Position numbers and translations under genes: made by a program
Shown here: piece by piece, positions 1 to 64,000 of the stretch
How the letters are laid out: each line of letters opens with the position of its first letter
How positions within the stretch are numbered: position 1 is the stretch's first letter
NCBI GenBank assembly: GCA_002304445.1
Contig: NEVA01000002.1
Coordinates: forward strand, 248,001-312,000
DNA length: 64,000 bases
Direction: 5' to 3'
Origin: Opitutia bacterium Tous-C4FEB
GTDB taxonomy: Bacteria; Verrucomicrobiota; Verrucomicrobiia; Opitutales; Opitutaceae
The notes under the pieces: generated by a model
What the model was told of the DNA's origin: nothing
Databases searched by the model: none
What the model saw: only the letters and a program-made list of their open reading frames with translations

Positions 1-2
1 AC

Positions 3-1067
3 CAATACCCCAATCTCAGTTATGCCGATTTCTTGGTCGATGTCCGCCGCGCTGGTTTCAACCCGTTTATGATTCCTCCGGTTAATGTGATGAACCCCGG
101 CATATCTCCTCCCGTGTCCGGGAAAGCGGAGCGCCCGCCGTTGCCGATCGGGGCCCGCAATCGGGATACCACCGTCAACCACGAGTTCTACCTTGCCGAC
201 GTCGTCTCCTTCATGGAAGAGCGGCTTTTCGTGACCGGTGGCCTGCGGCATACGCGCACGGACGACGGACGGTTTAATACCACGACCAACGTCCGCGCGT
301 TCGATAACAACGCCAAGTCCACTACCTTCAGCACCGGCGTTGTCTATCACCTGAATCGTGAGAAATCGCTGACGCTTTACGCGAATGCGAACAGCTCTTT
401 TATCCCGGAGTTTCAGAGGCAGCCGGACGGCGATGCGCTGAAGCCCCAGGAGGGAAAGCAAAAAGAAGCCGGTCTGCGCTTCAGCCTCGCCGGTGATCGC
501 ATCCAAGGTCTGCTCTCGGTCTACGAGATCCAACAGCGGAATGTGACGCAGCCGGATCCGAACCGGGTAGACTATTTCGTGCAACTTGACGGCATTCGTT
601 CCCGTGGCACGGAGTTTACGTTAAACGCCCGGTTCACGGACGCTTGGTCCGTAATGGGCGGCTACTCCTACAACGACTCCCGCGACACGAAGACTCGTGT
701 GCGCTCGATCTATGCGCCGTATCACATGTTCACGGCGTTCAACAAGTATGCCTTCCGCCAAGGCAAGCTGCAGGGCTTGGATGTCTCGCTGGGGTCGATC
801 TACATCGGAGAACGTCCTATTGACCCGACGCCGATCACGACGCTCGGAGGGCTCGTCAACACGCCGATTTGGACGATGTCCGGCGAGTGGCGCTTCGATG
901 TCGTGTTGCGTTACGCGCTCCGCACCAAAGGTCGGGTGCAATATGTGTTTGGGGCCAAGCTGCAGAACGCGCTCGATAACCAAGACATCTTCAAACTCGG
1001 CGACCGGGTCAGCGTTCAGCGCCAGCCGGGACGCACCGTGCAATTTAGCGTCTCGGCCAAGTTCTGA
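3..1067 (+). CDS. TonB-dependent outer-membrane receptor, C-terminal part (cut by window edge)
   Basis: The reading frame is open from the first bases of the window, so the true start lies upstream and only the last ~354 residues are seen. These look like the C-terminal half of a TonB-dependent beta-barrel: alternating aromatic/polar strands, motifs such as GLRHTRTDDGRF, LYANANSSFIPEF and SRGTEFTLNARF, and a terminal Phe (VSAKF) as expected for an outer-membrane porin-like barrel recognised by BAM. TonB receptors take up large ligands (siderophores or oligosaccharides) across the outer membrane. It ends 37 bp before the serine hydrolase that opens the sulfatase/sialidase operon, so uptake of the glycan processed there is a reasonable inference, but the barrel alone cannot tell glycan from siderophore specificity. 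No SusD-like partner is visible. Confidence 0.85.
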   Translation, partial: QYPNLSYADFLVDVRRAGFNPFMIPPVNVMNPGISPPVSGKAERPPLPIGARNRDTTVNHEFYLADVVSFMEERLFVTGGLRHTRTDDGRFNTTTNVRAFDNNAKSTTFSTGVVYHLNREKSLTLYANANSSFIPEFQRQPDGDALKPQEGKQKEAGLRFSLAGDRIQGLLSVYEIQQRNVTQPDPNRVDYFVQLDGIRSRGTEFTLNARFTDAWSVMGGYSYNDSRDTKTRVRSIYAPYHMFTAFNKYAFRQGKLQGLDVSLGSIYIGERPIDPTPITTLGGLVNTPIWTMSGEWRFDVVLRYALRTKGRVQYVFGAKLQNALDNQDIFKLGDRVSVQRQPGRTVQFSVSAKF

Positions 1068-1104
1068 CGCCGCCTCGCTCCGTTCGGGCCATCCACCCTC
1101 CCTG

Positions 1105-2364
1105 ATGCGACTCCTCTTTCGCTCCGAGTTGCTCCCCCGGCTTCTGGTATGCCCGGCAGGGCTGCGGTGGCGCCTCGCGACGGCGTCCGCTTTACTTGCG
1201 AGTGTGTGGGGATCTTCTGGGCTGGCCGCGGTTCCGGTGTCCACCGCCGATCATGCGGGTGAAACTGCTTGGCTCGCCCAAGGCTTCACCACTCGTCAGC
1301 GCGATGAGTTGCGCGAGGTCTGGCGGTGGGGCATCGCGGAAAAATTCGTCGCGGGCGGCGCCATGCTGATCGTGCATCGCGGCGAGACCGTTTTCCGCGA
1401 GGCCTTCGGAGTCGCCGATCTCGCCACGGGCCGGCCGTTCACGGTCGACGCCCCGTGCCGCCTCGCTTCGGTCACGAAGCCGTTTACCGCGACGCTCTTT
1501 GCCCGGCTTGTCGAGGAAGGCCGGCTGGCGTGGGACGACCCGGTGGACAAATTTCTGCCGGAGTTTGCCGCGCTTGAGGTGCGAGGGCAGGGGCGCGCCA
1601 AACGCGCGCCGTTGATCCGCGAACTCCTCTCGCACACGGCCGGTTTCCCCGGGAACGACGAGCGTCGCGCCGGTGCGGTCGATATTCCGCCGGAGAGTAC
1701 ACTGGCGGAGGTAGCCGCGTCGCTCGCGCGTGCCGGCCTCGTGCGCGAGCCCGGGTCCGGTTACGCTTATTCCGGGTTTGGCTACATGGTCGCCGGCCGG
1801 GTCGCAGAAGTCGCGACGGGACGCGAGTTTTCCGCGCTTCTGCATGAGAAGCTGCTCGCGCCGATCGGCGCCGACCAGGTCGTGTTCCACCCGTCGGCCA
1901 CCGCCGCCCTGCGCGCACGCCTACCTGTGATGTATGACCGAACGGACGGACGTCTCGTGCCCGCCGCCGCTGCCGGACGTGAGGATGCGGGGGTGAAATT
2001 TCCCAACCCCGGCGGCGGGCTCGTCGCTACGCTCGACGACGTGGGCCGTTTCCTGCGCCTCCATCGCGACCGCGGCGTGGCCGTCGGCACGCCGCTGCTC
2101 AAGCCCGCTTCGCTCCGCGCCCTTTACACCCGGCAGCCCGCCACCAATCGCGAGGGTTACGGCCTCGGCTTCAATCTTCTCCACGCGGGTGCCGACGGTA
2201 TCGCCGATCGCGTGCAGCACGCCGGCGCCTCCGGGACGCTCGCGCTCATCGATTTCCAGCGCGATTTGTTCGTCGTCGTGCTCACCCAAGTGCCGACGAA
2301 GCAACGGCAGCCCTTCGGCAATCGACTCAACCAAGTGGTTTCCGCGATTTTCCCGCCACTATGA
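1105..2364 (+). CDS. Secreted serine hydrolase, beta-lactamase class C family
   Basis: A 419-residue protein of the PF00144 beta-lactamase/esterase family. The first ~42 residues hold a basic stretch, a hydrophobic core and an Ala-rich end, consistent with export. The catalytic SxxK motif is SVTK at about residues 122-125 (CRLASVTKPF); a Tyr-containing second motif lies in YAYSGFGYMVAG; and the C-terminal HAG motif (QHAGASGT) replaces the KTG box, as in class C-like esterases. The ATG at 1105 was chosen because upstream in-frame codons overlap the receptor gene. It overlaps the next sulfatase by ATGA, so it is the first gene of a translationally coupled operon. Members are esterases, peptidases or beta-lactamases; an esterase acting on an acylated glycan is plausible here but unproven. 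Confidence 0.85.
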   Translation: MRLLFRSELLPRLLVCPAGLRWRLATASALLASVWGSSGLAAVPVSTADHAGETAWLAQGFTTRQRDELREVWRWGIAEKFVAGGAMLIVHRGETVFREAFGVADLATGRPFTVDAPCRLASVTKPFTATLFARLVEEGRLAWDDPVDKFLPEFAALEVRGQGRAKRAPLIRELLSHTAGFPGNDERRAGAVDIPPESTLAEVAASLARAGLVREPGSGYAYSGFGYMVAGRVAEVATGREFSALLHEKLLAPIGADQVVFHPSATAALRARLPVMYDRTDGRLVPAAAAGREDAGVKFPNPGGGLVATLDDVGRFLRLHRDRGVAVGTPLLKPASLRALYTRQPATNREGYGLGFNLLHAGADGIADRVQHAGASGTLALIDFQRDLFVVVLTQVPTKQRQPFGNRLNQVVSAIFPPL

Positions 2365-3923
2365 CTCTCCGCTCTGTTCTCCGCCTCGTAGGCGCGACCC
2401 TCGCCGCTGGCTTGCTCTCCGCCAACGCAGCGTTCGCCGCCCCGTCTCGCCCCAACATCCTCCTCATCGTATCCGAGGACAACGGTCCCGAACTCGGGTG
2501 CTACGGAGACCCCTATGCCCGCACGCCTAACCTTGATCATCTCGCCGCCCAGGGAGTGCGCTTCAACCGTGCGTTTGTCGCCCAGGCGGGTTGCAGTCAG
2601 TCGCGGGCGAGTTTTCTCACCGGGCTTTATCCGCATCAACATGGGCAGATCGGCTTGGCGACATGGAGCTTCCGGTTGTATCGCGAAGATACGCCGAATA
2701 TCCCGCGCAGTCTTAAGGCCGCCGGTTATCGCACTGGCATTATTGGAAAATTGCACGTCAATCCCGAGTCCGCGTTTCCCTTCGACTTCGCCGAGATTCC
2801 CCAAGGTAACTTCGCCCGCCGCAACCTCGGCGACTATGCGAAGCGCGCCGAGGGCTTTATCACGGCCGGTGACCAGCCGTTCTTTCTCAGCGTAAATTAC
2901 CCTGACGCGCACGACCCTTGGCTGCGGCAGGTGGACGGACTCCCGAAAACGCCACAGACCGGACGTGACGTTAAGGCCATGGCTTACTTCGGCATCGATC
3001 CGCCCGAAATGCGCGAGATGGTCGCCGACTATTACAATAGCATGAGTCGACTCGATACGCTGGTGGGTGACCTGCTCGCGGCGCTGCAGCGCTCGGGCAA
3101 GGCAGAGAACACGATTGTCGTGTATCTGGGTGATCACGGTGCCGACATGCTTCGCGGCAAGCGCACTTGCTATGAAGGCGGCCTGCGCATCCCGCTGATC
3201 GTGCGCTGGCCTGGGCAGACCAAGCCCCAGGTGCGCGAGGAACTTGTTTCCACCGTAGACCTTATGCCCACGTTTCTCGCCGCCACCGGTGCCACTCCGG
3301 TTTCGGGCTTGGCTGGTCGGGCTTTGCAGCCGCTTTTTGGCGATGGAGCGGCCGAGTGGCGTACCCACCTTTTTAGCGAATATCACACCCACGCGGCGGC
3401 CGCGAACTACCACCCGCAACGCGCCGTGCGCACGGACCGATTCAAACTCATCGAGAATCTTCTGCCGGATATCATAAACCCGGGCTACGCCGATACGAAC
3501 CGCAAGCTAGAGGGCGATGCGATTGACCGTGGGCAGGCGGACTTTAGAGGCGGTCTGCCCAAGGCTATCGCCGCCGCCAGTCCTGAAGTCCGCGCCGCGT
3601 ATGCCGTGATGGAAAAACCGCCACGTTACGAACTCTACGATTTGCAGTCCGATCCGCATGAATTTCGCAACCTCGCCGGTCTTCCCGAACACAACCAGAC
3701 CCTCGCAGATCTGGCCAAACACCTCAGCGCTTGGCGTGAGCAAACTCAGGATCCACTGCTGGACCCGAAAAACCTCCAGCGTCTCACCGCCGAGGTCACC
3801 GCCTTGAAGGGCAGGGCTGCTGGCGGAAGAATCGCCTGGGGCTATCCCGACTACTTCTTTGGCAAAGAACCCGCCGCAACTTCAGTTGAAGCGCCGACGA
3901 GGAAAAAAAAGAAAAACCCATGA
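2361..3923 (+). CDS. S1-family sulfatase, heparan N-sulfatase (SGSH)-like
   Basis: A 520-residue type I sulfatase with an N-terminal signal peptide (cleavage probably after AFAA, ~residue 27). The metal-binding start is IVSEDNGPELGCYG. The modified Cys lies at ~78 in CSQSR; the third position is Gln rather than the usual Pro/Ala, so formylglycine conversion is likely but atypical. The stretch GIIGKLHVNPESAFPFDFA (~residues 128-146) closely resembles human N-sulfoglucosamine sulfohydrolase, pointing to subfamily S1_8 (assignment from memory of the family). Further active-site elements are YPDAHDPW and YLGDHGADMLRGKRTCYEGG. It ends in a lysine tail (KKKKNP). ATGA overlaps join it to the serine hydrolase upstream and the next sulfatase downstream. 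The predicted substrate is an N- or O-sulfated amino sugar; exact specificity is inferred. Confidence 0.88.
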   Translation: MTLRSVLRLVGATLAAGLLSANAAFAAPSRPNILLIVSEDNGPELGCYGDPYARTPNLDHLAAQGVRFNRAFVAQAGCSQSRASFLTGLYPHQHGQIGLATWSFRLYREDTPNIPRSLKAAGYRTGIIGKLHVNPESAFPFDFAEIPQGNFARRNLGDYAKRAEGFITAGDQPFFLSVNYPDAHDPWLRQVDGLPKTPQTGRDVKAMAYFGIDPPEMREMVADYYNSMSRLDTLVGDLLAALQRSGKAENTIVVYLGDHGADMLRGKRTCYEGGLRIPLIVRWPGQTKPQVREELVSTVDLMPTFLAATGATPVSGLAGRALQPLFGDGAAEWRTHLFSEYHTHAAAANYHPQRAVRTDRFKLIENLLPDIINPGYADTNRKLEGDAIDRGQADFRGGLPKAIAAASPEVRAAYAVMEKPPRYELYDLQSDPHEFRNLAGLPEHNQTLADLAKHLSAWREQTQDPLLDPKNLQRLTAEVTALKGRAAGGRIAWGYPDYFFGKEPAATSVEAPTRKKKKNP

Positions 3924-5389
3924 AGAGTGTGCTCCTCGCTTTCTTATCGTTCTTGGCGCTGGGCCCTTCTGCATTCGCGGCGGACCGCCCGAATATCCTG
4001 ATGATCGCCGTGGACGATCTCAACGACTGGGTCGGCTACCTCGGCGGCCATCCCGACGTGAAAACGCCCAACCTTGACCGCTTGGCCCAGCGCGGTCTCG
4101 TCTTTGCCAATGCGCATTGCCCGGCGCCCGTCTGCAATCCCTCCCGAGCGGCGCTGATGACCGGACGCCTGCCGGCCCACACCGGCATCTACGGCAACGA
4201 GGTGCGCTGGCACGAGGCGCTGCCCGGTGTGATCTCGATTCCGCAGCACTTCAAAGCGCAGGGCTACCACGTTGCCGGGGGCGGCAAAATCAACCACCAC
4301 ACGCCGGGCTACAACCGCGCGAGTGATTGGCACATGTATTTCGACCAAGTTTTCGACAGCCACTACCAGGTCGGACTCGCCCGCGGCGATGACATGTCGA
4401 AGTTCGCATGGCCCCCGGGTTTTCCGCTGAGCCAAATCCCGGCGGTGAAGGCGTTCTCGCGCCCACCGGCAAATCCAAACGAATTCGACTGGGGCCCGTG
4501 GGACGCAACCGACGAGGCGATGGGCGACGGCCAGCTCGTCGAGTGGGCGGTGAATTTTCTCGCGGCCCCGCCGTCACAGCCGTTCTTTTTAGCTCCGGGC
4601 ATTTATCGGCCGCACCTGCCGTTTTACGCGCCGCGAAAGTATTTCGAGATGTATCCGCTGGATCGCATCACGCTGCCGGTGGTGAAAGCCGATGACCTCG
4701 ACGATGTGCCCGCCGGTGGCCAACGCATTGCGGCGGATCGGCGTGGTGACCTCGAACTTGTGCTGAAGGAGGGCAAATATCGCGAGCTGTTGCAGGCGTA
4801 TCTCGCAAACATCACCTACTGCGACGCGCTTGTCGGCCGCCTGCTCGACGCGCTCGAGGCCGGCCCGGCGGCGAACAACACCATCATCGTCCTTTGGTCA
4901 GACCACGGCTGGCATTTCGGCGAAAAAAATCACCTGCATAAATTTACCCTTTGGGAGCGATCCACCCGCGTGCCGTTTCTCATCGTCGCGCCCGGCGTGA
5001 CGCGGGCGCAAACCCGCACCGCGCGGCCCGTGGGGTTGGTCGATCTGTTTCCCACGCTCAATGAACTGTGCGGCTTGCCGACGGTGGCGGAACTGGACGG
5101 CCAGAGCCTCGTGCCGCTCCTGCGGGATCCTCAGCGCGCGTGGGATCGGCCCGCGCTAACGACGCACGGCCGGGGCAACCATGCCTTGCGCAGCGAACGC
5201 TGGCGCTACATCCGCTACGCCGATGGCGGTGAGGAACTTTACGATCACGCCAACGACCCGCACGAGTGGACTAACCTCGCGGGCAAGCCCGAGTTCGCCG
5301 CAGTGAAGGCCGACCTCGCGAAATCGCTCCCGAAAACGGACGCCGCTCCGGCGCTCTCCAACCGGGGGAAAAAGAAGAAGGAGAAATGA
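3920..5389 (+). CDS. S1-family sulfatase, iduronate-2-sulfatase-like
   Basis: A 489-residue sulfatase with a signal peptide (AFAA, ~residue 21). Metal-binding Asp residues are in AVDDLNDW (~30-37). The formylglycine motif is a canonical CNPSR at about 72-76, within CPAPVCNPSRAALMTGR. The block FLAPGIYRPHLPFYAPRKYF and the DHGWHFGEKNHLHKFTLWE segment are typical of the iduronate-2-sulfatase group (S1_7). The C-terminus is a lysine-rich tail (GKKKKEK) whose AAGAAGAAGGAG codons sit just before the ATG of the next gene. It begins inside the stop of the preceding sulfatase (ATGA) and overlaps the esterase the same way. It is probably periplasmic or secreted and acts on a sulfated sugar ring; bacterial S1_7 members are not restricted to iduronate. 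Confidence 0.9.
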   Translation: MKSVLLAFLSFLALGPSAFAADRPNILMIAVDDLNDWVGYLGGHPDVKTPNLDRLAQRGLVFANAHCPAPVCNPSRAALMTGRLPAHTGIYGNEVRWHEALPGVISIPQHFKAQGYHVAGGGKINHHTPGYNRASDWHMYFDQVFDSHYQVGLARGDDMSKFAWPPGFPLSQIPAVKAFSRPPANPNEFDWGPWDATDEAMGDGQLVEWAVNFLAAPPSQPFFLAPGIYRPHLPFYAPRKYFEMYPLDRITLPVVKADDLDDVPAGGQRIAADRRGDLELVLKEGKYRELLQAYLANITYCDALVGRLLDALEAGPAANNTIIVLWSDHGWHFGEKNHLHKFTLWERSTRVPFLIVAPGVTRAQTRTARPVGLVDLFPTLNELCGLPTVAELDGQSLVPLLRDPQRAWDRPALTTHGRGNHALRSERWRYIRYADGGEELYDHANDPHEWTNLAGKPEFAAVKADLAKSLPKTDAAPALSNRGKKKKEK

Positions 5390-6324
5390 ACCGCCGTACC
5401 GCTATCGTTTTCGTGACCGCGGGACTCCTCCTGCCGTCTCCGTGGGTCGCCGGAGTTGCGGCCGAGAAAGCAGCCGATGGCAGTTCGAAGGCGGAGCGCC
5501 GGGTGAGCAAGATGCAGACACCACCGCCGACGCGTCCGCCGTTGCAGGGCGTTGAGATCGCGGCCCTCCCCGCCGGGCAGGATCGCACCGATGTTTTTCT
5601 TCTCCTGGGTCAGTCGAACATGAAGGGCAGGGGAGTCATGCCGGACGAGCCCGCGCGCGATCCCCGGATCGTGATGATGCACTTGAAGGACGATCGCTGG
5701 TATGTGGCGCGCCACCCGCTGCACCTCGTGGGGGACGCCCGGACTTTTCAGGGCGCCGACAACGCCGGCGTCGGGCCGGGCATGGCGTTCGCGGAGGCGC
5801 TGCTGGCCCGCAATCCGCGAGCGCGGATCGCGCTCGTGCCGTGCGCCGTCGGCGGCTCGAGCATCAAACTGTGGCAGAAAGGTGCCCGCCTCTACGACGA
5901 AGCGTTGCGCCGGGCGCTCCTCGCGCGCGAGACCACCGCGGCGGCCGGCGGAGTGATCCGCGGCGCGTTGTGGCTCCAAGGCGAAGCCGATGCCACGACG
6001 GCAGGTCTGGCCGCGCACGAAGCCAAATTGCTCAAACTCGTCGATGAACTGCGGGCCGATCTCGGAATACCCGACCTTCCATTCCTCGTCTGCACCATCG
6101 GCGAAATGAAGCAGCCGGGCGACGGCTCGGAGCGAATCCAGATGAAAGCGGAAATGAACCGGCTGCTGCTCTCCCTCTCGACCAAGCGACCGCACACGGA
6201 CTGCGTAGACGCCCGTGAGCTTACCACGCACCTCGGCGACTTCGTGCATTTCGACGCCGCGGCGCAGAACGAGATCGGCCGGCGCTACGCCCAGCGGTTT
6301 CTTGCGCTTTCCGGGCACCCCTAG
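5386..6324 (+). CDS. SASA-type carbohydrate esterase (sialate O-acetylesterase-like)
   Basis: A 312-residue secreted hydrolase of the SASA/SGNH superfamily (PF03629). A signal peptide ends near VAGVAA (~26). The nucleophile block LLLGQSNMKGRG carries Ser77; WLQGEADA (~residue 196) matches the conserved W-x-Q-G-E-x-D block; the catalytic His is in GDFVHFDAAA near the C-terminus. The family includes sialate 9-O-acetylesterases and acetylxylan esterases. With sialidases in the same operon, removal of O-acetyl groups from sialic acid or a neighbouring sugar is the natural inference. Translation starts inside the stop of the upstream sulfatase; the next gene starts 28 bp downstream, the widest spacing within the first block of the operon. 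Confidence 0.85.
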   Translation: MNRRTAIVFVTAGLLLPSPWVAGVAAEKAADGSSKAERRVSKMQTPPPTRPPLQGVEIAALPAGQDRTDVFLLLGQSNMKGRGVMPDEPARDPRIVMMHLKDDRWYVARHPLHLVGDARTFQGADNAGVGPGMAFAEALLARNPRARIALVPCAVGGSSIKLWQKGARLYDEALRRALLARETTAAAGGVIRGALWLQGEADATTAGLAAHEAKLLKLVDELRADLGIPDLPFLVCTIGEMKQPGDGSERIQMKAEMNRLLLSLSTKRPHTDCVDARELTTHLGDFVHFDAAAQNEIGRRYAQRFLALSGHP

Positions 6325-6352
6325 CCGGCGCGGTCGTGTCGAATCCAATCCC

Positions 6353-7579
6353 ATGAAAACCTCCTTCCTCCTTACGCTCTTTACCGCGATGTCGTTGGTC
6401 GCCGCCCCGGCCTTCGCACAGAAGAAAAAAGCCGCCAAATCCGCTGACGCCCCCGCGCCGGTCGCCACCGCGTCTCAGGGCGACGTCACCGCCGTGAGTG
6501 TCGTTGGGCGCGTCGCGCAGCACCCGACTGCGTGGCGCGTCTGGCAGCCGTTCCTCATCCGCGGCGAACGCCCGCGCCACCTGCTCGTCGCCTATGCCGC
6601 GATGGCCAACGGCAAAAAGGACATGGGCGATATCGTCGCCACGCTCTCCACCGACGATGGCGCGACGTGGGGCGCGACGGTTCATATCTTCAACCACCAG
6701 ATCCGGCAGGGCAACGTGCAGTTCGCCTACGCCAACCCCGTGCTCTACCGCGCGCCCGAGACCGACATCATCTGGTGCTTCGCCATGCGCTGCCTCATCG
6801 CCCAAGAGAACAGCGAGGAGTCTCAACTCACCGCCGCGTTTACCGCCGACGGCGGCCGTTCATGGACACCGGTCGAGCTTGCGATGCACTACACCGGCCC
6901 GCTGATTACCAACGGCGGCATCGTCGAGACGGTGATCGACGGGAAGCGCCGCTTTCTCCTGCCCGCGCACCGCAACACTCTCGCCTCCGATCCCCGCGGC
7001 TCGCGCGATCATTTTGTGCTCGGTAGCTCCAGCTTGTTGGAATGGAAACTCGAGGCGTTCATCCCGCAGCCGGCCGCGCCGCGTGTGTTTCTCCACGAGG
7101 GCAACCTTGCTGCGGGCGACGCGCCCGGCGAATTCAAGATTGTCATGCGCACGGCGGACTACGACGACCCGGAGAAGACCACCAACCCGCCGCGGGCCTA
7201 CTCGAGCGTGAGCCGCGACGGCGGTCGCACGTGGAGCACTGCTGCCGCCGAGCCCGACCTGCACAACGCCAAGTCGAAGGGCTTTTTCGCCCGAGCTGCC
7301 GATGGCACGCACCTTTACGTCTACAACGACGGCCCGACGCAGCGCGACCGTAGCTGGCCCGGTTTCCCCCACGGCGGCCGCGCCTCGCTCCGCTACAAGA
7401 CCAAGCCCGCCGGCGGCGCGTGGAGCGCCGAGAAGACCTTCTACGACGCCGGCACGAAAAATTCCTACCCGACGCTCGTCGAAGTCGCCCCCGGCGAGTT
7501 CCGCGCCGTGTGGGACAGCGGCGACGCCACCACGCCGCGCACGCACATCCTCTTCGGAAAATTCAGCCTGAAACCATGA
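6353..7579 (+). CDS. BNR-repeat, sialidase-like glycoside hydrolase (secreted)
   Basis: A 408-residue protein with a clear signal peptide (MKTSFLLTLF...PAFAQ) followed by a Lys/Ala/Pro-rich linker. At least three Asp boxes (S/T-x-D-x-G-x-T/S-W) are visible: STDDGATW, TADGGRSW and SRDGGRTW, the hallmark of six-bladed sialidase-type propellers (PF13088). It is clearly different from the two YRIPG-type sialidases further down the operon, and may be a non-sialidase member of the BNR superfamily. The ATG at 6353 was preferred to upstream in-frame codons because it is followed at once by the signal peptide. It overlaps the next sulfatase by ATGA. The substrate cannot be told from sequence alone. 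Confidence 0.8.
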   Translation: MKTSFLLTLFTAMSLVAAPAFAQKKKAAKSADAPAPVATASQGDVTAVSVVGRVAQHPTAWRVWQPFLIRGERPRHLLVAYAAMANGKKDMGDIVATLSTDDGATWGATVHIFNHQIRQGNVQFAYANPVLYRAPETDIIWCFAMRCLIAQENSEESQLTAAFTADGGRSWTPVELAMHYTGPLITNGGIVETVIDGKRRFLLPAHRNTLASDPRGSRDHFVLGSSSLLEWKLEAFIPQPAAPRVFLHEGNLAAGDAPGEFKIVMRTADYDDPEKTTNPPRAYSSVSRDGGRTWSTAAAEPDLHNAKSKGFFARAADGTHLYVYNDGPTQRDRSWPGFPHGGRASLRYKTKPAGGAWSAEKTFYDAGTKNSYPTLVEVAPGEFRAVWDSGDATTPRTHILFGKFSLKP

Positions 7580-9057
7580 ACCCACGTCTCCGCCTTCTCG
7601 TTCTGTTCGCCTTGTCGTTCCCTTCGCTGGCCGAGCTTCGCGCCGCTGCGCCGCCGGCGCCCGCGGGCAAACTCAACATCGTTCTCTTCCTGATCGACGA
7701 CCTCGGCTGGCGCGACATTGGCGCCAACGGCAGCACGTATTATCAAACCCCCCACATCGACCGGCTCGCCCGCGACGGCGCCCGTTTCACCGACGCCTAC
7801 GCCGCCTGCGCTGTATGCTCGCCCACGCGGGCCGCCATTCTCACCGGCAAGTATCCTGCGCGGCTGCTGCTCACCGATTGGCTGCCCTCGGGCCGTTGGG
7901 ATCCGAAAGCCAAACTCCGTTCCGCCCGCTTCGTCCGCAGCCTGCCCCTCGAGGAATTCACGCTCGCTGAGGCATTACGCGAGGCCGGCTACCGCACCGC
8001 CAATATCGGCAAGTGGCATCTCGGTAGTGAACCATTCTCGCTGCCCGAACACCATGGCTTCGAGGTCAACATCGCCGGTAACGCCCACGGCGCGCCCGGC
8101 AGTTTTTTCCCTCCCTATGCCGGTGACTGGTTGATCCCCTCCACGGGCCAGCGCGCGAAGTGGAACGTCCTGCCTGACAGCCAGCCCGGCGAATATCTCA
8201 CCGACCGCCTCACCGACGAGGCCGTGAAGTTCATCCGCACCAACCGCGAACGCCCGTTCTTCCTCTATTTTCCGCACTACGGCGTGCACACGCCGCTCCA
8301 GGCGAAACCGGAGGTCGTCGCGAAATACGAAAAGATCCCTGCGGCGCAGCAGCAGGGCAAGCCGGTCTACGCCGCCATGGTCGAGAGCATCGACGACAGC
8401 GTTGGCCGCGTCGTCGCCACGCTCCGCGAACTCGGCCTCGAGCAGAACACCGTGATCGTGTTCACCAGCGACAACGGCGGTTTCTGGAACGCCACCAGCA
8501 ACGCCCCGCTCCGCGCCAACAAGGGCGCCTACTACGAGGGCGGCATCCGCGTGCCGCTCATCGTGAAGTGGCCCGGCGTCGCCCGCCCCGGCCTGGTCAG
8601 CGCCGAGCCGGTCACGAGCCCCGATCTTTATCCCACGTTGCTCGCCGCCGCCGGCCAGCCGCTCCGTCCGAGCCAGCACCGCGACGGCCTTGACCTGCGT
8701 CCCATCCTCACCGGCTCCGGCGCGCTCGGCCGTTCCTCGCTCTTCTGGCACTTCCCGCACTACAACGAGCACCCGTCCAGCGTGCCGTCCTCCGTGATCC
8801 GCAAGGGCCCGTGGAAACTCATCGAGACCTTCGATCCCGAGGGCGTGGAGCTCTTCAATCTCGCCGACGACCTGTCGGAGAAATCCAACCTCGCCTCCGC
8901 CCAGCCGACCGTGGCCGCCGATCTTCGCCGCGAACTCGCCGCGTGGCGCACCGCCGTCGGCGCCCAGATGATGGAGCCGAATCCGGACTACGATCCCGCC
9001 GTCCAACGGCGTGAGAAGGGCGCGAAGAAAAAGAAGGGCTCTAAGAATGAAGATTAA
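7576..9057 (+). CDS. S1-family sulfatase, arylsulfatase A-like
   Basis: A 493-residue sulfatase. The export signal spans roughly residues 1-25 (hydrophobic LLVLFALSFPSLAELRA). Metal ligands are in FLIDDLGWRDIG (~38-49), the formylglycine motif is canonical CSPTR at 81-85, and later active-site blocks are NIGKWHLG and VFTSDNGGFWN with YYEGGIRVPLIVKWPG. The DDLGW/ITDW-like layout with KYPARLLLTDWL recalls the S1_16 or related arylsulfatase A group; subfamily is a guess. It ends in a long basic tail ([12 protein letters not shown]). Its start overlaps the upstream sialidase-like gene by ATGA, and its last 11 bp overlap the next sulfatase. Confidence 0.9.
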   Translation: MNPRLRLLVLFALSFPSLAELRAAAPPAPAGKLNIVLFLIDDLGWRDIGANGSTYYQTPHIDRLARDGARFTDAYAACAVCSPTRAAILTGKYPARLLLTDWLPSGRWDPKAKLRSARFVRSLPLEEFTLAEALREAGYRTANIGKWHLGSEPFSLPEHHGFEVNIAGNAHGAPGSFFPPYAGDWLIPSTGQRAKWNVLPDSQPGEYLTDRLTDEAVKFIRTNRERPFFLYFPHYGVHTPLQAKPEVVAKYEKIPAAQQQGKPVYAAMVESIDDSVGRVVATLRELGLEQNTVIVFTSDNGGFWNATSNAPLRANKGAYYEGGIRVPLIVKWPGVARPGLVSAEPVTSPDLYPTLLAAAGQPLRPSQHRDGLDLRPILTGSGALGRSSLFWHFPHYNEHPSSVPSSVIRKGPWKLIETFDPEGVELFNLADDLSEKSNLASAQPTVAADLRRELAAWRTAVGAQMMEPNPDYDPAVQRREKGAKKKKGSKNED

Positions 9058-10567
9058 TCCCATCACCTTTGCGGTCCTCGCCGCGCTCGCCGCCGCGGCC
9101 ACCCTTAGCGGTGCCGCCGCCAAGCCCAACGTCCTCTTTATCGCCGTCGACGACCTCCGCACCTCGCTCGGCGCCTACGGCGATCCGCTCGCGCTCACGC
9201 CGAACCTCGACCGGCTCGCGGGCGAGTCGCGGCGGTTCGAGCGCGCCTACACCATGCAAGCCGTCTGCGGGCCCGCGCGCACCGCCATCCTCACCGGCCG
9301 CCTGCCCGACCACAACCGCACCTGGCACAACCGGAATCTCTTCCGCGCCGCCAACCCCGACACGGTCACGCTGCCGCAGCTCTTCAAACAGCACGGCTAC
9401 CACACGCAGGCGATGGGCAAGATCTTCAGCGGCGACGAGCGCGAACTCGACCCGGCGTCGTGGTCCGTCCCCGAGATCATCAGGCAGGACGGCTGGAAAA
9501 ACTACGCTCTCCCGCGCGGCGATGCCCCCGGCAAGCAGGCGCCCTACGAGGCCGCCGACGTGCCCGATGACGGCTACGACGACGGCAAGCTCGCGAGTCT
9601 CGCGGTCGACACCCTCGGCCGCCTCAAGCAGCAGACGCAGCCGTTCTTCCTCGCGGTCGGCTTCTTCAAGCCGCACCTGCCGTTCAATGCACCGAAGAAA
9701 TATTGGGATCTCCATGACCCGAAGAAATTCGACCTGCCGGGCGAACCCGAGCGCGTGCAGGGCGCGCCCGCGCCCGCGTATCACACGCACCGCGAACTCG
9801 GCGGCTACACCGGCATGCCAAAGGACGAGCGTCTCGACGCCGCGCAGACCCGGGTGCTGCGTCACGGCTACTACGCCTGCGTGAGCTACGTCGACGCCCA
9901 GATCGGCCGGGTGCTCGACGCCCTCCGCCGCCTCGAGCTCGATCGCAACACCATCGTCGTCCTCTGGGGCGACCACGGCTTCGCGCTCGGCGACGCCGGT
10001 CGGTGGTGCAAAGGCACCAACTGGGATCTCGATACCCGCGTTCCTCTCATGATCCGCACGCCGGGTCTCGCCCAGCCCGGCCGGGCCGCGTCTGGCATTG
10101 TCGAATACGTTGACGTTTACCCGACGCTTGCTGATCTCGCTGGCCTGCCTGCGCCCGCTTACCTCTCCGGCCGCAGCCTCGTGCCGCTGCTCAAAGATGC
10201 TGCCGGCCCCGGCCGCGACTTTGCGCTCAGCCAATTTTCCCGCCCTTTCAACGCCGGCCCACCCGAGACGATGGGCTACTCGATCCGCACGGCCACGCAG
10301 CGCTACACCCGCTGGGTGAAGTGGCCCTCGCGCGAGGCGTTTGCCGAGGAGCTCTACGACTACACGCAACCAGCCAGCGCGGAACCCCGTTGGACGGCCT
10401 TCGTTGAACGCCGCAACCTGATCGACGATCCCGCCACCGCCGGCGCCCGAGACCGCCTCCGCGGCATGATGGACCAAGTGCTGCGCGACCGCTCCATCGT
10501 TACCCCGGAGGGCCCGGCGAGCGGCGACGACGCGGCGAAAACCAAGCGTAAGAAGAAGCGCGAATGA
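9047..10567 (+). CDS. S1-family sulfatase, iduronate-2-sulfatase-like (second copy)
   Basis: A 506-residue sulfatase with signal peptide ([11 protein letters not shown]). Metal site [10 protein letters not shown], formylglycine motif CGPAR at ~74-78 (Cys-x-Pro-Ala-Arg, an accepted variant), and the iduronate-2-sulfatase-type block [20 protein letters not shown] plus [22 protein letters not shown]. It is a diverged paralogue of the sulfatase at 3920-5389, so the operon has two S1_7-like enzymes, presumably for different linkages. The C-terminus is again lysine-rich (KTKRKKKRE). The ATG at 9047 lies 11 bp inside the preceding gene; its own stop overlaps the following sialidase (ATGA). Confidence 0.9.
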
Positions 10568-11769
10568 AGACCGCTCTCCGCGTCCTGTTCTTCGCGCTGC
10601 CATGGTTCGGCGCACTTGCCTCGCCGCTGCTCGAGACAGTCGACGTTTTCGTGGAAAAGCAGGCGGGTATCGCCTGCTATCGCATCCCGGGTATTGTCGT
10701 CACTGCCAAGGGCACGGTGCTCGCCTACTGCGAAGCGCGAAAATTTACCTCCGCTGACCGTGGTGAGATCGAGATCCACCTCCGTCGCAGCACCGATGGT
10801 GGCCGCACGTTTAGCCCCGCCCGCCAAATTGCGCACCACGGCCCGCGCTTGCCGCGCAATCCGCACATGCCGGACGACAAAAAGAAAAAGGACATGGGCG
10901 GCCCGGATGAGCAGACGGTCAACAACCCCATGCTGATCGCCGCCCGCGACGGCCCGGTGCATTTCGTTTACTGCGTGGAGTACATGCGGGCCTTCCACGC
11001 CCGCAGCGACGACGACGGCGTTACCTGGTCCAAGCCCGTCGAGATCACGGCCACTTTTGATCGCTTCCGGTCCGAGCTCGACTGGCAGGCTATCGCCACC
11101 GGGCCCGGACATGGCATCCAGTTGCGCAGCGGCCGCCTGCTCGTGCCGGTGTGGCTTGCGACGTATGAAAAAACGTCGCCACAGCGCAGGGGCTGTTCCG
11201 TAATCTTCAGCGACGACCAAGGGGCCACGTGGCAGCGCGGAGACATGGCGATGTCGATTGGCGGCGAGTCGAGCGTGGCCCAGCTCTCCGATGATCGCGT
11301 CATGCTCAGTTCGCGCAACACTGACCCGCGCAACCGTCGTGCCGTGGTGTACAGCCGCGATGGCGCTACCGGCTGGACGAAGCCCGAGTTTGTCGACGAA
11401 CTGCTGGAACCCGGTTGCATGGCGGGCCTCGTGATCGCCCCGGGGCTGCTCGGCGCCAACGGCTCTCTGCTGCTCCACTCCAGCCCGCGGACGACTGACC
11501 GCGCCCATCGCGAGCGGAAGAACGTCACGATCCACGTCAGCCAAGACGACGGCCGCACCTGGCCCGCGCGGAAATTGCTCCAAGCCGGCCCGAGCGCCTA
11601 CAGCGATCTCGCGGTGCTGCCCGATGGCACCGTGCTCTGCCTCTACGAAAACGGTAAACCCGGCGAGACCCGCCGCAACGGCGACTGGGCCTACGCCCGC
11701 CTCACGCTCGCCCGCTTCAACCTCGATTGGCTCACAGCCGGGCCGTTGGCCGTATCCGTGACGCCCTGA
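10564..11769 (+). CDS. Exo-alpha-sialidase, GH33-like (copy 1)
   Basis: A 401-residue secreted enzyme. After a short signal peptide (WFGALA) comes CYRIPGIVV, the sialidase Y/FRIP motif whose Arg belongs to the arginine triad binding the sialic acid carboxylate. Asp boxes or near matches include [24 protein letters not shown] and SQDDGRTW. It shares long conserved segments with the sialidase at 13299-14468 ([40 protein letters not shown]), so the two are paralogues flanking the transporter gene. The start overlaps the stop of the upstream sulfatase (ATGA). Predicted role: release of terminal sialic acid from sulfated, acetylated glycans. Confidence 0.88.
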
Positions 11770-11795
11770 ACCGCGCCTGATTCATCCTCACCCCC

Positions 11796-13268
11796 ATGTC
11801 GTCCACCTCCGTCGCTTTTGGCGCCCTAAACTACCTCGCGCTCGGTGCCTACCTGATCGGCACCTTGTCGCTCGGCCTTTGGTTTGCGCGGCGCAACCGC
11901 AGCACGTCCGATTACTTTTCGGCCGGCCGACGGATTCCCTGGTGGGTGATGGGCATCAGCATCTCGAACGTCAGTTCGATCTCCTACATGTCGATTCCCG
12001 CGAAGGCCTACGCGGAGAACTGGACGATTTTCTGGGTCAACGTGCCGATCGTGCTGCTCGCTCCGGTCGTGATTCTCGTGCTGCTGCCGGTGTTCGCGCG
12101 GCTGCGCTCGGCCTCGGCCTACGAGTTTTTGGAAACGCGCTTTGGGCTCGGCGCGCGGCTCTACGGGGCCACGGCTTTCGTGCTGCTCCAACTCGGCCGC
12201 ATGGCGCTCGTCATTTATCTGCCTGCCCTCGCGCTCGCCGCCGTCACCGATCTGAACGTCATCGCATGCATCATGCTCATCGGCGCCGTCAGCGCGGTCT
12301 ATTCGGTGGTCGGCGGCATCGAAGGCGTGGTGTGGACGGATTTCGCCCAGACGGTGTTTCTCATCGGTGCGGCGCTGCTGAGTTTCGCGCTTATCGTGTG
12401 GCGGCTCGACGGTGGTTTCGGCACGCTGGTCCAGGTCGCCTCGGAGCACGACAAGTTCCGCTCGATCCGTTGGTCGGGTGACTACACGACGACTGCGATC
12501 TGGGTCGTGCTGATCGGCAGTCTGTTCAGCCAGTTGGTGCCCTATATTTCGGATCAGAGCATGATCCAGCGCTACCAGACGACCACCGATGTCGCGGCGG
12601 CCGGTCGCGCGTTGTGGACCAATGCCGGGATCGCACTGATCAACACCTGCCTGCTGCTTGGTGTGGGCACGGCGATGTTTGTCTACTACCGGCAATTTCC
12701 CACGCACCTCGCCGGCCTGCCGAAGGCCGACGCGATCTTGCCCTTCTTCATCGCGCGCGAGCTGCCGCCCGGTGTGGCGGGCCTCGTGGTGGCGGGCATC
12801 TTTGCCGCCGCCCAGTCCGCGATTTCGACCAGCCTGAACTCGACTTCCACGGTGATCGTCACCGACTTCCTGCAACGCCTTAGTCCGCCACGCGACGACG
12901 CTTATTGGCTCCGCCGAGCCAAAGTGATCACGGCGATCGCCGGCGTCGTGGCGGTGTCCCTGGCCTGCCTCCTCGCCGTCACTCCTATGGAATCGGCTTT
13001 CGATTTCTTCCAGCGGCTGCTGGGCCTGACTTCGAGCGGCCTAGCCGGCCTTTTCATCCTCGGGATTTTTACCCGGCGCACCCGCACCGCCGGCGCGCTC
13101 ACCGGGGCGCTCACCAGTGCTTTCGTGCTCTACCTCGTGCAGTCCCAGACGAAGGTGCACGTGTATCTTTACGCACTCACTGGCATCGGCGTGTGCGTGA
13201 TCGTTGGCTATACCGTGAGTCTGCTGCTTAACGCCGTGCGCCCGCTACCCGCCACCGCGAACCGCTGA
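11796..13268 (+). CDS. Sodium/solute symporter (SSS family), probable sialic acid transporter
   Basis: A 490-residue polytopic inner-membrane protein, about 13 hydrophobic segments, of the SSF family (PF00474). Family features include the N-terminal DYFSAGRRIPWWVMGISI segment and GGIEGVVWTDFAQTVFLIG. SSS transporters couple Na+ to uptake of sugars or sialic acid (SiaT/NanT-type). Its position between two sialidases and before N-acetylneuraminate lyase makes sialic acid the likely cargo. It starts 26 bp after the first sialidase and ends 30 bp before the second, so it is probably cotranscribed. No substrate-binding component is adjacent, as expected for a secondary transporter. Confidence 0.9.
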   Translation: MSSTSVAFGALNYLALGAYLIGTLSLGLWFARRNRSTSDYFSAGRRIPWWVMGISISNVSSISYMSIPAKAYAENWTIFWVNVPIVLLAPVVILVLLPVFARLRSASAYEFLETRFGLGARLYGATAFVLLQLGRMALVIYLPALALAAVTDLNVIACIMLIGAVSAVYSVVGGIEGVVWTDFAQTVFLIGAALLSFALIVWRLDGGFGTLVQVASEHDKFRSIRWSGDYTTTAIWVVLIGSLFSQLVPYISDQSMIQRYQTTTDVAAAGRALWTNAGIALINTCLLLGVGTAMFVYYRQFPTHLAGLPKADAILPFFIARELPPGVAGLVVAGIFAAAQSAISTSLNSTSTVIVTDFLQRLSPPRDDAYWLRRAKVITAIAGVVAVSLACLLAVTPMESAFDFFQRLLGLTSSGLAGLFILGIFTRRTRTAGALTGALTSAFVLYLVQSQTKVHVYLYALTGIGVCVIVGYTVSLLLNAVRPLPATANR

Positions 13269-13298
13269 TACCGGCACCGCCCCCAAAAAACTCCCTTC

Positions 13299-14468
13299 AT
13301 GCACCTCATCCGTTCGCTCCTCCTGATCCTCGTCGCCGTCTCCGCACTCTGCGCCGCGCCGCTGTTGGAATTCTCCGACGTCTTCCCCGCCAACTCCAAC
13401 GGCATCGTGCGCCACCGCATCCCCGGTGTCGTCGTCACGCCCAAGGGCACCGTGCTCGCCTACTGCGAAGCGCGTAAAAACAGCAGTTCCGACTGGGGCG
13501 AGATCGAGGTCCACCTGCGCCGCTCCACCGATGGAGGAAAGACGTGGGACGCTCCCTGCCAGATCGCCCACAGCGCCGCGCGCCTCGAGGGCAACCCGCG
13601 CAAGAAGCAGGGCGGCGACCGCGAGCAGACCGTCAACAACCCGGTCGCCATCGTCGACCGCACGACCGGCGCGATCGAGTTCCTATACTGCGTGAACTAC
13701 GCGCGCGCTTTCTCGATGCGCAGCACCGACGACGGCCTCACCTGGAGCGCCCCCGTCGACATCACCGCGACGTTCGAGCCGTTTCGCGCCAAGTATGATT
13801 GGAAGGTCATCGCCACTGGTCCGGGCCACGGCGTCCAGCTTAAGAGCGGTCGCCTCGTTGTCCCCATCTGGCTCGCCTACGGTGCCACCGGAGACCACAA
13901 ACCCTCCGCCTCTGGGACGATTTACAGTGATGACCACGGCAAGACGTGGCTCGCGGGCGACATTGCTTTCCCGAATGCCGGCGAATTCGGCGATCCTAAC
14001 GAAACCATGATCACCACGCTCGCCGACGGCCGCGTGATGCTCGTGGCGCGCAACGTCTCCAAGGCCAACCGCAAGCTCGTCAGCATCAGTGCTGACGGCG
14101 CAACCGGCTGGAGCACGCCGAAGTTCCACGACCAACTCTGGGAGCCGATCTGCATGGCTAGCATCGTCGCGCACCCGGCGCAGCTCGGCACGCAGATCTA
14201 TTCCGCGCCCCACACCCTCGGGCGCGACGCCGCCGGCAAGGAGATCCCCGCCGGCCGGGGCAAACGCGAAAATCTCTCGATCAAGCTCAGCCGTGACGAC
14301 GGCAAGACGTGGTCCGTGAACAAGACCCTCGACGCCGGCCCCAGCGCCTACTCCGACCTCGCGGTGTTGCCCGACGGCACCGTCCTTTGTCTCTATGAAA
14401 AAGGCACCGACATCGTGGCGGCGCGTTTCAATCTCGACTGGCTCAACGGTGCGCCCGCCACGCGCTGA
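13299..14468 (+). CDS. Exo-alpha-sialidase, GH33-like (copy 2)
   Basis: A 389-residue secreted sialidase with signal peptide (LLLILVAVSALCAA). It has RHRIPGVVV in place of YRIPG, and Asp boxes STDGGKTW, STDDGLTW, SDDHGKTW and SRDDGKTW. It is a paralogue of the enzyme at 10564-11769, aligning along its whole length; copy 1 has an extra stretch around [11 protein letters not shown]. Duplicated sialidases often divide labour between linkages or between cell-bound and released forms; sequence does not decide this. It is the last secreted enzyme of the operon, with a 103-bp gap before the lyase gene. Confidence 0.88.
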   Translation: MHLIRSLLLILVAVSALCAAPLLEFSDVFPANSNGIVRHRIPGVVVTPKGTVLAYCEARKNSSSDWGEIEVHLRRSTDGGKTWDAPCQIAHSAARLEGNPRKKQGGDREQTVNNPVAIVDRTTGAIEFLYCVNYARAFSMRSTDDGLTWSAPVDITATFEPFRAKYDWKVIATGPGHGVQLKSGRLVVPIWLAYGATGDHKPSASGTIYSDDHGKTWLAGDIAFPNAGEFGDPNETMITTLADGRVMLVARNVSKANRKLVSISADGATGWSTPKFHDQLWEPICMASIVAHPAQLGTQIYSAPHTLGRDAAGKEIPAGRGKRENLSIKLSRDDGKTWSVNKTLDAGPSAYSDLAVLPDGTVLCLYEKGTDIVAARFNLDWLNGAPATR

Positions 14469-14493
14469 CGCCGAGTTCCCTAAGGTATCTGAA

Positions 14494-14506
14494 CGACGAA
14501 TCGTCG
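14494..14506. promoter_or_regulatory. Candidate operator palindrome upstream of nanA
   Basis: Perfect inverted repeat CGACGA-A-TCGTCG in the 103-bp gap between the second sialidase and N-acetylneuraminate lyase genes, 66 bp before the lyase ATG. GntR and LacI regulators bind palindromes of about this size, and a GntR/LacI-type regulator is encoded next door. No second copy was found by eye, so the assignment is speculative. Confidence 0.3.
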
Positions 14507-14571
14507 ATCCTATCACCGCCGCGTTTTCCGACATTTCTAACTAGACCATTTAACTGAGTTTCTCATTCGCC

Positions 14572-15498
14572 ATGCAAAATCGATTCCGCGGCCTCGTCGC
14601 CGCACCCTTCACGCCCTTCAACGCTGATCGCTCGATCAATCTCGACGTCATCCCCGGCTACGCCCGGTTCCTGAAGGAGAACGGCGTCGGCGCCGCCTTC
14701 GTCTGCGGCACGACGGGCGAGGGGCTTTCCCTGACGTTGGAAGAACGTTTCGCCGTTTCGGCGAAATGGGTGGAGTCAACGGGTGCGACTCTGCCGGTGA
14801 TCGTCCACGTCGGGCACACCTGCCTTGAGGACGCCCGTAAGCTCTCGGCGCACGCGGCCCAGATTGGCGCGGCGGCGATCTCGGCTTTGGCCCCGATGTT
14901 TTTTAAGCCGCGTACGGTGGACGAACTCGTGGATTGGTGCGAAGCGGTGGCTTCGGCGGCTCCGGCCCTCCCGTTTTATTACTACAACATTCCTTCGATG
15001 ACCGGCGTCTCGTTTCCCGTCGCCGACTTCCTCGCTCGCGCCGCCGATCGCATCCCCTCCCTTGTCGGCGTCAAATACACGCACGAAGATCTGCCCGACT
15101 ACCGTGCCTGTGTGGCCGCCGCCGATGGCCGCTACGATATCCTGTTCGGCCGCGATGAACTCTTGCTCGAAGGCTGGAAAGCGGGTGCCCGCGGGGCGGT
15201 CGGCAGCACTTACAATTACGCGGCGCCGCTTTATCTGCGGCTCCTGGCGGCGCACCAAAATGGCGACGAGGCGACCGCCCGGAAGTTGCAAGATACCGCG
15301 ATCAAGATGATCGCGATCTGCAACGGCATCGGCGTCACCCACCTCGCCGCGTCGAAAGCTCTGATGGCGATGCTCGGGGTGGATTGCGGCCCCGTCCGCT
15401 TGCCGCTGGTGCAGCCCAGCGCGACGCAGCTCACGACCCTTCGCGCGAAGTTGACCGAGATCGGCTTTTTTGAATTCGCCTGCCGCCCTGTTGCGTAA
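14572..15498 (+). CDS. nanA: N-acetylneuraminate lyase
   Basis: A 308-residue class I aldolase of the DapA/NanA family. It cleaves N-acetylneuraminate to N-acetylmannosamine and pyruvate in the cytoplasm. Seen: CGTTGEG (~45-51), which binds the pyruvate carboxylate; YYYNIPSMTGV (~136-146) with the catalytic Tyr; and GVKYTHEDL with the Schiff-base Lys at ~168. The YYYNIP-TGV block matches neuraminate lyases (including the vertebrate NPL type) and is unlike the dihydrodipicolinate synthase at 28514-29401. No export signal. Its location after sialidases and an SSS transporter supports the assignment. The lyase is separated from the upstream gene by a gap with a palindrome, so it may have its own promoter. 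Confidence 0.92.
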   Translation: MQNRFRGLVAAPFTPFNADRSINLDVIPGYARFLKENGVGAAFVCGTTGEGLSLTLEERFAVSAKWVESTGATLPVIVHVGHTCLEDARKLSAHAAQIGAAAISALAPMFFKPRTVDELVDWCEAVASAAPALPFYYYNIPSMTGVSFPVADFLARAADRIPSLVGVKYTHEDLPDYRACVAAADGRYDILFGRDELLLEGWKAGARGAVGSTYNYAAPLYLRLLAAHQNGDEATARKLQDTAIKMIAICNGIGVTHLAASKALMAMLGVDCGPVRLPLVQPSATQLTTLRAKLTEIGFFEFACRPVA

Positions 15499-15513
15499 CT
15501 CCGGAAGTCCGGC

Positions 15514-15589
15514 GTAGGGCAGGGTCTCTGACCCGCCCTTTTTCGCGCAGTTCGTGCGCGTTCAGGGCGGGTCGGAGAGCTCGCCCTAC
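15514..15589. repeat. Large intergenic palindrome between convergent nanA and regulator genes
   Basis: Two 25-bp arms (15514-15538 and 15565-15589), each beginning or ending in GTAGGGC/GCCCTAC, pair with only a few mismatches. The loop holds a second small stem, CGCGCA/TGCGCG. The right arm contains the stop codon of the regulator gene on the minus strand. The form fits a bidirectional terminator, but size and GTAGGG...CCCTAC ends also resemble REP-type elements; a half-matching piece lies near 56096-56120. Confidence 0.7.
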
Positions 15590-16683
15590 TGCCGAGGCGC
15601 CGTCGAGCCGCCGGCGGCAAATTTCGGCAGAAGTGGGGCGGGTGAACGCAGGGAGGTGCTGCGGTTGAGCATCTGCAAAAGTGAGCCGACGATTTTCTTC
15701 GCGAACGAATGCGGATCGACCCGGTAGCGCGCGGGTTCGGGGACCAGCGACGCCAGAAACGGATCGTCGTCGCGGGAGATGAGAGAGATGTCCTGCGGTA
15801 CCCGCAGCCCGCGCTGGGCGAGCACACTGGCGGTCGAGAGGTAAGCGTAGGAATTGCTCACCACGAGGGCGGTGGGCGGATTCTTTTGGTCAAAGAGAGT
15901 ACGCAGGGCGCGCGCGACGGAATCGACGTCGTCGCGGTGATAAGCGATCACGGCGGTGGCGTCGCGGTGCGGCGACCGACTCACGCCTTCGACAAATCCG
16001 CGCTCGCTGTCCACATCGCCGGCCCGCCGGGATTCGCGGTTGAGCAATGCGAGGTGGCGGTGTCCGGCGCGCAGGAGGATCCCGGCGGCGTGCCGGCAAA
16101 TCGCGCGGTAATCCAAATCATAGTGGGGTAGCGCGATGTCCGGATAAGTGGAACCGGCGACGAGACACGGGGTGTTTCGCCGGGCAAACCAGCGTTGCAT
16201 CGCTTCCGAGGAAAGCGTGACGACCCAAGCGCTGTGCGCGTGCTGGCCGATCAGGCGGTCCAGTGCGCGCGCCGGATTGGTCTGGTAGCATTGACGGCCC
16301 TCGTGGATGCGAAGCCGATAGCCTTCTTCGATGAGCAAATCTTTGAGCTCGTCGATCCATAGTGCGATGAGGGGGCGGAGGTGCCCGATGGGCTCGGGGA
16401 TGAGCACCCCGACGGTTCTCGTCTGATGTTCGACGATGGCCGGTTTGGCTGTGCCGACCACACGATTACCCAGTCCTCGGACTGGTTCGATCAGACCATC
16501 GGCTTTGAGTTGTTCGAGGGCGGCGCGAACGGTGTTGCGGCTCGCCTGCAGGGTGCGGCTGAGGACCCGCTCGCTGGGCAACCATCCGCGCCACGTGCCT
16601 TTCTTCAACTCGGCGCGCAGATGTACGGCGAGTTGGCTGGCGACGGTGCGGTGGGGAATCAGCGTCATGGGCGTTACGAGCAC
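15586..16683 (-). CDS. GntR/LacI-type transcriptional regulator of the sialic acid locus
   Basis: A 365-residue protein with an N-terminal GntR winged helix (TVASQLAVHLRAELKKGTW, then LPSERVLSRTLQASRNTVRAALEQLKADG, about residues 15-65) and a C-terminal LacI-like periplasmic-binding-fold ligand domain (starting TRTVGVLIPEPIGHLRP; later YSTASVLAQRGLRVPQDISLISRDDDP-like elements). This AraR-type architecture gives sugar-responsive control. An internal Met five codons in (16668) is an alternative start. It lies 26 bp downstream of the NanM-like gene on the same strand, so the two are probably cotranscribed, and convergent to the catabolic operon. The effector is probably sialic acid or a breakdown product (inference). 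Confidence 0.85.
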   Translation of the reverse strand: MLVTPMTLIPHRTVASQLAVHLRAELKKGTWRGWLPSERVLSRTLQASRNTVRAALEQLKADGLIEPVRGLGNRVVGTAKPAIVEHQTRTVGVLIPEPIGHLRPLIALWIDELKDLLIEEGYRLRIHEGRQCYQTNPARALDRLIGQHAHSAWVVTLSSEAMQRWFARRNTPCLVAGSTYPDIALPHYDLDYRAICRHAAGILLRAGHRHLALLNRESRRAGDVDSERGFVEGVSRSPHRDATAVIAYHRDDVDSVARALRTLFDQKNPPTALVVSNSYAYLSTASVLAQRGLRVPQDISLISRDDDPFLASLVPEPARYRVDPHSFAKKIVGSLLQMLNRSTSLRSPAPLLPKFAAGGSTAPRQ

Positions 16684-16709
16684 GCACGACGGAGCCGGCG
16701 ACGGCGAAA

Positions 16710-17792
16710 TTATTTTTTGGCCGGATGCTCGGCGACAGGGGCGGACCAGACGCGGGCCGAGCGCACGCCGGGGCGCGCTTCACCGCCCGGCACCACGATC
16801 TGTCCGCGCCACGTGGTCAGGGTTGTGGTGACGAGAGAGAACGGCACCTCTCCGGCACGACTCCAGGTGTCGTCGGCAACACGGTAGGCCAGGGTGTCGC
16901 GGGGAAATCCCCGATGTTCGGTGGGGGCGAGCGCGACTTGGGCACCGTCATCACCGCCAAAAATCAAGATGCGCCCGTCGATCACGGGAGCTGGGGAGGG
17001 CGCGGCGACGGCTACGCGAGGCAGATCGGCGATACGTTTCCAGCCCGCTCCCGGGGTGTAGCGATACGCGTCGCGTAGCCACTCGCGCGCCGGCTTGTTG
17101 GTGCCGTCCGCGATGAGTCGCGCGCCGCTGAAGAGAAAAAAGGCTCCGTCGTGAGCGGCGGCGGTGGCGAGGAAACGTTCCGCACCGGGCCAAGTCGGGA
17201 GCTCGCGCCAGCCGCTCGCGAGCTGATCGAGGTCGAGGGCGAAGAAAGCGTTTTGGGCCGCGGCGGCGTCGGGCCGGTCAAGCCCGCCCGCGACATAGAG
17301 GGTGCGTCCGACGAGGGCGCCGGCCGCCATCGCCAGCGGTTTGGGCAGATGCGGCCACGCGGTGAAGGTGACCGTTTCCCGCTCCCAGCGGGCGAGCCAA
17401 ACTTCGTTGAAATTGCGGGTAGCATCACCCCCGCCGATCAAGACGAAGCCCTCGGGCGTGTTCACCGACACACCGTAGCCGCCCGCGTGCGGCAAACGTC
17501 CGGCGTTGCGCCAAGTGGTCGCGGCGGGCTCGAGCACAAAGAGGCGGTCATACCATATTTTTGCGCCGCCCTCCCACGGGCGTTTGTCGGGGAAATTAGC
17601 CCCGCCGGCTACGATCAGCGCGTCCCCGCTGACGCCGGCGTAGCTGCCGGCAAAGCCCTCGCTGTCAGGCAAGGCCGGGAGTTCGTTCCAACGGAGCGGT
17701 GGGGAAGTGGTCATGTCGGGGGCGGATTCGGCGCTGGCGGCGGCGGCCAGATAAAACGCAACGATGCAAAAGGCGACGGACGGACAACGCAT
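16710..17792 (-). CDS. nanM: Kelch-repeat cyclically permuted mutarotase, NanM-like (N-acetylneuraminate epimerase)
   Basis: A 360-residue periplasmic protein. The signal peptide is MRCPSVAFCIVAFYLAAAASA; this start (17792) was preferred to a farther upstream one because it gives a clean signal. Kelch-type repeats are visible: GDALIVAGGANFP, EGFVLIGGGDATR, GRTLYVAGGLDRP, GRILIFGGDDGA and GQIVVPGGEARP. NanM-type mutarotases convert alpha-sialic acid released by sialidases to the beta anomer and often sit with sialidase, SSS transporter and lyase genes, exactly the company seen here. The catalytic residues were not checked individually. It is followed by the regulator gene. Confidence 0.85.
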   Translation of the reverse strand: MRCPSVAFCIVAFYLAAAASAESAPDMTTSPPLRWNELPALPDSEGFAGSYAGVSGDALIVAGGANFPDKRPWEGGAKIWYDRLFVLEPAATTWRNAGRLPHAGGYGVSVNTPEGFVLIGGGDATRNFNEVWLARWERETVTFTAWPHLPKPLAMAAGALVGRTLYVAGGLDRPDAAAAQNAFFALDLDQLASGWRELPTWPGAERFLATAAAHDGAFFLFSGARLIADGTNKPAREWLRDAYRYTPGAGWKRIADLPRVAVAAPSPAPVIDGRILIFGGDDGAQVALAPTEHRGFPRDTLAYRVADDTWSRAGEVPFSLVTTTLTTWRGQIVVPGGEARPGVRSARVWSAPVAEHPAKK

Positions 17793-17862
17793 GGGGGTGA
17801 TTGGCTTGTTTCTTGGTTGGTTGAACCGGTTGGGGCAAGTGGGGGGCAGTGGATCTATTATT

Positions 17863-17895
17863 GAACCGCCAACAAAGTCGATTGTTCGGCGGTTC
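17863..17895. promoter_or_regulatory. Hairpin in the divergent nanM / FmdB-like intergenic region
   Basis: GAACCGCC (17863-17870) pairs with GGCGGTTC (17888-17895), and AACAA pairs with TTGTT just inside, leaving a six-base loop and one bulged C. It lies 71 bp upstream of nanM and 52 bp upstream of the FmdB-like gene. It could be a regulator-binding dyad or an RNA structure in either leader; no poly-T run follows directly, so a terminator is less likely. Confidence 0.45.
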
Positions 17896-17946
17896 CCTTG
17901 CGGCACCGCTTGCGCAATTCGCCGATTCGTTTTTAACCGACCGGGC

Positions 17947-18504
17947 ATGCCGATCTACGAGTATTACTGTCCGCAGAACCACACGGTTTATCAGTTCTAC
18001 GCCAAGACGCTGGCGCAGGGAAAAACGGCGCCGAAGTGTCCGGATAACCCGCGATTCAAGCTGCAAAAGATGATGTCGACGTTTGCCGTGACGAGCGGCG
18101 GTCGGAGCGATGAAGCCCTGCCGCCCGCGGCTCCGGGCGGTGCCGAAACCGGACCGGAAGATGCACGGATGGAGGCGGCGATGGGCGCGATGGAGAAGGA
18201 ATTTTCGAACGTGGATGAGAACGACCCTCGGGCGATGGGCCGGATGATGCGGCGAATGGCGGAAATGACCGGAGAGAAAATCGACGGCGAGATGGAGGAA
18301 GTGGTGCGGAAGCTGGAGGAAGGCGCCGATCCGGAGGCGTTGGAGGAACAGATGGGTGGCGGACCGGAGGGCGAGGCGGACATGGATGGGAAGGAGCCGG
18401 GGCTGGCCGGGATGAAACCCAAGGAGCAGCGCGAGGCGCGGGCTCGGCTCAAGGCGAGGCGCGGGCCGGCGCTGCGTGATCCCAAGCTTTACGATTACGA
18501 GTAA
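17947..18504 (+). CDS. FmdB-like protein with degenerate zinc ribbon
   Basis: A 185-residue cytoplasmic protein starting MPIYEYYC, the FmdB/CxxC_CxxC_SSSS signature. Each zinc knuckle has kept only its first Cys (C8-P-Q-N and C31-P-D-N), so zinc binding is probably lost or altered. Compare the intact paralogue at 34985-35227, which has CQKC and CPKC. The rest is Met/Glu/Gly-rich and probably helical (MEAAMGAMEKEF, RMMRRMAEMTGEKIDGEMEEVVRKLEEG). Function unknown. It is divergent from nanM and lies 52 bp upstream of the inositol monophosphatase gene. Confidence 0.7.
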   Translation: MPIYEYYCPQNHTVYQFYAKTLAQGKTAPKCPDNPRFKLQKMMSTFAVTSGGRSDEALPPAAPGGAETGPEDARMEAAMGAMEKEFSNVDENDPRAMGRMMRRMAEMTGEKIDGEMEEVVRKLEEGADPEALEEQMGGGPEGEADMDGKEPGLAGMKPKEQREARARLKARRGPALRDPKLYDYE

Positions 18505-18556
18505 GGCGGGTGCGAAAGGATTTGGCGGGCGTCGGCGGCGGATATTTGCTGGTCGG

Positions 18557-19351
18557 ATGGCGAACCACGAACTCCTGAAACGTATCGAAGCAGCCAAGCG
18601 TGCGGTGCTGGCGCAAACCGAGCTGTTGCACCGTGAGTTTGGGCGCGCGGAGAGCCGCTGGAAAAGCGACGGCACCCGGGTGACGGCGGTCGACGTGGCG
18701 ATCTCGGAGAACATTTTTCGCGAGCTGGCGGCGCAATTTTCGGGCGATCAATTTTTCAGCGAGGAATTGGCCGAGACGGACGCGCCGATTCCGGTGACGG
18801 CGGAGTTTTCCTGGGTGCTCGATCCGATCGATGGAACCAACAACTTCGCGCTAGGCATCCCGCATTGCGCGATCTCGCTCGGCTTGTGTGTGCGGGGCGA
18901 GCCGGTTTACGGCGTCGTCTATGATTTGAGCCGGCGGGTGTTGATGCACGGTGGGCCGGGTTTCGGCATGCACGACGGTGAGCGGGCGGTCACGGTGTTG
19001 AACGTGACGCCGCACGCGGAGAGCATCGTCGGATTCCACCGGCCCGGTGATCCGGCGCGGATGCCGGCGGCCAACGCGATTTTGGGGCAGTTCAAGATTC
19101 GCGGATTGGGGAGCGCTACGTTGCACCTGGCCTACGTGGCGGCGGGGCTGTTCGACGGCTGCGTAGATTTCAACGTGAAGATATGGGACCTCGCGGCGGC
19201 AATTCCGCTCGTGCGTGCGGCCGGTGGCGAGGTGGCCTTTATCAACGGCGAGCAACTGCCGATGAAATCGTTTAACCTTAAGATGGGCAAAATCGTCTAC
19301 GTCGCCGGCGGGCCGATCGTGGCGGCGCGGCTGCGGGAATTGGTCGGGTAA
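18557..19351 (+). CDS. Inositol monophosphatase family protein
   Basis: A 264-residue Mg2+-dependent, Li+-sensitive phosphatase fold (PF00459). Metal-binding motifs: SEELAE (~73-78), DPIDGTNNFA (~94-103) and WDLAAAIPLVRAAGG near residue 212. The family dephosphorylates inositol monophosphate, histidinol phosphate or 3'-phosphoadenosine 5'-phosphate; the last substrate (CysQ-like) would suit a sulfate-handling organism, but the sequence does not settle it. The start at ATG 18557 gives the usual family length; upstream in-frame codons overlap the FmdB-like gene. Confidence 0.85.
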   Translation: MANHELLKRIEAAKRAVLAQTELLHREFGRAESRWKSDGTRVTAVDVAISENIFRELAAQFSGDQFFSEELAETDAPIPVTAEFSWVLDPIDGTNNFALGIPHCAISLGLCVRGEPVYGVVYDLSRRVLMHGGPGFGMHDGERAVTVLNVTPHAESIVGFHRPGDPARMPAANAILGQFKIRGLGSATLHLAYVAAGLFDGCVDFNVKIWDLAAAIPLVRAAGGEVAFINGEQLPMKSFNLKMGKIVYVAGGPIVAARLRELVG

Positions 19352-19430
19352 CGGGCGGCCGTCGGGCTGTGCTTGGAAAACCGAGGCTCCGGGAAGCGAG
19401 TAGGGCGCGGCTTGGGCTCCGGAGGTGGGC

Positions 19431-19460
19431 AAAAAAAGGGGCGGTTCCAATGAACCGCCC
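19431..19460 (-). terminator. Rho-independent terminator of the beta-CASP nuclease gene
   Basis: Read on the minus strand: a GC-rich hairpin (GGGCGGTTC, loop ATTG, GAACCGCCC) followed directly by CTTTTTTTG. It lies just after the stop of the minus-strand gene ending at 19470. Confidence 0.85.
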
Positions 19461-19469
19461 GATGAGGCA

Positions 19470-20828
19470 TCAGACCTGGTAGGTCTGGAGCGGAACGGGG
19501 TCCAGGATCGTGCTCTTGGGCATCTGTTCCTTGAGCTGTTCCATGAACCAAGCGCGGGCTTCGGGATCGCCGTGGGTTAGGATCACGCTGCGGGCACCGG
19601 TCTGGACGACGAATTGCACCAGTTCTTCGCGGTCGGCGTGGCCGCTGAGTTCGAAGCGCTCGACGCGCGCTTTGATCTTGGCCTTCACGTTGGCAGTTTT
19701 GAAAAGAAAGGTGTCGCCCGGGGACATCGCAAGGAGTTCGCCTCCGGGTGTGGTGGGGTCGCAATAGCCAACAAAGCCGATGGTGTTCTTCGCGTTTTCG
19801 AGCAGCCCGGAAGCGAGGGTGTAGCTAGGCGTGCGTTCGACCAACATGCCGGAGCTGATGATATAGAGGGCGTTCTGGCCGGGGTCTTGGCCGGCGACGA
19901 GCTTGCGCGGGGTCGGCTTGATTTTCAGGTCCTTGATGATGCCGCGGTTGAACTGGATGTGTTTGGTCTTACGGCTGATTTCGTCGAAGTAGTCGGCGAG
20001 ATCCATCCCAAGGCCAGAGGCGAAAATCGGGAATTCGGCGAGTTTACCGAACTTGCGGGCGTCGTGGATGATCGTGAGGACCTCCTGCATGCGCCCCAAG
20101 GCAAACACGGGAATCAGAAACGAGCCGCCGCGAGAAATGGTGTCGTTGATGCTAGCAATGAGGCGGATCATCTCTTCAGAGCGACTTTTGCCGACCGGGC
20201 GTTCGGTGGTGCCTCGGGTGGTTTCAGTGATGACGGTGTCGAAGTGCCCGGCGGGAAAACGCGCGCCTTTCAGCGTGCGTTGGTCGGTGAAGAGCACGTC
20301 GCCGGTAAAAAAGATAGCGCGATGCTTGTGGATGATTTCAACGGCGGCGGCGCCGGCGACGTGGCCCGCAGGGTGAAGGATGATTTCGATCTCGTCTTTG
20401 GCGCCGCGAAACATCTTGGCTTGGTTGAAGTTTAGGCCAACCAGACGTTTGCCGATGCGATCGATCTCTTCGTGGGTGAAAAGAGGGTAGTCCGGGATGT
20501 TGGCCTCCTCGCGCTGGCGCATCATAACGTTGGCGGAGTTGTGGAGCATCCGCTCGATGAGCATCCGGCTGGAGGTCGTCATCAGCACGGGGGTATTCGG
20601 ATGGTCACGCATCAGGACCGGCAAGCTTCCGATATGGTCCAAGTGGCAGTGGGTGATGATGATGAGGTCGATCGGCTTGTTGCGAGCGAGCGAAAAATCA
20701 GGGGTGGCGGCGCGGCCGACTTCCTTGGGATTGAGGCCGCAATCAATCACGATGCGGAGGTCGCCGAGCTCGATGAGCATCGAATTGGAACCGATGCCGC
20801 CCTTGCGATTAAGGTCTGTTAACTTCAT
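19470..20828 (-). CDS. MBL-fold beta-CASP exonuclease / RNA-processing protein
   Basis: A 452-residue metallo-beta-lactamase of the beta-CASP (CPSF/YSH1-like) family. The zinc motif HCHLDH is at residues 60-65; further ligands lie in HPAGHVAGAA and FTGDVLFTD; beta-CASP motifs are in the C-terminal half (SSGMLVERTPSY, FELSGHADREELVQFV, ILTHGD). Bacterial members process or degrade RNA in the cytoplasm. The length is typical. It stands alone between a terminator and the apaG-like gene. Confidence 0.87.
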   Translation of the reverse strand: MKLTDLNRKGGIGSNSMLIELGDLRIVIDCGLNPKEVGRAATPDFSLARNKPIDLIIITHCHLDHIGSLPVLMRDHPNTPVLMTTSSRMLIERMLHNSANVMMRQREEANIPDYPLFTHEEIDRIGKRLVGLNFNQAKMFRGAKDEIEIILHPAGHVAGAAAVEIIHKHRAIFFTGDVLFTDQRTLKGARFPAGHFDTVITETTRGTTERPVGKSRSEEMIRLIASINDTISRGGSFLIPVFALGRMQEVLTIIHDARKFGKLAEFPIFASGLGMDLADYFDEISRKTKHIQFNRGIIKDLKIKPTPRKLVAGQDPGQNALYIISSGMLVERTPSYTLASGLLENAKNTIGFVGYCDPTTPGGELLAMSPGDTFLFKTANVKAKIKARVERFELSGHADREELVQFVVQTGARSVILTHGDPEARAWFMEQLKEQMPKSTILDPVPLQTYQV

Positions 20829-20921
20829 AAAAGGTCTAACGAATAGGAGAACGACCGGGAGAACGAGAACGAATTTTGTCCGACTCGCAAAAGTCCCGGG
20901 TCGTAAAGCCGTTCGGGGCGA

Positions 20922-21323
20922 TCACGCAGCAGGATCGGCCGAGGCTGGCGTGACTAAGTCGAACGACGGCAGCAGGACGTGAATCTTGCGCCCGAGTTCG
21001 TCGACGCCGTGAAAACTCCCGGTGGCCCGGGCCGAGCCGTCGGTGACATGATAGCTGTTGTAGGAAAATTGTTCCCCGGGAGCGAGGCGGGGCGTTTCGC
21101 CGACGATTTTCTCCCCTTCGACGACCAAGTGGGATCCATCGAAGTGCTCGATCACCCATTTTCTGCCGAGGAGCGTAAGCGTGTGTTCCGATCCGTTATG
21201 AATCGTTACGAAGTAGACGAAAGCGTGCGGTTGATTGGTGGGCAAACTCGCGCCGCCATGGTGGTAGACGAGTTTATCGAGGCGGGCGGAAAGGCCGGAA
21301 GGAGTTGAAGAGCAGCAGGACAC
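20922..21323 (-). CDS. apaG: ApaG domain protein
   Basis: A 133-residue protein matching the ApaG family: [31 protein letters not shown] followed by [26 protein letters not shown], the conserved FxYxxxIxN...RxWxI...G(x)VVGxxPxLxPG pattern. ApaG folds as an Ig-like beta-sandwich and has been linked to Co2+ resistance and Mg2+ efflux (family knowledge); its exact biochemistry is unclear. It is divergent from purH with a 113-bp shared upstream region. Confidence 0.85.
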
Positions 21324-21436
21324 TTTCTGAACATAACGAGGTAATGGCGCGCTCGCAAGTGTGGTTGGCGGGGCGGCACAGAACGGGTCGCTTCGGGCTT
21401 GCGGCGTGGAAGCGGGGTGCGCAGAAACGCGGTCCC

Positions 21437-22993
21437 ATGGGAAAATTGGCCCTGCTCTCGGTCAGCGACAAAAACGGACTCGTCGAATTCGCCACAGCGC
21501 TGGTGCGGGTGCACGGCTACACGTTGCTCTCAACGGGCGGCACGGCGAAGTTGCTCGCGACGGCGGGACTGCCGGTGACCGAGGTCGGAACGCACACCGG
21601 ATTTCCGGAAATCATGGAAGGCCGGGTGAAGACGTTGCACCCGAAAATCCACGGCGGATTGCTTTGTCGGCGCGACAAATCGGAGCATCTCGCGCAGGCG
21701 GTGGAGAACGGAATCGAGCTGATCGATTTGGTGGTGGTGAATCTTTATCCCTTCGAAGCGACCGTGGCGAAGCCGCACGTGGAGTTCGACGAGGCGATCG
21801 AAAACATCGATATCGGCGGACCCTCGATGCTGCGGAGTGCCGCGAAGAATCACGCGAGTGTTTCAGTCGTATGTGATCCGGCGGATTATGCCGGTGTGCT
21901 TGTGGCGCTTGCGGCGGGGGAGGGGAGCGCGGTGCTCGCTGATCTGCGCCGGAAGCTCGCGTTGAAGGTGTTTCAACGGACCGCGAGCTACGATGCGGCC
22001 ATCGCCCGGTATCTTGAGTCGCAGGCGATGGAGCCGGATCTGGAAGCGTTGAGCGGTCTGCCGGCGACACTGTCTCTTTCGTGGAAGAAGGCGCAGAGCC
22101 TTCGCTATGGCGAGAACCCGCACCAAAGGGCGGCGCTCTACGGCACGTTTAACGACCATTATGAGCAACTGCAGGGTAAGGAACTAAGTTATAACAACAT
22201 TTTGGACATCACGGCCGCGACCTACCTCATCGGTGAGTTTGAGCGGCCGACGGTAGCGATTCTTAAACATACGAATCCGTGCGGCGTCGCGAGTGCGGAC
22301 ACGCTGAGCGAAGCCTGGGAGAAAGCCCACGCGACGGACCGGCAGGCTCCATTCGGCGGGATCATAATCGTAAACAACACGCTCGAGGTTGAGCTCGCCA
22401 AGCAGATCGCAGAGATCTTCACCGAGGTGATCATTGCGCCGCGATTCAGCCCGGAAGCACGCGATATTTTCTCCAAGAAGAAAAATCTGCGGCTCATGAT
22501 CGCGAAGGAAGGAATGGGGCCGGATGCGTTGCAGGAAATCCGCTCCGTGATCGGCGGCGTGCTGGTACAGGACCGGGATCGCACGCTCGGCAACGTGCGC
22601 GAGTTTAAAGTCGTGACGAAGCGCCAACCGACCTCTGAGGAATGGGCGGCGATGATGTTTGGCTGGAAAGTGGGGAAGCACGTGAAGTCGAACTCGATCG
22701 TGTATTGTCGGGGGGAGCAGACCCTCGGCGTCGGCGCGGGGCAGATGGCGCGGGTGGACAGCTCGCGGATCGCGGTTTGGAAAGCGGGTGAGGCGAAGCT
22801 CGATTTGCGCGGATCGGTGGTCGCGAGCGAAGCTTTGTTTCCGTTTGCGGACGGATTGATCGCGGCGGCAGAGGCCGGGGCGACCGGTGCCATCCAGCCC
22901 GGTGGATCGGTGCGGGATGCGGAGGTGATCGCGGCGGCGGACGATCGCGGCATGGCGATGGTTTTCACGGGCTCGAGACACTTTAAGCACTGA
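21437..22993 (+). CDS. purH: Bifunctional AICAR transformylase / IMP cyclohydrolase
   Basis: A 518-residue enzyme catalysing the last two steps of IMP synthesis. The N-terminal IMP cyclohydrolase (MGS-like) domain has [25 protein letters not shown] and [13 protein letters not shown]; the C-terminal transformylase has [24 protein letters not shown] and [11 protein letters not shown]. The ATG at 21437 begins the conserved domain; in-frame codons before it give a non-homologous extension. Its stop lies 9 bp before an unused TTG-rich stretch and ~80 bp before the M20 peptidase ATG. Confidence 0.95.
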
Positions 22994-23074
22994 GCGGGCC
23001 GATTGCGAAAAACGGAGCTGAAGAAAGCCGTTTTGCGATTGGCGGACGGGCAGATTTTGCGCCACGTTGGGCGG

Positions 23075-24451
23075 ATGTTCGATCCCGTTGAAAAGCTGAA
23101 AGAATTTATCCGTCATCCGTCGGTTTCGGCCGACTCCAAGTTCGGCGAAGGAATGCGCGGCGCGCAAAAATTTGTGGCCGATCTGCTGGGTTCGATGGGC
23201 TTCGACGTCGAGGTGGTGCCGACGGAGCTTCATCCGATCATATTGGCTAGCCGCGGAAGTGATCCGAGTTGGCCGCACGTTGTGATCTACGGGCACTACG
23301 ACGTGCAACCGGCCGATCCGTTGAATCTGTGGACGACGCCGGCTTTCGAGCCGAGCATTCGCGGCAATCGGATTTATGGGCGTGGGTCGGCGGACAACAA
23401 GGGGCCCTTAATCACAAATATTGCGGCGGTCGCGCGCCTGTTGGAGGCCAATCCGAATTTGCCGTTGCGCATCACGTTCCTCATCGAGGGCGAAGAAGAG
23501 ATGGGCAGTCCGAGTTTTCCGAAGTTTCTGGAACGCTACAAGGATCGCTTGAAGGCGGCTGATTTTGTCTACCTCTCCGACACAGCTTTACCCAATGAGC
23601 AACAGGTTGTGCTGACCTGCGGGCTGCGCGGTCTAACGTTGTTCGATGTGCACATCACCGGCGCAAAAGGTGATCTGCACTCCGGGTTGCATGGCGGCGT
23701 GTTGCGGAACCCGATCCAGGCGCTCGCCGAGATCATCGCGACCCTGCACACGCCCGAGGGAAAAGTGAACGTCCCCGGCTTCTACGACGATGTGCTCGAC
23801 GTGCATCCTTGGGAGCGCGACGAACTCAAGAAACTCGGCGGGGATGAAAAGGCCTACGCCGATTTTTTGGGTATCGATACTTTTTACACGACGCCGGGGT
23901 TCTCTCCGTTCGAATCCTCGCGCTTCCAGCCGACGCTGGAGTTCAACGGAATCGGCGGTGGATACCAAGGGGAGGGCACCAAAACGGTGATTCCGAGCAA
24001 GGCCTTTGCGAAGATCAGTTGCCGGCTCGTGCCCAATCAGCAGCCGGATAAAATCAAGAAATCGGTGATGGATGCGATCCGTGCGCGCACGCCAAAAGGC
24101 GTGAAGCTGGAGTTTGTCGATCAGCATAAAGGAGAGGCTTATGTCGTGGTCCCGCCGGGTCGTTCGAATACGCCGAAGGACCAATCGCCCGTCTTGGCCC
24201 GGGCCTTTTTGGCCGCGGACAAGGCGATTGCGGAGATTTGGGGCCGGCCACCGATTTACCTGCGCGAAGGCGGCAGCGTGCCGATCATCGCGGACATCAA
24301 GCGGGTGACCGGTTTGGACTCGGTGATGTTTGGTCTCTTCCTCCCAGAGGACAACCTGCACGCGCCCAATGAGAGCTTTAACTTGGATGTGATGAAAAAG
24401 GGGATCGAGACGACCGAACGCATGTTGGGAGCTTTGGCGGCGGGAAAGTAG
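23075..24451 (+). CDS. M20-family metallopeptidase (dipeptidase)
   Basis: A 458-residue dizinc peptidase. Metal ligands: GHYDVQPADP (His and Asp), GRGSADNKGP, EGEEEMGSP (catalytic Glu pair). A dimerisation domain occupies the middle (GLRGLTLFDVHITGAKGDLHSG). The layout matches the M20 dipeptidases/ArgE-DapE superfamily, close to the cytosolic non-specific dipeptidase type. No export signal, so it is cytoplasmic. The ATG at 23075 was preferred over an upstream codon at 23003. Confidence 0.88.
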   Translation: MFDPVEKLKEFIRHPSVSADSKFGEGMRGAQKFVADLLGSMGFDVEVVPTELHPIILASRGSDPSWPHVVIYGHYDVQPADPLNLWTTPAFEPSIRGNRIYGRGSADNKGPLITNIAAVARLLEANPNLPLRITFLIEGEEEMGSPSFPKFLERYKDRLKAADFVYLSDTALPNEQQVVLTCGLRGLTLFDVHITGAKGDLHSGLHGGVLRNPIQALAEIIATLHTPEGKVNVPGFYDDVLDVHPWERDELKKLGGDEKAYADFLGIDTFYTTPGFSPFESSRFQPTLEFNGIGGGYQGEGTKTVIPSKAFAKISCRLVPNQQPDKIKKSVMDAIRARTPKGVKLEFVDQHKGEAYVVVPPGRSNTPKDQSPVLARAFLAADKAIAEIWGRPPIYLREGGSVPIIADIKRVTGLDSVMFGLFLPEDNLHAPNESFNLDVMKKGIETTERMLGALAAGK

Positions 24452-24505
24452 CCCGCGAGGTGTTCACCGTCCCTGAATTTCGCGTGCCCATAAGCACTCG
24501 GGCAT

Positions 24506-24534
24506 AAAAAAACCCGGCAAAAGCCGGGGTTGTT
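24506..24534 (-). terminator. Rho-independent terminator after pal
   Basis: Minus-strand reading gives ACCCCGGC-TTTT-GCCGGGT followed by seven T residues. It is placed directly downstream of the Pal-like gene and may also help stop transcription from the peptidase gene on the other strand. Confidence 0.8.
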
Positions 24535-24555
24535 TGTGGGCCGAATCGCCCAAAA

Positions 24556-25119
24556 TTATTTTTGTTTGATGATGACCAGCTCTACGCGGCGATCTTTTTT
24601 CATGTCTTCGTCGGTGCCGCCTTTTTTCGATTCCTCGCTGCCTTTCGAGAGGGTCTCAATTTTATCGGCGGATACTTGGATTGTCCCGAGGTATTTTTTG
24701 GCGCCATTGGCTCGGCGATCACCGAGACCGAGATTGTATTCCGAGGTCCCGCGCCAGTCGGCGTGACCTTCAAGGAGGAGGCGTTGGCCGGGATTTTTTT
24801 CGAGGTAGTCCTTGGCGGCTTGGAGTTTTGCACGCTCCTCTGGTTTTGAGATATCGGAGCGATCAAATTCGAAATAAACTGCGCCGAGCAGGCCGCGGAT
24901 GGTAACGCCGTCGTCGATCACGCCGTCGGCCAGACGTGACTGCAGGCCGGTGTTGAGGTCGGCGGTCGTCGCGATGTCGGAGGGATTAATACCGCCGCCC
25001 GTGTTGGGGCCAAGTACCGTGGTGCTTGGGTCTGGCCTGAAGGGTTTTTTGGCGCACCCGCTAAAAAGGACGGCGGCGCTGAGCGAGAGAAAGAGCAACG
25101 GCTTCGAAACAAGTTTCAT
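24556..25119 (-). CDS. pal: Peptidoglycan-associated lipoprotein (OmpA-like)
   Basis: A 187-residue lipoprotein. The lipobox LFSGC (Cys ~22) follows a hydrophobic signal; a Pro/Gly-rich linker precedes the OmpA-like peptidoglycan-binding domain: VYFEFDRSDI, then LLLEGHADWRGTSEYNLGLGDRRANGAKKYL, typical of Pal. It anchors the outer membrane to peptidoglycan as part of Tol-Pal; the other tol genes are not nearby. The start at 25119 is set by the signal peptide. Confidence 0.9.
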   Translation of the reverse strand: MKLVSKPLLFLSLSAAVLFSGCAKKPFRPDPSTTVLGPNTGGGINPSDIATTADLNTGLQSRLADGVIDDGVTIRGLLGAVYFEFDRSDISKPEERAKLQAAKDYLEKNPGQRLLLEGHADWRGTSEYNLGLGDRRANGAKKYLGTIQVSADKIETLSKGSEESKKGGTDEDMKKDRRVELVIIKQK

Positions 25120-25225
25120 GGTCGAATTGAAATAAGAGATTAAACGAAAGCTATTGGGCCAATAGAATCGTGCAGCAAGAAATTTAGACGGGTTTTTTCT
25201 GGTCGCTGATTCCGGCTTCGGTGGT

Positions 25226-25489
25226 CTAGCGAGTAAAGTTCGCGACGTCGTGGAGGTTGAGCTTCCGCATCCGGTTGGTGTGGTGGTTGCCCACGGTCTT
25301 CGTGATGATCCCAAGTTTTGCCGCGATTTCCTAGGTACGGTAGCTTTCGGCTACCGACTGAAGGATCTCAAGTTCACGGTTGATGAGGAAATCTGGCGCA
25401 TTCTTCAATGGAGCATTCGAATTGGCGACGACGTTGCCCATGAGCGCCGCGACTGCGTTCTGATCTTCAACTATGGCAACGCGCTTCAT
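25226..25489 (-). pseudogene. Decayed NarL/LuxR-type response regulator
   Basis: Read on the minus strand from ATG at 25489, one frame gives MKRVAIVEDQNAVAALM, a receiver-domain beginning, and then passes, with most of the receiver missing, into a LuxR helix-turn-helix: LINRELEILQSVAESYRT, a TAG stop (25331-25333), then [20 protein letters not shown] and [14 protein letters not shown] before the natural stop at 25226. The frame holds throughout. The receiver lacks its phospho-acceptor region (about 90 residues deleted) and the HTH has a nonsense codon, so it is not functional. Confidence 0.8.
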
Positions 25490-25535
25490 TTGAATGGTTT
25501 TAGTGCGCCCGCACCGAATTTCGGCGCTCTCTAGG

Positions 25536-25610
25536 TGGTGGGCTGGCCGGGATTCGAACCCGGAACCAACAACTTAAAAGGATGCTGCTCTACCGTTGAG
25601 CTACCAGCCC
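25536..25610 (-). tRNA. tRNA-Lys (TTT)
   Basis: Minus-strand cloverleaf: acceptor GGGCTGG/CCAGCCC, D arm GCTC-AACGGTA-GAGC, anticodon loop CTTTTAA (anticodon TTT), T arm CCGGG-TTCGAAT-CCCGG, discriminator A and an encoded CCA. The anticodon stem GCATC/GTTGT has one T-T mismatch and one G-T pair. Confidence 0.92.
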
Positions 25611-25783
25611 AAAACCTATGGAACTGCGGAAAATGGGTTTTGCCGGACGCGCTTGGCAAGGAATTTCTCCTCTGATTTGCCGGAGCTGTTGACCGTGCCC
25701 GAATGAGTGCGTATCCCACCCAAACTCCACGGAAAATCTTGGGAACAATCGAAAAATATACCCATCAGAGTGAGGCAGAACGT

Positions 25784-26386
25784 ATGTCCTCAAAAGCCCA
25801 AGAAGTAGCCTTAGATCACGCCCTCGTGCTTCGCTTCAAAAACGGTGACCAAGCGGCGTTCGACGAAATGGTTTCCCGTTACTGGGATAGGATTTATTCC
25901 ATGGTGCACCAGTTGCTGCGCAATCAGCAGGACGCCGAGGAAGTCACGCAGGACGCATTCATCCGGGCGCATCGCGGGCTGGTGAATTTTCGTGGTGATT
26001 CCGCGTTCTCTACTTGGCTTTACCAGATTGCAACGAATTTGGCCCGGAACCGTTACTGGTATTGGTGGCGGCGGAAACGCGATAAATCAGTTTCGTTTGA
26101 CGCTCCAATGAGCTCCGATAACGACACGACCTTGGCGGACATCATCCCGACCGAAGTTGAGTCGCCGGATGACATCACGGTAACATCGGAGTTTGTGGCC
26201 CGGATTGGCAAAGGCATGGACCGTCTCAGTGTCAAACACCGGGAAATTCTGACGATGAGAAATATTCAAAATCTCAGTTACGAAGAGATCGCGGCGATCT
26301 TACATATTTCTGTGGGGACCGTGAAAAGCCGCATCGCCCGGGCTCGCGAGAGCCTTCGGTCCAAACTCGGGGAAGATTTCAAATGA
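25784..26386 (+). CDS. ECF-type RNA polymerase sigma factor (RpoE-like)
   Basis: A 200-residue sigma-70 family factor. Region 2 spans AFDEMVSRYWDRIYSMVHQL through DAEEVTQDAFIRAHRGLVNF and STWLYQIATNLARNRY; region 4 is LSVKHREILTMRNIQNLSYEE with the helix IAAILHISVGTVKSRIARARE. Regions 1 and 3 are absent, as in the ECF group. The ATG at 25784 is preferred over 25703 because GAGG stands about 9 bp upstream and the extension is not conserved. It overlaps the downstream membrane protein by ATGA, the usual sigma/anti-sigma layout. Confidence 0.9.
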   Translation: MSSKAQEVALDHALVLRFKNGDQAAFDEMVSRYWDRIYSMVHQLLRNQQDAEEVTQDAFIRAHRGLVNFRGDSAFSTWLYQIATNLARNRYWYWWRRKRDKSVSFDAPMSSDNDTTLADIIPTEVESPDDITVTSEFVARIGKGMDRLSVKHREILTMRNIQNLSYEEIAAILHISVGTVKSRIARARESLRSKLGEDFK

Positions 26387-27078
26387 AAGATTCGGAATTC
26401 ATCGAACTGCTCAATCTCTACCTCGACCATGAAATCAGTGCGGTTGACGCCAAGCGGCTAGAGGTGGAGGTGCAGAGCAGCCCAAGCCGCTATCGGGTCT
26501 ACCGCGAGTATTGCCAGATGCAAAAGGCCTGTGTGGTTTGGGCGGAGAAAGCGGCTGTGGATCTGCCCGTTGATGCAAAAATCATTACTTTCCCGTCGCC
26601 GAAGACATCGTGGGGATTTGGGACTTATGCAGCCGGAATCTGCGCGGTGGCGGCCTGTATTGCGTTAGTTTTTGTGGTTCAAGGGGGCAGTGGCTCAGTC
26701 TCGGCTGCTCCTAAACCGAGCGACCCGACTTTGATCGCGAGTGTTGAGATTCTAGCGCCGATGGGGAGCGACGATGAGGCGCGAAGTTTGGTCCCGTCCC
26801 TGCTGTCATTAAGCCCGCGTACGCCTGAGTTTCAGCCGGTGATCGTTGTTCGCAACTTGGCGCTCACCCGCCAGCAACGTGAGGTAGGTACGCTCGCGAC
26901 TGCCGACACCCGATTTGAATGGATGAACCGGGTGCATCCGGTGGCGCTTAATCGTGCTGCCGCAGCCGATTTGGTGTTTGAAACCCAAGCCGCACGGCAA
27001 CCGGACCAACGTTCGTTTCGTGGCCGTCGTTTGATCGATGCCCAAGTCGAGCAGGCAGCGTTTCAATTCCAGCGCTGA
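26383..27078 (+). CDS. Putative membrane-bound anti-sigma factor
   Basis: A 231-residue protein starting in the stop codon of the ECF sigma gene. The N-terminal ~75 residues (LLNLYLDHEISAVDAKRLE, YREYCQMQKAC) resemble a cytoplasmic anti-sigma domain of the zinc-finger-like class, though the exact HxxxCxxC arrangement is not kept. A single membrane segment follows at about 82-100 (AAGICAVAACIALVFVV). The remainder would be periplasmic and is of low complexity. The assignment rests mainly on the coupling with the sigma gene. Confidence 0.7.
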   Translation: MKDSEFIELLNLYLDHEISAVDAKRLEVEVQSSPSRYRVYREYCQMQKACVVWAEKAAVDLPVDAKIITFPSPKTSWGFGTYAAGICAVAACIALVFVVQGGSGSVSAAPKPSDPTLIASVEILAPMGSDDEARSLVPSLLSLSPRTPEFQPVIVVRNLALTRQQREVGTLATADTRFEWMNRVHPVALNRAAAADLVFETQAARQPDQRSFRGRRLIDAQVEQAAFQFQR

Positions 27079-27126
27079 GTCGGAGGCGGCAGGCTGACCG
27101 CCGTTTACACCTCGGCGAAGGTGCCG

Positions 27127-27732
27127 CTAAGCGAGGGCTTTTTTGATGAGCGCCTCCGTCGTGGCTTTGGCCCCAAGGGTGAGCGCGGCTTGGCGCACAG
27201 CGGCGTCGGCGTCGGCGGCTTTGTAACCCAAGGCCAACAACGCGGCGATCGCATCACGTTGGACGCTTGCTACCGGTTGGAAGGTGGCGGAATCCGTGGT
27301 GCCGGAAGCGGTTTGTCCAAGCGGGCCGGAGCCGACCTTCGATTTAAGCTCCACGACCAAGCGTTCGGCGGTTTTTTTTCCGATCCCGGGGCACTTCGAG
27401 AGCATACCGATATCGCCGCTCCGGATCGCGCTCTCGAGCAGTTCGACGGAAAGCCGGCTCATGATGGTGAGCGCACTTTTGGGGCCGATGCCCGTCACGT
27501 GCTCGATCATGAGGCGAAAAAAGTCTCGGTCGGTGGTTGTGGCGAACCCGTAGAGCGTTTGGGCGTCTTCCCGGTAGATAACGTGGGTGTGGAGTTTGAC
27601 GACGGTGCCGGTTGCCGGCAGGCGCTCTGCGGTGGTGACCGGTATGTTCACTTCATAACCAAACCCGTTAAGCTCGACGATCGCGTGCAAGGGCGTAGCC
27701 GACGTGAGCAGGCCTTGGATGGAGGTGATCAT
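27127..27732 (-). CDS. ruvA: Holliday junction DNA helicase subunit RuvA
   Basis: A 201-residue protein with the RuvA pattern: an OB-fold N-terminus (MITSIQGLLTS...VELNGFGYEV), helix-hairpin-helix motifs VTGIGPKSALTIMSRL and CPGIGKKTAERLVVELK, and a C-terminal domain III (AIAALLALGYKAADADAAV). It holds the four-way junction while RuvB drives branch migration. It is last in a dapA-dapB-ruvA minus-strand unit; ruvB is not nearby. Confidence 0.95.
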   Translation of the reverse strand: MITSIQGLLTSATPLHAIVELNGFGYEVNIPVTTAERLPATGTVVKLHTHVIYREDAQTLYGFATTTDRDFFRLMIEHVTGIGPKSALTIMSRLSVELLESAIRSGDIGMLSKCPGIGKKTAERLVVELKSKVGSGPLGQTASGTTDSATFQPVASVQRDAIAALLALGYKAADADAAVRQAALTLGAKATTEALIKKALA

Positions 27733-27768
27733 ATTGATCGGCGCGAGCGGCGGCTGTTGCGTGGAAGC

Positions 27769-28500
27769 CTACTTAAGGCCGAGCACATCCTGCATGTCGT
27801 AAACCCCGGCGGGTTGATGCACGATCCATTGGGCGGCTCGCAGCGCACCCCGGGCGAAGATACCTCGATCGCTGGCTTTGTGGGTCAGTTCAATTCGTTC
27901 GCCCAAGGCCGCGAACATGACGGTATGATCCCCCACAACATCGCCGCCTCGCAGGGCATGGATCCCGACTTCGCCGGCTGTCCTTTCGCCGGTGATTCCC
28001 TCGCGGCCGTGTCTCAAGGCGGATGCGTCGAGTTTTCTTTCTTCCAAGATGATTTCGAGCAGGCGTGCGGCCGTGCCGCTGGGGGCATCTTTTTTGAAGC
28101 GATGGTGCATCTCAACCACCTCGGCGTCGTAATCGGATCCAAGAACGGCGGACGCCCGACGGGTTAGGGCAAACAGAAGGTTCACTCCGACGGAGAAATT
28201 TCCCGCCCAGACGCACGGCACCTTTCCGGCGATTTTCATCAAGTGGGCTTTCTCATCCGCGGAGTGGCCGGTGGTACCAATGACGATGGGCTTGCGGTGG
28301 GTGACCGCCAGATCTAGTAGGGCAGGAGTGGCCCGATGCGAACTAAAGTCGATGATAACGTCGGTTGTCGGCAGGTGGTGCGCGACGTCGTCGCCCGCGT
28401 CGAGCGCGGCTCCGATGGAAAGACCGAGTTCGCCGGCGGTCCGGGCGATGGCTTCGCCCATACGACCTTTTGCACCATTGAGCAGAATTGAAAGGGGCAT
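27769..28500 (-). CDS. dapB: 4-hydroxy-tetrahydrodipicolinate reductase
   Basis: A 243-residue NAD(P)H-dependent reductase of lysine and diaminopimelate synthesis. The nucleotide-binding start is LNGAKGRMGEAIA; VIDFSSHRA and GTTGHSADEK match the family; the catalytic HH pair and Lys are in EMHHRFKKDAPSGTA. It begins 13 bp after dapA and is followed 36 bp later by ruvA. Confidence 0.95.
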   Translation of the reverse strand: MPLSILLNGAKGRMGEAIARTAGELGLSIGAALDAGDDVAHHLPTTDVIIDFSSHRATPALLDLAVTHRKPIVIGTTGHSADEKAHLMKIAGKVPCVWAGNFSVGVNLLFALTRRASAVLGSDYDAEVVEMHHRFKKDAPSGTAARLLEIILEERKLDASALRHGREGITGERTAGEVGIHALRGGDVVGDHTVMFAALGERIELTHKASDRGIFARGALRAAQWIVHQPAGVYDMQDVLGLK

Positions 28501-28513
28501 GGCGTCGAGGTGT

Positions 28514-29401
28514 CTAGCGGTCCAAGCCGGCCAAAACTGAGGTCAAGGCCTGCGCGCTCGTCGCGCTGATTTCGGTCAACGGCAGTCTCACTTCGGCGGA
28601 GGCAATGATGCCTGCACGTACGAGCGCGAACTTGATCGGGCTTGGATTTGATTCGATGAAGATGGCCTTGAACATCGGGTATAGGCGTTGGTGGGCCTTG
28701 CGGGCGCGGGTGAAGTCGCCGGCCAAAGCGAGCTTCACCATTTGGCTGATCTCGCGAACGTAGAGATTTGAACCGACGCTGATCACGCCCTCGGCGCCAA
28801 CGGCCATAAACGGCAGGGTGAGCGAGTCGTCGCCGCTTAGGACCGTGATATCCGTGCCGAGCGCCTGCTTGAGCTGATCGACGCGGTCGACGCTGCCACC
28901 GGCTTCCTTGATCCAGCGCACGTGCTTGTATTTTTTTCGGAGCCGTTCCACGACGGGAATTCCGATTTCGATGCCGCAGCGTCCCGGAATCGAATAGAGA
29001 ATGATCGGCCGATCGGTGGAGTCGGCGACTGCGCAAAAATGGCGATAGAGACCCTCTGGGCCGGGTTTGTTGTAATAAGGCGCAACCACCAGCATCGCAT
29101 CGGCTCCGGCCTCGTGGGAAAGACGGGTGAGTTCCACCGCCTCATAGGTGGAGTTTGAGCCTGTGCCGGCAATGACCGGGACCCGGCCGCGAGCGGCCTC
29201 AACGGTAGCTCGAATGATCGCAATATGCTCCTCGTGCGTGACCGTCGGTGATTCTCCGGTTGTGCCGACCGGAACCAGACCATCGATCCCGCCGCGAATC
29301 TGGTGCTCGACCAGTTTCTTGAGATCCGCGAAGGAGACCTGGCCTTTGGTGAAAGGCGTGACAAGCGCGGTGATCGTGCCGGTGAGCAAGCGTGGTTTCA
29401 T
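28514..29401 (-). CDS. dapA: 4-hydroxy-tetrahydrodipicolinate synthase
   Basis: A 295-residue class I aldolase condensing pyruvate with aspartate semialdehyde. Seen: ALVTPFTKG, VGTTGESPT (~45-53), the YYNKPG-bearing VAPYYNKPGPEG segment with the catalytic Tyr, and WIKEAGGSVDRV with the Schiff-base Lys (~164). The YYNKP block separates it from the NanA-type lyase at 14572. The ATG at 29401 gives the normal family length. It leads the dapA-dapB-ruvA unit. Confidence 0.95.
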   Translation of the reverse strand: MKPRLLTGTITALVTPFTKGQVSFADLKKLVEHQIRGGIDGLVPVGTTGESPTVTHEEHIAIIRATVEAARGRVPVIAGTGSNSTYEAVELTRLSHEAGADAMLVVAPYYNKPGPEGLYRHFCAVADSTDRPIILYSIPGRCGIEIGIPVVERLRKKYKHVRWIKEAGGSVDRVDQLKQALGTDITVLSGDDSLTLPFMAVGAEGVISVGSNLYVREISQMVKLALAGDFTRARKAHQRLYPMFKAIFIESNPSPIKFALVRAGIIASAEVRLPLTEISATSAQALTSVLAGLDR

Positions 29402-29476
29402 GGAGGAAAAGTGGGTCGTGAGCAAAGTTGCCTTGGTGGAGACAGCAGGACGATTTAGGGATTGCGAACGCTTTTT

Positions 29477-29830
29477 TTGACTAGGCCCGAGATCACTCTG
29501 CACACCGAAATTTTCAACGATCTACTTCGACTCGCCGTTGAAAGCGGCGCGAGCGATATCGTCATTAAGCCGAATAAACCCCGCTATCTCGGGCTCTCGG
29601 GCCGGCGAAAGCCCGTGGAGATGGACCCGATCAGCTGACCCGAAGCGCAGGCGTTCGTCGATGAGCGCGGGCCCCGGGGTCTTCCGGAAAAAATGAGACG
29701 AGAGCGGCATAGGCGTTTGGTCTGCACTCAGACTTGAGGTTCGTGAACTCATTCCTCGGGATGTGGATCCGGCCTTCCGTTTCGGCCAAGAGGCGCGGAA
29801 TTCGGTGCCGGCCGGGAAATTATCACCCCG
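29477..29830 (+). pseudogene. Remnant of a PilT-like twitching-motility ATPase gene
   Basis: In one frame, 29477-29635 reads TEIFNDLLRLAVESGASDI then VIKPNKPRYLGLSGRRKPVEMDPIS, matching the PilT N-terminal domain pattern, and stops at TGA (29636-29638). The same frame continues PEAQAFVDERGP and EKMRRERH, then a shift to another frame gives HSDLRFVNSF, again PilT-like (compare DLRFRVNAF in intact family members). No Walker A region follows. The tail to about 29830 is unrecognisable. Confidence 0.65.
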
Positions 29831-29934
29831 TGAATTCTTGAAGTCAGATGAGTACGATACGTCCTTCAAACCAGTGAGGCGTTTTTAGGGCTTGGTTTTG
29901 CGGGTGGCGGGCGTTTGTCTTGCCGGTTTCCACC

Positions 29935-30843
29935 ATGGGATTGGCATTATTATTCGCGGGACAGGGTGCCCAAAAACCGGGCATGGGTAAGTCGCTTTTT
30001 GAGGCGTCGCCGGCGGCCCGTGCGCTTTACGAACGAGCTAATTCGGTGCTGGGCTGGGACCTCGCCAGAGTCAGCTTTGACGGACCGGACACCGATCTCA
30101 CGCAGACTAAAATCTGTCAGCCGGCACTTTTTGTGCACGGCTTGGCGTTGTGGGCGGCTCTCAGCGAGCAGGGCAAGCGGCCGACGGTCGATTTTGCGTT
30201 GGGCCTCAGTCTGGGCGAAGTCACGGCCTACGCAGCGGCGGGGGTTTTTGATTTTGATACGGGGCTGAAAATCGTGGCTGAACGGGGCCGCCTCATGCAG
30301 GCCGCGTGTGAGCAGACCGAAGGTGCAATGGCTGCGATTATCGGTGAGGAACGCGCCAAGGTGGCCGAGTTGTGCCGTGACTTTGATATCGAAGCGGCGA
30401 ACTTCAATGCCCCCGGGCAGATTATTGTCTCGGGCGAGAAATTAAAGGTAGCCGCCGCGGTCGCCGGGGCCAAGGACCGGGAAATGAAGAAGGTCATCCC
30501 GCTCAAGGTTGCCGGTGCTTATCATTCTCGCTTGATGGAACCCGCGCGCGCGGCGTTCGCCGGCTTTCTGGAATCGGTACCGTTCTTGGCTCCGAGGTTT
30601 ACTGTGTTTTCCAATACGACCGGCCAAGCGTTGTCCGACCCGCTCGCGATCAAGGCCGCTTTGGTGAAGCAGGTGGTATCTTCGGTCCTCTGGGAAGAGT
30701 GCATGAGAAGCGCGGCGGCGGCCGGGGCGACGGAGTTCTGGGAACTCGGGCCCGGCGGAGTGTTGGCCGGTCTGGCGCGGCGCACCGAAAAGGCGTGGCC
30801 GGTGAAGAGTTTTTCCGAGTTTTCCGATTTCACGAATGTTTGA
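29935..30843 (+). CDS. fabD: Malonyl-CoA:ACP transacylase
   Basis: A 302-residue acyltransferase of fatty acid synthesis. Family features: LLFAGQGAQKPGMGK at the N-terminus, TKICQPALFVHGLALW, catalytic Ser92 in GLSLGE, NFNAPGQIIVSG, catalytic His in GAYHSRLM (~200), and the terminal WELGPGGVLAGLA. The nucleophile motif is normally GHSLGE; here Leu replaces the His before Ser. The ATG at 29935 is preferred to a TTG 15 bp upstream. Its 3' end overlaps a possible start of lepA. Confidence 0.93.
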   Translation: MGLALLFAGQGAQKPGMGKSLFEASPAARALYERANSVLGWDLARVSFDGPDTDLTQTKICQPALFVHGLALWAALSEQGKRPTVDFALGLSLGEVTAYAAAGVFDFDTGLKIVAERGRLMQAACEQTEGAMAAIIGEERAKVAELCRDFDIEAANFNAPGQIIVSGEKLKVAAAVAGAKDREMKKVIPLKVAGAYHSRLMEPARAAFAGFLESVPFLAPRFTVFSNTTGQALSDPLAIKAALVKQVVSSVLWEECMRSAAAAGATEFWELGPGGVLAGLARRTEKAWPVKSFSEFSDFTNV

Positions 30844-30847
30844 GCCG

Positions 30848-32644
30848 ATGTCTGCTACCAACACCCGCAATTTCTGTATTATCGCCCACGTCGACCACGG
30901 CAAAACCACGCTATCGGACCGACTGCTCGAACACACCAACACGGTCGCCATGCGCTCGATGACGGCGCAGCACCTCGACTCGATGGACCTCGAGCGCGAG
31001 CGCGGTATCACGATCAAGTCGCATCCGGTCACGATGACCTACCGGGCGAAAGATGGAAAAGACTACAAGTTGAACCTCATGGACACGCCGGGGCACGTGG
31101 ACTTCTCCTACGAAGTTTCCCGCAGCCTCGCCGCGTGCGAGGGAGCCGTGCTGCTGATTGACGCCGGGCAAGGGGTCGAAGCGCAAACCGTGGCCAACGC
31201 CCACTTGGCGTTCGGGCAGGAACTTAAGGTCATCCCTGTCATCAATAAGATCGATTTGCCCAGTGCGAACCTCGAGCTTTGCACCCGGCAGCTTGAAGAT
31301 ATTCTCACGATCCCGGCCGAAGAAGCGATTCTCGCCAGTGGGAAGTCCGGTATCGGCATCGTCGATATTCTTGAGGCGGTTGTCGCCCGGGTGCCTCCGC
31401 CGCGGTGGACCGACTACCCTCAGACCCGGATTTTGGTCTTCGATTCCCTCTATGATGCCTATCGCGGGTGCATCGCCTACGTGCGGGTGTTCTCCGGCTC
31501 GATCAAGGCCCACGACATGATGATGCTGATGAGCACCGGTCAAAAAGCCGAGGTGAAGGAAGTGGGGATCTTCACGCCGAAAATGGAGAAGTGCGCCGTG
31601 CTAAACGCCGGGGACGTCGGCTACATTGTTTCCAGCATCAAGACTCCGGCCGATGTGAAAACGGGTGATACCATCACGCTCGCCGCCCGCCCTGCGACCG
31701 ACATGTTGCCCGGCTACAAGGAGGTTCGGCCGATGGTTTTTTGCGGGCTTTATCCGCTTGAGAGCGACGACTACGAGAAGCTCAAAGCCGGGTTGGCGCG
31801 CCTCCAGCTCAACGACGCGGCGTTTGTCTATTCGTCGGAGAGTTCGCTCGCGCTCGGCTTCGGTTTCCGTTGCGGCTTCCTCGGTCTTTTGCACATGGAG
31901 ATCATCCAGGAGCGCGTGCGGCGGGAGCATGACGTGGAAATCATCTCCACCTACCCGAGCGTGATCTATCACATCGTGAAACAAGGCGGCGAAGAGATCG
32001 ATGTGGATAACCCGGTGAACATGCCCGACCCCGGCACGATTCTCGAAATCCGCGAGCCAACGATCAAAGCGTCGATCATTATTCCGAACGATTCCATGGG
32101 CGACATGCTCTCGCTGATCATGGAAAAGCGCGGGGTATGCGAACACACCGACACGCTCGACATGAATCGCGTGATGCTTCGCTGCATTCTCCCGCTCAAC
32201 GAAATCCTCGTCGATTTCAACGATCGCCTGAAGAGTATCACCCACGGCTACGGTTCGATGGATTACGAACTCGCCGAGTATATGCCGTCGGATCTCGTGA
32301 AGATGGACATCATGATCAACGGTGACCCGGTCGACGCGTTTGCCTGCATCGTGCATCGGATGAAGGCTGAAGGCAAAGGGCGCCACCTTTGCGAAAAGCT
32401 CGCCGAGATCATTCCGCCGCAGATGTTCAAGGTCGCGATCCAAGCCGCGATCGGCGGCAAAATTATCGCCCGCGACAACGTGCGCGAGATGCGCAAGGAC
32501 GTGACGGCGAAGTGCTATGGCGGCGACATCAGCCGCAAGCGTAAGCTGCTCGACAAGCAGAAAGAGGGTAAGAAAAAGATGAAGCAGATCGGCAAGGTCT
32601 CGATCCCACCCGACGCGTTTATCAAAGTTCTCCAAAACGGTTAA
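30848..32644 (+). CDS. lepA: Elongation factor 4 (LepA) GTPase
   Basis: A 598-residue translational GTPase that back-translocates stalled ribosomes. G1 is AHVDHGKTT, G2 region ERERGITIKS, G3 DTPGHVDF, G4 NKIDLPSA. The LepA-specific C-terminal domain follows (GYGSMDYELAEYMPSDLVKMDI, ARDNVREMRKDVTAKCYGGD, SRKRKLLDKQKEGKKKMK). An ATG four codons earlier (30836) overlaps the fabD stop; either start is possible and no strong ribosome-binding site decides it. Confidence 0.95.
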   Translation: MSATNTRNFCIIAHVDHGKTTLSDRLLEHTNTVAMRSMTAQHLDSMDLERERGITIKSHPVTMTYRAKDGKDYKLNLMDTPGHVDFSYEVSRSLAACEGAVLLIDAGQGVEAQTVANAHLAFGQELKVIPVINKIDLPSANLELCTRQLEDILTIPAEEAILASGKSGIGIVDILEAVVARVPPPRWTDYPQTRILVFDSLYDAYRGCIAYVRVFSGSIKAHDMMMLMSTGQKAEVKEVGIFTPKMEKCAVLNAGDVGYIVSSIKTPADVKTGDTITLAARPATDMLPGYKEVRPMVFCGLYPLESDDYEKLKAGLARLQLNDAAFVYSSESSLALGFGFRCGFLGLLHMEIIQERVRREHDVEIISTYPSVIYHIVKQGGEEIDVDNPVNMPDPGTILEIREPTIKASIIIPNDSMGDMLSLIMEKRGVCEHTDTLDMNRVMLRCILPLNEILVDFNDRLKSITHGYGSMDYELAEYMPSDLVKMDIMINGDPVDAFACIVHRMKAEGKGRHLCEKLAEIIPPQMFKVAIQAAIGGKIIARDNVREMRKDVTAKCYGGDISRKRKLLDKQKEGKKKMKQIGKVSIPPDAFIKVLQNG

Positions 32645-32657
32645 ACCGCTCCCGGCC

Positions 32658-33956
32658 ATGTTCGGATTCTTCAAATCGCAAGATAAGAAAATGCGTGAGA
32701 ACGCCGCCAACTGGCTCGAACTCGCGGAGAAGGTTTATGATTATCGCCGCGACGTGATTCCACCCGCGGACTTGGCCAAGCTGGTCCAGCAGATCAGCGC
32801 TTTGAAGGACGGCATCAAGCAGCGCTGGGAATCGGCCAAGCTGAAGCTGCAAATCGAGCAGGCGGAAGCGGTGCTGCGCCAAACCGGCGGCGCGATCTAT
32901 CCCCGTGGAACGATCGGCGAAAACGTGGAGTTTTTTGTGGTCGCCGCCATCGTGATCCTCGGCATCCGCACTTATCTCGCGCAGCCGTTTAAGATTCCGA
33001 CGAATTCAATGTGGCCGACGTATTACGGCATGACCGGCGAGAATCTAGCCTCGGCGAAGGACACCCCGGGCACAGTGGAAAGGATTTTCCGGCTGGCGGC
33101 GTTCGGCGCCCAGCGCAAATCGGTCGATGCGCCCAAAGCGGGCGAGGTCTCGGCGGCGTTTTTTAGCAGCGGCCAGATGGCTTACACCGTGCAGCCCGAC
33201 CGCACTTGGCTGGTGATTCCCACCGAAGTGAAGGAATATACGTTTTACGTCGACGGGACGCCGGCGACCGTCCGCGTGCCGCTGGATTTTGGCGATTTCG
33301 ACCGCATGGTGACCGAAACTTACTTCGGAGATTCGAAGGCGTTTGCGGCGCACTGGAAGCTCCAGGCGCAAGCGGGCCAGATGGAGGAATCAATGCTGAG
33401 GTTGAACGCGAAGGCGGGTGGCTTTGTTCCGGTGCGCAAATTGTCGCTCGGCCGCACGGTGAAGGCCGGCGATTCGTTGCTCCGGTTCGATTTGCTCACG
33501 GGCGATCAGCTCTTTGTGGACCGCATGAGTTATCACTTTGTGCGGCCGACGCCCGGTCAGGGCTTTGTCTTCCGCACCGGCAACATCGCCGGGATCGGGC
33601 AGGACCAGTACTACATCAAGCGGCTCATCGGCACTCCCGGGGACACGCTTGAAATCCGCGAGCCCGGAATCTTCCGCAACGGCAAGCCGATCACCGGTTC
33701 GGAGGCGTTTGATGCCAACGCCAAGCGGACCGGACTTTATCGAGGCTATTTGAACGGCAATCCTGCGTCGGGCTCGAGCTACCTCAAAGCGGGCGAAACG
33801 CTCACCATCCCGCCCGACGGGTTTTTTACGATGGGTGACAATTCGGGTAACAGCCAGGATAGCCGGTATTGGGGCTTTGTGCCGCTCAAGGACGCGATTG
33901 GCCGGCCGCTGGTAATCTACTACCCGTTTACAAAGCGCTGGGGCCCGGCTCGCTGA
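32658..33956 (+). CDS. lepB: Signal peptidase I
   Basis: A 432-residue inner-membrane serine protease (S26A) removing signal peptides. A soluble, partly coiled N-terminus (~1-88) precedes one membrane segment (FFVVAAIVILGIRTYLA, ~92-108). Catalytic Ser117 is in IPTNSMWPT, the general-base Lys in YYIKRLIGTPGD (~316), and box E is MGDNSGNSQDSRYWG. About 190 residues separate Ser and Lys boxes, much more than in E. coli, forming a large inserted periplasmic domain. It sits 13 bp after lepA. Confidence 0.93.
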   Translation: MFGFFKSQDKKMRENAANWLELAEKVYDYRRDVIPPADLAKLVQQISALKDGIKQRWESAKLKLQIEQAEAVLRQTGGAIYPRGTIGENVEFFVVAAIVILGIRTYLAQPFKIPTNSMWPTYYGMTGENLASAKDTPGTVERIFRLAAFGAQRKSVDAPKAGEVSAAFFSSGQMAYTVQPDRTWLVIPTEVKEYTFYVDGTPATVRVPLDFGDFDRMVTETYFGDSKAFAAHWKLQAQAGQMEESMLRLNAKAGGFVPVRKLSLGRTVKAGDSLLRFDLLTGDQLFVDRMSYHFVRPTPGQGFVFRTGNIAGIGQDQYYIKRLIGTPGDTLEIREPGIFRNGKPITGSEAFDANAKRTGLYRGYLNGNPASGSSYLKAGETLTIPPDGFFTMGDNSGNSQDSRYWGFVPLKDAIGRPLVIYYPFTKRWGPAR

Positions 33957-33977
33957 TTCCGGCGGACGGTGTCCAGT

Positions 33978-34862
33978 TTAGCGTGACCGCGCCGACATCG
34001 AGTCGATGAGCGCAGTGAGAAATGCAGCGTTGCCAGGCAGCGAGCGGAGTGCGGTTTGAGCCGCGTCGGCGTGTTCGCGGGCGATGCGGCGCGACGCTTC
34101 GATACCGTGGAGTTTGACGAATGTGGTCTTATTGGCCTTGGCGTCTTTGCCGGCGGTTTTGCCGAGCGTGGCGGTGTCCGCGGTGGCATCCAGCACATCG
34201 TCGATAATTTGGAAGGTGAGCCCAAGGTGGTGGCCGACGGAACGCAGGATTTCTACCTGGGCCGGGGAGGCCTCGGCGCAGAGTCCGCCCATCACCAAGG
34301 CGACCTCGATCATGGCGGCCGTTTTGTTGAGATGGATGAACTCAAGGTCGGCCGCGGTGGTGTCGGGGCGCTTTTCGGCGAGCAGGTCTTCCATTTGGCC
34401 ACCGATCAGGCGACGGCTGCCGGCAGCATGGGCCAGTTCGCCCATCAACTTATGGGCCAGCCCGGGGCGGTCGGCGTAGTGCCGGGCGAGAATCGCAAAC
34501 GCCTCCGTGAGCAAAGCATCGCCGGCGAGGAGGGCGGTGGCCTCGTCGAATTGGCGGTGGGCGGTGGGCCGCCCGCGACGGAGGTCGTCGTTGTCCATGC
34601 ACGGGAGGTCGTCGTGAATGAGCGAATAGGTATGAATGCACTCGATGGCCACGGCGGCCGGCACGGCGGAATCCCCGGTCAATCCAAGTTGCTCGGCCGT
34701 GGCTAAAGTGAGGACCGGGCGCAGAAGTTTGCCGCCGCTGATGAGGCTGTAGCGCATCGCCGTGTGGAGTCGGGCCGGGCGGGCATCGGCTGGTGGCAAG
34801 CAGCGGTCGAGGCCGTTCTCCGTTTGGGCGACGTGGCGTTGCAGGGTGGCGGCGAAATCCAT
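33978..34862 (-). CDS. ispA: Polyprenyl (farnesyl/geranylgeranyl) diphosphate synthase
   Basis: A 294-residue trans-prenyltransferase. The first Asp-rich motif is DDLPCMDNDD followed by RRGRPTAHR; the second is FQIIDDVLD. GGKLLRPVLTLATAEQLG carries the conserved substrate-binding Arg. The length and motif spacing fit an IspA-type (C15/C20) enzyme supplying undecaprenol and quinone synthesis. It is convergent with lepB, with 21 bp between stops. Confidence 0.9.
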   Translation of the reverse strand: MDFAATLQRHVAQTENGLDRCLPPADARPARLHTAMRYSLISGGKLLRPVLTLATAEQLGLTGDSAVPAAVAIECIHTYSLIHDDLPCMDNDDLRRGRPTAHRQFDEATALLAGDALLTEAFAILARHYADRPGLAHKLMGELAHAAGSRRLIGGQMEDLLAEKRPDTTAADLEFIHLNKTAAMIEVALVMGGLCAEASPAQVEILRSVGHHLGLTFQIIDDVLDATADTATLGKTAGKDAKANKTTFVKLHGIEASRRIAREHADAAQTALRSLPGNAAFLTALIDSMSARSR

Positions 34863-34984
34863 GGGAAACCGAGTAGCAACAGCTTCACCGGCGGTCTCAA
34901 ACCTTTTCCCGAAACGGCACGGAGTCCGCGCGAAACAAACTCGCCAACCCGCCGGAGCTGCCCCTCACTCAGCCCGATCTAGCT

Positions 34985-35227
34985 ATGCCCACCTACGAGT
35001 ATGCCTGTCAGAAATGCGGTCACGAATTTGAGCAGTTCCAGTCGATGCGCGACGAACCGCTGAAAAAGTGTCCGAAATGCAAAAAACAAAGCCTCAAGCG
35101 TTTGGTCGGCGGCGGCGCCGGGCTCATCTTCAAGGGCACGGGTTTCTATATCACCGACTACAAAAAAAAGAGCGGCACGCCTGATGCCGCGCCCAGCAAG
35201 CCGTCGGCACCGGCGGCCAAGTCCTGA
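34985..35227 (+). CDS. FmdB-family zinc ribbon protein
   Basis: An 80-residue protein starting MPTYEYACQKCGHEFE; two intact knuckles, CQKC (8-11) and CPKC, bind zinc. The tail is Pro/Ala/Lys-rich. The family is widespread and called a putative regulatory protein; no function is established. It heads a plus-strand unit with the next two genes and murJ. An intact relative of the degenerate copy at 17947. Confidence 0.88.
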   Translation: MPTYEYACQKCGHEFEQFQSMRDEPLKKCPKCKKQSLKRLVGGGAGLIFKGTGFYITDYKKKSGTPDAAPSKPSAPAAKS

Positions 35228-35240
35228 TTTTCAAAAGTTT

Positions 35241-36038
35241 ATGTGCGCAAAATTTAAACGCGGTGAATATGAACCCAGCTGGACCGAGGTCACGATCGGG
35301 GCGGCGTTGAGCGTCGTTATCGGTGCGGCGCTGGGTATCACGTTCTTGGTCTTCAAGCCCGTCACGATTTTCAAGGACGGCAAGTCGCCCACCGTGACCG
35401 CGAAGGCGGGCGCGCCCGCTAGATCCAAGGCCGCCGAGGCCGATTTGAAACCGGGACCCGGCGACGTGGTGTATCTTGAAGGCTCGAAGGACTTGTCGAA
35501 GGCGAAACTCGCGGGGGCGAAGCGGAAGACGTTTGCCGCCGGTGGTTCCGTGTTGGTGGACGAGAATGAGTTGAATGCGTTGGTCGGCACTCCGGTCCCT
35601 GCACCCGCACCGGGCAAACCTGCCCCGGGCGCCAAGAACACGCCCGCGGCGATAGCTCCGCCGCCTCCCGCGCCTGCGGCCGAAGGCGACGCAGCGGCTC
35701 CGGCCGCCGGTGGTTTCGCCGTCACGCCGGAAGCGCCCAATTTCCGGATTCAGGAGGGTGAGTTTCAGATCGGCCTGCCCATTAAGTTCGAGGCCTTTGG
35801 TTACCACAGGACGGTGGTTGTGCAGGCCCGGGGACAATTCGAGAAGCGTGGGGAGCAATTCGTGTTTGAACCTTCGACGCTATTGGTTGGCTCTTGCCCG
35901 CTGGATCCTTTGCCCGTCTTGCGGAGCTGGGTAGTGCGAAAGGTTCTGAAAGCGGTGCCGGAGGATATTCAGAAAGTTTGGGGTGAGTTAAGCGACGTGG
36001 CCGTAGTCGGCTCGGCCCTGATGCTGACGATGCCGTGA
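35241..36038 (+). CDS. Uncharacterised single-pass membrane protein
   Basis: A 265-residue protein I do not recognise. A short basic N-terminus (MCAKFKRGEY) precedes one membrane segment (~20-39, TIGAALSVVIGAALGITFLVF). The middle is a Pro/Ala linker, and the C-terminal part (~160-265) looks folded (FRIQEGEFQIGLPIKFEAFGY, FVFEPSTLLVGSCPLDPLP). It is 13 bp after the FmdB gene and overlaps the next gene by GTGA, so the pair is coupled; murJ downstream hints at an envelope role (weak inference). Confidence 0.65.
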   Translation: MCAKFKRGEYEPSWTEVTIGAALSVVIGAALGITFLVFKPVTIFKDGKSPTVTAKAGAPARSKAAEADLKPGPGDVVYLEGSKDLSKAKLAGAKRKTFAAGGSVLVDENELNALVGTPVPAPAPGKPAPGAKNTPAAIAPPPPAPAAEGDAAAPAAGGFAVTPEAPNFRIQEGEFQIGLPIKFEAFGYHRTVVVQARGQFEKRGEQFVFEPSTLLVGSCPLDPLPVLRSWVVRKVLKAVPEDIQKVWGELSDVAVVGSALMLTMP

Positions 36039-37204
36039 GGTCGCCGCTCGCGATCGCGGGCTGGATCTGGGCGGGCGGGCTCCTCCTGTCCGCAGGTGAG
36101 TTGTCGGCCGCCGCGCCCGTTTTGAGCAACTCGGGGCCGGGTCGGTTCGAGATCGCCAGTCTCGAAGCCGGTGCAGCGACCCTGGTGCGGACGGAAGCAG
36201 AGAACGCGTGGCGGATTTTGGCTGAACCCCTGGGTTTGCCGGAGGGTTTTTCGACCCCGATTTTCGTGCGAGTGGTGCCGGCGGCGGACTGGGCCGAGAC
36301 GGTGCCGTTTCGGGTGTTCGCCGAGGCCGGAGGCGTGGTTTCACTGCGTTTACGATGGAGTGAATTGGCCCCGAGATATTTTTTGCGAAGGGCGCTGGTG
36401 CAAGCGCTGCTCATGCGCTTGGCGGTGGCGGAGCATGGGGTGGGGCCTAATCTGACGGCTCCACTTTGGCTGGAGCATGCGGCCGTGGGGTGGTGGCTGA
36501 CTCGGGCTGAACCTGCGAGGTTCGATGCGCTCCAAGCAGAATCAGTCGAGCTGGCCCCACCGAGACTGGCAGACGTGCTCGGGTGGACCCGCAGTGATGT
36601 CGAGCCGCGGTCATTGGCCGTCGGTGCCGTGTGGTTGCTCACCTGGTTGCAACACGAGAGTGGGGCCGCGCGGGAGTGGCCGGAGCTGCGGCGCAGGTTG
36701 TTGCGCGGCGACGAACCGCTGGGGGCGTTGGCGAGGTGTTTCCCCGGCCGTTTTGACGATGCGGCGGAGAAGGAGCTGTGGTGGCAGACGGGGTGGCATG
36801 CGGTTCGGCGGGTGAGAACCTTGCCGATGATGGGTAGCACCGAATCCCGACTGTTTTTGACTGATCTGGCGCGCGTGGTCGTCGCCGTGGGCGGCGACGA
36901 TGTGGTGGTGCCCCTGCGATTCGCCCGGCGGCAAACCCACGAGCCGGCGGTCGCGGCGCTGTTGGCCGTGAAGGCATTGGAATTGGAGCGCGTCCTGCCG
37001 GCCCTGCATTTGTTCTACCGCAACGCCGGCGTCTCTCTCGCCGAGTGCTTGTCTCCGGGCAAGGAACCGGCGAGCGATGGGGACGAACGGGCAGCGGCCT
37101 ATGAGCGTGATTGGGCGTTGGGGTTTGAGTTGGAGAATCGCAGCCGGGAGATCCTGAATGCCGCGGAACGCGCGCGGCAGGTACGTTCCGCGTCGCCGGA
37201 GTGA
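36035..37204 (+). CDS. Uncharacterised secreted or periplasmic protein
   Basis: A 389-residue protein with a GTG start within the stop of the preceding gene. The N-terminus has a signal peptide (IAGWIWAGGLLLSAGELSAAA). The rest is rich in Trp, Arg and Leu with LRRALVQALLMRLAVAEHG and PLWLEHAAVGWWLTRAEP, resembling by layout the His-Glu helix region of peptidase-MA-like proteins, but no HExxH motif is visible. Function unknown. A gap of 42 bp leads to the chosen murJ start. Confidence 0.6.
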   Translation: MRSPLAIAGWIWAGGLLLSAGELSAAAPVLSNSGPGRFEIASLEAGAATLVRTEAENAWRILAEPLGLPEGFSTPIFVRVVPAADWAETVPFRVFAEAGGVVSLRLRWSELAPRYFLRRALVQALLMRLAVAEHGVGPNLTAPLWLEHAAVGWWLTRAEPARFDALQAESVELAPPRLADVLGWTRSDVEPRSLAVGAVWLLTWLQHESGAAREWPELRRRLLRGDEPLGALARCFPGRFDDAAEKELWWQTGWHAVRRVRTLPMMGSTESRLFLTDLARVVVAVGGDDVVVPLRFARRQTHEPAVAALLAVKALELERVLPALHLFYRNAGVSLAECLSPGKEPASDGDERAAAYERDWALGFELENRSREILNAAERARQVRSASPE

Positions 37205-37246
37205 TTGCATTTGCCCCCGCAGATTACGGTAGCGGAAATTGAACCC

Positions 37247-38836
37247 GTGTCGAAAAACCTGAAGAACATCGGCGTCGTGTCTGCGCTGACCATGGTGTCG
37301 CGCGTGCTCGGCCTCGGGCGCGATATGCTCGTGACGGCGATCTTCGGCACCTCGGCGCTCGCCTCGATTTTCTATACGGCGTTTACGTTGCCGAATCTGT
37401 TTCGTCGATTGCTGGGCGAGGGCGCGCTGACGGCCGCGCTGGTGCCGACCTTGCAGGAGGAGTTGAAGGCGAAGGCGCGCACGGGGGCTTTCGAGTTGGT
37501 GAACCAAGTGTCGAGTTGGCTCTTGGTGGTGACGGGCGGAATCGTCGCGGTGGCGATGTTTACTTTGGCGTGGGCGGATGAACTGACGGCGCGTGCCCGT
37601 GGATGGGGGCTGGAGGCGGATACCGCGTGGCGTTTGGCGGAGTCGGCGGATTTTGCGATCTTCCTGTTTCCCTATCTGGTGTTCGTGTGTTTGGCGGCGG
37701 CGTTCAGTGCGGCGTTGCAGACGTTACAGCGCTTCGTCGAGCCGGCGCTGTCGCCGATCTGGTTAAATCTGGCGATGATCGGGCTGCTGGGCGGCGCCTA
37801 TTGGGGCGGCTGGGCGGATCGAAACGAGGGGCTGATGCTTTGGTTGTGTTCGGGCGCGTTGCTTGGGGGATTTTTGCAGATGGCGGTGCCCGCAGCTGCG
37901 TTGATGAGTGAGGGCTGGCGGCCGCGTTTGGACTTTCAGCGGAGCGCCCCGCTACGACAAATTTTGGCGCTGATGGGGCCGACGGTGTTTGGATCGGCGA
38001 TCTACCTTGTGAATATGGCGGTGGCGCGGCTCGTCGGATTGTCGTTGAACGACTCGGCGGTGGCGGTGCTCAACCTTGCGACGCGCCTTATGGAACTGCC
38101 GATCGGGGTGTTCGCAGTGGCGATTTCTACGGTCGTGTTTCCGCTGATTGCAAAATATGCGGCGGCCGGAGACGGGACGCGGCTCGCGGAAGCGTACCAA
38201 AAAGGGATGCGGCTGATTTTGGTCATCAACGTGCCGGCGGCCATCGGCCTGACGGTGCTGGCCGTGCCGATTATTCGATTGTTGTTTGAGCGCGGGGCGT
38301 TTGGTGCCCGGGACACGGCGCTGATGGTGCCGGTGCTCGCGGCCTATGCGGTCGGGCTGCCGTTTTTCGCGTTTGTGAATCTGATCTTGCGGGCATTCTA
38401 CGCCCGTAAAGATACGGCGACGCCGGTGCGGGCGGCGTTGTTGAGCTTCGTCGTCAATCTCGGTCTGAGCCTCGCGCTCATGGAGTGGCTGGGCACCGTG
38501 GGATTGGCCATCGCGGGCAACATCGCCGTCGTCGCGCAGGCGGCCTACCTGCAACGCCGGTTGGCGGCGGGCCACGACGGATTGCGCTTCAGCCATCTTT
38601 GGGGCGATTTGGGTAAAATCGCGGTGGCGGGGGCGGCGATGGGCGGATTGGTCGCCGGCGGTTGGTGGGCTTGGACGCGAATGGTGCCGCCGACTTCCTG
38701 GGGCGACGCGACGGGGCTGGTGGTCTTGATCGGCTTGGGCGCCGGGAGCTACGCGGGCCTGTTGTGGGCGATGCGGATCAAGGGCCGCGAGGATATCGCC
38801 TCGATGTGGGAGAAATTCCGGACTAAGGATCGCTGA
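37247..38836 (+). CDS. murJ: Lipid II flippase MurJ
   Basis: A 529-residue MOP-family protein with about 14 membrane segments (MviN). Recognisable: VVSALTMVSRVLGLGRDMLVT at the N-terminus and FRRLLGEGALTAALVP, LFERGAFGARDT, NLILRAFYARKDTATPV further on. It flips lipid II across the inner membrane. A GTG at 37247 directly before SKNLKNIGVV is the likeliest start; a TTG at 37205 would extend it by 14 residues. Confidence 0.93.
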   Translation: MSKNLKNIGVVSALTMVSRVLGLGRDMLVTAIFGTSALASIFYTAFTLPNLFRRLLGEGALTAALVPTLQEELKAKARTGAFELVNQVSSWLLVVTGGIVAVAMFTLAWADELTARARGWGLEADTAWRLAESADFAIFLFPYLVFVCLAAAFSAALQTLQRFVEPALSPIWLNLAMIGLLGGAYWGGWADRNEGLMLWLCSGALLGGFLQMAVPAAALMSEGWRPRLDFQRSAPLRQILALMGPTVFGSAIYLVNMAVARLVGLSLNDSAVAVLNLATRLMELPIGVFAVAISTVVFPLIAKYAAAGDGTRLAEAYQKGMRLILVINVPAAIGLTVLAVPIIRLLFERGAFGARDTALMVPVLAAYAVGLPFFAFVNLILRAFYARKDTATPVRAALLSFVVNLGLSLALMEWLGTVGLAIAGNIAVVAQAAYLQRRLAAGHDGLRFSHLWGDLGKIAVAGAAMGGLVAGGWWAWTRMVPPTSWGDATGLVVLIGLGAGSYAGLLWAMRIKGREDIASMWEKFRTKDR

Positions 38837-38854
38837 TCGGTTCCGTCTCTTTGC

Positions 38855-39841
38855 ATGAAGTTTAAATTCGATTGGTTTCTCACCGGCATGGTTCTCGCCA
38901 TGGTTTTGGCGTGGTTGGTGCCGGAGCCGGGTGCGGCGGGCGGTTGGCTGCATCCGGAGTTGCTGACCAAGGCCGGGATCGCGCTGATTTTTTTTCTGCA
39001 CGGGGTCGCGCTGTCGTTTCCCTCGCTCAAGGCGGGCGCGCTCAACTGGAAGCTGCATCTGTTGGTGCAGGCGAGCACGTATCTGATGTTCCCGCTGCTG
39101 GGGTTTCTCGCGGTGATGTTGTTGGACGATCGGGTGCCGGCGGGGCTGAGCTTGGGGTTCTTCTACCTGTGCGCGTTGCCCTCGACGGTTTCATCCTCGG
39201 TGGCGTTCACGGCGGCGGCGCGGGGCAATGTCGCGGGCGCCGTGTTCAACGCGACGTTGTCGAGTTTGCTGGGTGTGGTGCTCACGCCGCTGTGGATCGG
39301 GGTCGTGCTCAAGACGGCGGGGCAGGCGCTCGACTATGGTCCGGTGATCTTCGACCTCTTTCGCTGGTTGATTTTGCCCTTGGTGCTCGGGCAACTCGCC
39401 CGGCCGTTGATCGGGGTATGGGTGCAGCGGCACAAGGCCAAGATCGGGCTCGCGGACCGCGCGACGATTCTCGTGCTCGTTTACACGTCGTTCTGCGATT
39501 CGTTTACGCAGGGAGTGTGGGCCAACAACGCGCTGCTGATGTTGGTCGGCGTCGGGCTGGGCTCGGCTTTGATTCTGGCCGTGGCGATCGGCGTCACGAC
39601 GTGGAGCGCGCGGGCGCTGGGGTTTAGCGCGGAGGACCGCATCACGGCGATTTTCTGCGGCTCGAAGAAGACGTTGGCCTCGGGCGTGCCGATGGCGAAA
39701 TTGATCTTCGGGGCGCATCCGGCGATCGGGCTGATTTTGCTGCCGATTATGGTGTATCATTCGCTGCAACTGCTCGTGTGCGGCGTTTTGGCCGAGCGTT
39801 GGTCGAAACGACCGTCCGAACCGTCGAACCGGGTCGATTGA
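38855..39841 (+). CDS. BASS-like sodium-dependent transporter (SBF-like, YfeH type)
   Basis: A 328-residue membrane protein with about nine to ten helices. The sequence GIALIFFLHGVALSF and LGFFYLCALPSTVSSSVAFTAAARGN matches the SBF-like (PF13593) branch of the bile acid:Na+ symporter superfamily, as does FCGSKKTLASGVPMAKLIF near the end. Substrates of this branch are poorly known. It starts 18 bp after murJ and may be cotranscribed. Confidence 0.85.
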   Translation: MKFKFDWFLTGMVLAMVLAWLVPEPGAAGGWLHPELLTKAGIALIFFLHGVALSFPSLKAGALNWKLHLLVQASTYLMFPLLGFLAVMLLDDRVPAGLSLGFFYLCALPSTVSSSVAFTAAARGNVAGAVFNATLSSLLGVVLTPLWIGVVLKTAGQALDYGPVIFDLFRWLILPLVLGQLARPLIGVWVQRHKAKIGLADRATILVLVYTSFCDSFTQGVWANNALLMLVGVGLGSALILAVAIGVTTWSARALGFSAEDRITAIFCGSKKTLASGVPMAKLIFGAHPAIGLILLPIMVYHSLQLLVCGVLAERWSKRPSEPSNRVD

Positions 39842-39877
39842 CTATTTGGCGTCGGCGTTCCCCTTCCTGATTTCTCT

Positions 39878-40528
39878 ATGCAACCCATCTCCCCGGCTAC
39901 GCTCCTCGACGCGCTCAACTGGCGCTATGCCACCAAAAAGTTTGATCCTGCCCGCAAGCTCTCGGCCGAGACGTGGGCGACGCTCGAACAGGCGCTGATC
40001 CTTTCGCCGTCCTCGTTTGGGCTGCAGCCGTGGAAGTTTCTGGTGATCACCGACCCGGCGGTGAAGGCGCGATTGGTGCCGATTTCGTGGGGCCAGACCC
40101 AGCCGGCGGATTGTTCGCACATGCTTGTTTTGGCCGTGAAGCAGGGTCTCGGGGCCGATCACGTGGAAAAGTTTCTGGACCGTCAGGTCGAAGTGCGCGG
40201 CGGCTCGAAGGAGAAACTGAGCGGTTACCGCGACATGATGCTGGGCAGCCTCGCGGGCGCCGCGAAGGCCGGGACGCTCGATGCTTGGCAGGCCAACCAA
40301 ATCTATATCGCGCTCGGTCAGTTTATGGCAGCGGCGGCGATGATCGGCGTCGATACGTGCCCGATGGAGGGCATCGACCGCGCGAAGTATGACGAAGTGC
40401 TTGGCCTCGACGGCACGGATTTCGCAACGGTGGTGGCGTGCCCGGTCGGCTACCGCGCGGTAGACGATAAATACGCCACGGCTCCAAAAGTGCGCTTCAA
40501 AGCGGCGGACGTAGTGGAGCACATTTGA
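39878..40528 (+). CDS. NAD(P)H-dependent nitroreductase-family oxidoreductase
   Basis: A 216-residue FMN-binding protein (PF00881). FMN contacts are in RYATKKFDP and LSPSSFGLQPWKFLV, with GVDTCPMEGID and the C-terminal VRFKAADVV. It is of the NfsB/YdgI-like group reducing quinones or nitroaromatics. Its last 186 bp (from 40343) recur at 41466-41651 in the same frame, flanking the toxin-antitoxin pair, so the 3' end of this gene may have been supplied by an inserted element. Confidence 0.88.
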   Translation: MQPISPATLLDALNWRYATKKFDPARKLSAETWATLEQALILSPSSFGLQPWKFLVITDPAVKARLVPISWGQTQPADCSHMLVLAVKQGLGADHVEKFLDRQVEVRGGSKEKLSGYRDMMLGSLAGAAKAGTLDAWQANQIYIALGQFMAAAAMIGVDTCPMEGIDRAKYDEVLGLDGTDFATVVACPVGYRAVDDKYATAPKVRFKAADVVEHI

Positions 40529-40577
40529 ATCCACGCAGGGAGTTGCCGGTTAGTCTGCATTCGGCAGTGAGTTAACC

Positions 40578-40604
40578 GCTAATCTTCGCTAATTCCCGCT
40601 AATC
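40578..40604. repeat. Three CGCTAAT repeats with 10-bp period
   Basis: The motif CGCTAAT (first copy CCGCTAAT) occurs three times at exact 10-bp spacing within the gap after the nitroreductase gene. The period equals about one DNA turn. Function unknown; possibly a fragment of a dispersed repeat. The remainder of the 40529-40818 gap shows no gene. Confidence 0.6.
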
Positions 40605-40818
40605 CATGAGGAAGAATTTTTCCCGAAGTGAATTTTGATTCACCGATCAGGTGAACCGACGGTCGGGTTGGATTCTCTTCAAAACTCTTTCATCAGCGTC
40701 GATTGGCGGAAGTTAACGGTTCCTCTTTCTGCGGCTCTAAGGATTAGAGACTGGTTCTTCCCGGCGATCCGGCCAGGAGCGGCGTTACTCGACGCGTGAT
40801 TCCGCTCAAAACCTAGGG

Positions 40819-41070
40819 TCACGCCCATTCGAGTCGCACGATGCGAACTTCCTTCGCCGCGTGATCAACCCACCACGTCACGATCAAGTCGTCCTGCAGT
40901 TTCACCTGATACTCGCGGCCCGTCAGTCCCGATTCACTATAGTCACCCGGTTCGAACGGATGCCGTGCTAGCCCGTCAAAAATCTGCAGGAGCTTTTCGC
41001 GCTCCCGGCCGCTCTCGCTCGTGAAGGCATGGATCGCCTCTGCGTCGAGGGCAAAGTCGTAGGGCTCCAT
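40819..41070 (-). CDS. RelE/ParE-family toxin of a type II toxin-antitoxin pair
   Basis: An 83-residue protein with the compact RelE/ParE layout: helical N-terminus (ALDAEAIHAFTSESGREREKLLQIFDGLARHP) followed by a beta-sheet half (REYQVKLQDDLIVTWWVDHAAKEVRIVRLEW). Family members cleave mRNA on ribosomes or inhibit gyrase; which applies is unclear. The gene lies 3 bp after the antitoxin gene on the same strand, the usual antitoxin-first order. It sits between the two copies of the nitroreductase 3' end. Confidence 0.72.
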   Translation of the reverse strand: MEPYDFALDAEAIHAFTSESGREREKLLQIFDGLARHPFEPGDYSESGLTGREYQVKLQDDLIVTWWVDHAAKEVRIVRLEWA

Positions 41071-41073
41071 CGT

Positions 41074-41286
41074 TCACACACCCTCGGCCTTGAGGGATTC
41101 GTGCAGCCGCACAAGTTGGGCGCGTGATACCTTTTCACCGGCCTCCATCCGCGCCGCTGCGGCATCGAGTGATTGCTTGTTGGATACCGAATCACAGCGG
41201 GACAGATGGCGGAGATACGCTGAGAGCACGACCCGCTCTGAAGGCGGCAACGCCTTAACCTGAGATTGGATTTCCGCCAGCGACAT
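41074..41286 (-). CDS. Antitoxin of the adjacent RelE/ParE-like toxin
   Basis: A 70-residue, largely helical and charged protein starting MSLAEIQSQVKALPPSERVV. Small size, position directly upstream of the toxin gene and 3-bp spacing support an antitoxin role. The ATG at 41286 gives a compact domain; the frame stays open upstream but that stretch is Arg/Pro-rich and unlikely to be coding. Confidence 0.65.
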   Translation of the reverse strand: MSLAEIQSQVKALPPSERVVLSAYLRHLSRCDSVSNKQSLDAAAARMEAGEKVSRAQLVRLHESLKAEGV

Positions 41287-41465
41287 GCCGGCAGCTTGGC
41301 CAAATCCGCCGCGCCCGCAAATCAATTTCCGGCATCGTAGCCCAAGCCGACACCCTTCCTCTACGGCCTCTGTAATTTTGCCGACCTTAGCCTCTCGCAC
41401 CGCTTCGAACCCATGAAGCGCTGCCCTTTTCGGGGATCGGGCCGGGAGGGTTTTCTGGGGCGTTA

Positions 41466-41651
41466 ATCGGCGTCGATACTTGCCCGATGGAGGGCATCGA
41501 CCGCGCGAAGTATGACGAAGTGCTTGGCCTCGACGGCACGGATTTCGCAACGGTGGTGGCGTGCCCGGCAGGTTATCGCGCGGCGGATGACAAATACGCC
41601 TCGGCTCCGAAGGTACGCTTCAAAGCGGCGGACGTCGTGGAGCATATCTGA
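41466..41651 (+). pseudogene. Duplicated 3' fragment of the nitroreductase gene
   Basis: Encodes IGVDTCPMEGIDRAKYDEVL and onward to KAADVVEHI plus stop, the same last 61 codons as the intact gene ending at 40528. By eye: one mismatch in the first 15 bp, then 88 identical bases, then 15 mismatches in the last 83, nearly all in third codon positions (three amino-acid changes, V-A, V-A and T-S). No start region, so not a functional gene. Confidence 0.9.
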
Positions 41652-42062
41652 GCCTCAGTGCGGAGGGGCAGGGACCGCTCTCCGAGCGGTCCGGGCCTGT
41701 GCAACGCGGAGTAGGTTCTTGCCGCCGGCGTTCATTTGCTACGCATCGCTGGCCGCGTGCTCGGCGCTGCCAGGGTCCGTTGAGACGGGGATCAAGGTCG
41801 ATATTTTCGACGGAAAACTCACCAAGCGCTGCGCAGGCCCCGAGGTGTCGCCGACCCCTCAAGACGGTGGCTGGCCGATCAGCTCATTGTGGGCACCTTG
41901 GTGGCGGTGAGTCACCATATCGGGTAACTCCTCCGCGGCCTTCGACCCGATGTCGAAAAATCCCTCGGCCGGCTAAAACATTAACAGTCAAAACCCGACC
42001 CTGTTTAAGACCCGATTTCAAAAACTTGAGCGCTTTTGAGGCTGGATTTCGGAAGTGATTGT
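41652..42062. other. Non-coding gap with a small palindrome upstream of the helicase gene
   Basis: No credible gene. It holds the 9-bp inverted repeat described separately and ends in a stretch with lower GC (AAAACATTAACAGTCAAAAC) before the helicase start, where a promoter could lie. Confidence 0.5.
41672..41692. repeat. REP-like palindrome
   Basis: GGACCGCTC-TCC-GAGCGGTCC, a perfect 9-bp inverted repeat with 3-base loop, 20 bp after the nitroreductase fragment. Its CTCTCCGAG core resembles the GTCTCTGAC/GTCGGAGAGC arms of the element at 15514-15589. Confidence 0.65.
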
Positions 42063-45000
42063 ATGATCATCTCAGGCCACTTCCTTGTGACCGAACAAAC
42101 GCTCGCAGATCATATTGTCGAGGTCTTGATGGTCGCAACAGAGCCGCTTAAGGCTAAAGACATAGCCAGAATATTGTCCGAGGGAAGCGGGGCAACTTTA
42201 GACACCACGGCAGTGAACTCGATTCTGTATGGGGTGTTGGCACCAAAAGTTATCAAAAACGAGGAACACAGGTGGGTAATCAGGAAAGCCATCGACGATA
42301 AAATAGTGGCGCCAGCCGCTCCGCTCGTTCGCTCCGGCCCGGAATCGCTGTTTGAAATCTTCGAAAAAATTGAACCTCTTTCGCCGGTGGAAAGAATAGT
42401 GGCGGCGAGTCCAACAGCTGATACCAGTCTCCAGCGGGAAGCGACTAGGACGAAAGCTGAGCAGCCGTCGTCTCCCACAAAGATGCGGCTCAAGACGGTG
42501 TATGAGTTCCTAAAGGAACTCCATGACCTGAGGAATCCCGTGCCGCGCTCACTTGATGGTGAACAGGTGTTTCAGCTCCGAGATTGGCCGAAGCACGAGA
42601 GCATCCAAGTCCGCGAGGGAGACTTTTCCGAAACTACCGAATCTGCCGCGGAAGCGTTACAATACCCCATCCGCGTTAAGCGCGCCAAGCTCACTGCGTG
42701 CCCGAAACCGCCGAGTGAAATTGCCGAATGGCTGCTCGTGGGCTGGGAGGATTGCTCCCGCCGAGTTGAGACAGTTGAAGCTAAGAATCTGGCTGGGGCT
42801 AACGGAAAGACGATCACTGAGAAATTTGGCAGCTCGGTGGTCCGCACCGCAGCCTTGGCTCGTTGGGTAGCCGAGCGGCAAGCATGGGCACTGGTCGAAA
42901 AACCTGCTGCCTATGCACGGGCAGTATTCGAGGAGCTCTATTCAACATGGTCACGTCTTCAAAAGGAAGGAGGACGGTTCGAGTTGGCACTCGCGGATGG
43001 ATTTGCCGACGTGCCCAGCGAGTCAATCTGCTACCCGATTCTGTCACGTCGTGTAGAACTGGAATTTGACGCAAGCGCACCAGAGTTTCTCGTCAGTCTC
43101 GCGGGTGATCAGTCGGAATTAGCGACTGCGCTTCTGCGTCAAGTGCCCGAAGTCGAACCGAAGGGAATCGCGCGACTCAAAAAGAGACTGGAGGACCTGC
43201 CCGTCGATCCACTGGGGGGACACAGTACGACGCAGTTCCTCCGGGACGCCGCTCAAAGTCTATGGCGCAACGGAGAATTTGTAAGCACTCAGAGCCAACG
43301 TCCGAGCAAAACGGTTCCGGTGATTTGGCGAGGCCCGGTGCTATACGTCAGGAAGAAAGTTGCCGGTTTAAGCAGTGCCCTCGATGGAATCGTCGAGGAC
43401 TTAATGTCAGCGGCTTCGATCCCAGCTGTCGGGCTAGCTAGAATCGTTGGATTCGATGAAATCCAAAGTGACTCCGGCAAGTCTACGCCGGGCGGCACCC
43501 CGCCATCGCTGGGAGCCGAGCCTGTTGATACCCTGTTTAGCAAGCCGGCGAATGCTGAACAATTTAGGATCGCCGCCCAATTGGCAGCAAACGGAGCGGT
43601 TCTAGTGCAAGGACCGCCCGGGACCGGCAAAACTCACACGATAGCAAATCTTTTGGGCGACTTGCTCGCGCAGGGAAAAACCGTTCTCGTCACCGCTCAT
43701 ACCACGAAAGCGTTGCGCGTCCTGCGGGAAAAGGTGGCGCCCCCCCTCCAGCCCTTATGTCTAAGCGTGTTGGACAGCGAGGCGGAAAGCAAAAGCCAGC
43801 TTTCGAAATCAGCACAGGAGATCGTTGCCAAACTCTCAACTTGCGACGCCGCTCAGCTCCGCCGAGAGGTGACCATCCTTCGTCAGAAACGCGATGATTT
43901 ACGGGCAAAGATCGAGTCACTTCGACTTCGTCTCCGATCAGTAAGAGAAAGTGAAATCGCGGAGATTGTGATAAACGGAGAGGCGCTACGTCCGATAGAC
44001 GCGGCAAAGGAGATTAAAGCAGGTGTTGCGGCGCACGATTGGATTCCAGGCCCCGTGACCAGGAACTCCTTACCTCTCAACGAAAGCGAAATCTGCGAAT
44101 TATACACCTCAAACACAGCCTTGGCTTTGAATGACGAGGCGCTCCTCGGTCGTTCACGCCCCCGATCTTCACGCCTGATACAGCCGGCAGACTTTGCAAA
44201 GCTGGCGGAAACGCGAAGATCGGCATCAACTAAGTCTGCAAAACGCCGGCCAGAGTATTGGAGGGCTCGGAACACGGGAAACCAGACTCCAGAAAAGTTG
44301 ACGAAACTTCATGAGGCCCTGCGACAAGCAGGTAAGTTTCTGTCAGAAGCCAATGATTGGGAGCGTGAAATGCTCTATTGCGGCTGGGCTGGTGGGCCGC
44401 TTTCCAGTGCATGGCTTGAGATTGTGACGGCAATCGACTCGCTAAATCTGGAGTCCGGGGAGGTCCAGCGGCTCTCAATGACTTTGCTGCCGGAATTGCC
44501 CAAAAACATTCCTCCCGAAGTCGCATCGACCCACTTTAGTGAGATACTTGGGCACTTGGAGAACGGTGGAAGTCTTGGTTTTATTTCGAAGCTACTTAAT
44601 GCCCAATGGCACACGACAATCGAAGCTTCAAAGATCGAGGGGCGAGTGCCGAAGACCGCCGCTGATTTCAGAAGTCTAAAGAGAGTGGCCGACTTCGAAA
44701 AGGGCCGACAGCTGTTTCGTGCCCGGTGGGAGAAATCTGTCGAGAAATACGCCGGCCCTGCATTTGACAGTCTTGGCAACGCGCCCGAGCGCGCCGCTAA
44801 GATCCACTGCGAAAAAATTATCTACTGCGTCAACTGGCGCGAGAGTTTCTGGCAGCCATTCGTCCAAGATCTAGAGGAGAGCGGCTTCCTTTGGAATGAT
44901 TGGCTACAGTCTCACCGAGTCGAACCGGGCGACTATGCTGAACTCAAGAGAGCTTGCGCAGCTTGCTCGACTGCTCTCGTCGAGATGGTGGAGGCAGAGG

Positions 45001-46997
45001 TCGCGCGACTCGTAGAGGAAGAGTTGCAGGGCCGAGCGAATCAGCAGGCGAATTACCTCAAGGAGTTCCAATCTACCTTATTGGCCGCGCAGTTGCTTGC
45101 AGCCCATTACGCATGGAACTCTGCCGCATATACTGACGCCTTTGAAGAGGCCGTGCGTCTGGAGCAGCTTGAAGCAACTTATTCAAACAGACGTAGTCGT
45201 CTACAGACGCTTGGCGCAGCTGCAGAAAATTGGGCATCGTCTATCTCCGCTCGAATCGGTGTGCACACAAATGGAGTTCCTCCCGGACCTGTTGCCTCCG
45301 CTTGGCGGTGGCGGTTACTTATCCAAGAGCTAGAAGCTCGAGCCGCACAAACCGCCTCTCACATTCAGGAGACACTTCGTTCTATGGAAGACGAAGTTCA
45401 TGTTACTACCGCTGAGATAATTGAGAAGAGCACATGGGCAGCGCAGCGCGAGCGCACTGGCTTGCGCGAGCAACAAGCACTGCAAGGCTACGTTCAGATA
45501 ATCAACAAGGTCACCAAGACGGGCCGCGGCGTAAGGGACGCTGAGCTCCTGCGCGAAGCACGGAATTGTCTAAACAATGCACGTGGCGCAGTTCCGGTCT
45601 GGATCATGCCATTGCACCGAGTATACGAGAGCTTCGATCCCCGAACGACGAAGTTCGACGTGGTAATCGTAGATGAAGCTAGCCAAAGCGATGTCACAGC
45701 CTTGGCAGCACTCTACCTAGGCAAAGAACTCATCGTCGTCGGTGATAAAGAGCAAGTGACGCCCGATGCCGTTGGACAAGATGTCGGCGAGGTGAGCCGC
45801 CTGATCGCTTCCCATCTCCAAGGTGTTCCAAACAGTATTCTCTACGACGGCCAAACCTCGATCTACGATCTAGCTGAAACTGCTTTCGGTAGCGTAGTCG
45901 CCCTGAGGGAGCACTTCCGTTGCGTCCCCGAAATCATCCAGTTTTCCAACGATCTTTCATACAATGGATCGATTCTCCCTTTGCGTGAGCCCTCATCTGC
46001 AAGGCTGCGCCCAGCCCTAGTTTCCTACCGAGTCTCAGGATTTCGAGTCGGCGATGGAAAAATCAACGAGGCAGAGGCGGAGGCGATTGTGTCGCTGATT
46101 ATGGCGTGCCTCGAGCACCCTTCGTATAGAGAGAACGAAAATGGGGCACCAATGAGCTTTGGCGTTATTTCGCTTCTCGGTGGGGAACAAGCTGAGCTGA
46201 TCGACTTCCGCCTCCGGCAATCTCTCTCGCCAGTTGTCTATGCGAGACATCAAATTCTCTGTGGCACGGCCGCGAATCTTCAAGGTGATGAACGCGACGT
46301 GGTTTTTCTGTCCCTCGTCGATGGTCCACCTGAATCAGGTCTTCTCCCAACCCGCAGCGCGGGCCCACGGGATCTTTACAAGAAACGATACAACGTCGCA
46401 GCGAGTCGTGCGCGTAACCAATTGTGGGTAGTGCACTCACTAGATCCTGAGCTGCACCTAAACAATGGGGACTTGCGGAAGCGCTTGATCGATCACGCCC
46501 GTGACCCGTTGCAGCTGATGAATCGAATGGAGCAACTTTCCAAACGAACCGAATCTGAGTTTGAGAAGCAGGTATTACAGAGACTCATACGTGCCGGCTA
46601 CAGGACGGCGACTCAATGGAGAGTCGGATCATTCCGAATCGACATCGTTGTCCAAGGCGCCAACGGGAAGAAATTGGCCATAGAATGCGATGGCGAACGG
46701 TGGCACACTGCGGAGCAGCTGCAAAAAGACCTCGAGCGTCAGGCCATTCTTGAGCGCCTAGGTTGGGTCTTCCGTCGAATCCGAGGTAGCCTCTTCTTTC
46801 GGGATGCCGATGCCGCAATGATTCCCGTTTTTGAGAAACTCTCTGCGATGGAAATCGACCCAATCGCGGACAGTAATTATACCGGAACGCTCAATGAGAG
46901 CGAACTCATGAACGAACTGCGAGCGCGCGCTGAGGGAATTCTCGCTTCACGGGCAGCAGGATTTTGGTCGAATGCCGAGGCGAACAACGGCGAATAG
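42063..46997 (+). CDS. Large SF1 helicase with C-terminal MTES_1575/Vsr-like nuclease domain
   Basis: A 1644-residue protein. Order of parts: a winged-helix-like N-terminus (~8-78, LADHIVEVLMVATEPLKAKDIA); a long region of unknown fold; Walker A GPPGTGKTHT (~517); a coiled-coil-rich insertion (LRQKRDDLRAKIESLRLRLR, from ~610) of several hundred residues; Walker B VIVDEASQSD (~1203); GDKEQVTPDAVGQ, LREHFRCVPEII, GTAANLQGDERDVVFLSL and YNVAASRARNQLW as DNA2/NAM7-type SF1 motifs; and a nuclease domain (~1497-1600) with SEFEKQVLQ, FRIDIVV, LAIECDGERWH and ILERLGWVFRRIRG. This last pattern is the REase_MTES_1575 type. The ATG at 42063 was chosen; a TTG at 42036 and GTG at 42090 are alternatives. 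Codon use looks less GC-rich than neighbours, suggesting transfer. Likely nucleic-acid-targeting defence protein (inference). Confidence 0.85.
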   Translation: MIISGHFLVTEQTLADHIVEVLMVATEPLKAKDIARILSEGSGATLDTTAVNSILYGVLAPKVIKNEEHRWVIRKAIDDKIVAPAAPLVRSGPESLFEIFEKIEPLSPVERIVAASPTADTSLQREATRTKAEQPSSPTKMRLKTVYEFLKELHDLRNPVPRSLDGEQVFQLRDWPKHESIQVREGDFSETTESAAEALQYPIRVKRAKLTACPKPPSEIAEWLLVGWEDCSRRVETVEAKNLAGANGKTITEKFGSSVVRTAALARWVAERQAWALVEKPAAYARAVFEELYSTWSRLQKEGGRFELALADGFADVPSESICYPILSRRVELEFDASAPEFLVSLAGDQSELATALLRQVPEVEPKGIARLKKRLEDLPVDPLGGHSTTQFLRDAAQSLWRNGEFVSTQSQRPSKTVPVIWRGPVLYVRKKVAGLSSALDGIVEDLMSAASIPAVGLARIVGFDEIQSDSGKSTPGGTPPSLGAEPVDTLFSKPANAEQFRIAAQLAANGAVLVQGPPGTGKTHTIANLLGDLLAQGKTVLVTAHTTKALRVLREKVAPPLQPLCLSVLDSEAESKSQLSKSAQEIVAKLSTCDAAQLRREVTILRQKRDDLRAKIESLRLRLRSVRESEIAEIVINGEALRPIDAAKEIKAGVAAHDWIPGPVTRNSLPLNESEICELYTSNTALALNDEALLGRSRPRSSRLIQPADFAKLAETRRSASTKSAKRRPEYWRARNTGNQTPEKLTKLHEALRQAGKFLSEANDWEREMLYCGWAGGPLSSAWLEIVTAIDSLNLESGEVQRLSMTLLPELPKNIPPEVASTHFSEILGHLENGGSLGFISKLLNAQWHTTIEASKIEGRVPKTAADFRSLKRVADFEKGRQLFRARWEKSVEKYAGPAFDSLGNAPERAAKIHCEKIIYCVNWRESFWQPFVQDLEESGFLWNDWLQSHRVEPGDYAELKRACAACSTALVEMVEAEVARLVEEELQGRANQQANYLKEFQSTLLAAQLLAAHYAWNSAAYTDAFEEAVRLEQLEATYSNRRSRLQTLGAAAENWASSISARIGVHTNGVPPGPVASAWRWRLLIQELEARAAQTASHIQETLRSMEDEVHVTTAEIIEKSTWAAQRERTGLREQQALQGYVQIINKVTKTGRGVRDAELLREARNCLNNARGAVPVWIMPLHRVYESFDPRTTKFDVVIVDEASQSDVTALAALYLGKELIVVGDKEQVTPDAVGQDVGEVSRLIASHLQGVPNSILYDGQTSIYDLAETAFGSVVALREHFRCVPEIIQFSNDLSYNGSILPLREPSSARLRPALVSYRVSGFRVGDGKINEAEAEAIVSLIMACLEHPSYRENENGAPMSFGVISLLGGEQAELIDFRLRQSLSPVVYARHQILCGTAANLQGDERDVVFLSLVDGPPESGLLPTRSAGPRDLYKKRYNVAASRARNQLWVVHSLDPELHLNNGDLRKRLIDHARDPLQLMNRMEQLSKRTESEFEKQVLQRLIRAGYRTATQWRVGSFRIDIVVQGANGKKLAIECDGERWHTAEQLQKDLERQAILERLGWVFRRIRGSLFFRDADAAMIPVFEKLSAMEIDPIADSNYTGTLNESELMNELRARAEGILASRAAGFWSNAEANNGE

Positions 46998-47059
46998 CGC
47001 GATCCAAAGGGGCTGGGGGTTGTTTGTTAGTGTTTGGTTTATTTCGTCAAACAGCAGTT

Positions 47060-47287
47060 TCACGCCGCGTGGGTGCGGTAGAGACGGCGTTCACGGTCAG
47101 CGGCGAAAGCGAGGCAGGCCTTCAAATCCTCGGCGGTAAGATCGGGAAAGTCGGCGAGGATTTCCTGTTCGGTCATGCCGCCGGCGAGATAGTCGAGGAC
47201 ATCGTAAACCGTGATACGAAGCCCTCGGATGCACGGTTTGCCGCCGCGCTTGTCGGCTTCGATCGTGATGATGTGCTCGTAGTTCAT
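47060..47287 (-). CDS. DUF433 antitoxin-like protein (orphan)
   Basis: A 75-residue protein with the DUF433 pattern: HIITIEADKRGGKPCIRGLRITVYDVLDYLAGGMTEQ then ILADFPDLTAEDLKACLAFAADRE. DUF433 proteins usually act as antitoxins beside a PIN-like DUF5615 toxin, which is not seen on either side here. The start MNYEHI is preferred to an upstream Met at 47359. Confidence 0.85.
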   Translation of the reverse strand: MNYEHIITIEADKRGGKPCIRGLRITVYDVLDYLAGGMTEQEILADFPDLTAEDLKACLAFAADRERRLYRTHAA

Positions 47288-47512
47288 GAGAGGGAGAGTG
47301 CTCGTCGGCGGGAGGATAGGCAAGTCCGAGCTCGTGGGGAGGCCTCGCGCCGCAATCACTTCAGCGTTCAGTTTTGAACGTTGAGCGTGTTTACCGGGCT
47401 GAAAGGAAACTGGATTTTCAGGTGGATCAGATCCTGGAGGGGTGTGCAGAGAAAACGTCGGCCGCTAAACACTCACCGGAGGACGTGGGGCGCTGCGCAC
47501 GGTACGAGGAGC

Positions 47513-47551
47513 GATGGATTGCCGCGGCGCGGTGCACCTCGCAGTGACGAA
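47513..47551. repeat. Dispersed palindromic element, GATGGAT[T/C]GCC...GATGAC type (copy 1)
   Basis: Begins GATGGATTGCCGCGGCGCG and ends CCTCGCAGTGACGAA. It matches the element at 50112-50152 (GATGGATCGCCACGGCGCG ... CCTCGCGATGACAA) in order and spacing, and the ends ATTGC/GCAGT are near-inverted, so it belongs to one repeated intergenic family. Confidence 0.65.
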
Positions 47552-47591
47552 GGGAGTGGGGCGCTGCGTGCGGTTCGGCGGCGGATGGGAA

Positions 47592-47628
47592 CCGGTTGCT
47601 TTCAAACTTGCGCCGGGGTTTGAAAACC
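47592..47628 (-). terminator. Possible terminator hairpin of the GNAT gene
   Basis: TTTCAAAC and GTTTGAAA pair over a ten-base loop, extended by CGGT/ACCG after a small bulge. It lies 22 bp past the GNAT stop on the minus strand. No clear T run follows, so this is uncertain. Confidence 0.35.
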
Positions 47629-47649
47629 GTGCCGCTGGAGCGAGTGCGG

Positions 47650-48192
47650 TCAGTCCCAGCGCGCGAAAACCTCGCGGGTGATCGTATAGGCGATGTGGCG
47701 AACCGGGCGCCCGAACACCTCGCCCACTTCGTTCCAAGGGATCGTCACGCCGCCGATCTTCTCCATGGCGCGGCGTGACCTCAGGTTCTCCTCGCCGATT
47801 CGGAAAATGACGCGTGGGAAACCGGCGAGCGCGTGCGCCAACATGATTCGCTTCATGTCCCGGTTCCACGTGCCGCCCCAAAGCCGCCTTTCCAAAAAGG
47901 TCCAACCGATCTCGATTTCGTCGGGGCCTACTTTGCTGTGCGAATAGCGCGAGTAGCCGACGATCCGACCGGTCACGTTTTCGACCGCGACTAGCCCGCC
48001 GCGATCAGCGACCGCATCGTCGATGAATTGCCGAAAGACCGGGCGCTGATACCGCTCACGAAACGGATGCAGCGCCCAGATTTCCGGATCGCTGGCGACG
48101 GCATAGAGGAGTTCGAAATCGGCCTCGGTAAACGGCCGCATCGCTAGCAGCTTGCCGGTAAGGGTCGGCTGGTAATTGAAAGGAGTGCTCAT
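47650..48192 (-). CDS. GNAT-family N-acetyltransferase (RimJ/RimL-like)
   Basis: A 180-residue acetyltransferase (Acetyltransf_3 type): LLAMRPFTEADFELLYAVASDPEIWA at the N-terminus, IEIGWTFLERRLWGGTWN containing the acetyl-CoA-binding region, then HALAGFPRVIFRIGEENLRSRRAMEKIGG, the N-x-x-S-x-x-x-x-E-K-x-G block typical of RimJ/RimL. Substrate not predictable. ATG at 48192 gives MSTPFNYQP; an upstream Met at 48213 is possible. Confidence 0.88.
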   Translation of the reverse strand: MSTPFNYQPTLTGKLLAMRPFTEADFELLYAVASDPEIWALHPFRERYQRPVFRQFIDDAVADRGGLVAVENVTGRIVGYSRYSHSKVGPDEIEIGWTFLERRLWGGTWNRDMKRIMLAHALAGFPRVIFRIGEENLRSRRAMEKIGGVTIPWNEVGEVFGRPVRHIAYTITREVFARWD

Positions 48193-48300
48193 CGTCAGAC
48201 CGGTATCGTGCACGGGGTCTGGCCCTGTCGAGCGCAGTTGGGATAAAATTTCGGGCCGACTTATTCTTATTTGCGATCTAGATGAGTTGAGCTGGTTGGG

Positions 48301-48363
48301 TGGTAGAAGCCCGCTTGCGGGCGATTTTCGAATCCTGAATCGCCCGCAAGCGGGCTCCTACCA
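48301..48363. repeat. REP-like long inverted repeat (GTAG-AGCCCGCTTGCGGGCGAT family)
   Basis: Two 25-bp arms (48301-48325, 48339-48363) pair with one mismatch around a 13-base loop. Each arm is itself a small palindrome (GCCCGC-TT-GCGGGC). The layout, two inverted REP units, recalls BIME pairs and the core resembles the classic Pseudomonas REP consensus, likely convergent. Confidence 0.85.
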
Positions 48364-48452
48364 ATGACTGATCTGAGGCTCATCGCGAAGGCTAGCGGAA
48401 ATTAACACGTCTGGCCACCCGCCTCTTGGCTCCGAAAAATTGCGGAGGCCCT

Positions 48453-49022
48453 CTACGCAAAGACGGCGGTGCGCTCGGCGGCGGTCAGTTCGCGCCAGGA
48501 GCCGGGGGCGAGATCACCAAGGGAAAAGTTACCGATGCGGGCGCGGAGCAGGCGGAGCGTGGGGTGGCCAACGGCGGCGGTCATGCGGCGGACTTGGCGA
48601 TTTTTTCCCTCCGTGAGTTCGAGGGCGAGCCAGGTGTCGGGGATGGATTTTCGCACGCGGATGGGCGGGATGCGCGGAGCGATGGCGGGAGCGGGATCGA
48701 GCAGGCGCGCGCGACATGGCAACGTGCGATAGTCGTCGATCGCGATGCCGCCGCGCGCGAGACGGGCGAGGGTATCGGCGGACGGGGCGCCTTCAACCTG
48801 CGCCCAGTATTCGCGGCGATGGGCGTGGCGGGGATCGAGCAGCCGCGAGTTGAGACCGGGCTCGTCGCTTAAGAGCAGGAGGCCCTCGCTGTCGGCGTCG
48901 AGGCGGCCGAGGGCGTAAACGCCGGCGGGCAGGCGGAAATCGGCGAGCGGGCGCCATTTCGAGCCGGGCTCGGGCGTGAATTGCGAGAGGACGCCGTAGG
49001 GTTTGTGGAACGCGAGCAGCAC
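48453..49022 (-). CDS. rRNA pseudouridine synthase, RsuA/RluE type
   Basis: A 189-residue enzyme converting a uridine of rRNA to pseudouridine. The catalytic Asp is at ~42 in ALGRLDADSEGLLLL; the start LLAFHKPYGVLSQF and the C-terminal EGKNRQVRRMTAAVGHPTLRLLR match the RsuA/RluB/E group. It lacks an N-terminal S4 domain, as in RluE (YmfC), which acts on 23S U2457. The assignment to RluE is from this architecture only. Confidence 0.9.
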   Translation of the reverse strand: MLLAFHKPYGVLSQFTPEPGSKWRPLADFRLPAGVYALGRLDADSEGLLLLSDEPGLNSRLLDPRHAHRREYWAQVEGAPSADTLARLARGGIAIDDYRTLPCRARLLDPAPAIAPRIPPIRVRKSIPDTWLALELTEGKNRQVRRMTAAVGHPTLRLLRARIGNFSLGDLAPGSWRELTAAERTAVFA

Positions 49023-49099
49023 GGGACGATTGGGATGCGGCGATGACTTTTGGGCAACTCCCGGTTGCGGAGGGCACGTGGGTTGCTCAGGTTGTCGGC

Positions 49100-50101
49100 A
49101 TGCAAGCTCTCCAACTGACCGCCATCAACCAACTCAGCGTCGTCGATGTGCCCGCGCCCGAGCCGGCGGCGGGTGAAGCGGTGGTGACGCTCAAGGCGGC
49201 GGCGCTTAACCACCGGGATGTGTGGATCAAGCTCGGGCAGTATGCGGGCTTGAAGTTTCCGGCGCAGCCGGGCTCCGACGGCGCGGGCGTGGTGACGGCG
49301 CTCGGGGCAGGTGTCGACGCGGCGTGGCTGGGGCGTGAGGTGATCATTAACCCGAGTTTTGAATGGGGCGCGAACGAAGCGGCGCAAGGCAGCGCGTTTA
49401 CGATTTTGGGGCTGCCGCGCGCGGGCACGCTGGCGGAGCAGATTGCGGTGCCGGCGACGCAGCTCGCGGCCAAGCCGGGGCATCTGACGTGGGTCGAGGC
49501 GGCGGCGTTGCCGTTGGCGGGATTGACGGCGTATCGGGCGCTGTTTGGGCGGGCGCAGTTGCGGGCGGGGGAGAAGGTGTTGGTCTCCGGGATCGGTGGC
49601 GGCGTGGCGTTGTTTGCGTTGCAGTATGCGGTGGCGCAGGGCGCGGAGGTGTGGGTGACGTCGAGCAGCGCGGACAAGATCGCGCGGGCGGTGGCGCTGG
49701 GGGCGAGGGGCGGTTTTGACTATACGCGCGAAGGCTGGGCGGGGCTCGTGGCGGCGCAGGTGCCGGGCGGCGGTTTTTTCGATGTGATCGTGGACAGTGC
49801 AGGCGGCGTGGGGTTTGAACACCTGATCGATCTCGCGGCGCCGGGCGGGCGGATCGTCTTCTTTGGAGCGACGCGGGGCAATCCGGCGGGGTTGCCCATG
49901 CGAAAAGTTTTCTGGCGAAATATCTCCCTGCTCGGGACGACGATGGGATCACCGGCGGACTGGCGGGCGATGACGGATTTTGTGGCGTTGCACAAAATCG
50001 TGCCGGTGGTAAGCGATGTGTTTCCGCTGGCGCACGCGGCCGAAGCGTTTGAGCTGATGGAGCGCGGCGGGCAGTTTGGGAAGATCGTGGTGACGCTGTA
50101 G
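49100..50101 (+). CDS. Zinc-binding-dehydrogenase-like NAD(P)H:quinone oxidoreductase
   Basis: A 333-residue MDR-superfamily protein. GroES-like N-terminal half (ALNHRDVWIKLGQYAGLKFPAQPGSDGAGVV) and Rossmann half (VLVSGIGGGVALFALQYAVAQGAEVWVTSSSADK). The catalytic zinc Cys is not conserved (NHRDVWIK), and the structural-zinc Cys cluster is missing, so it is probably a zinc-free quinone-oxidoreductase-type enzyme. The ATG at 49100 starts the domain; upstream in-frame sequence is not homologous. Divergent from the pseudouridine synthase. Confidence 0.88.
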   Translation: MQALQLTAINQLSVVDVPAPEPAAGEAVVTLKAAALNHRDVWIKLGQYAGLKFPAQPGSDGAGVVTALGAGVDAAWLGREVIINPSFEWGANEAAQGSAFTILGLPRAGTLAEQIAVPATQLAAKPGHLTWVEAAALPLAGLTAYRALFGRAQLRAGEKVLVSGIGGGVALFALQYAVAQGAEVWVTSSSADKIARAVALGARGGFDYTREGWAGLVAAQVPGGGFFDVIVDSAGGVGFEHLIDLAAPGGRIVFFGATRGNPAGLPMRKVFWRNISLLGTTMGSPADWRAMTDFVALHKIVPVVSDVFPLAHAAEAFELMERGGQFGKIVVTL

Positions 50102-50111
50102 AGGGAGATCA

Positions 50112-50152
50112 GATGGATCGCCACGGCGCGCTTTGCGCGCCTCGCGATGACA
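50112..50152. repeat. Dispersed palindromic element, GATGGAT[T/C]GCC...GATGAC type (copy 2)
   Basis: GATGGATCGCCACGGCGCG...CGCGCCTCGCGATGACAA: outer ATCGC/GCGAT and inner GGCGCG/CGCGCC pairs make a double stem. It is the better preserved copy of the element at 47513-47551. It lies in the convergent gap between two genes. Confidence 0.7.
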
Positions 50153-50226
50153 ACCGCACGTATCAGCCGAAGATTTCGCGGCAGTCGAAGCGCCAGATCA
50201 CGAGGCTCATCACAAGTGAGAACGGA

Positions 50227-51228
50227 TCAAGTGCTGGCCAAAGCGGCGGCGCGGGTGCGGACGGCGGGCCAGTGGGATTCCGGAATGGAGGGGCCGATGT
50301 GTTGGACGCACTCCGCACCGAGGACGGAACCGAGGCTGCCGGCGGCGGGTAGCGACCAGTTGCGCAAATAGCCGTGAAGGAAGCCGGCGGCCCAGGCGTC
50401 GCCTGCGCCCGTGGTGTCGATGGCTTGGGGGACCGTGACCGGGTCGATGCGGTGGAGCTCGGCGCCGCGGGCGATCCAAGCGCCGTCTTTACCCATCTTG
50501 ACGGCAGCGAGTCCACCATGCGAGGCGAGGCGCCGGGCGAGTTCGTCGTAGGCGGTGGTTTTCGTCTGATAGAGCGCGTGAATCTCGTCTTCGTTGGCAA
50601 ACACGACGTCGACGCCCTCGTGAAGCTGAGTCATGATCCAGTCGCGGGCGACGTTGACGACTTCGAAGGAGGAGAGGTCGATGCTGATCGTGCAACCGGC
50701 GGTGCGGGCGGCCGAGACGACGGCGGCGGCGAGAGCGGGGTTGAACATCAGGTAGCCCTCGATGTGGGCGTGGCGGCTGTCGGCAAAGTCGGCGGGGCTG
50801 ACCTCGTCGGGCGAGAGGGTCATCGCGGCTCCGAGGCAGGTGCGCATGGTGCGCTGACCGTCGGGCGTGATCAGGGAGAGGCAGCGGGCGTTGGGGAGGG
50901 CCGCGCGTTTGAAGCGGGAGCCGTCGACGCCATGGTCGAGGAAGTTTTGGTGGTAGGTATCGGCGGTTTCGTCGGAGCCGATTTTGCCCAGATAACGGGT
51001 TTTGAGCCCGAGGCGGGCGGCGGAGATAATGGTGTTGGCGGCGGAACCGCCGGGGGCGCGCACGGGGCTGGCGTGGAGTTGGGTGACGAGGCGGTGCATC
51101 TCATCGGCATCGACGAGTTCCATGCCGCCCTTGGCGCCGCGGACGTGCTGGGTGAGGAATTCGTCGGGGACACGCGCGAGCAGGTCCATGATGGGATTGC
51201 CGGCGCCGATGAGGTCGTAGGAGGTCAT
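50227..51228 (-). CDS. PfkB-family carbohydrate/adenosine kinase
   Basis: A 333-residue ribokinase-like enzyme. Signatures: GAGNPIMDLLARV at the N-terminus, GGSAANTIISAARLG (pattern 1), and DTTGAGDAWAAGFLHGYL with the catalytic Asp (pattern 2). The N-terminal GNPIMDLLA is typical of the adenosine-kinase branch, which could point to adenosine salvage, but sugar kinases share it. It is convergent with the oxidoreductase gene. Confidence 0.9.
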   Translation of the reverse strand: MTSYDLIGAGNPIMDLLARVPDEFLTQHVRGAKGGMELVDADEMHRLVTQLHASPVRAPGGSAANTIISAARLGLKTRYLGKIGSDETADTYHQNFLDHGVDGSRFKRAALPNARCLSLITPDGQRTMRTCLGAAMTLSPDEVSPADFADSRHAHIEGYLMFNPALAAAVVSAARTAGCTISIDLSSFEVVNVARDWIMTQLHEGVDVVFANEDEIHALYQTKTTAYDELARRLASHGGLAAVKMGKDGAWIARGAELHRIDPVTVPQAIDTTGAGDAWAAGFLHGYLRNWSLPAAGSLGSVLGAECVQHIGPSIPESHWPAVRTRAAALAST

Positions 51229-51289
51229 AGGTGAAAAAAGTCGGTGAAGTTGCGGTGAAAATACGGAGGGAAATCTGCGGCTGCGGCGA

Positions 51290-53711
<2,422 letters not shown>

Positions 53712-53714
53712 CCC

Positions 53715-54509
53715 GTGCTCTACGACCCGAAGAAGCTCCTTTTGATCGCGGGACCGTGCTCGTTGGAAAACGAAGGCGTGTGCCGGGCGGTGGCCGAGAA
53801 ACTCGCGGCCATCGGCAAGGCGCAGCCGGAGCTGACGATCATCTTCAAAGGATCCTTCGACAAAGCCAATCGGACCTCCGTCAGTGGGCCACGCGGGACC
53901 GGCATTGAGGAAGGTCTCAAGCTGCTTGCGTTGATCAAGCGCGACTACGGATTTCCGGTGCTCACCGATGTGCACGAACGGGCGCAAGTCGCCGAGATCG
54001 CGGCCGTGTGTGATGTGATCCAGATCCCGGCATTTCTATGCCGGCAGACCGACCTCTTGCTCGCGGCGGCGGCGACCGGGCGCACGGTGAACGTGAAGAA
54101 AGGTCAGTTCCTCTCGCCGCAAGAGATGGTGCACGTGACGGGCAAACTGCGGGAAGGCGCGGCCCAGGAGATCTGGCAGACGGAGCGCGGCACGACCTTT
54201 GGTTATCAGAACCTGGTCGTGGACATGCGGTCGTTTGCGATCATGGCGCAGAACGGGTATCCGACGATTTTTGATGCCACGCACGCGGTGCAGTTGCCGG
54301 GCGCGGGTGGAGGGAAGAGCAGCGGCCAGCGCGAGTTTGTGCCGCCGCTGGCCAAGGCGGCGCTCGCGGCCGGGGCCGACGGACTTTTTATCGAGACGCA
54401 CCCTGATCCGGCGAATGCCATCAGCGACGGACCCAACATGATCCCTCTCGATGCGTTGCCGGCGTTGCTTATTTCGTGTGGGGCAATCTGGCGGGCGGTG
54501 CGGGACTAG
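53715..54509 (+). CDS. kdsA: 3-deoxy-D-manno-octulosonate 8-phosphate synthase
   Basis: A 264-residue aldolase-type enzyme joining PEP and arabinose 5-phosphate for Kdo of LPS. Matches: [89 protein letters not shown] start at 53715, 3 bp after the pyrG stop. Shows the organism makes Kdo, hence a Gram-negative envelope. Confidence 0.95.
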
Positions 54510-54590
54510 GGCGACGTTTGGCGGGTCGGGCGATGCCTCACCTTGACCACGGCATCTCGGCCCGCACACTGGGTGAGAATCCAATCTCTG

Positions 54591-55061
54591 ATGGCTATCT
54601 TTATCATCGACGTGCCCGTGCCCTCCATGGGCGCGACTGTGAGTGAACTCACGGTCGTCACGCTCAAAACCAAGCCCGGTGACCGCGTGGTCAAGGGGCA
54701 GAAAATCGCGGAATTGGAGAGCGATAAGTCGATTTTTGAATACGAAGCGCCGGGCGACGGCCTCGTTTTGGCGTTGCCGGTGAAACCGGGCGAAGTGCTT
54801 CAGTCCGGGGCGCTCTTTCTTAAGCTCGAAACCGAGGATGGCAGTCTCCGTCACTTGGAATCGAAGACCGGGGCCGACGCGCCCGTGCCGGTGGCGAAGT
54901 CGGCGGCGACGGCGGCTCTGATTTGGACGCCGCGGGCGCTCAAACTGGCGCAGGAAGCAGGACTGAATCCAGAGACGTTGACCGGCATCGAGGCTACGGG
55001 CCCGGGTGGTCGGGTCTCGGGCGACGACGTGACGCGCCTGCTCGCCAAGCGCCAAGCCTGA
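54591..55061 (+). CDS. Free-standing lipoyl domain plus E3/E1-binding domain protein
   Basis: A 156-residue protein. Residues ~1-80 are a biotin/lipoyl carrier domain with the lipoyl-Lys motif ELESDKSIFEYEAP; ~110-150 are a peripheral subunit-binding domain (TPRALKLAQEAGLNPETLTGIEATGPGGRVSGDDV). The E2 catalytic domain is absent, as the gene stops here, so this is not a complete dihydrolipoyl acyltransferase. The partner E1/E3 genes are not in the window. The next gene is a FabH-like synthase 28 bp downstream. Confidence 0.85.
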   Translation: MAIFIIDVPVPSMGATVSELTVVTLKTKPGDRVVKGQKIAELESDKSIFEYEAPGDGLVLALPVKPGEVLQSGALFLKLETEDGSLRHLESKTGADAPVPVAKSAATAALIWTPRALKLAQEAGLNPETLTGIEATGPGGRVSGDDVTRLLAKRQA

Positions 55062-55089
55062 GTTTTTCGAATCTTAAATCTTTCTCAGA

Positions 55090-56085
55090 TTGAACTCCCA
55101 AGCCACGGTCTGCATCGCCGGCGTAGGTCACGCGGCGCCCGTCAAAATCCACGCCAACAGTGAAATCCTGAAGGCTTTTCCGAATCGCACGGAGGACGAG
55201 ATGGTGCGGCTGACGGGTATCCGCGAGCGGCGTTATGCAGCGGATGACGAAAGCGCGACGGACCTCGCGGTGATCGCGGTGCAACATGCGCTCGCGCAGG
55301 CGGGCATGACGGCCGCGCAGATAGACGGGATCATCATGGCGACGCTCATTCCCGACCAGCCCGTGCCGGCGGCGGCGAGCGATCTGGCGCGGCGGCTGGG
55401 GATTCCCCGCGTGCTGGCGTTTGACCTGAACGCGGCGTGCTCGGGCTGGCTTTATGCGCTCGAAGTGGGGCGGTCGTTTATTCTCTCGGGTACGGCGAGT
55501 AACCTGATCGTCGTCACTGCGGAGTTGTTGTCGCGCATCACGAATCCGCAGGACCACGAGACGGCGTTTCTCTTTGGCGACGGCGCCGGCGCGGCGATTT
55601 TGACCAAGGGCGCGGGCGGGCATCGGCTGCATCGGATGGGGCTAGGCGGCGATGCGGATCAGTTCGAGGCGATCCAGCGCAAGGGCGGCGGGGCGCGGAT
55701 GCCCTGGCCGGTGGCGGCGGACGGGCATGAGGCAAATTTCTACCTCCAGATGAACGGCACCTCGGTGTTTAAGCACGCGGTGGTGGGTTTCGCGGAGCAG
55801 ATAGAGCAGACGCTCGCGCGGGAAAACCTGAAGCCCGAGGACATCGCGTGGGTGGTGCCGCACCAGGCGAACGAGCGCATCCTGAAAGCCGTGAGCAAGC
55901 GCGTGGGGATTCCCTACGACAAGTTCGTCATGACGATCTCAAAATACGGCAACACGAGCGCGGCGAGCGTCTCGATGGCGCTGGGCTGGGCGGCGGAAGA
56001 AGGAATTTTCGCCGACGGCGACAAGATCATCTTCTGCAGCGTGGGCGCCGGGCTCACCTTTGCCGGCGGTCTGCTGGAGTGGTAA
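55090..56085 (+). CDS. Beta-ketoacyl-ACP synthase III-like protein
   Basis: A 331-residue thiolase-fold enzyme. Catalytic triad: Cys117 (NAACSGWLY), His (PHQANERIL, ~252) and Asn (YGNTSAASV, ~282); the Gly-rich FLFGDGAGAAIL is also present. TTG start at 55090. FabH normally primes fatty acid synthesis from acetyl-CoA; the lipoyl-domain neighbour suggests a link to acyl-group production, possibly branched-chain primers. Could also be a specialised KASIII. Confidence 0.88.
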   Translation: MNSQATVCIAGVGHAAPVKIHANSEILKAFPNRTEDEMVRLTGIRERRYAADDESATDLAVIAVQHALAQAGMTAAQIDGIIMATLIPDQPVPAAASDLARRLGIPRVLAFDLNAACSGWLYALEVGRSFILSGTASNLIVVTAELLSRITNPQDHETAFLFGDGAGAAILTKGAGGHRLHRMGLGGDADQFEAIQRKGGGARMPWPVAADGHEANFYLQMNGTSVFKHAVVGFAEQIEQTLARENLKPEDIAWVVPHQANERILKAVSKRVGIPYDKFVMTISKYGNTSAASVSMALGWAAEEGIFADGDKIIFCSVGAGLTFAGGLLEW

Positions 56086-56119
56086 GCGCGGGCGGGGGCG
56101 GGTCGAAGACCCGGCGGCC

Positions 56120-58219
56120 CTACTTGAGTTGCTTTTGGAGAAAGGTAAACGCGAGGGCCGTCATGCGGGCGCGTTGTGCGTTGTTCGCGGCGCCGCCGTG
56201 GCCGCCCTCGGTGTTTTCGTAGTAGAGGACGTCGTGGCCTTGGTCGGCGAGTTTCGCGGCCATTTTGCGGGCATGGCCGGGGTGGACGCGGTCGTCGCGG
56301 GTCGAAGTCATCAAGAGGGTGCGCGGATATTTTTTCCCGGCGACGACCTTTTGATACGGGGAGTAACGCGAGATGTAATCCCACTCGGCGGGCACATCGG
56401 GATTCCCGTATTCGCCCATCCAACTGGCGCCGGCGAGCAGCAGATGGTAGCGCTTCATGTCGAGGAGCGGAACTTGGCAGACGACGGCGCCGAAGAGTTC
56501 AGGGCGCTGCGTGAGCATCACGCCCATGAGCAGACCGCCGTTGCTACCGCCCTGAATGCCGAGGTGGGCGGGTGAGGTGACTTTGCGGGCGATGAGGTCC
56601 TCGGCGATCGCGGCGAAGTCATCGTACGCGCGTTGCCGGTTGGGCTTGAGGGCGGCTTGGTGCCAGCCGGGGCCGAACTCGCCGCCGCCGCGGATGTTGG
56701 CGAGGATGTAGACCCCGCCTTGCTCCAGCCATGCGGCCCCGATGCCGCCGCTGTAGGAGGGCGTCATGGAGACCTCGAAGCCGCCGTAGCCGTAGAGAAG
56801 AGTCGGGTTCTTGCCGTCGAGGGCGAGATTCTCGCGGGCAACTTGGAAGTAGGGGACGCGGGTGCCGTCTTTGGAGAGCGCCTCGTGTTGGGTGATGGCG
56901 AGACCGGTTTTGTCGAAGAAGCCGGGGAGCTGCTTGAGGACCGTGCGTGCATCGTGGCCGATGGTGCCGATCGCGAGCGTGGAGGGAGTTAGGAAGTCGG
57001 TGACGCTCAGGAAAAATTCGTCGGATTCATCGCTGTCCACCGCGTTGGCGCTGACGGTGCCGAAGGCCGGAGCGGCGAGGGGCGTGCGCTGCCAGCCGCC
57101 GTCGGCACGAAGGGTGAGCGTGTAGAGCCGGTTGCGGACGTTATCGAGCTCGTTGACGATGAGGTGATTTTTCGTGTCGCTCGTGCCGACCAGCGAGGTG
57201 CGCGGTCCGGGGGTGAAAAGGAAGGCGAAGTCGCGTTCGCCCTTGAGGAAGCGGGCGTAGTTCATCGCGAGGAGGGCACCGGCGGGATAGGTGCGGCCTC
57301 CGGTGGTCCAGGCGGAACGGAGCTCGACGGTGATTTGGTCGCGGTAGGTGCCGGGTTGGGCGTCGAGGGGTAGCTCGAGTTTGGTGAGTTTGCCGGCTTC
57401 GTGCAGGTAGGTCTCGCTGGTGTAAAAGGTAATTGCGCGGCGGATGAATTCGCGGTGGTAGCCGGGCTCGTTGGTCACGTAGCCGTTGACGGCGACATCG
57501 GTCGCCTCGCCCGCGAAGACGAGAGGAGCGTCGGCGAGGGCGGTGCCGCGGCGCCAAAGTTTCACGGTGCGCGGATAACCGGAATCGGTGAGTGCGCCGG
57601 GGCCGAAATTGGTGCCGACGAAGAGGATGTCGCGGTCGAGCCACGTGACGCTGTTCTTGCCCTCGGGGAGGTCGAACGGTTGCGCTTTGACGAAGGTCTT
57701 GGTGGCGAGATCGAACTCGCGGACGACGGTGGCGTCACCGCCGCCGCGGGAGAGCCGGAGGAGATAGCGGTCGTAGTTGGGATAGAGGGGGACGGGAGCG
57801 CTCCAGACCCAGTTTTGTTTTTCGTCACGAGCGAGGGCGTCGAGGTCGAGGACGGTTTCCCACTTGGGGTTGTCGTTGCGGTAGTCTTCGGGCGTCGTGC
57901 GGCGCCAGAGGCCGCGGGGGTTGGTCTTGTCTTGCCAGAAGTTGTAGTAAAACGCGCCGCGCTTCACGACGGCGGGAATGCGGGCGCGGGAATCGTTGAT
58001 CGCAAGCAGCCGATCGTAGAGGGCTTGGTAGCCGGGAGCGGCGGTGAGCTCGGCGAGGGAAACTTTATTTTGCGCTTCGACCCATTCGAGCGGTTTCGCG
58101 CCCTCGACGTCTTCGAGCCAGAGGTAGGGATCATCGGGGGGTGGCGTGGCTGGCGTGGTGGCGGCGGAAAGAGGGGGGATGGAAAGCATGGCGAGGGCGA
58201 GGAAGCGGCGGAGTTTCAT
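56120..58219 (-). CDS. Secreted prolyl oligopeptidase (S9A)
   Basis: A 699-residue serine peptidase. Signal peptide MKLRRFLALAMLSIPPLSAA. N-terminal propeller region (PYLWLEDVEGAKPLEWVEAQN) and C-terminal alpha/beta-hydrolase with nucleophile Ser in GGSNGGLLMG (~556), Asp in TSTRDDRVHPGHA (~640) and His in EGGHGG (~672). Cleaves after proline in short peptides, probably in the periplasm. Start fixed by the signal peptide; it lies 28 bp after rsmE on the minus strand. Confidence 0.93.
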   Translation of the reverse strand: MKLRRFLALAMLSIPPLSAATTPATPPPDDPYLWLEDVEGAKPLEWVEAQNKVSLAELTAAPGYQALYDRLLAINDSRARIPAVVKRGAFYYNFWQDKTNPRGLWRRTTPEDYRNDNPKWETVLDLDALARDEKQNWVWSAPVPLYPNYDRYLLRLSRGGGDATVVREFDLATKTFVKAQPFDLPEGKNSVTWLDRDILFVGTNFGPGALTDSGYPRTVKLWRRGTALADAPLVFAGEATDVAVNGYVTNEPGYHREFIRRAITFYTSETYLHEAGKLTKLELPLDAQPGTYRDQITVELRSAWTTGGRTYPAGALLAMNYARFLKGERDFAFLFTPGPRTSLVGTSDTKNHLIVNELDNVRNRLYTLTLRADGGWQRTPLAAPAFGTVSANAVDSDESDEFFLSVTDFLTPSTLAIGTIGHDARTVLKQLPGFFDKTGLAITQHEALSKDGTRVPYFQVARENLALDGKNPTLLYGYGGFEVSMTPSYSGGIGAAWLEQGGVYILANIRGGGEFGPGWHQAALKPNRQRAYDDFAAIAEDLIARKVTSPAHLGIQGGSNGGLLMGVMLTQRPELFGAVVCQVPLLDMKRYHLLLAGASWMGEYGNPDVPAEWDYISRYSPYQKVVAGKKYPRTLLMTSTRDDRVHPGHARKMAAKLADQGHDVLYYENTEGGHGGAANNAQRARMTALAFTFLQKQLK

Positions 58220-58247
58220 GGTGGAAGAGAGACCGAGGACGTGGATG

Positions 58248-59000
58248 TCAGTTTTGCAATTCGTAACTGAGCACGCTGAGAGCATAAACGGCGGCGGTCT
58301 CGCAGCGCAGGACGAGGGGACCGAGCGTAATGGGCTCGAAGCCGGCCGACCGGGCGACGCTAAGTTCGGCGGGAGTGAAGTCGCCCTCGGGGCCGATCAG
58401 CCAAACGACGCTGCGCGGCGGCCGGCCGAGGGTGGTCGTGGTTGCGGCGAGGACAGCCTTGAGGGATTTGGCCCCGGGTTGGAGACTGGCGATGAGCTTC
58501 AGGTCGTAGCCGCGAGCGGAGTCCATGAAGGCAGTGGCGGATTGGACCGGGGAGATTTCGGGGAGCCAAGGGTTGCCGCATTGTTTCGCGGCTTCGAGGG
58601 CGGCCGTCTGCCATTTCTCGATCTTTTTGTCGGAGCGGTCGGCATCAAAGTGGACTTGGGTTCGCTCGCTGGCGAGCGGGACGATGCAGGCGGCACCGAT
58701 CTCCGTGGCCTTGCGGACGATGTCGTCCATGGTGCCGCCCTTGGGCAGCGCTTGGCCGAGGGTGATGGCGAAAGGAAGCGGCTTGGTTTTCTGGGCGAAG
58801 CGGACTTTGAGGCGGGCGGCGCGTTTGTCGGGGACGGCGAGTTCGCAGATCCACTCGGAACCGCGGCCGTCGAAAGCGACCACCGCGTGACCGGCGGCGG
58901 CGCGGTTGACGACGATCAGATGATGGGACTCTGCGGCTGAAAGGGTGAGCTCTACGGGTTCGGTGGAGGAGGGCAGGGCGTAGGCGCGAAAATCGGGCAT
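58248..59000 (-). CDS. rsmE: 16S rRNA m3U1498 methyltransferase
   Basis: A 250-residue SPOUT-class methyltransferase. PUA-like N-terminal domain and C-terminal knot with VVWLIGPEGDFTPAELS and PLVLRCETAAVYALSVL, the RsmE signature (GPEGGxxxxE and LGxRILRxETA). Methylates U1498 of 16S rRNA with SAM. Leads a likely two-gene unit with the peptidase. Confidence 0.93.
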   Translation of the reverse strand: MPDFRAYALPSSTEPVELTLSAAESHHLIVVNRAAAGHAVVAFDGRGSEWICELAVPDKRAARLKVRFAQKTKPLPFAITLGQALPKGGTMDDIVRKATEIGAACIVPLASERTQVHFDADRSDKKIEKWQTAALEAAKQCGNPWLPEISPVQSATAFMDSARGYDLKLIASLQPGAKSLKAVLAATTTTLGRPPRSVVWLIGPEGDFTPAELSVARSAGFEPITLGPLVLRCETAAVYALSVLSYELQN

Positions 59001-59047
59001 AGAAAGAGCGGATGGCGGAGGGAAACGCGGGTCGAGGGGAAAACAGA

Positions 59048-59079
59048 AAGGGCGCCCGACCGTGAGGCCGAGCGCCCTT
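59048..59079 (-). terminator. Possible terminator-like hairpin upstream of rsmE
   Basis: AAGGGCGC and GCGCCCTT pair around an inner CC/GG region; on the minus strand TTCTGTTTT follows. It could stop leftward read-through into rsmE, or be a leader structure. The remaining gap to the tRNA (59080-59228) shows nothing else. Confidence 0.35.
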
Positions 59080-59228
59080 GCCGACTTAACTGAATGTATG
59101 AACCTAAAAAGAACGGGTAACTGACGCCGGGAGAGACGCCGTGGGGTTCGAGGCGTTCAAAATTCAGGTCGGTGAAATTTACGTGGACACGGGCGAAGGG
59201 GTTTTCCAAGTTTCGCGGTCGCTTGAAG

Positions 59229-59313
59229 GCCCAGGTGGCGGAATTGGCAGACGCAGTAGACTCAAAATCTACCACCGCAAGGTTTGTGGGTTCGACCCCC
59301 ACCCTGGGCACCA
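59229..59313 (+). tRNA. tRNA-Leu (CAA)
   Basis: Cloverleaf of a class II tRNA: acceptor GCCCAGG/CCTGGGC, anticodon stem GTAGA/TCTAC with loop CTCAAAA (anticodon CAA), long variable arm (CCACCGCAAGG region), T arm GTGGG-TTCGACC-CCCAC, discriminator A with encoded CCA. Confidence 0.95.
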
Positions 59314-59562
59314 AGTTTTGCGGTCGTTGTGATGTTGCCGAGAAGACTTGATGAATCATCTCTGAACGGGCGCGCGCACGGCGGTCGGGTGTCGTGGTGG
59401 TGCGATTAGGAAGACGGGTTTCGCTTCGGTTGCCTGAGGCTTGTTGGTCGATCGCGGAGCTTTGGCTTTTGGCCCCAACACACCAAGCGGGCGGCAACAG
59501 CGGTCAGGATAAAATTTAGGTTCCGACTTGGGTTTCGAGGCCGGGTATCCAAGGTTTGAACC

Positions 59563-62174
<2,612 letters not shown>

Positions 62175-62187
62175 TCTACCGAGCGGT

Positions 62188-62760
62188 TCAGAAACCGCGG
62201 GATTGCATGGCCCGACCGAGCTCTTTCATGAAGGCCTGAGCGTCGGCGGGCGAGGGGCGGTAGCCGGGTTGGCTGATCTCCGTAAAGCCGGGGCGGTATT
62301 GTTGGTCGATGATCCACTTGCCGGTCACGCCGTCGCTGAAGGTCACGGAGCCCCCGGCGATCGCGCCGGGAATGAGGGTCACCTTGTCCACGACGACGGT
62401 GACGGTGCTGGGACCGGCGGGGTCGGCGGGCGGCAGGTCGGCGGCGTCTTCAGGGGGAAGATCGGATTCTTCGCCCTCGGGGAATTCGGAGCCGTCGTCG
62501 GGCGGGAGATCGGTGGGGCCGGCGGCCGCGGGTGCGGCGGCGGGCTTCGGGGCGGGAGCGGACTTGCTGACGTCACTCACATCGGCTTTGGGGGCGGGGT
62601 CTTTGAGCGTGAGTTCCAGGTCGTCGACGAGGAAGCGGACGTCGCGGTAGGTGAGCGTAATCTTAAAATGCTCGAGCAGTTTTTTCTGGACGGCGGAGAG
62701 GTTGTCGCCGGCGGCTACCCAAGTGGCGACGGTGGTTTTTTGCTCGGGGGTGAGGGACAT
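62188..62760 (-). CDS. Hypothetical acidic protein
   Basis: A 190-residue protein without export signal. N-terminal ~55 residues (PEQKTTVATWVAAGDNLSAVQKKLLEHFKITLTYRDVRFLVDDLELTL) are helical and could be a small HTH-like domain; the middle is a Pro/Asp/Glu-rich linker; the C-terminal ~80 (VDKVTLIPGAIAGGSVTFSDGVTGKW onward) looks like a compact beta domain ending with MKELGRAMQSRGF. I do not recognise a function. Convergent with ligA, 13 bp apart. Confidence 0.6.
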   Translation of the reverse strand: MSLTPEQKTTVATWVAAGDNLSAVQKKLLEHFKITLTYRDVRFLVDDLELTLKDPAPKADVSDVSKSAPAPKPAAAPAAAGPTDLPPDDGSEFPEGEESDLPPEDAADLPPADPAGPSTVTVVVDKVTLIPGAIAGGSVTFSDGVTGKWIIDQQYRPGFTEISQPGYRPSPADAQAFMKELGRAMQSRGF

Positions 62761-62940
62761 GGTCGGCGTAGGTCGGAGAGTTGAGAGTCGGTGGCTGAAG
62801 TTAAGCGTTGAGAGATAGGCGTGAGTCCGGCGCAGTCAACGCGGCGAGTGCGCGTAGACCAAGGCGGGCGGTGCCAACGGGCGTCGGGTGAGCTACGCCG
62901 GCACGCGTTGGGCGCGTTAAAGATGACGCGCTCCGCCAAA

Positions 62941-64000
62941 TCAGCGGCCGAGCTGGTTCTTGAGGAATTCCACGCTGCTGCGCGTGGTGGCGTCTTGCTC
63001 CATCATGTTGTCCACGGCTTTGCAGGCGTGGATGACGGTGCCGTGATCGCGGCCGCCGAAGGCGTCACCGATTTCCTGAAGGGAGTGCTTGGTGAGCGTG
63101 CGGGTGATGTACATCGCGATCTGGCGGGGGATGGCGATGTTGTTGGGCCGGCGCTTGCTGGTCATGTCGCTGTGGCGGATCTGAAAATGATCGGCCACGC
63201 GTTTTTGAATCGTCTCGATGGTGAGGATGGTCTGCGCCTGCTCCATGAGCACGTCGTGCAGGAGGCGTTCGGCGGTCGCGAGGTCGATAGGCTTACTGGT
63301 GAGGGCGGTGTAGCTGGCGACCTTGATCAACGCGCCTTCGAGGCGGCGGATGTTCTTCGTGATGTTCTGCGCGATGAAATTGATGATCGGCGCGGGGAGG
63401 TCGCATTTGAGCACGGCGGCCTTGGTGCGCAGAATGGCGATGCGAGTCTCGACGTCGGGCGACTGGATGTCGGCGGGGAGGCCCCATTCGAAGCGGGAGA
63501 CGAGGCGGGCTTCGAGTTTCTGGATCTCGGAGGCGCGGCGGTCGCTGGAGAGGACGATCTGTTTGCCGGCTTCAAAGAGGTCGTTGAACGTATGGAAGAA
63601 TTCTTCCTGGATACGCTCCTTGTTGGCGAGGAATTGGACGTCGTCGAGCAGGAGGACGTCGGCTTGGCGGTAGCGTTGGCGGAATTTCGTGAGGCTGTTT
63701 TCCTGGAGCGCCTGGATGAACTCGTTGGTAAACTTCTCCGTGGAGAGGTAGGCGACGCGGGCATCGGGCTTGCGGCTAAGAATGGCGTGCCCGATGGCGT
63801 GCATCAGGTGGGTTTTACCCAGGCCGGTGTCGCCGTAGAGAAAGAGCGGATTGTAGGCCTGCGCGGGGGATTGGGCGACGGCGAGGGCGGCGGCGTGAGC
63901 CATCTGGCTATTGGAGCCGACGACAAAGGTTTCAAAGGTGTTGCGGGGATTGAGCAGGCCGGCGGCGGGGCCGCGTTCGTCATAGCGGGTGGCCTTACGG
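62941..64000 (-). CDS. dnaA: Chromosomal replication initiator DnaA (N-terminus beyond the window)
   Basis: The last ~353 residues. Seen: [20 protein letters not shown], Walker [35 protein letters not shown] (Walker B and sensor region), and domain [23 protein letters not shown] with [15 protein letters not shown], the DnaA-box-binding signature. Only domain I/II and the start are missing, on the right. The 62761-62940 gap downstream shows no clear cluster of TTATCCACA-like boxes. Confidence 0.95.

Follow-up and report, generated by a model that had tools for sequence, protein, structure and literature searches.

A toxin-antitoxin pair behind a nitroreductase gene in an Opitutaceae genome, probably added without an integrase by recombination that replaced and displaced the gene's 3′ end

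How small toxin-antitoxin (TA) modules that carry neither a transposase nor an integrase move between chromosomes is an open question. The minimal mobile elements of Neisseria are cassettes exchanged without an integrase between conserved genes, through homologous flanks and after DNA uptake. Other elements, such as e14 at icd and the CIMEs, carry a replacement gene end. Restriction-modification systems have been described as inserting with 'long and variable' target duplications 'in the order of 100 bp' (PMC3874152, PMC3031569), and both papers cite an insertion of this kind, with a long target duplication, in Helicobacter pylori (Nobusato et al. 2000); in the passages concerned, there and in PMC2654758, the long target duplications are those of restriction-modification systems. 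In Microcystis aeruginosa, a TA pair behind the orthocaspase gene MaOC1 is flanked by identical 152-bp repeats (PMC7935541). Among the open-licence papers searched, none was found that describes TA cassettes in which gene ends are replaced.

Here we analysed a TA pair located behind a nitroreductase gene in a 64,000-nucleotide stretch of DNA (the window, meaning that whole stretch) from a genome whose named relatives are Opitutaceae. The 3′ end of the gene occurs twice, as the end of the intact gene (copy A) and again beyond the TA pair (copy B). The features of the locus are as follows.

39878-40528, plus strand: intact nitroreductase gene, 216 aa (PF00881, E = 3.2e-23; ORF list).
40343-40528, plus strand: copy A, the last 186 bp of the nitroreductase gene.
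40358-40445, plus strand: 88 bp of copy A that align to copy B (41481-41568) with 0 mismatches in the codon table, the probable crossover region.
40446-40528, plus strand: tail of copy A, which differs from copy B at 15 positions and is taken to be the allele brought in with the TA pair.
About 40559-40744, no strand assigned: dispersed repeat of approximate extent, with copies elsewhere in the same genome, in the sister genome G010 and in other family members.
40819-41070, minus strand: putative toxin, 83 aa, predicted RelE/ParE fold (pLDDT 92.4; the top four PDB matches are RelE toxins, TMq 0.71-0.80).
41286-41074, minus strand: putative antitoxin, 70 aa, 3 bp upstream of the toxin, with only weak matches, below the Pfam cut-off.
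41459-41466, no strand assigned: right end of the insert, where the second gene-end copy starts abruptly inside coding sequence (repeat search and alignment).
41466-41651, plus strand: copy B, the apparent displaced native 3′ end of the nitroreductase gene, open to the stop codon (repeat search, codon table).
41652-41857, plus strand: apparent native downstream flank, found directly after the single gene in the sister genomes G007 and G010.

An earlier note on this DNA had described 186-bp in-frame repeats with 88 identical bases followed by 15 mismatches in 83, most of them synonymous, and the repeat search and the codon table bore this out. The search returned one repeat family of this kind, pairing 40336-40528 with 41459-41651 (193 nt, 91% identity). 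Copies A and B differ at 16 of 186 bases: one in the first 15 bp (ACG/ACT), none in the next 88 and 15 in the last 83. Three codons alter the residue (V/A, V/A and T/S) and the rest of the changes are silent. Both copies are in the nitroreductase reading frame, copy B showing no frame damage and lacking the remaining, 5′ part of the gene. The contrast between 0/88 and 15/83 is not random (Fisher p = 1e-5). Since the tail is also more variable among sister genomes (A versus G007, 6/88 and 19/83; A versus G010, 4/88 and 16/83), the sharp boundary should not be over-read: given the sister rates, the probability that none of the 15 differences falls in the core is 0.004 to 0.035, and the contrast is partly ordinary codon conservation.

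The 930 bp separating the copies comprise the dispersed repeat and the antitoxin and toxin genes, which form a convergent pair. As the same note had stated, a TA pair and no integrase-like gene lie between the repeats; the ORF list holds neither an integrase nor any other recombinase frame in the insert. The toxin is predicted to have a RelE/ParE fold, its model matching RelE toxins in the PDB (3g5o, TMq 0.79-0.80). At the thresholds used, its sequence fell into no family of Pfam, PADLOC or PHROGs; up to E 0.1 there was no Pfam match either, and the one NCBIfam match was weak, unrelated and below the cut-off. The putative toxin would be neutralised by its partner antitoxin, and the pair may have an addictive effect. 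Close relatives of the toxin occur in other genera (84% identity in G135, 80% in G099, 75% in G156 and 70% in G143), while the other genus mates hold distant matches only, at most 41% identical. Around the closest TA orthologues in G099, G156 and G143, gene-end repeats are absent. The dispersed repeat has imperfect inverted ends (by eye); at least five further copies are present in G010 and more in several other genera of the family, and its boundary at 40559 recurs in several matches.

Twelve genus mates were searched. Ten have the nitroreductase gene and eight were read at its 3′ end; G006 and G011 carry the gene and are not among these eight junctions, and G001 and G004 gave no gene match. 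Each of the eight sisters read has a single nitroreductase gene, with the TA pair missing at the junction. The gene of G007 and G010 then runs into the flank that follows copy B in the window (85% and 83% identity over about 400 bp), and in G003, G008, G002, G005, G012 and G009 it is directly followed by the counterpart of the window gene ending at 48453. The earlier note had pointed to sister genomes free of the TA pair as the way to tell which 3′ end is native, and they gave an answer. Because the flank adjoins the single gene in G007 and G010 and none of the eight sisters has a TA pair there, this comparison indicates that copy B and 41652-41857 are the native end and flank, and that the insert consists of 40529-41458 plus the tail of copy A. 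We read the joint at 41459-41466 as an illegitimate one. Further downstream, the window encodes a 1645-aa helicase with an MTES_1575 nuclease domain (42060-46997, plus strand), which resembles anti-phage ProA (211 bits, cut-off 1500) and PADLOC PDC-S37 (E 8e-63), along with a DUF433 gene (47060-47359, minus strand); this position in G007 and G010 is occupied by a large gene, TonB-dependent receptor-like by eye.

The tails of the two copies carried further information. Seven of their 15 differences also split G007 from G010 in the same two states, G010 agreeing with A at five of these sites and G007 at two. In simulations under a null favouring variable sites, the mean was 2.5 and seven or more were reached in 0.18% of runs (P = 0.0018). 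Because these seven differences recur between G007 and G010, the tails of A and B appear to be two older alleles. Mutation after a simple duplication, considered as the source of the tail differences, is disfavoured by the simulation and does not readily explain the seven sites. The proposal that the incoming DNA had brought its own version of the 3′ end is thereby supported, with the tail of copy A as the other allele and copy B as the native one; the mqo locus of G135 described below supports it too. Copies A and B share the C-terminal ending KAADVVEHI, found in none of the eight sisters, which implies either a donor closer than any genome compared or an exchange that included the last codons too. 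No donor locus was found among the genomes compared.

The closest relative of the window pair was found in G135, where a TA segment 82% identical to that of the window sits behind mqo (assigned by PF06039 in the G132 orthologue), between two copies of a stretch of about 200 bp that includes the mqo end plus downstream sequence. The same pair beside the 3′ end of another gene is what the earlier note had suggested looking for. G132 represents the empty site for the window-type pair and is otherwise collinear with G135 (95.4% over 2.1 kb). Relative to the mqo end of G132, identity in G135 is 95.9% for the displaced copy, 87.6% for the gene-proximal copy and 94.0% for the upstream coding sequence. 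Because the displaced copy is closer to the G132 end than the gene-proximal copy is, the gene-proximal end is probably foreign; the gene's own end in G135 would be the incoming one, with the former end pushed downstream. The orthologous toxin of G135 (L096, G135:C351, 534-782) contains an in-frame TAG and this copy looks inactivated.

Different genomes carry different numbers of cassettes behind mqo. In G129, from the same genus as G135, mqo is followed by the native downstream gene, and in G127, as well as in G134 as far as the contig reaches, by an MNT/HEPN pair (PF08780 and Polbeta in the G135 copy). In G132 a ParE-like/Unstab_antitox pair precedes MNT/HEPN, and in G135 the order is the window-type pair, ParE-like/Unstab_antitox and MNT/HEPN. 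Behind each cassette stands a copy of the mqo end; these copies begin at different points. The last copy in G132 is a truncated native mqo end adjoining the native flank, and this most distal copy matches the native end and flank of G129. Array growth on the gene side would be the simplest order, with losses possible. Two kinds of mqo C-terminus (LHHPSST- and RPATPAR) alternate between gene and displaced copies (L096, L178, L179 and L183, genus g42), and at the two-C-terminus loci of this genus the protein's own C-terminus appears to have been swapped. The G135 assembly also contains a second mqo end (L181, G135:C234), which is separated from the native flank by another insert, about 2.4 kb long, that contains two frames of 170 and 205 aa.

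Other genes were found with duplicated ends. The dgt-like gene of G107 has two TA pairs among three gene-end copies, the last of which is frameshifted; the flank past the third copy follows a single gene in the sister G099, the one of five sisters compared that shares it, and the copies do not reveal which tail is foreign. At upp (G254) the 3′ end is likewise repeated around TA genes, the native-flank rule not being confirmed there. Repeated 3′ ends around TA genes also occur at a ThiF-family gene (G239, L295), a methylmalonyl-CoA-mutase-family gene (G082, on a 1.5-Mb contig, L329), a UvrD-like helicase gene (G088, L332), with an additional BrnT gene, and an amino-acid permease gene (G096, L370). 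At an aldehyde dehydrogenase (L399) and a histidine kinase (L360) it is the 5′ end that is duplicated around TA genes, and strict 3′-end targeting was dropped on this account. The endpoints of the duplicated stretches vary from event to event. In L149 (G129:C732), a toxin of the window family lies between two fragments of one gene end (648-800 and 1460-1612; ...LFVRTGTKLFALGK), the intact gene being absent from the stretch examined.

Direct repeats enclosed 8 of 46 loci of the window toxin family and 38 were not flanked. Four of the eight repeats were gene 3′ ends (L007, L096, L139 and L173, the window's included) and L149 was the gene-end fragment pair; the others were a dispersed tandem repeat (L138), what looks like paralogous coding sequence (L171) and L169. 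Twelve further toxin loci had no enclosing repeat; since L281 among them coincides with L176, 11 of these are new and the distinct loci total 57. Five of 30 MNT/HEPN loci were enclosed, three of them in mqo arrays, one by the ThiF gene end (L295) and one by a dispersed repeat (L313). For Unstab_antitox, a first set gave 4 of 30 (L329, the CoA-mutase; L332, UvrD; L325; L338). In a second set, direct repeats of any kind enclosed 15 of 60 loci compared with 11 of 240 random centres (p = 9e-6). The centres, which are not independent, were placed six to a stretch in 40 random 20-kb stretches, mostly from genomes outside the TA set. The 40 stretches were hand-picked from 60 randomly drawn places, and the 20 omitted include all six drawn in G000. 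The 15 comprise the permease 3′ end (L370), three that look like 3′-end fragments (L372, L386, L403), the two 5′ ends (L399, L360) and nine that were dispersed, array-like or not assigned (L354, L368, L376, L380, L382, L383, L388, L395, L400). A first scan of the 800 kb of control sequence, with some pairs judged by eye only, revealed no clear gene 3′ end repeated around small genes. One control stretch (L190, G161:C1:1818842-1838841) has an apparent PIN toxin and antitoxin (by eye) between dispersed repeats at 1546-4457, and another (L225, G015:C1:3312020-3332019) has at 14266-19191 small frames separated by an array of repeats about 110 bp long, which by eye resembles an integron; array-like repeats are also present at L388 (G214).

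We consider it probable that the TA module was added behind the nitroreductase gene by an integrase-free insertion-duplication, through recombination with TA-bearing DNA of a relative. The incoming DNA would have come from a relative in which the TA module stood behind the same gene. Crossing over in the 3′ part of the gene (about 40358-40445) would have given the resident gene the donor's last 83 bp together with the TA pair, the other side of the donor segment being joined without long homology to the resident gene end at 41459-41466, and the native end with its flank would have been left behind as copy B. Two forms of entry are conceivable for this DNA: a recircularised fragment, in a Campbell-type insertion-duplication, or a linear molecule with a single homologous anchor. 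The nitroreductase gene stays intact, and loss of the cassette would be opposed by the TA pair. The same process, repeated on the gene side, could produce the mqo and dgt arrays. Donor, molecular route, addictive effect and age of the event are all inferred. One homologous crossover plus one illegitimate or ring-closing joint is favoured because it meets all the facts: an intact gene, a foreign gene-proximal tail, a displaced native end, variable joints, no integrase, and several genes and TA families.

Other explanations were weighed against this insertion-duplication. A transposition-like event could have copied about 190 bp of target, with later exchange or mutation altering the tails; the same outline is described for restriction-modification systems in the passages cited above (PMC3874152, PMC3031569), and the excess of repeats around Unstab_antitox loci over random centres speaks for it. 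In the window and in G135, however, the copies are apparently different older alleles and the gene's own end is the odd one, and because of this a target-copying insertion would need a second event at both loci, which makes it rather unlikely. A tandem duplication of the nitroreductase gene whose second copy subsequently lost its 5′ part, the alternative raised in the earlier note, would account for a second end that is in frame and readable. It was rejected as highly improbable, the sisters being single-copy: the two complete tandem genes that would have favoured it are absent from all eight read at the junction, the window genome has no other nitroreductase match of this kind, the tails appear to be older alleles, and the TA pair and a dispersed repeat lie between the copies.

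Site-specific recombination was considered in two forms. The locus could be the remnant of an integrase-driven element that had entered at the gene's 3′ end with a replacement end and was later reduced to its TA pair; replacing the gene's own end and displacing the native one is what such elements do, and the mqo cassette order suggests entry at the gene side. Against this, the insert has no integrase, the assembly has only two PF00589 matches, both XerC/XerD-like, with one resolvase-type recombinase elsewhere (contig C20), several different genes were used and the duplicated stretches start at different points, so that we regard this origin as very unlikely. Five Y1_Tnp genes lie on other contigs of the assembly. 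Nor did the identical part fare well as the crossover core of an integrating element, the role the earlier note had given it: there is no integrase candidate beyond the XerC/D-like genes and the resolvase-type recombinase, endpoints vary and different genes serve, and for these reasons the sequence comparisons made here favour recombination in ordinary homology over an att site. The 88-bp core need not be a fixed att site, its contrast with the tail being partly codon conservation. An integron gene cassette, with the gene end as recombination site, would be in keeping with the array-like repeats of G015 (L225) and G214 (L388), and TA cassette arrays do exist in integrons. The repeats at the nitroreductase, mqo, dgt-like and upp genes, however, are coding 3′ ends and not attC-like (by eye), and integron-integrase models matched the two XerC/D-like genes only, below the cut-off; this explanation was rejected as barely conceivable.

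The insertion-duplication proposed for the window may have a wider counterpart. Tentatively, the ends of core genes in this family could act as homology-based docking sites for TA cassettes, amounting to an integron-like capture without an integrase that is kept by addiction. If true, the cassettes would carry a gene-end copy, replace and displace the resident end, and stack in ordered arrays, the most recent arrival lying beside the gene. The filled and empty sites with replaced ends, which involve several genes and unrelated TA families, offer a concrete route for TA movement that is testable and datable: the displaced native end would mark each event and the arrays would record the order.

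Compared with the minimal mobile elements of Neisseria, the insertion in the window is one-sided and left a displaced gene-end copy. The likeness to e14 and the CIMEs lies in the replaced gene end, the displaced native end and the largely silent differences, and a replacement gene end like that of integrase-driven elements is indicated by the alleles in the window and in G135; unlike in those elements, no integrase or fixed core was found, many genes serve as targets and the cassettes are TA cassettes of about 0.5-2 kb. The MaOC1 locus (PMC7935541) is similar in that a gene is immediately followed by a RelE/ParE-like TA pair flanked by two long direct repeats, but its repeats start 14 bp after the stop codon, contain inverted repeats and duplicate no gene end. 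The insertions of restriction-modification systems in H. pylori, as presented in the passages cited above, resemble our loci in four respects: an addiction module is involved, the direct repeats around it are variable and long, in the order of 100 bp, no transposase is linked to it, and relatives have a single copy. The repeats measure 186-193 bp here, 57-204 bp in the mqo arrays and 88-117 bp at the dgt-like gene, and single copies were found in all eight sisters, for dgt in G099, for mqo in G129 and, for the site of the window-type pair, in G132. The two copies do not both appear to derive from the resident target, being two older alleles in the window and including a probably foreign gene-proximal end in G135. 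In contrast to what those passages describe for H. pylori, our loci belong to a different phylum and involve type II and MNT/HEPN TA modules; a gene end is part of the repeat, another allele has taken the place of the gene's own end, and the cassettes can form arrays.
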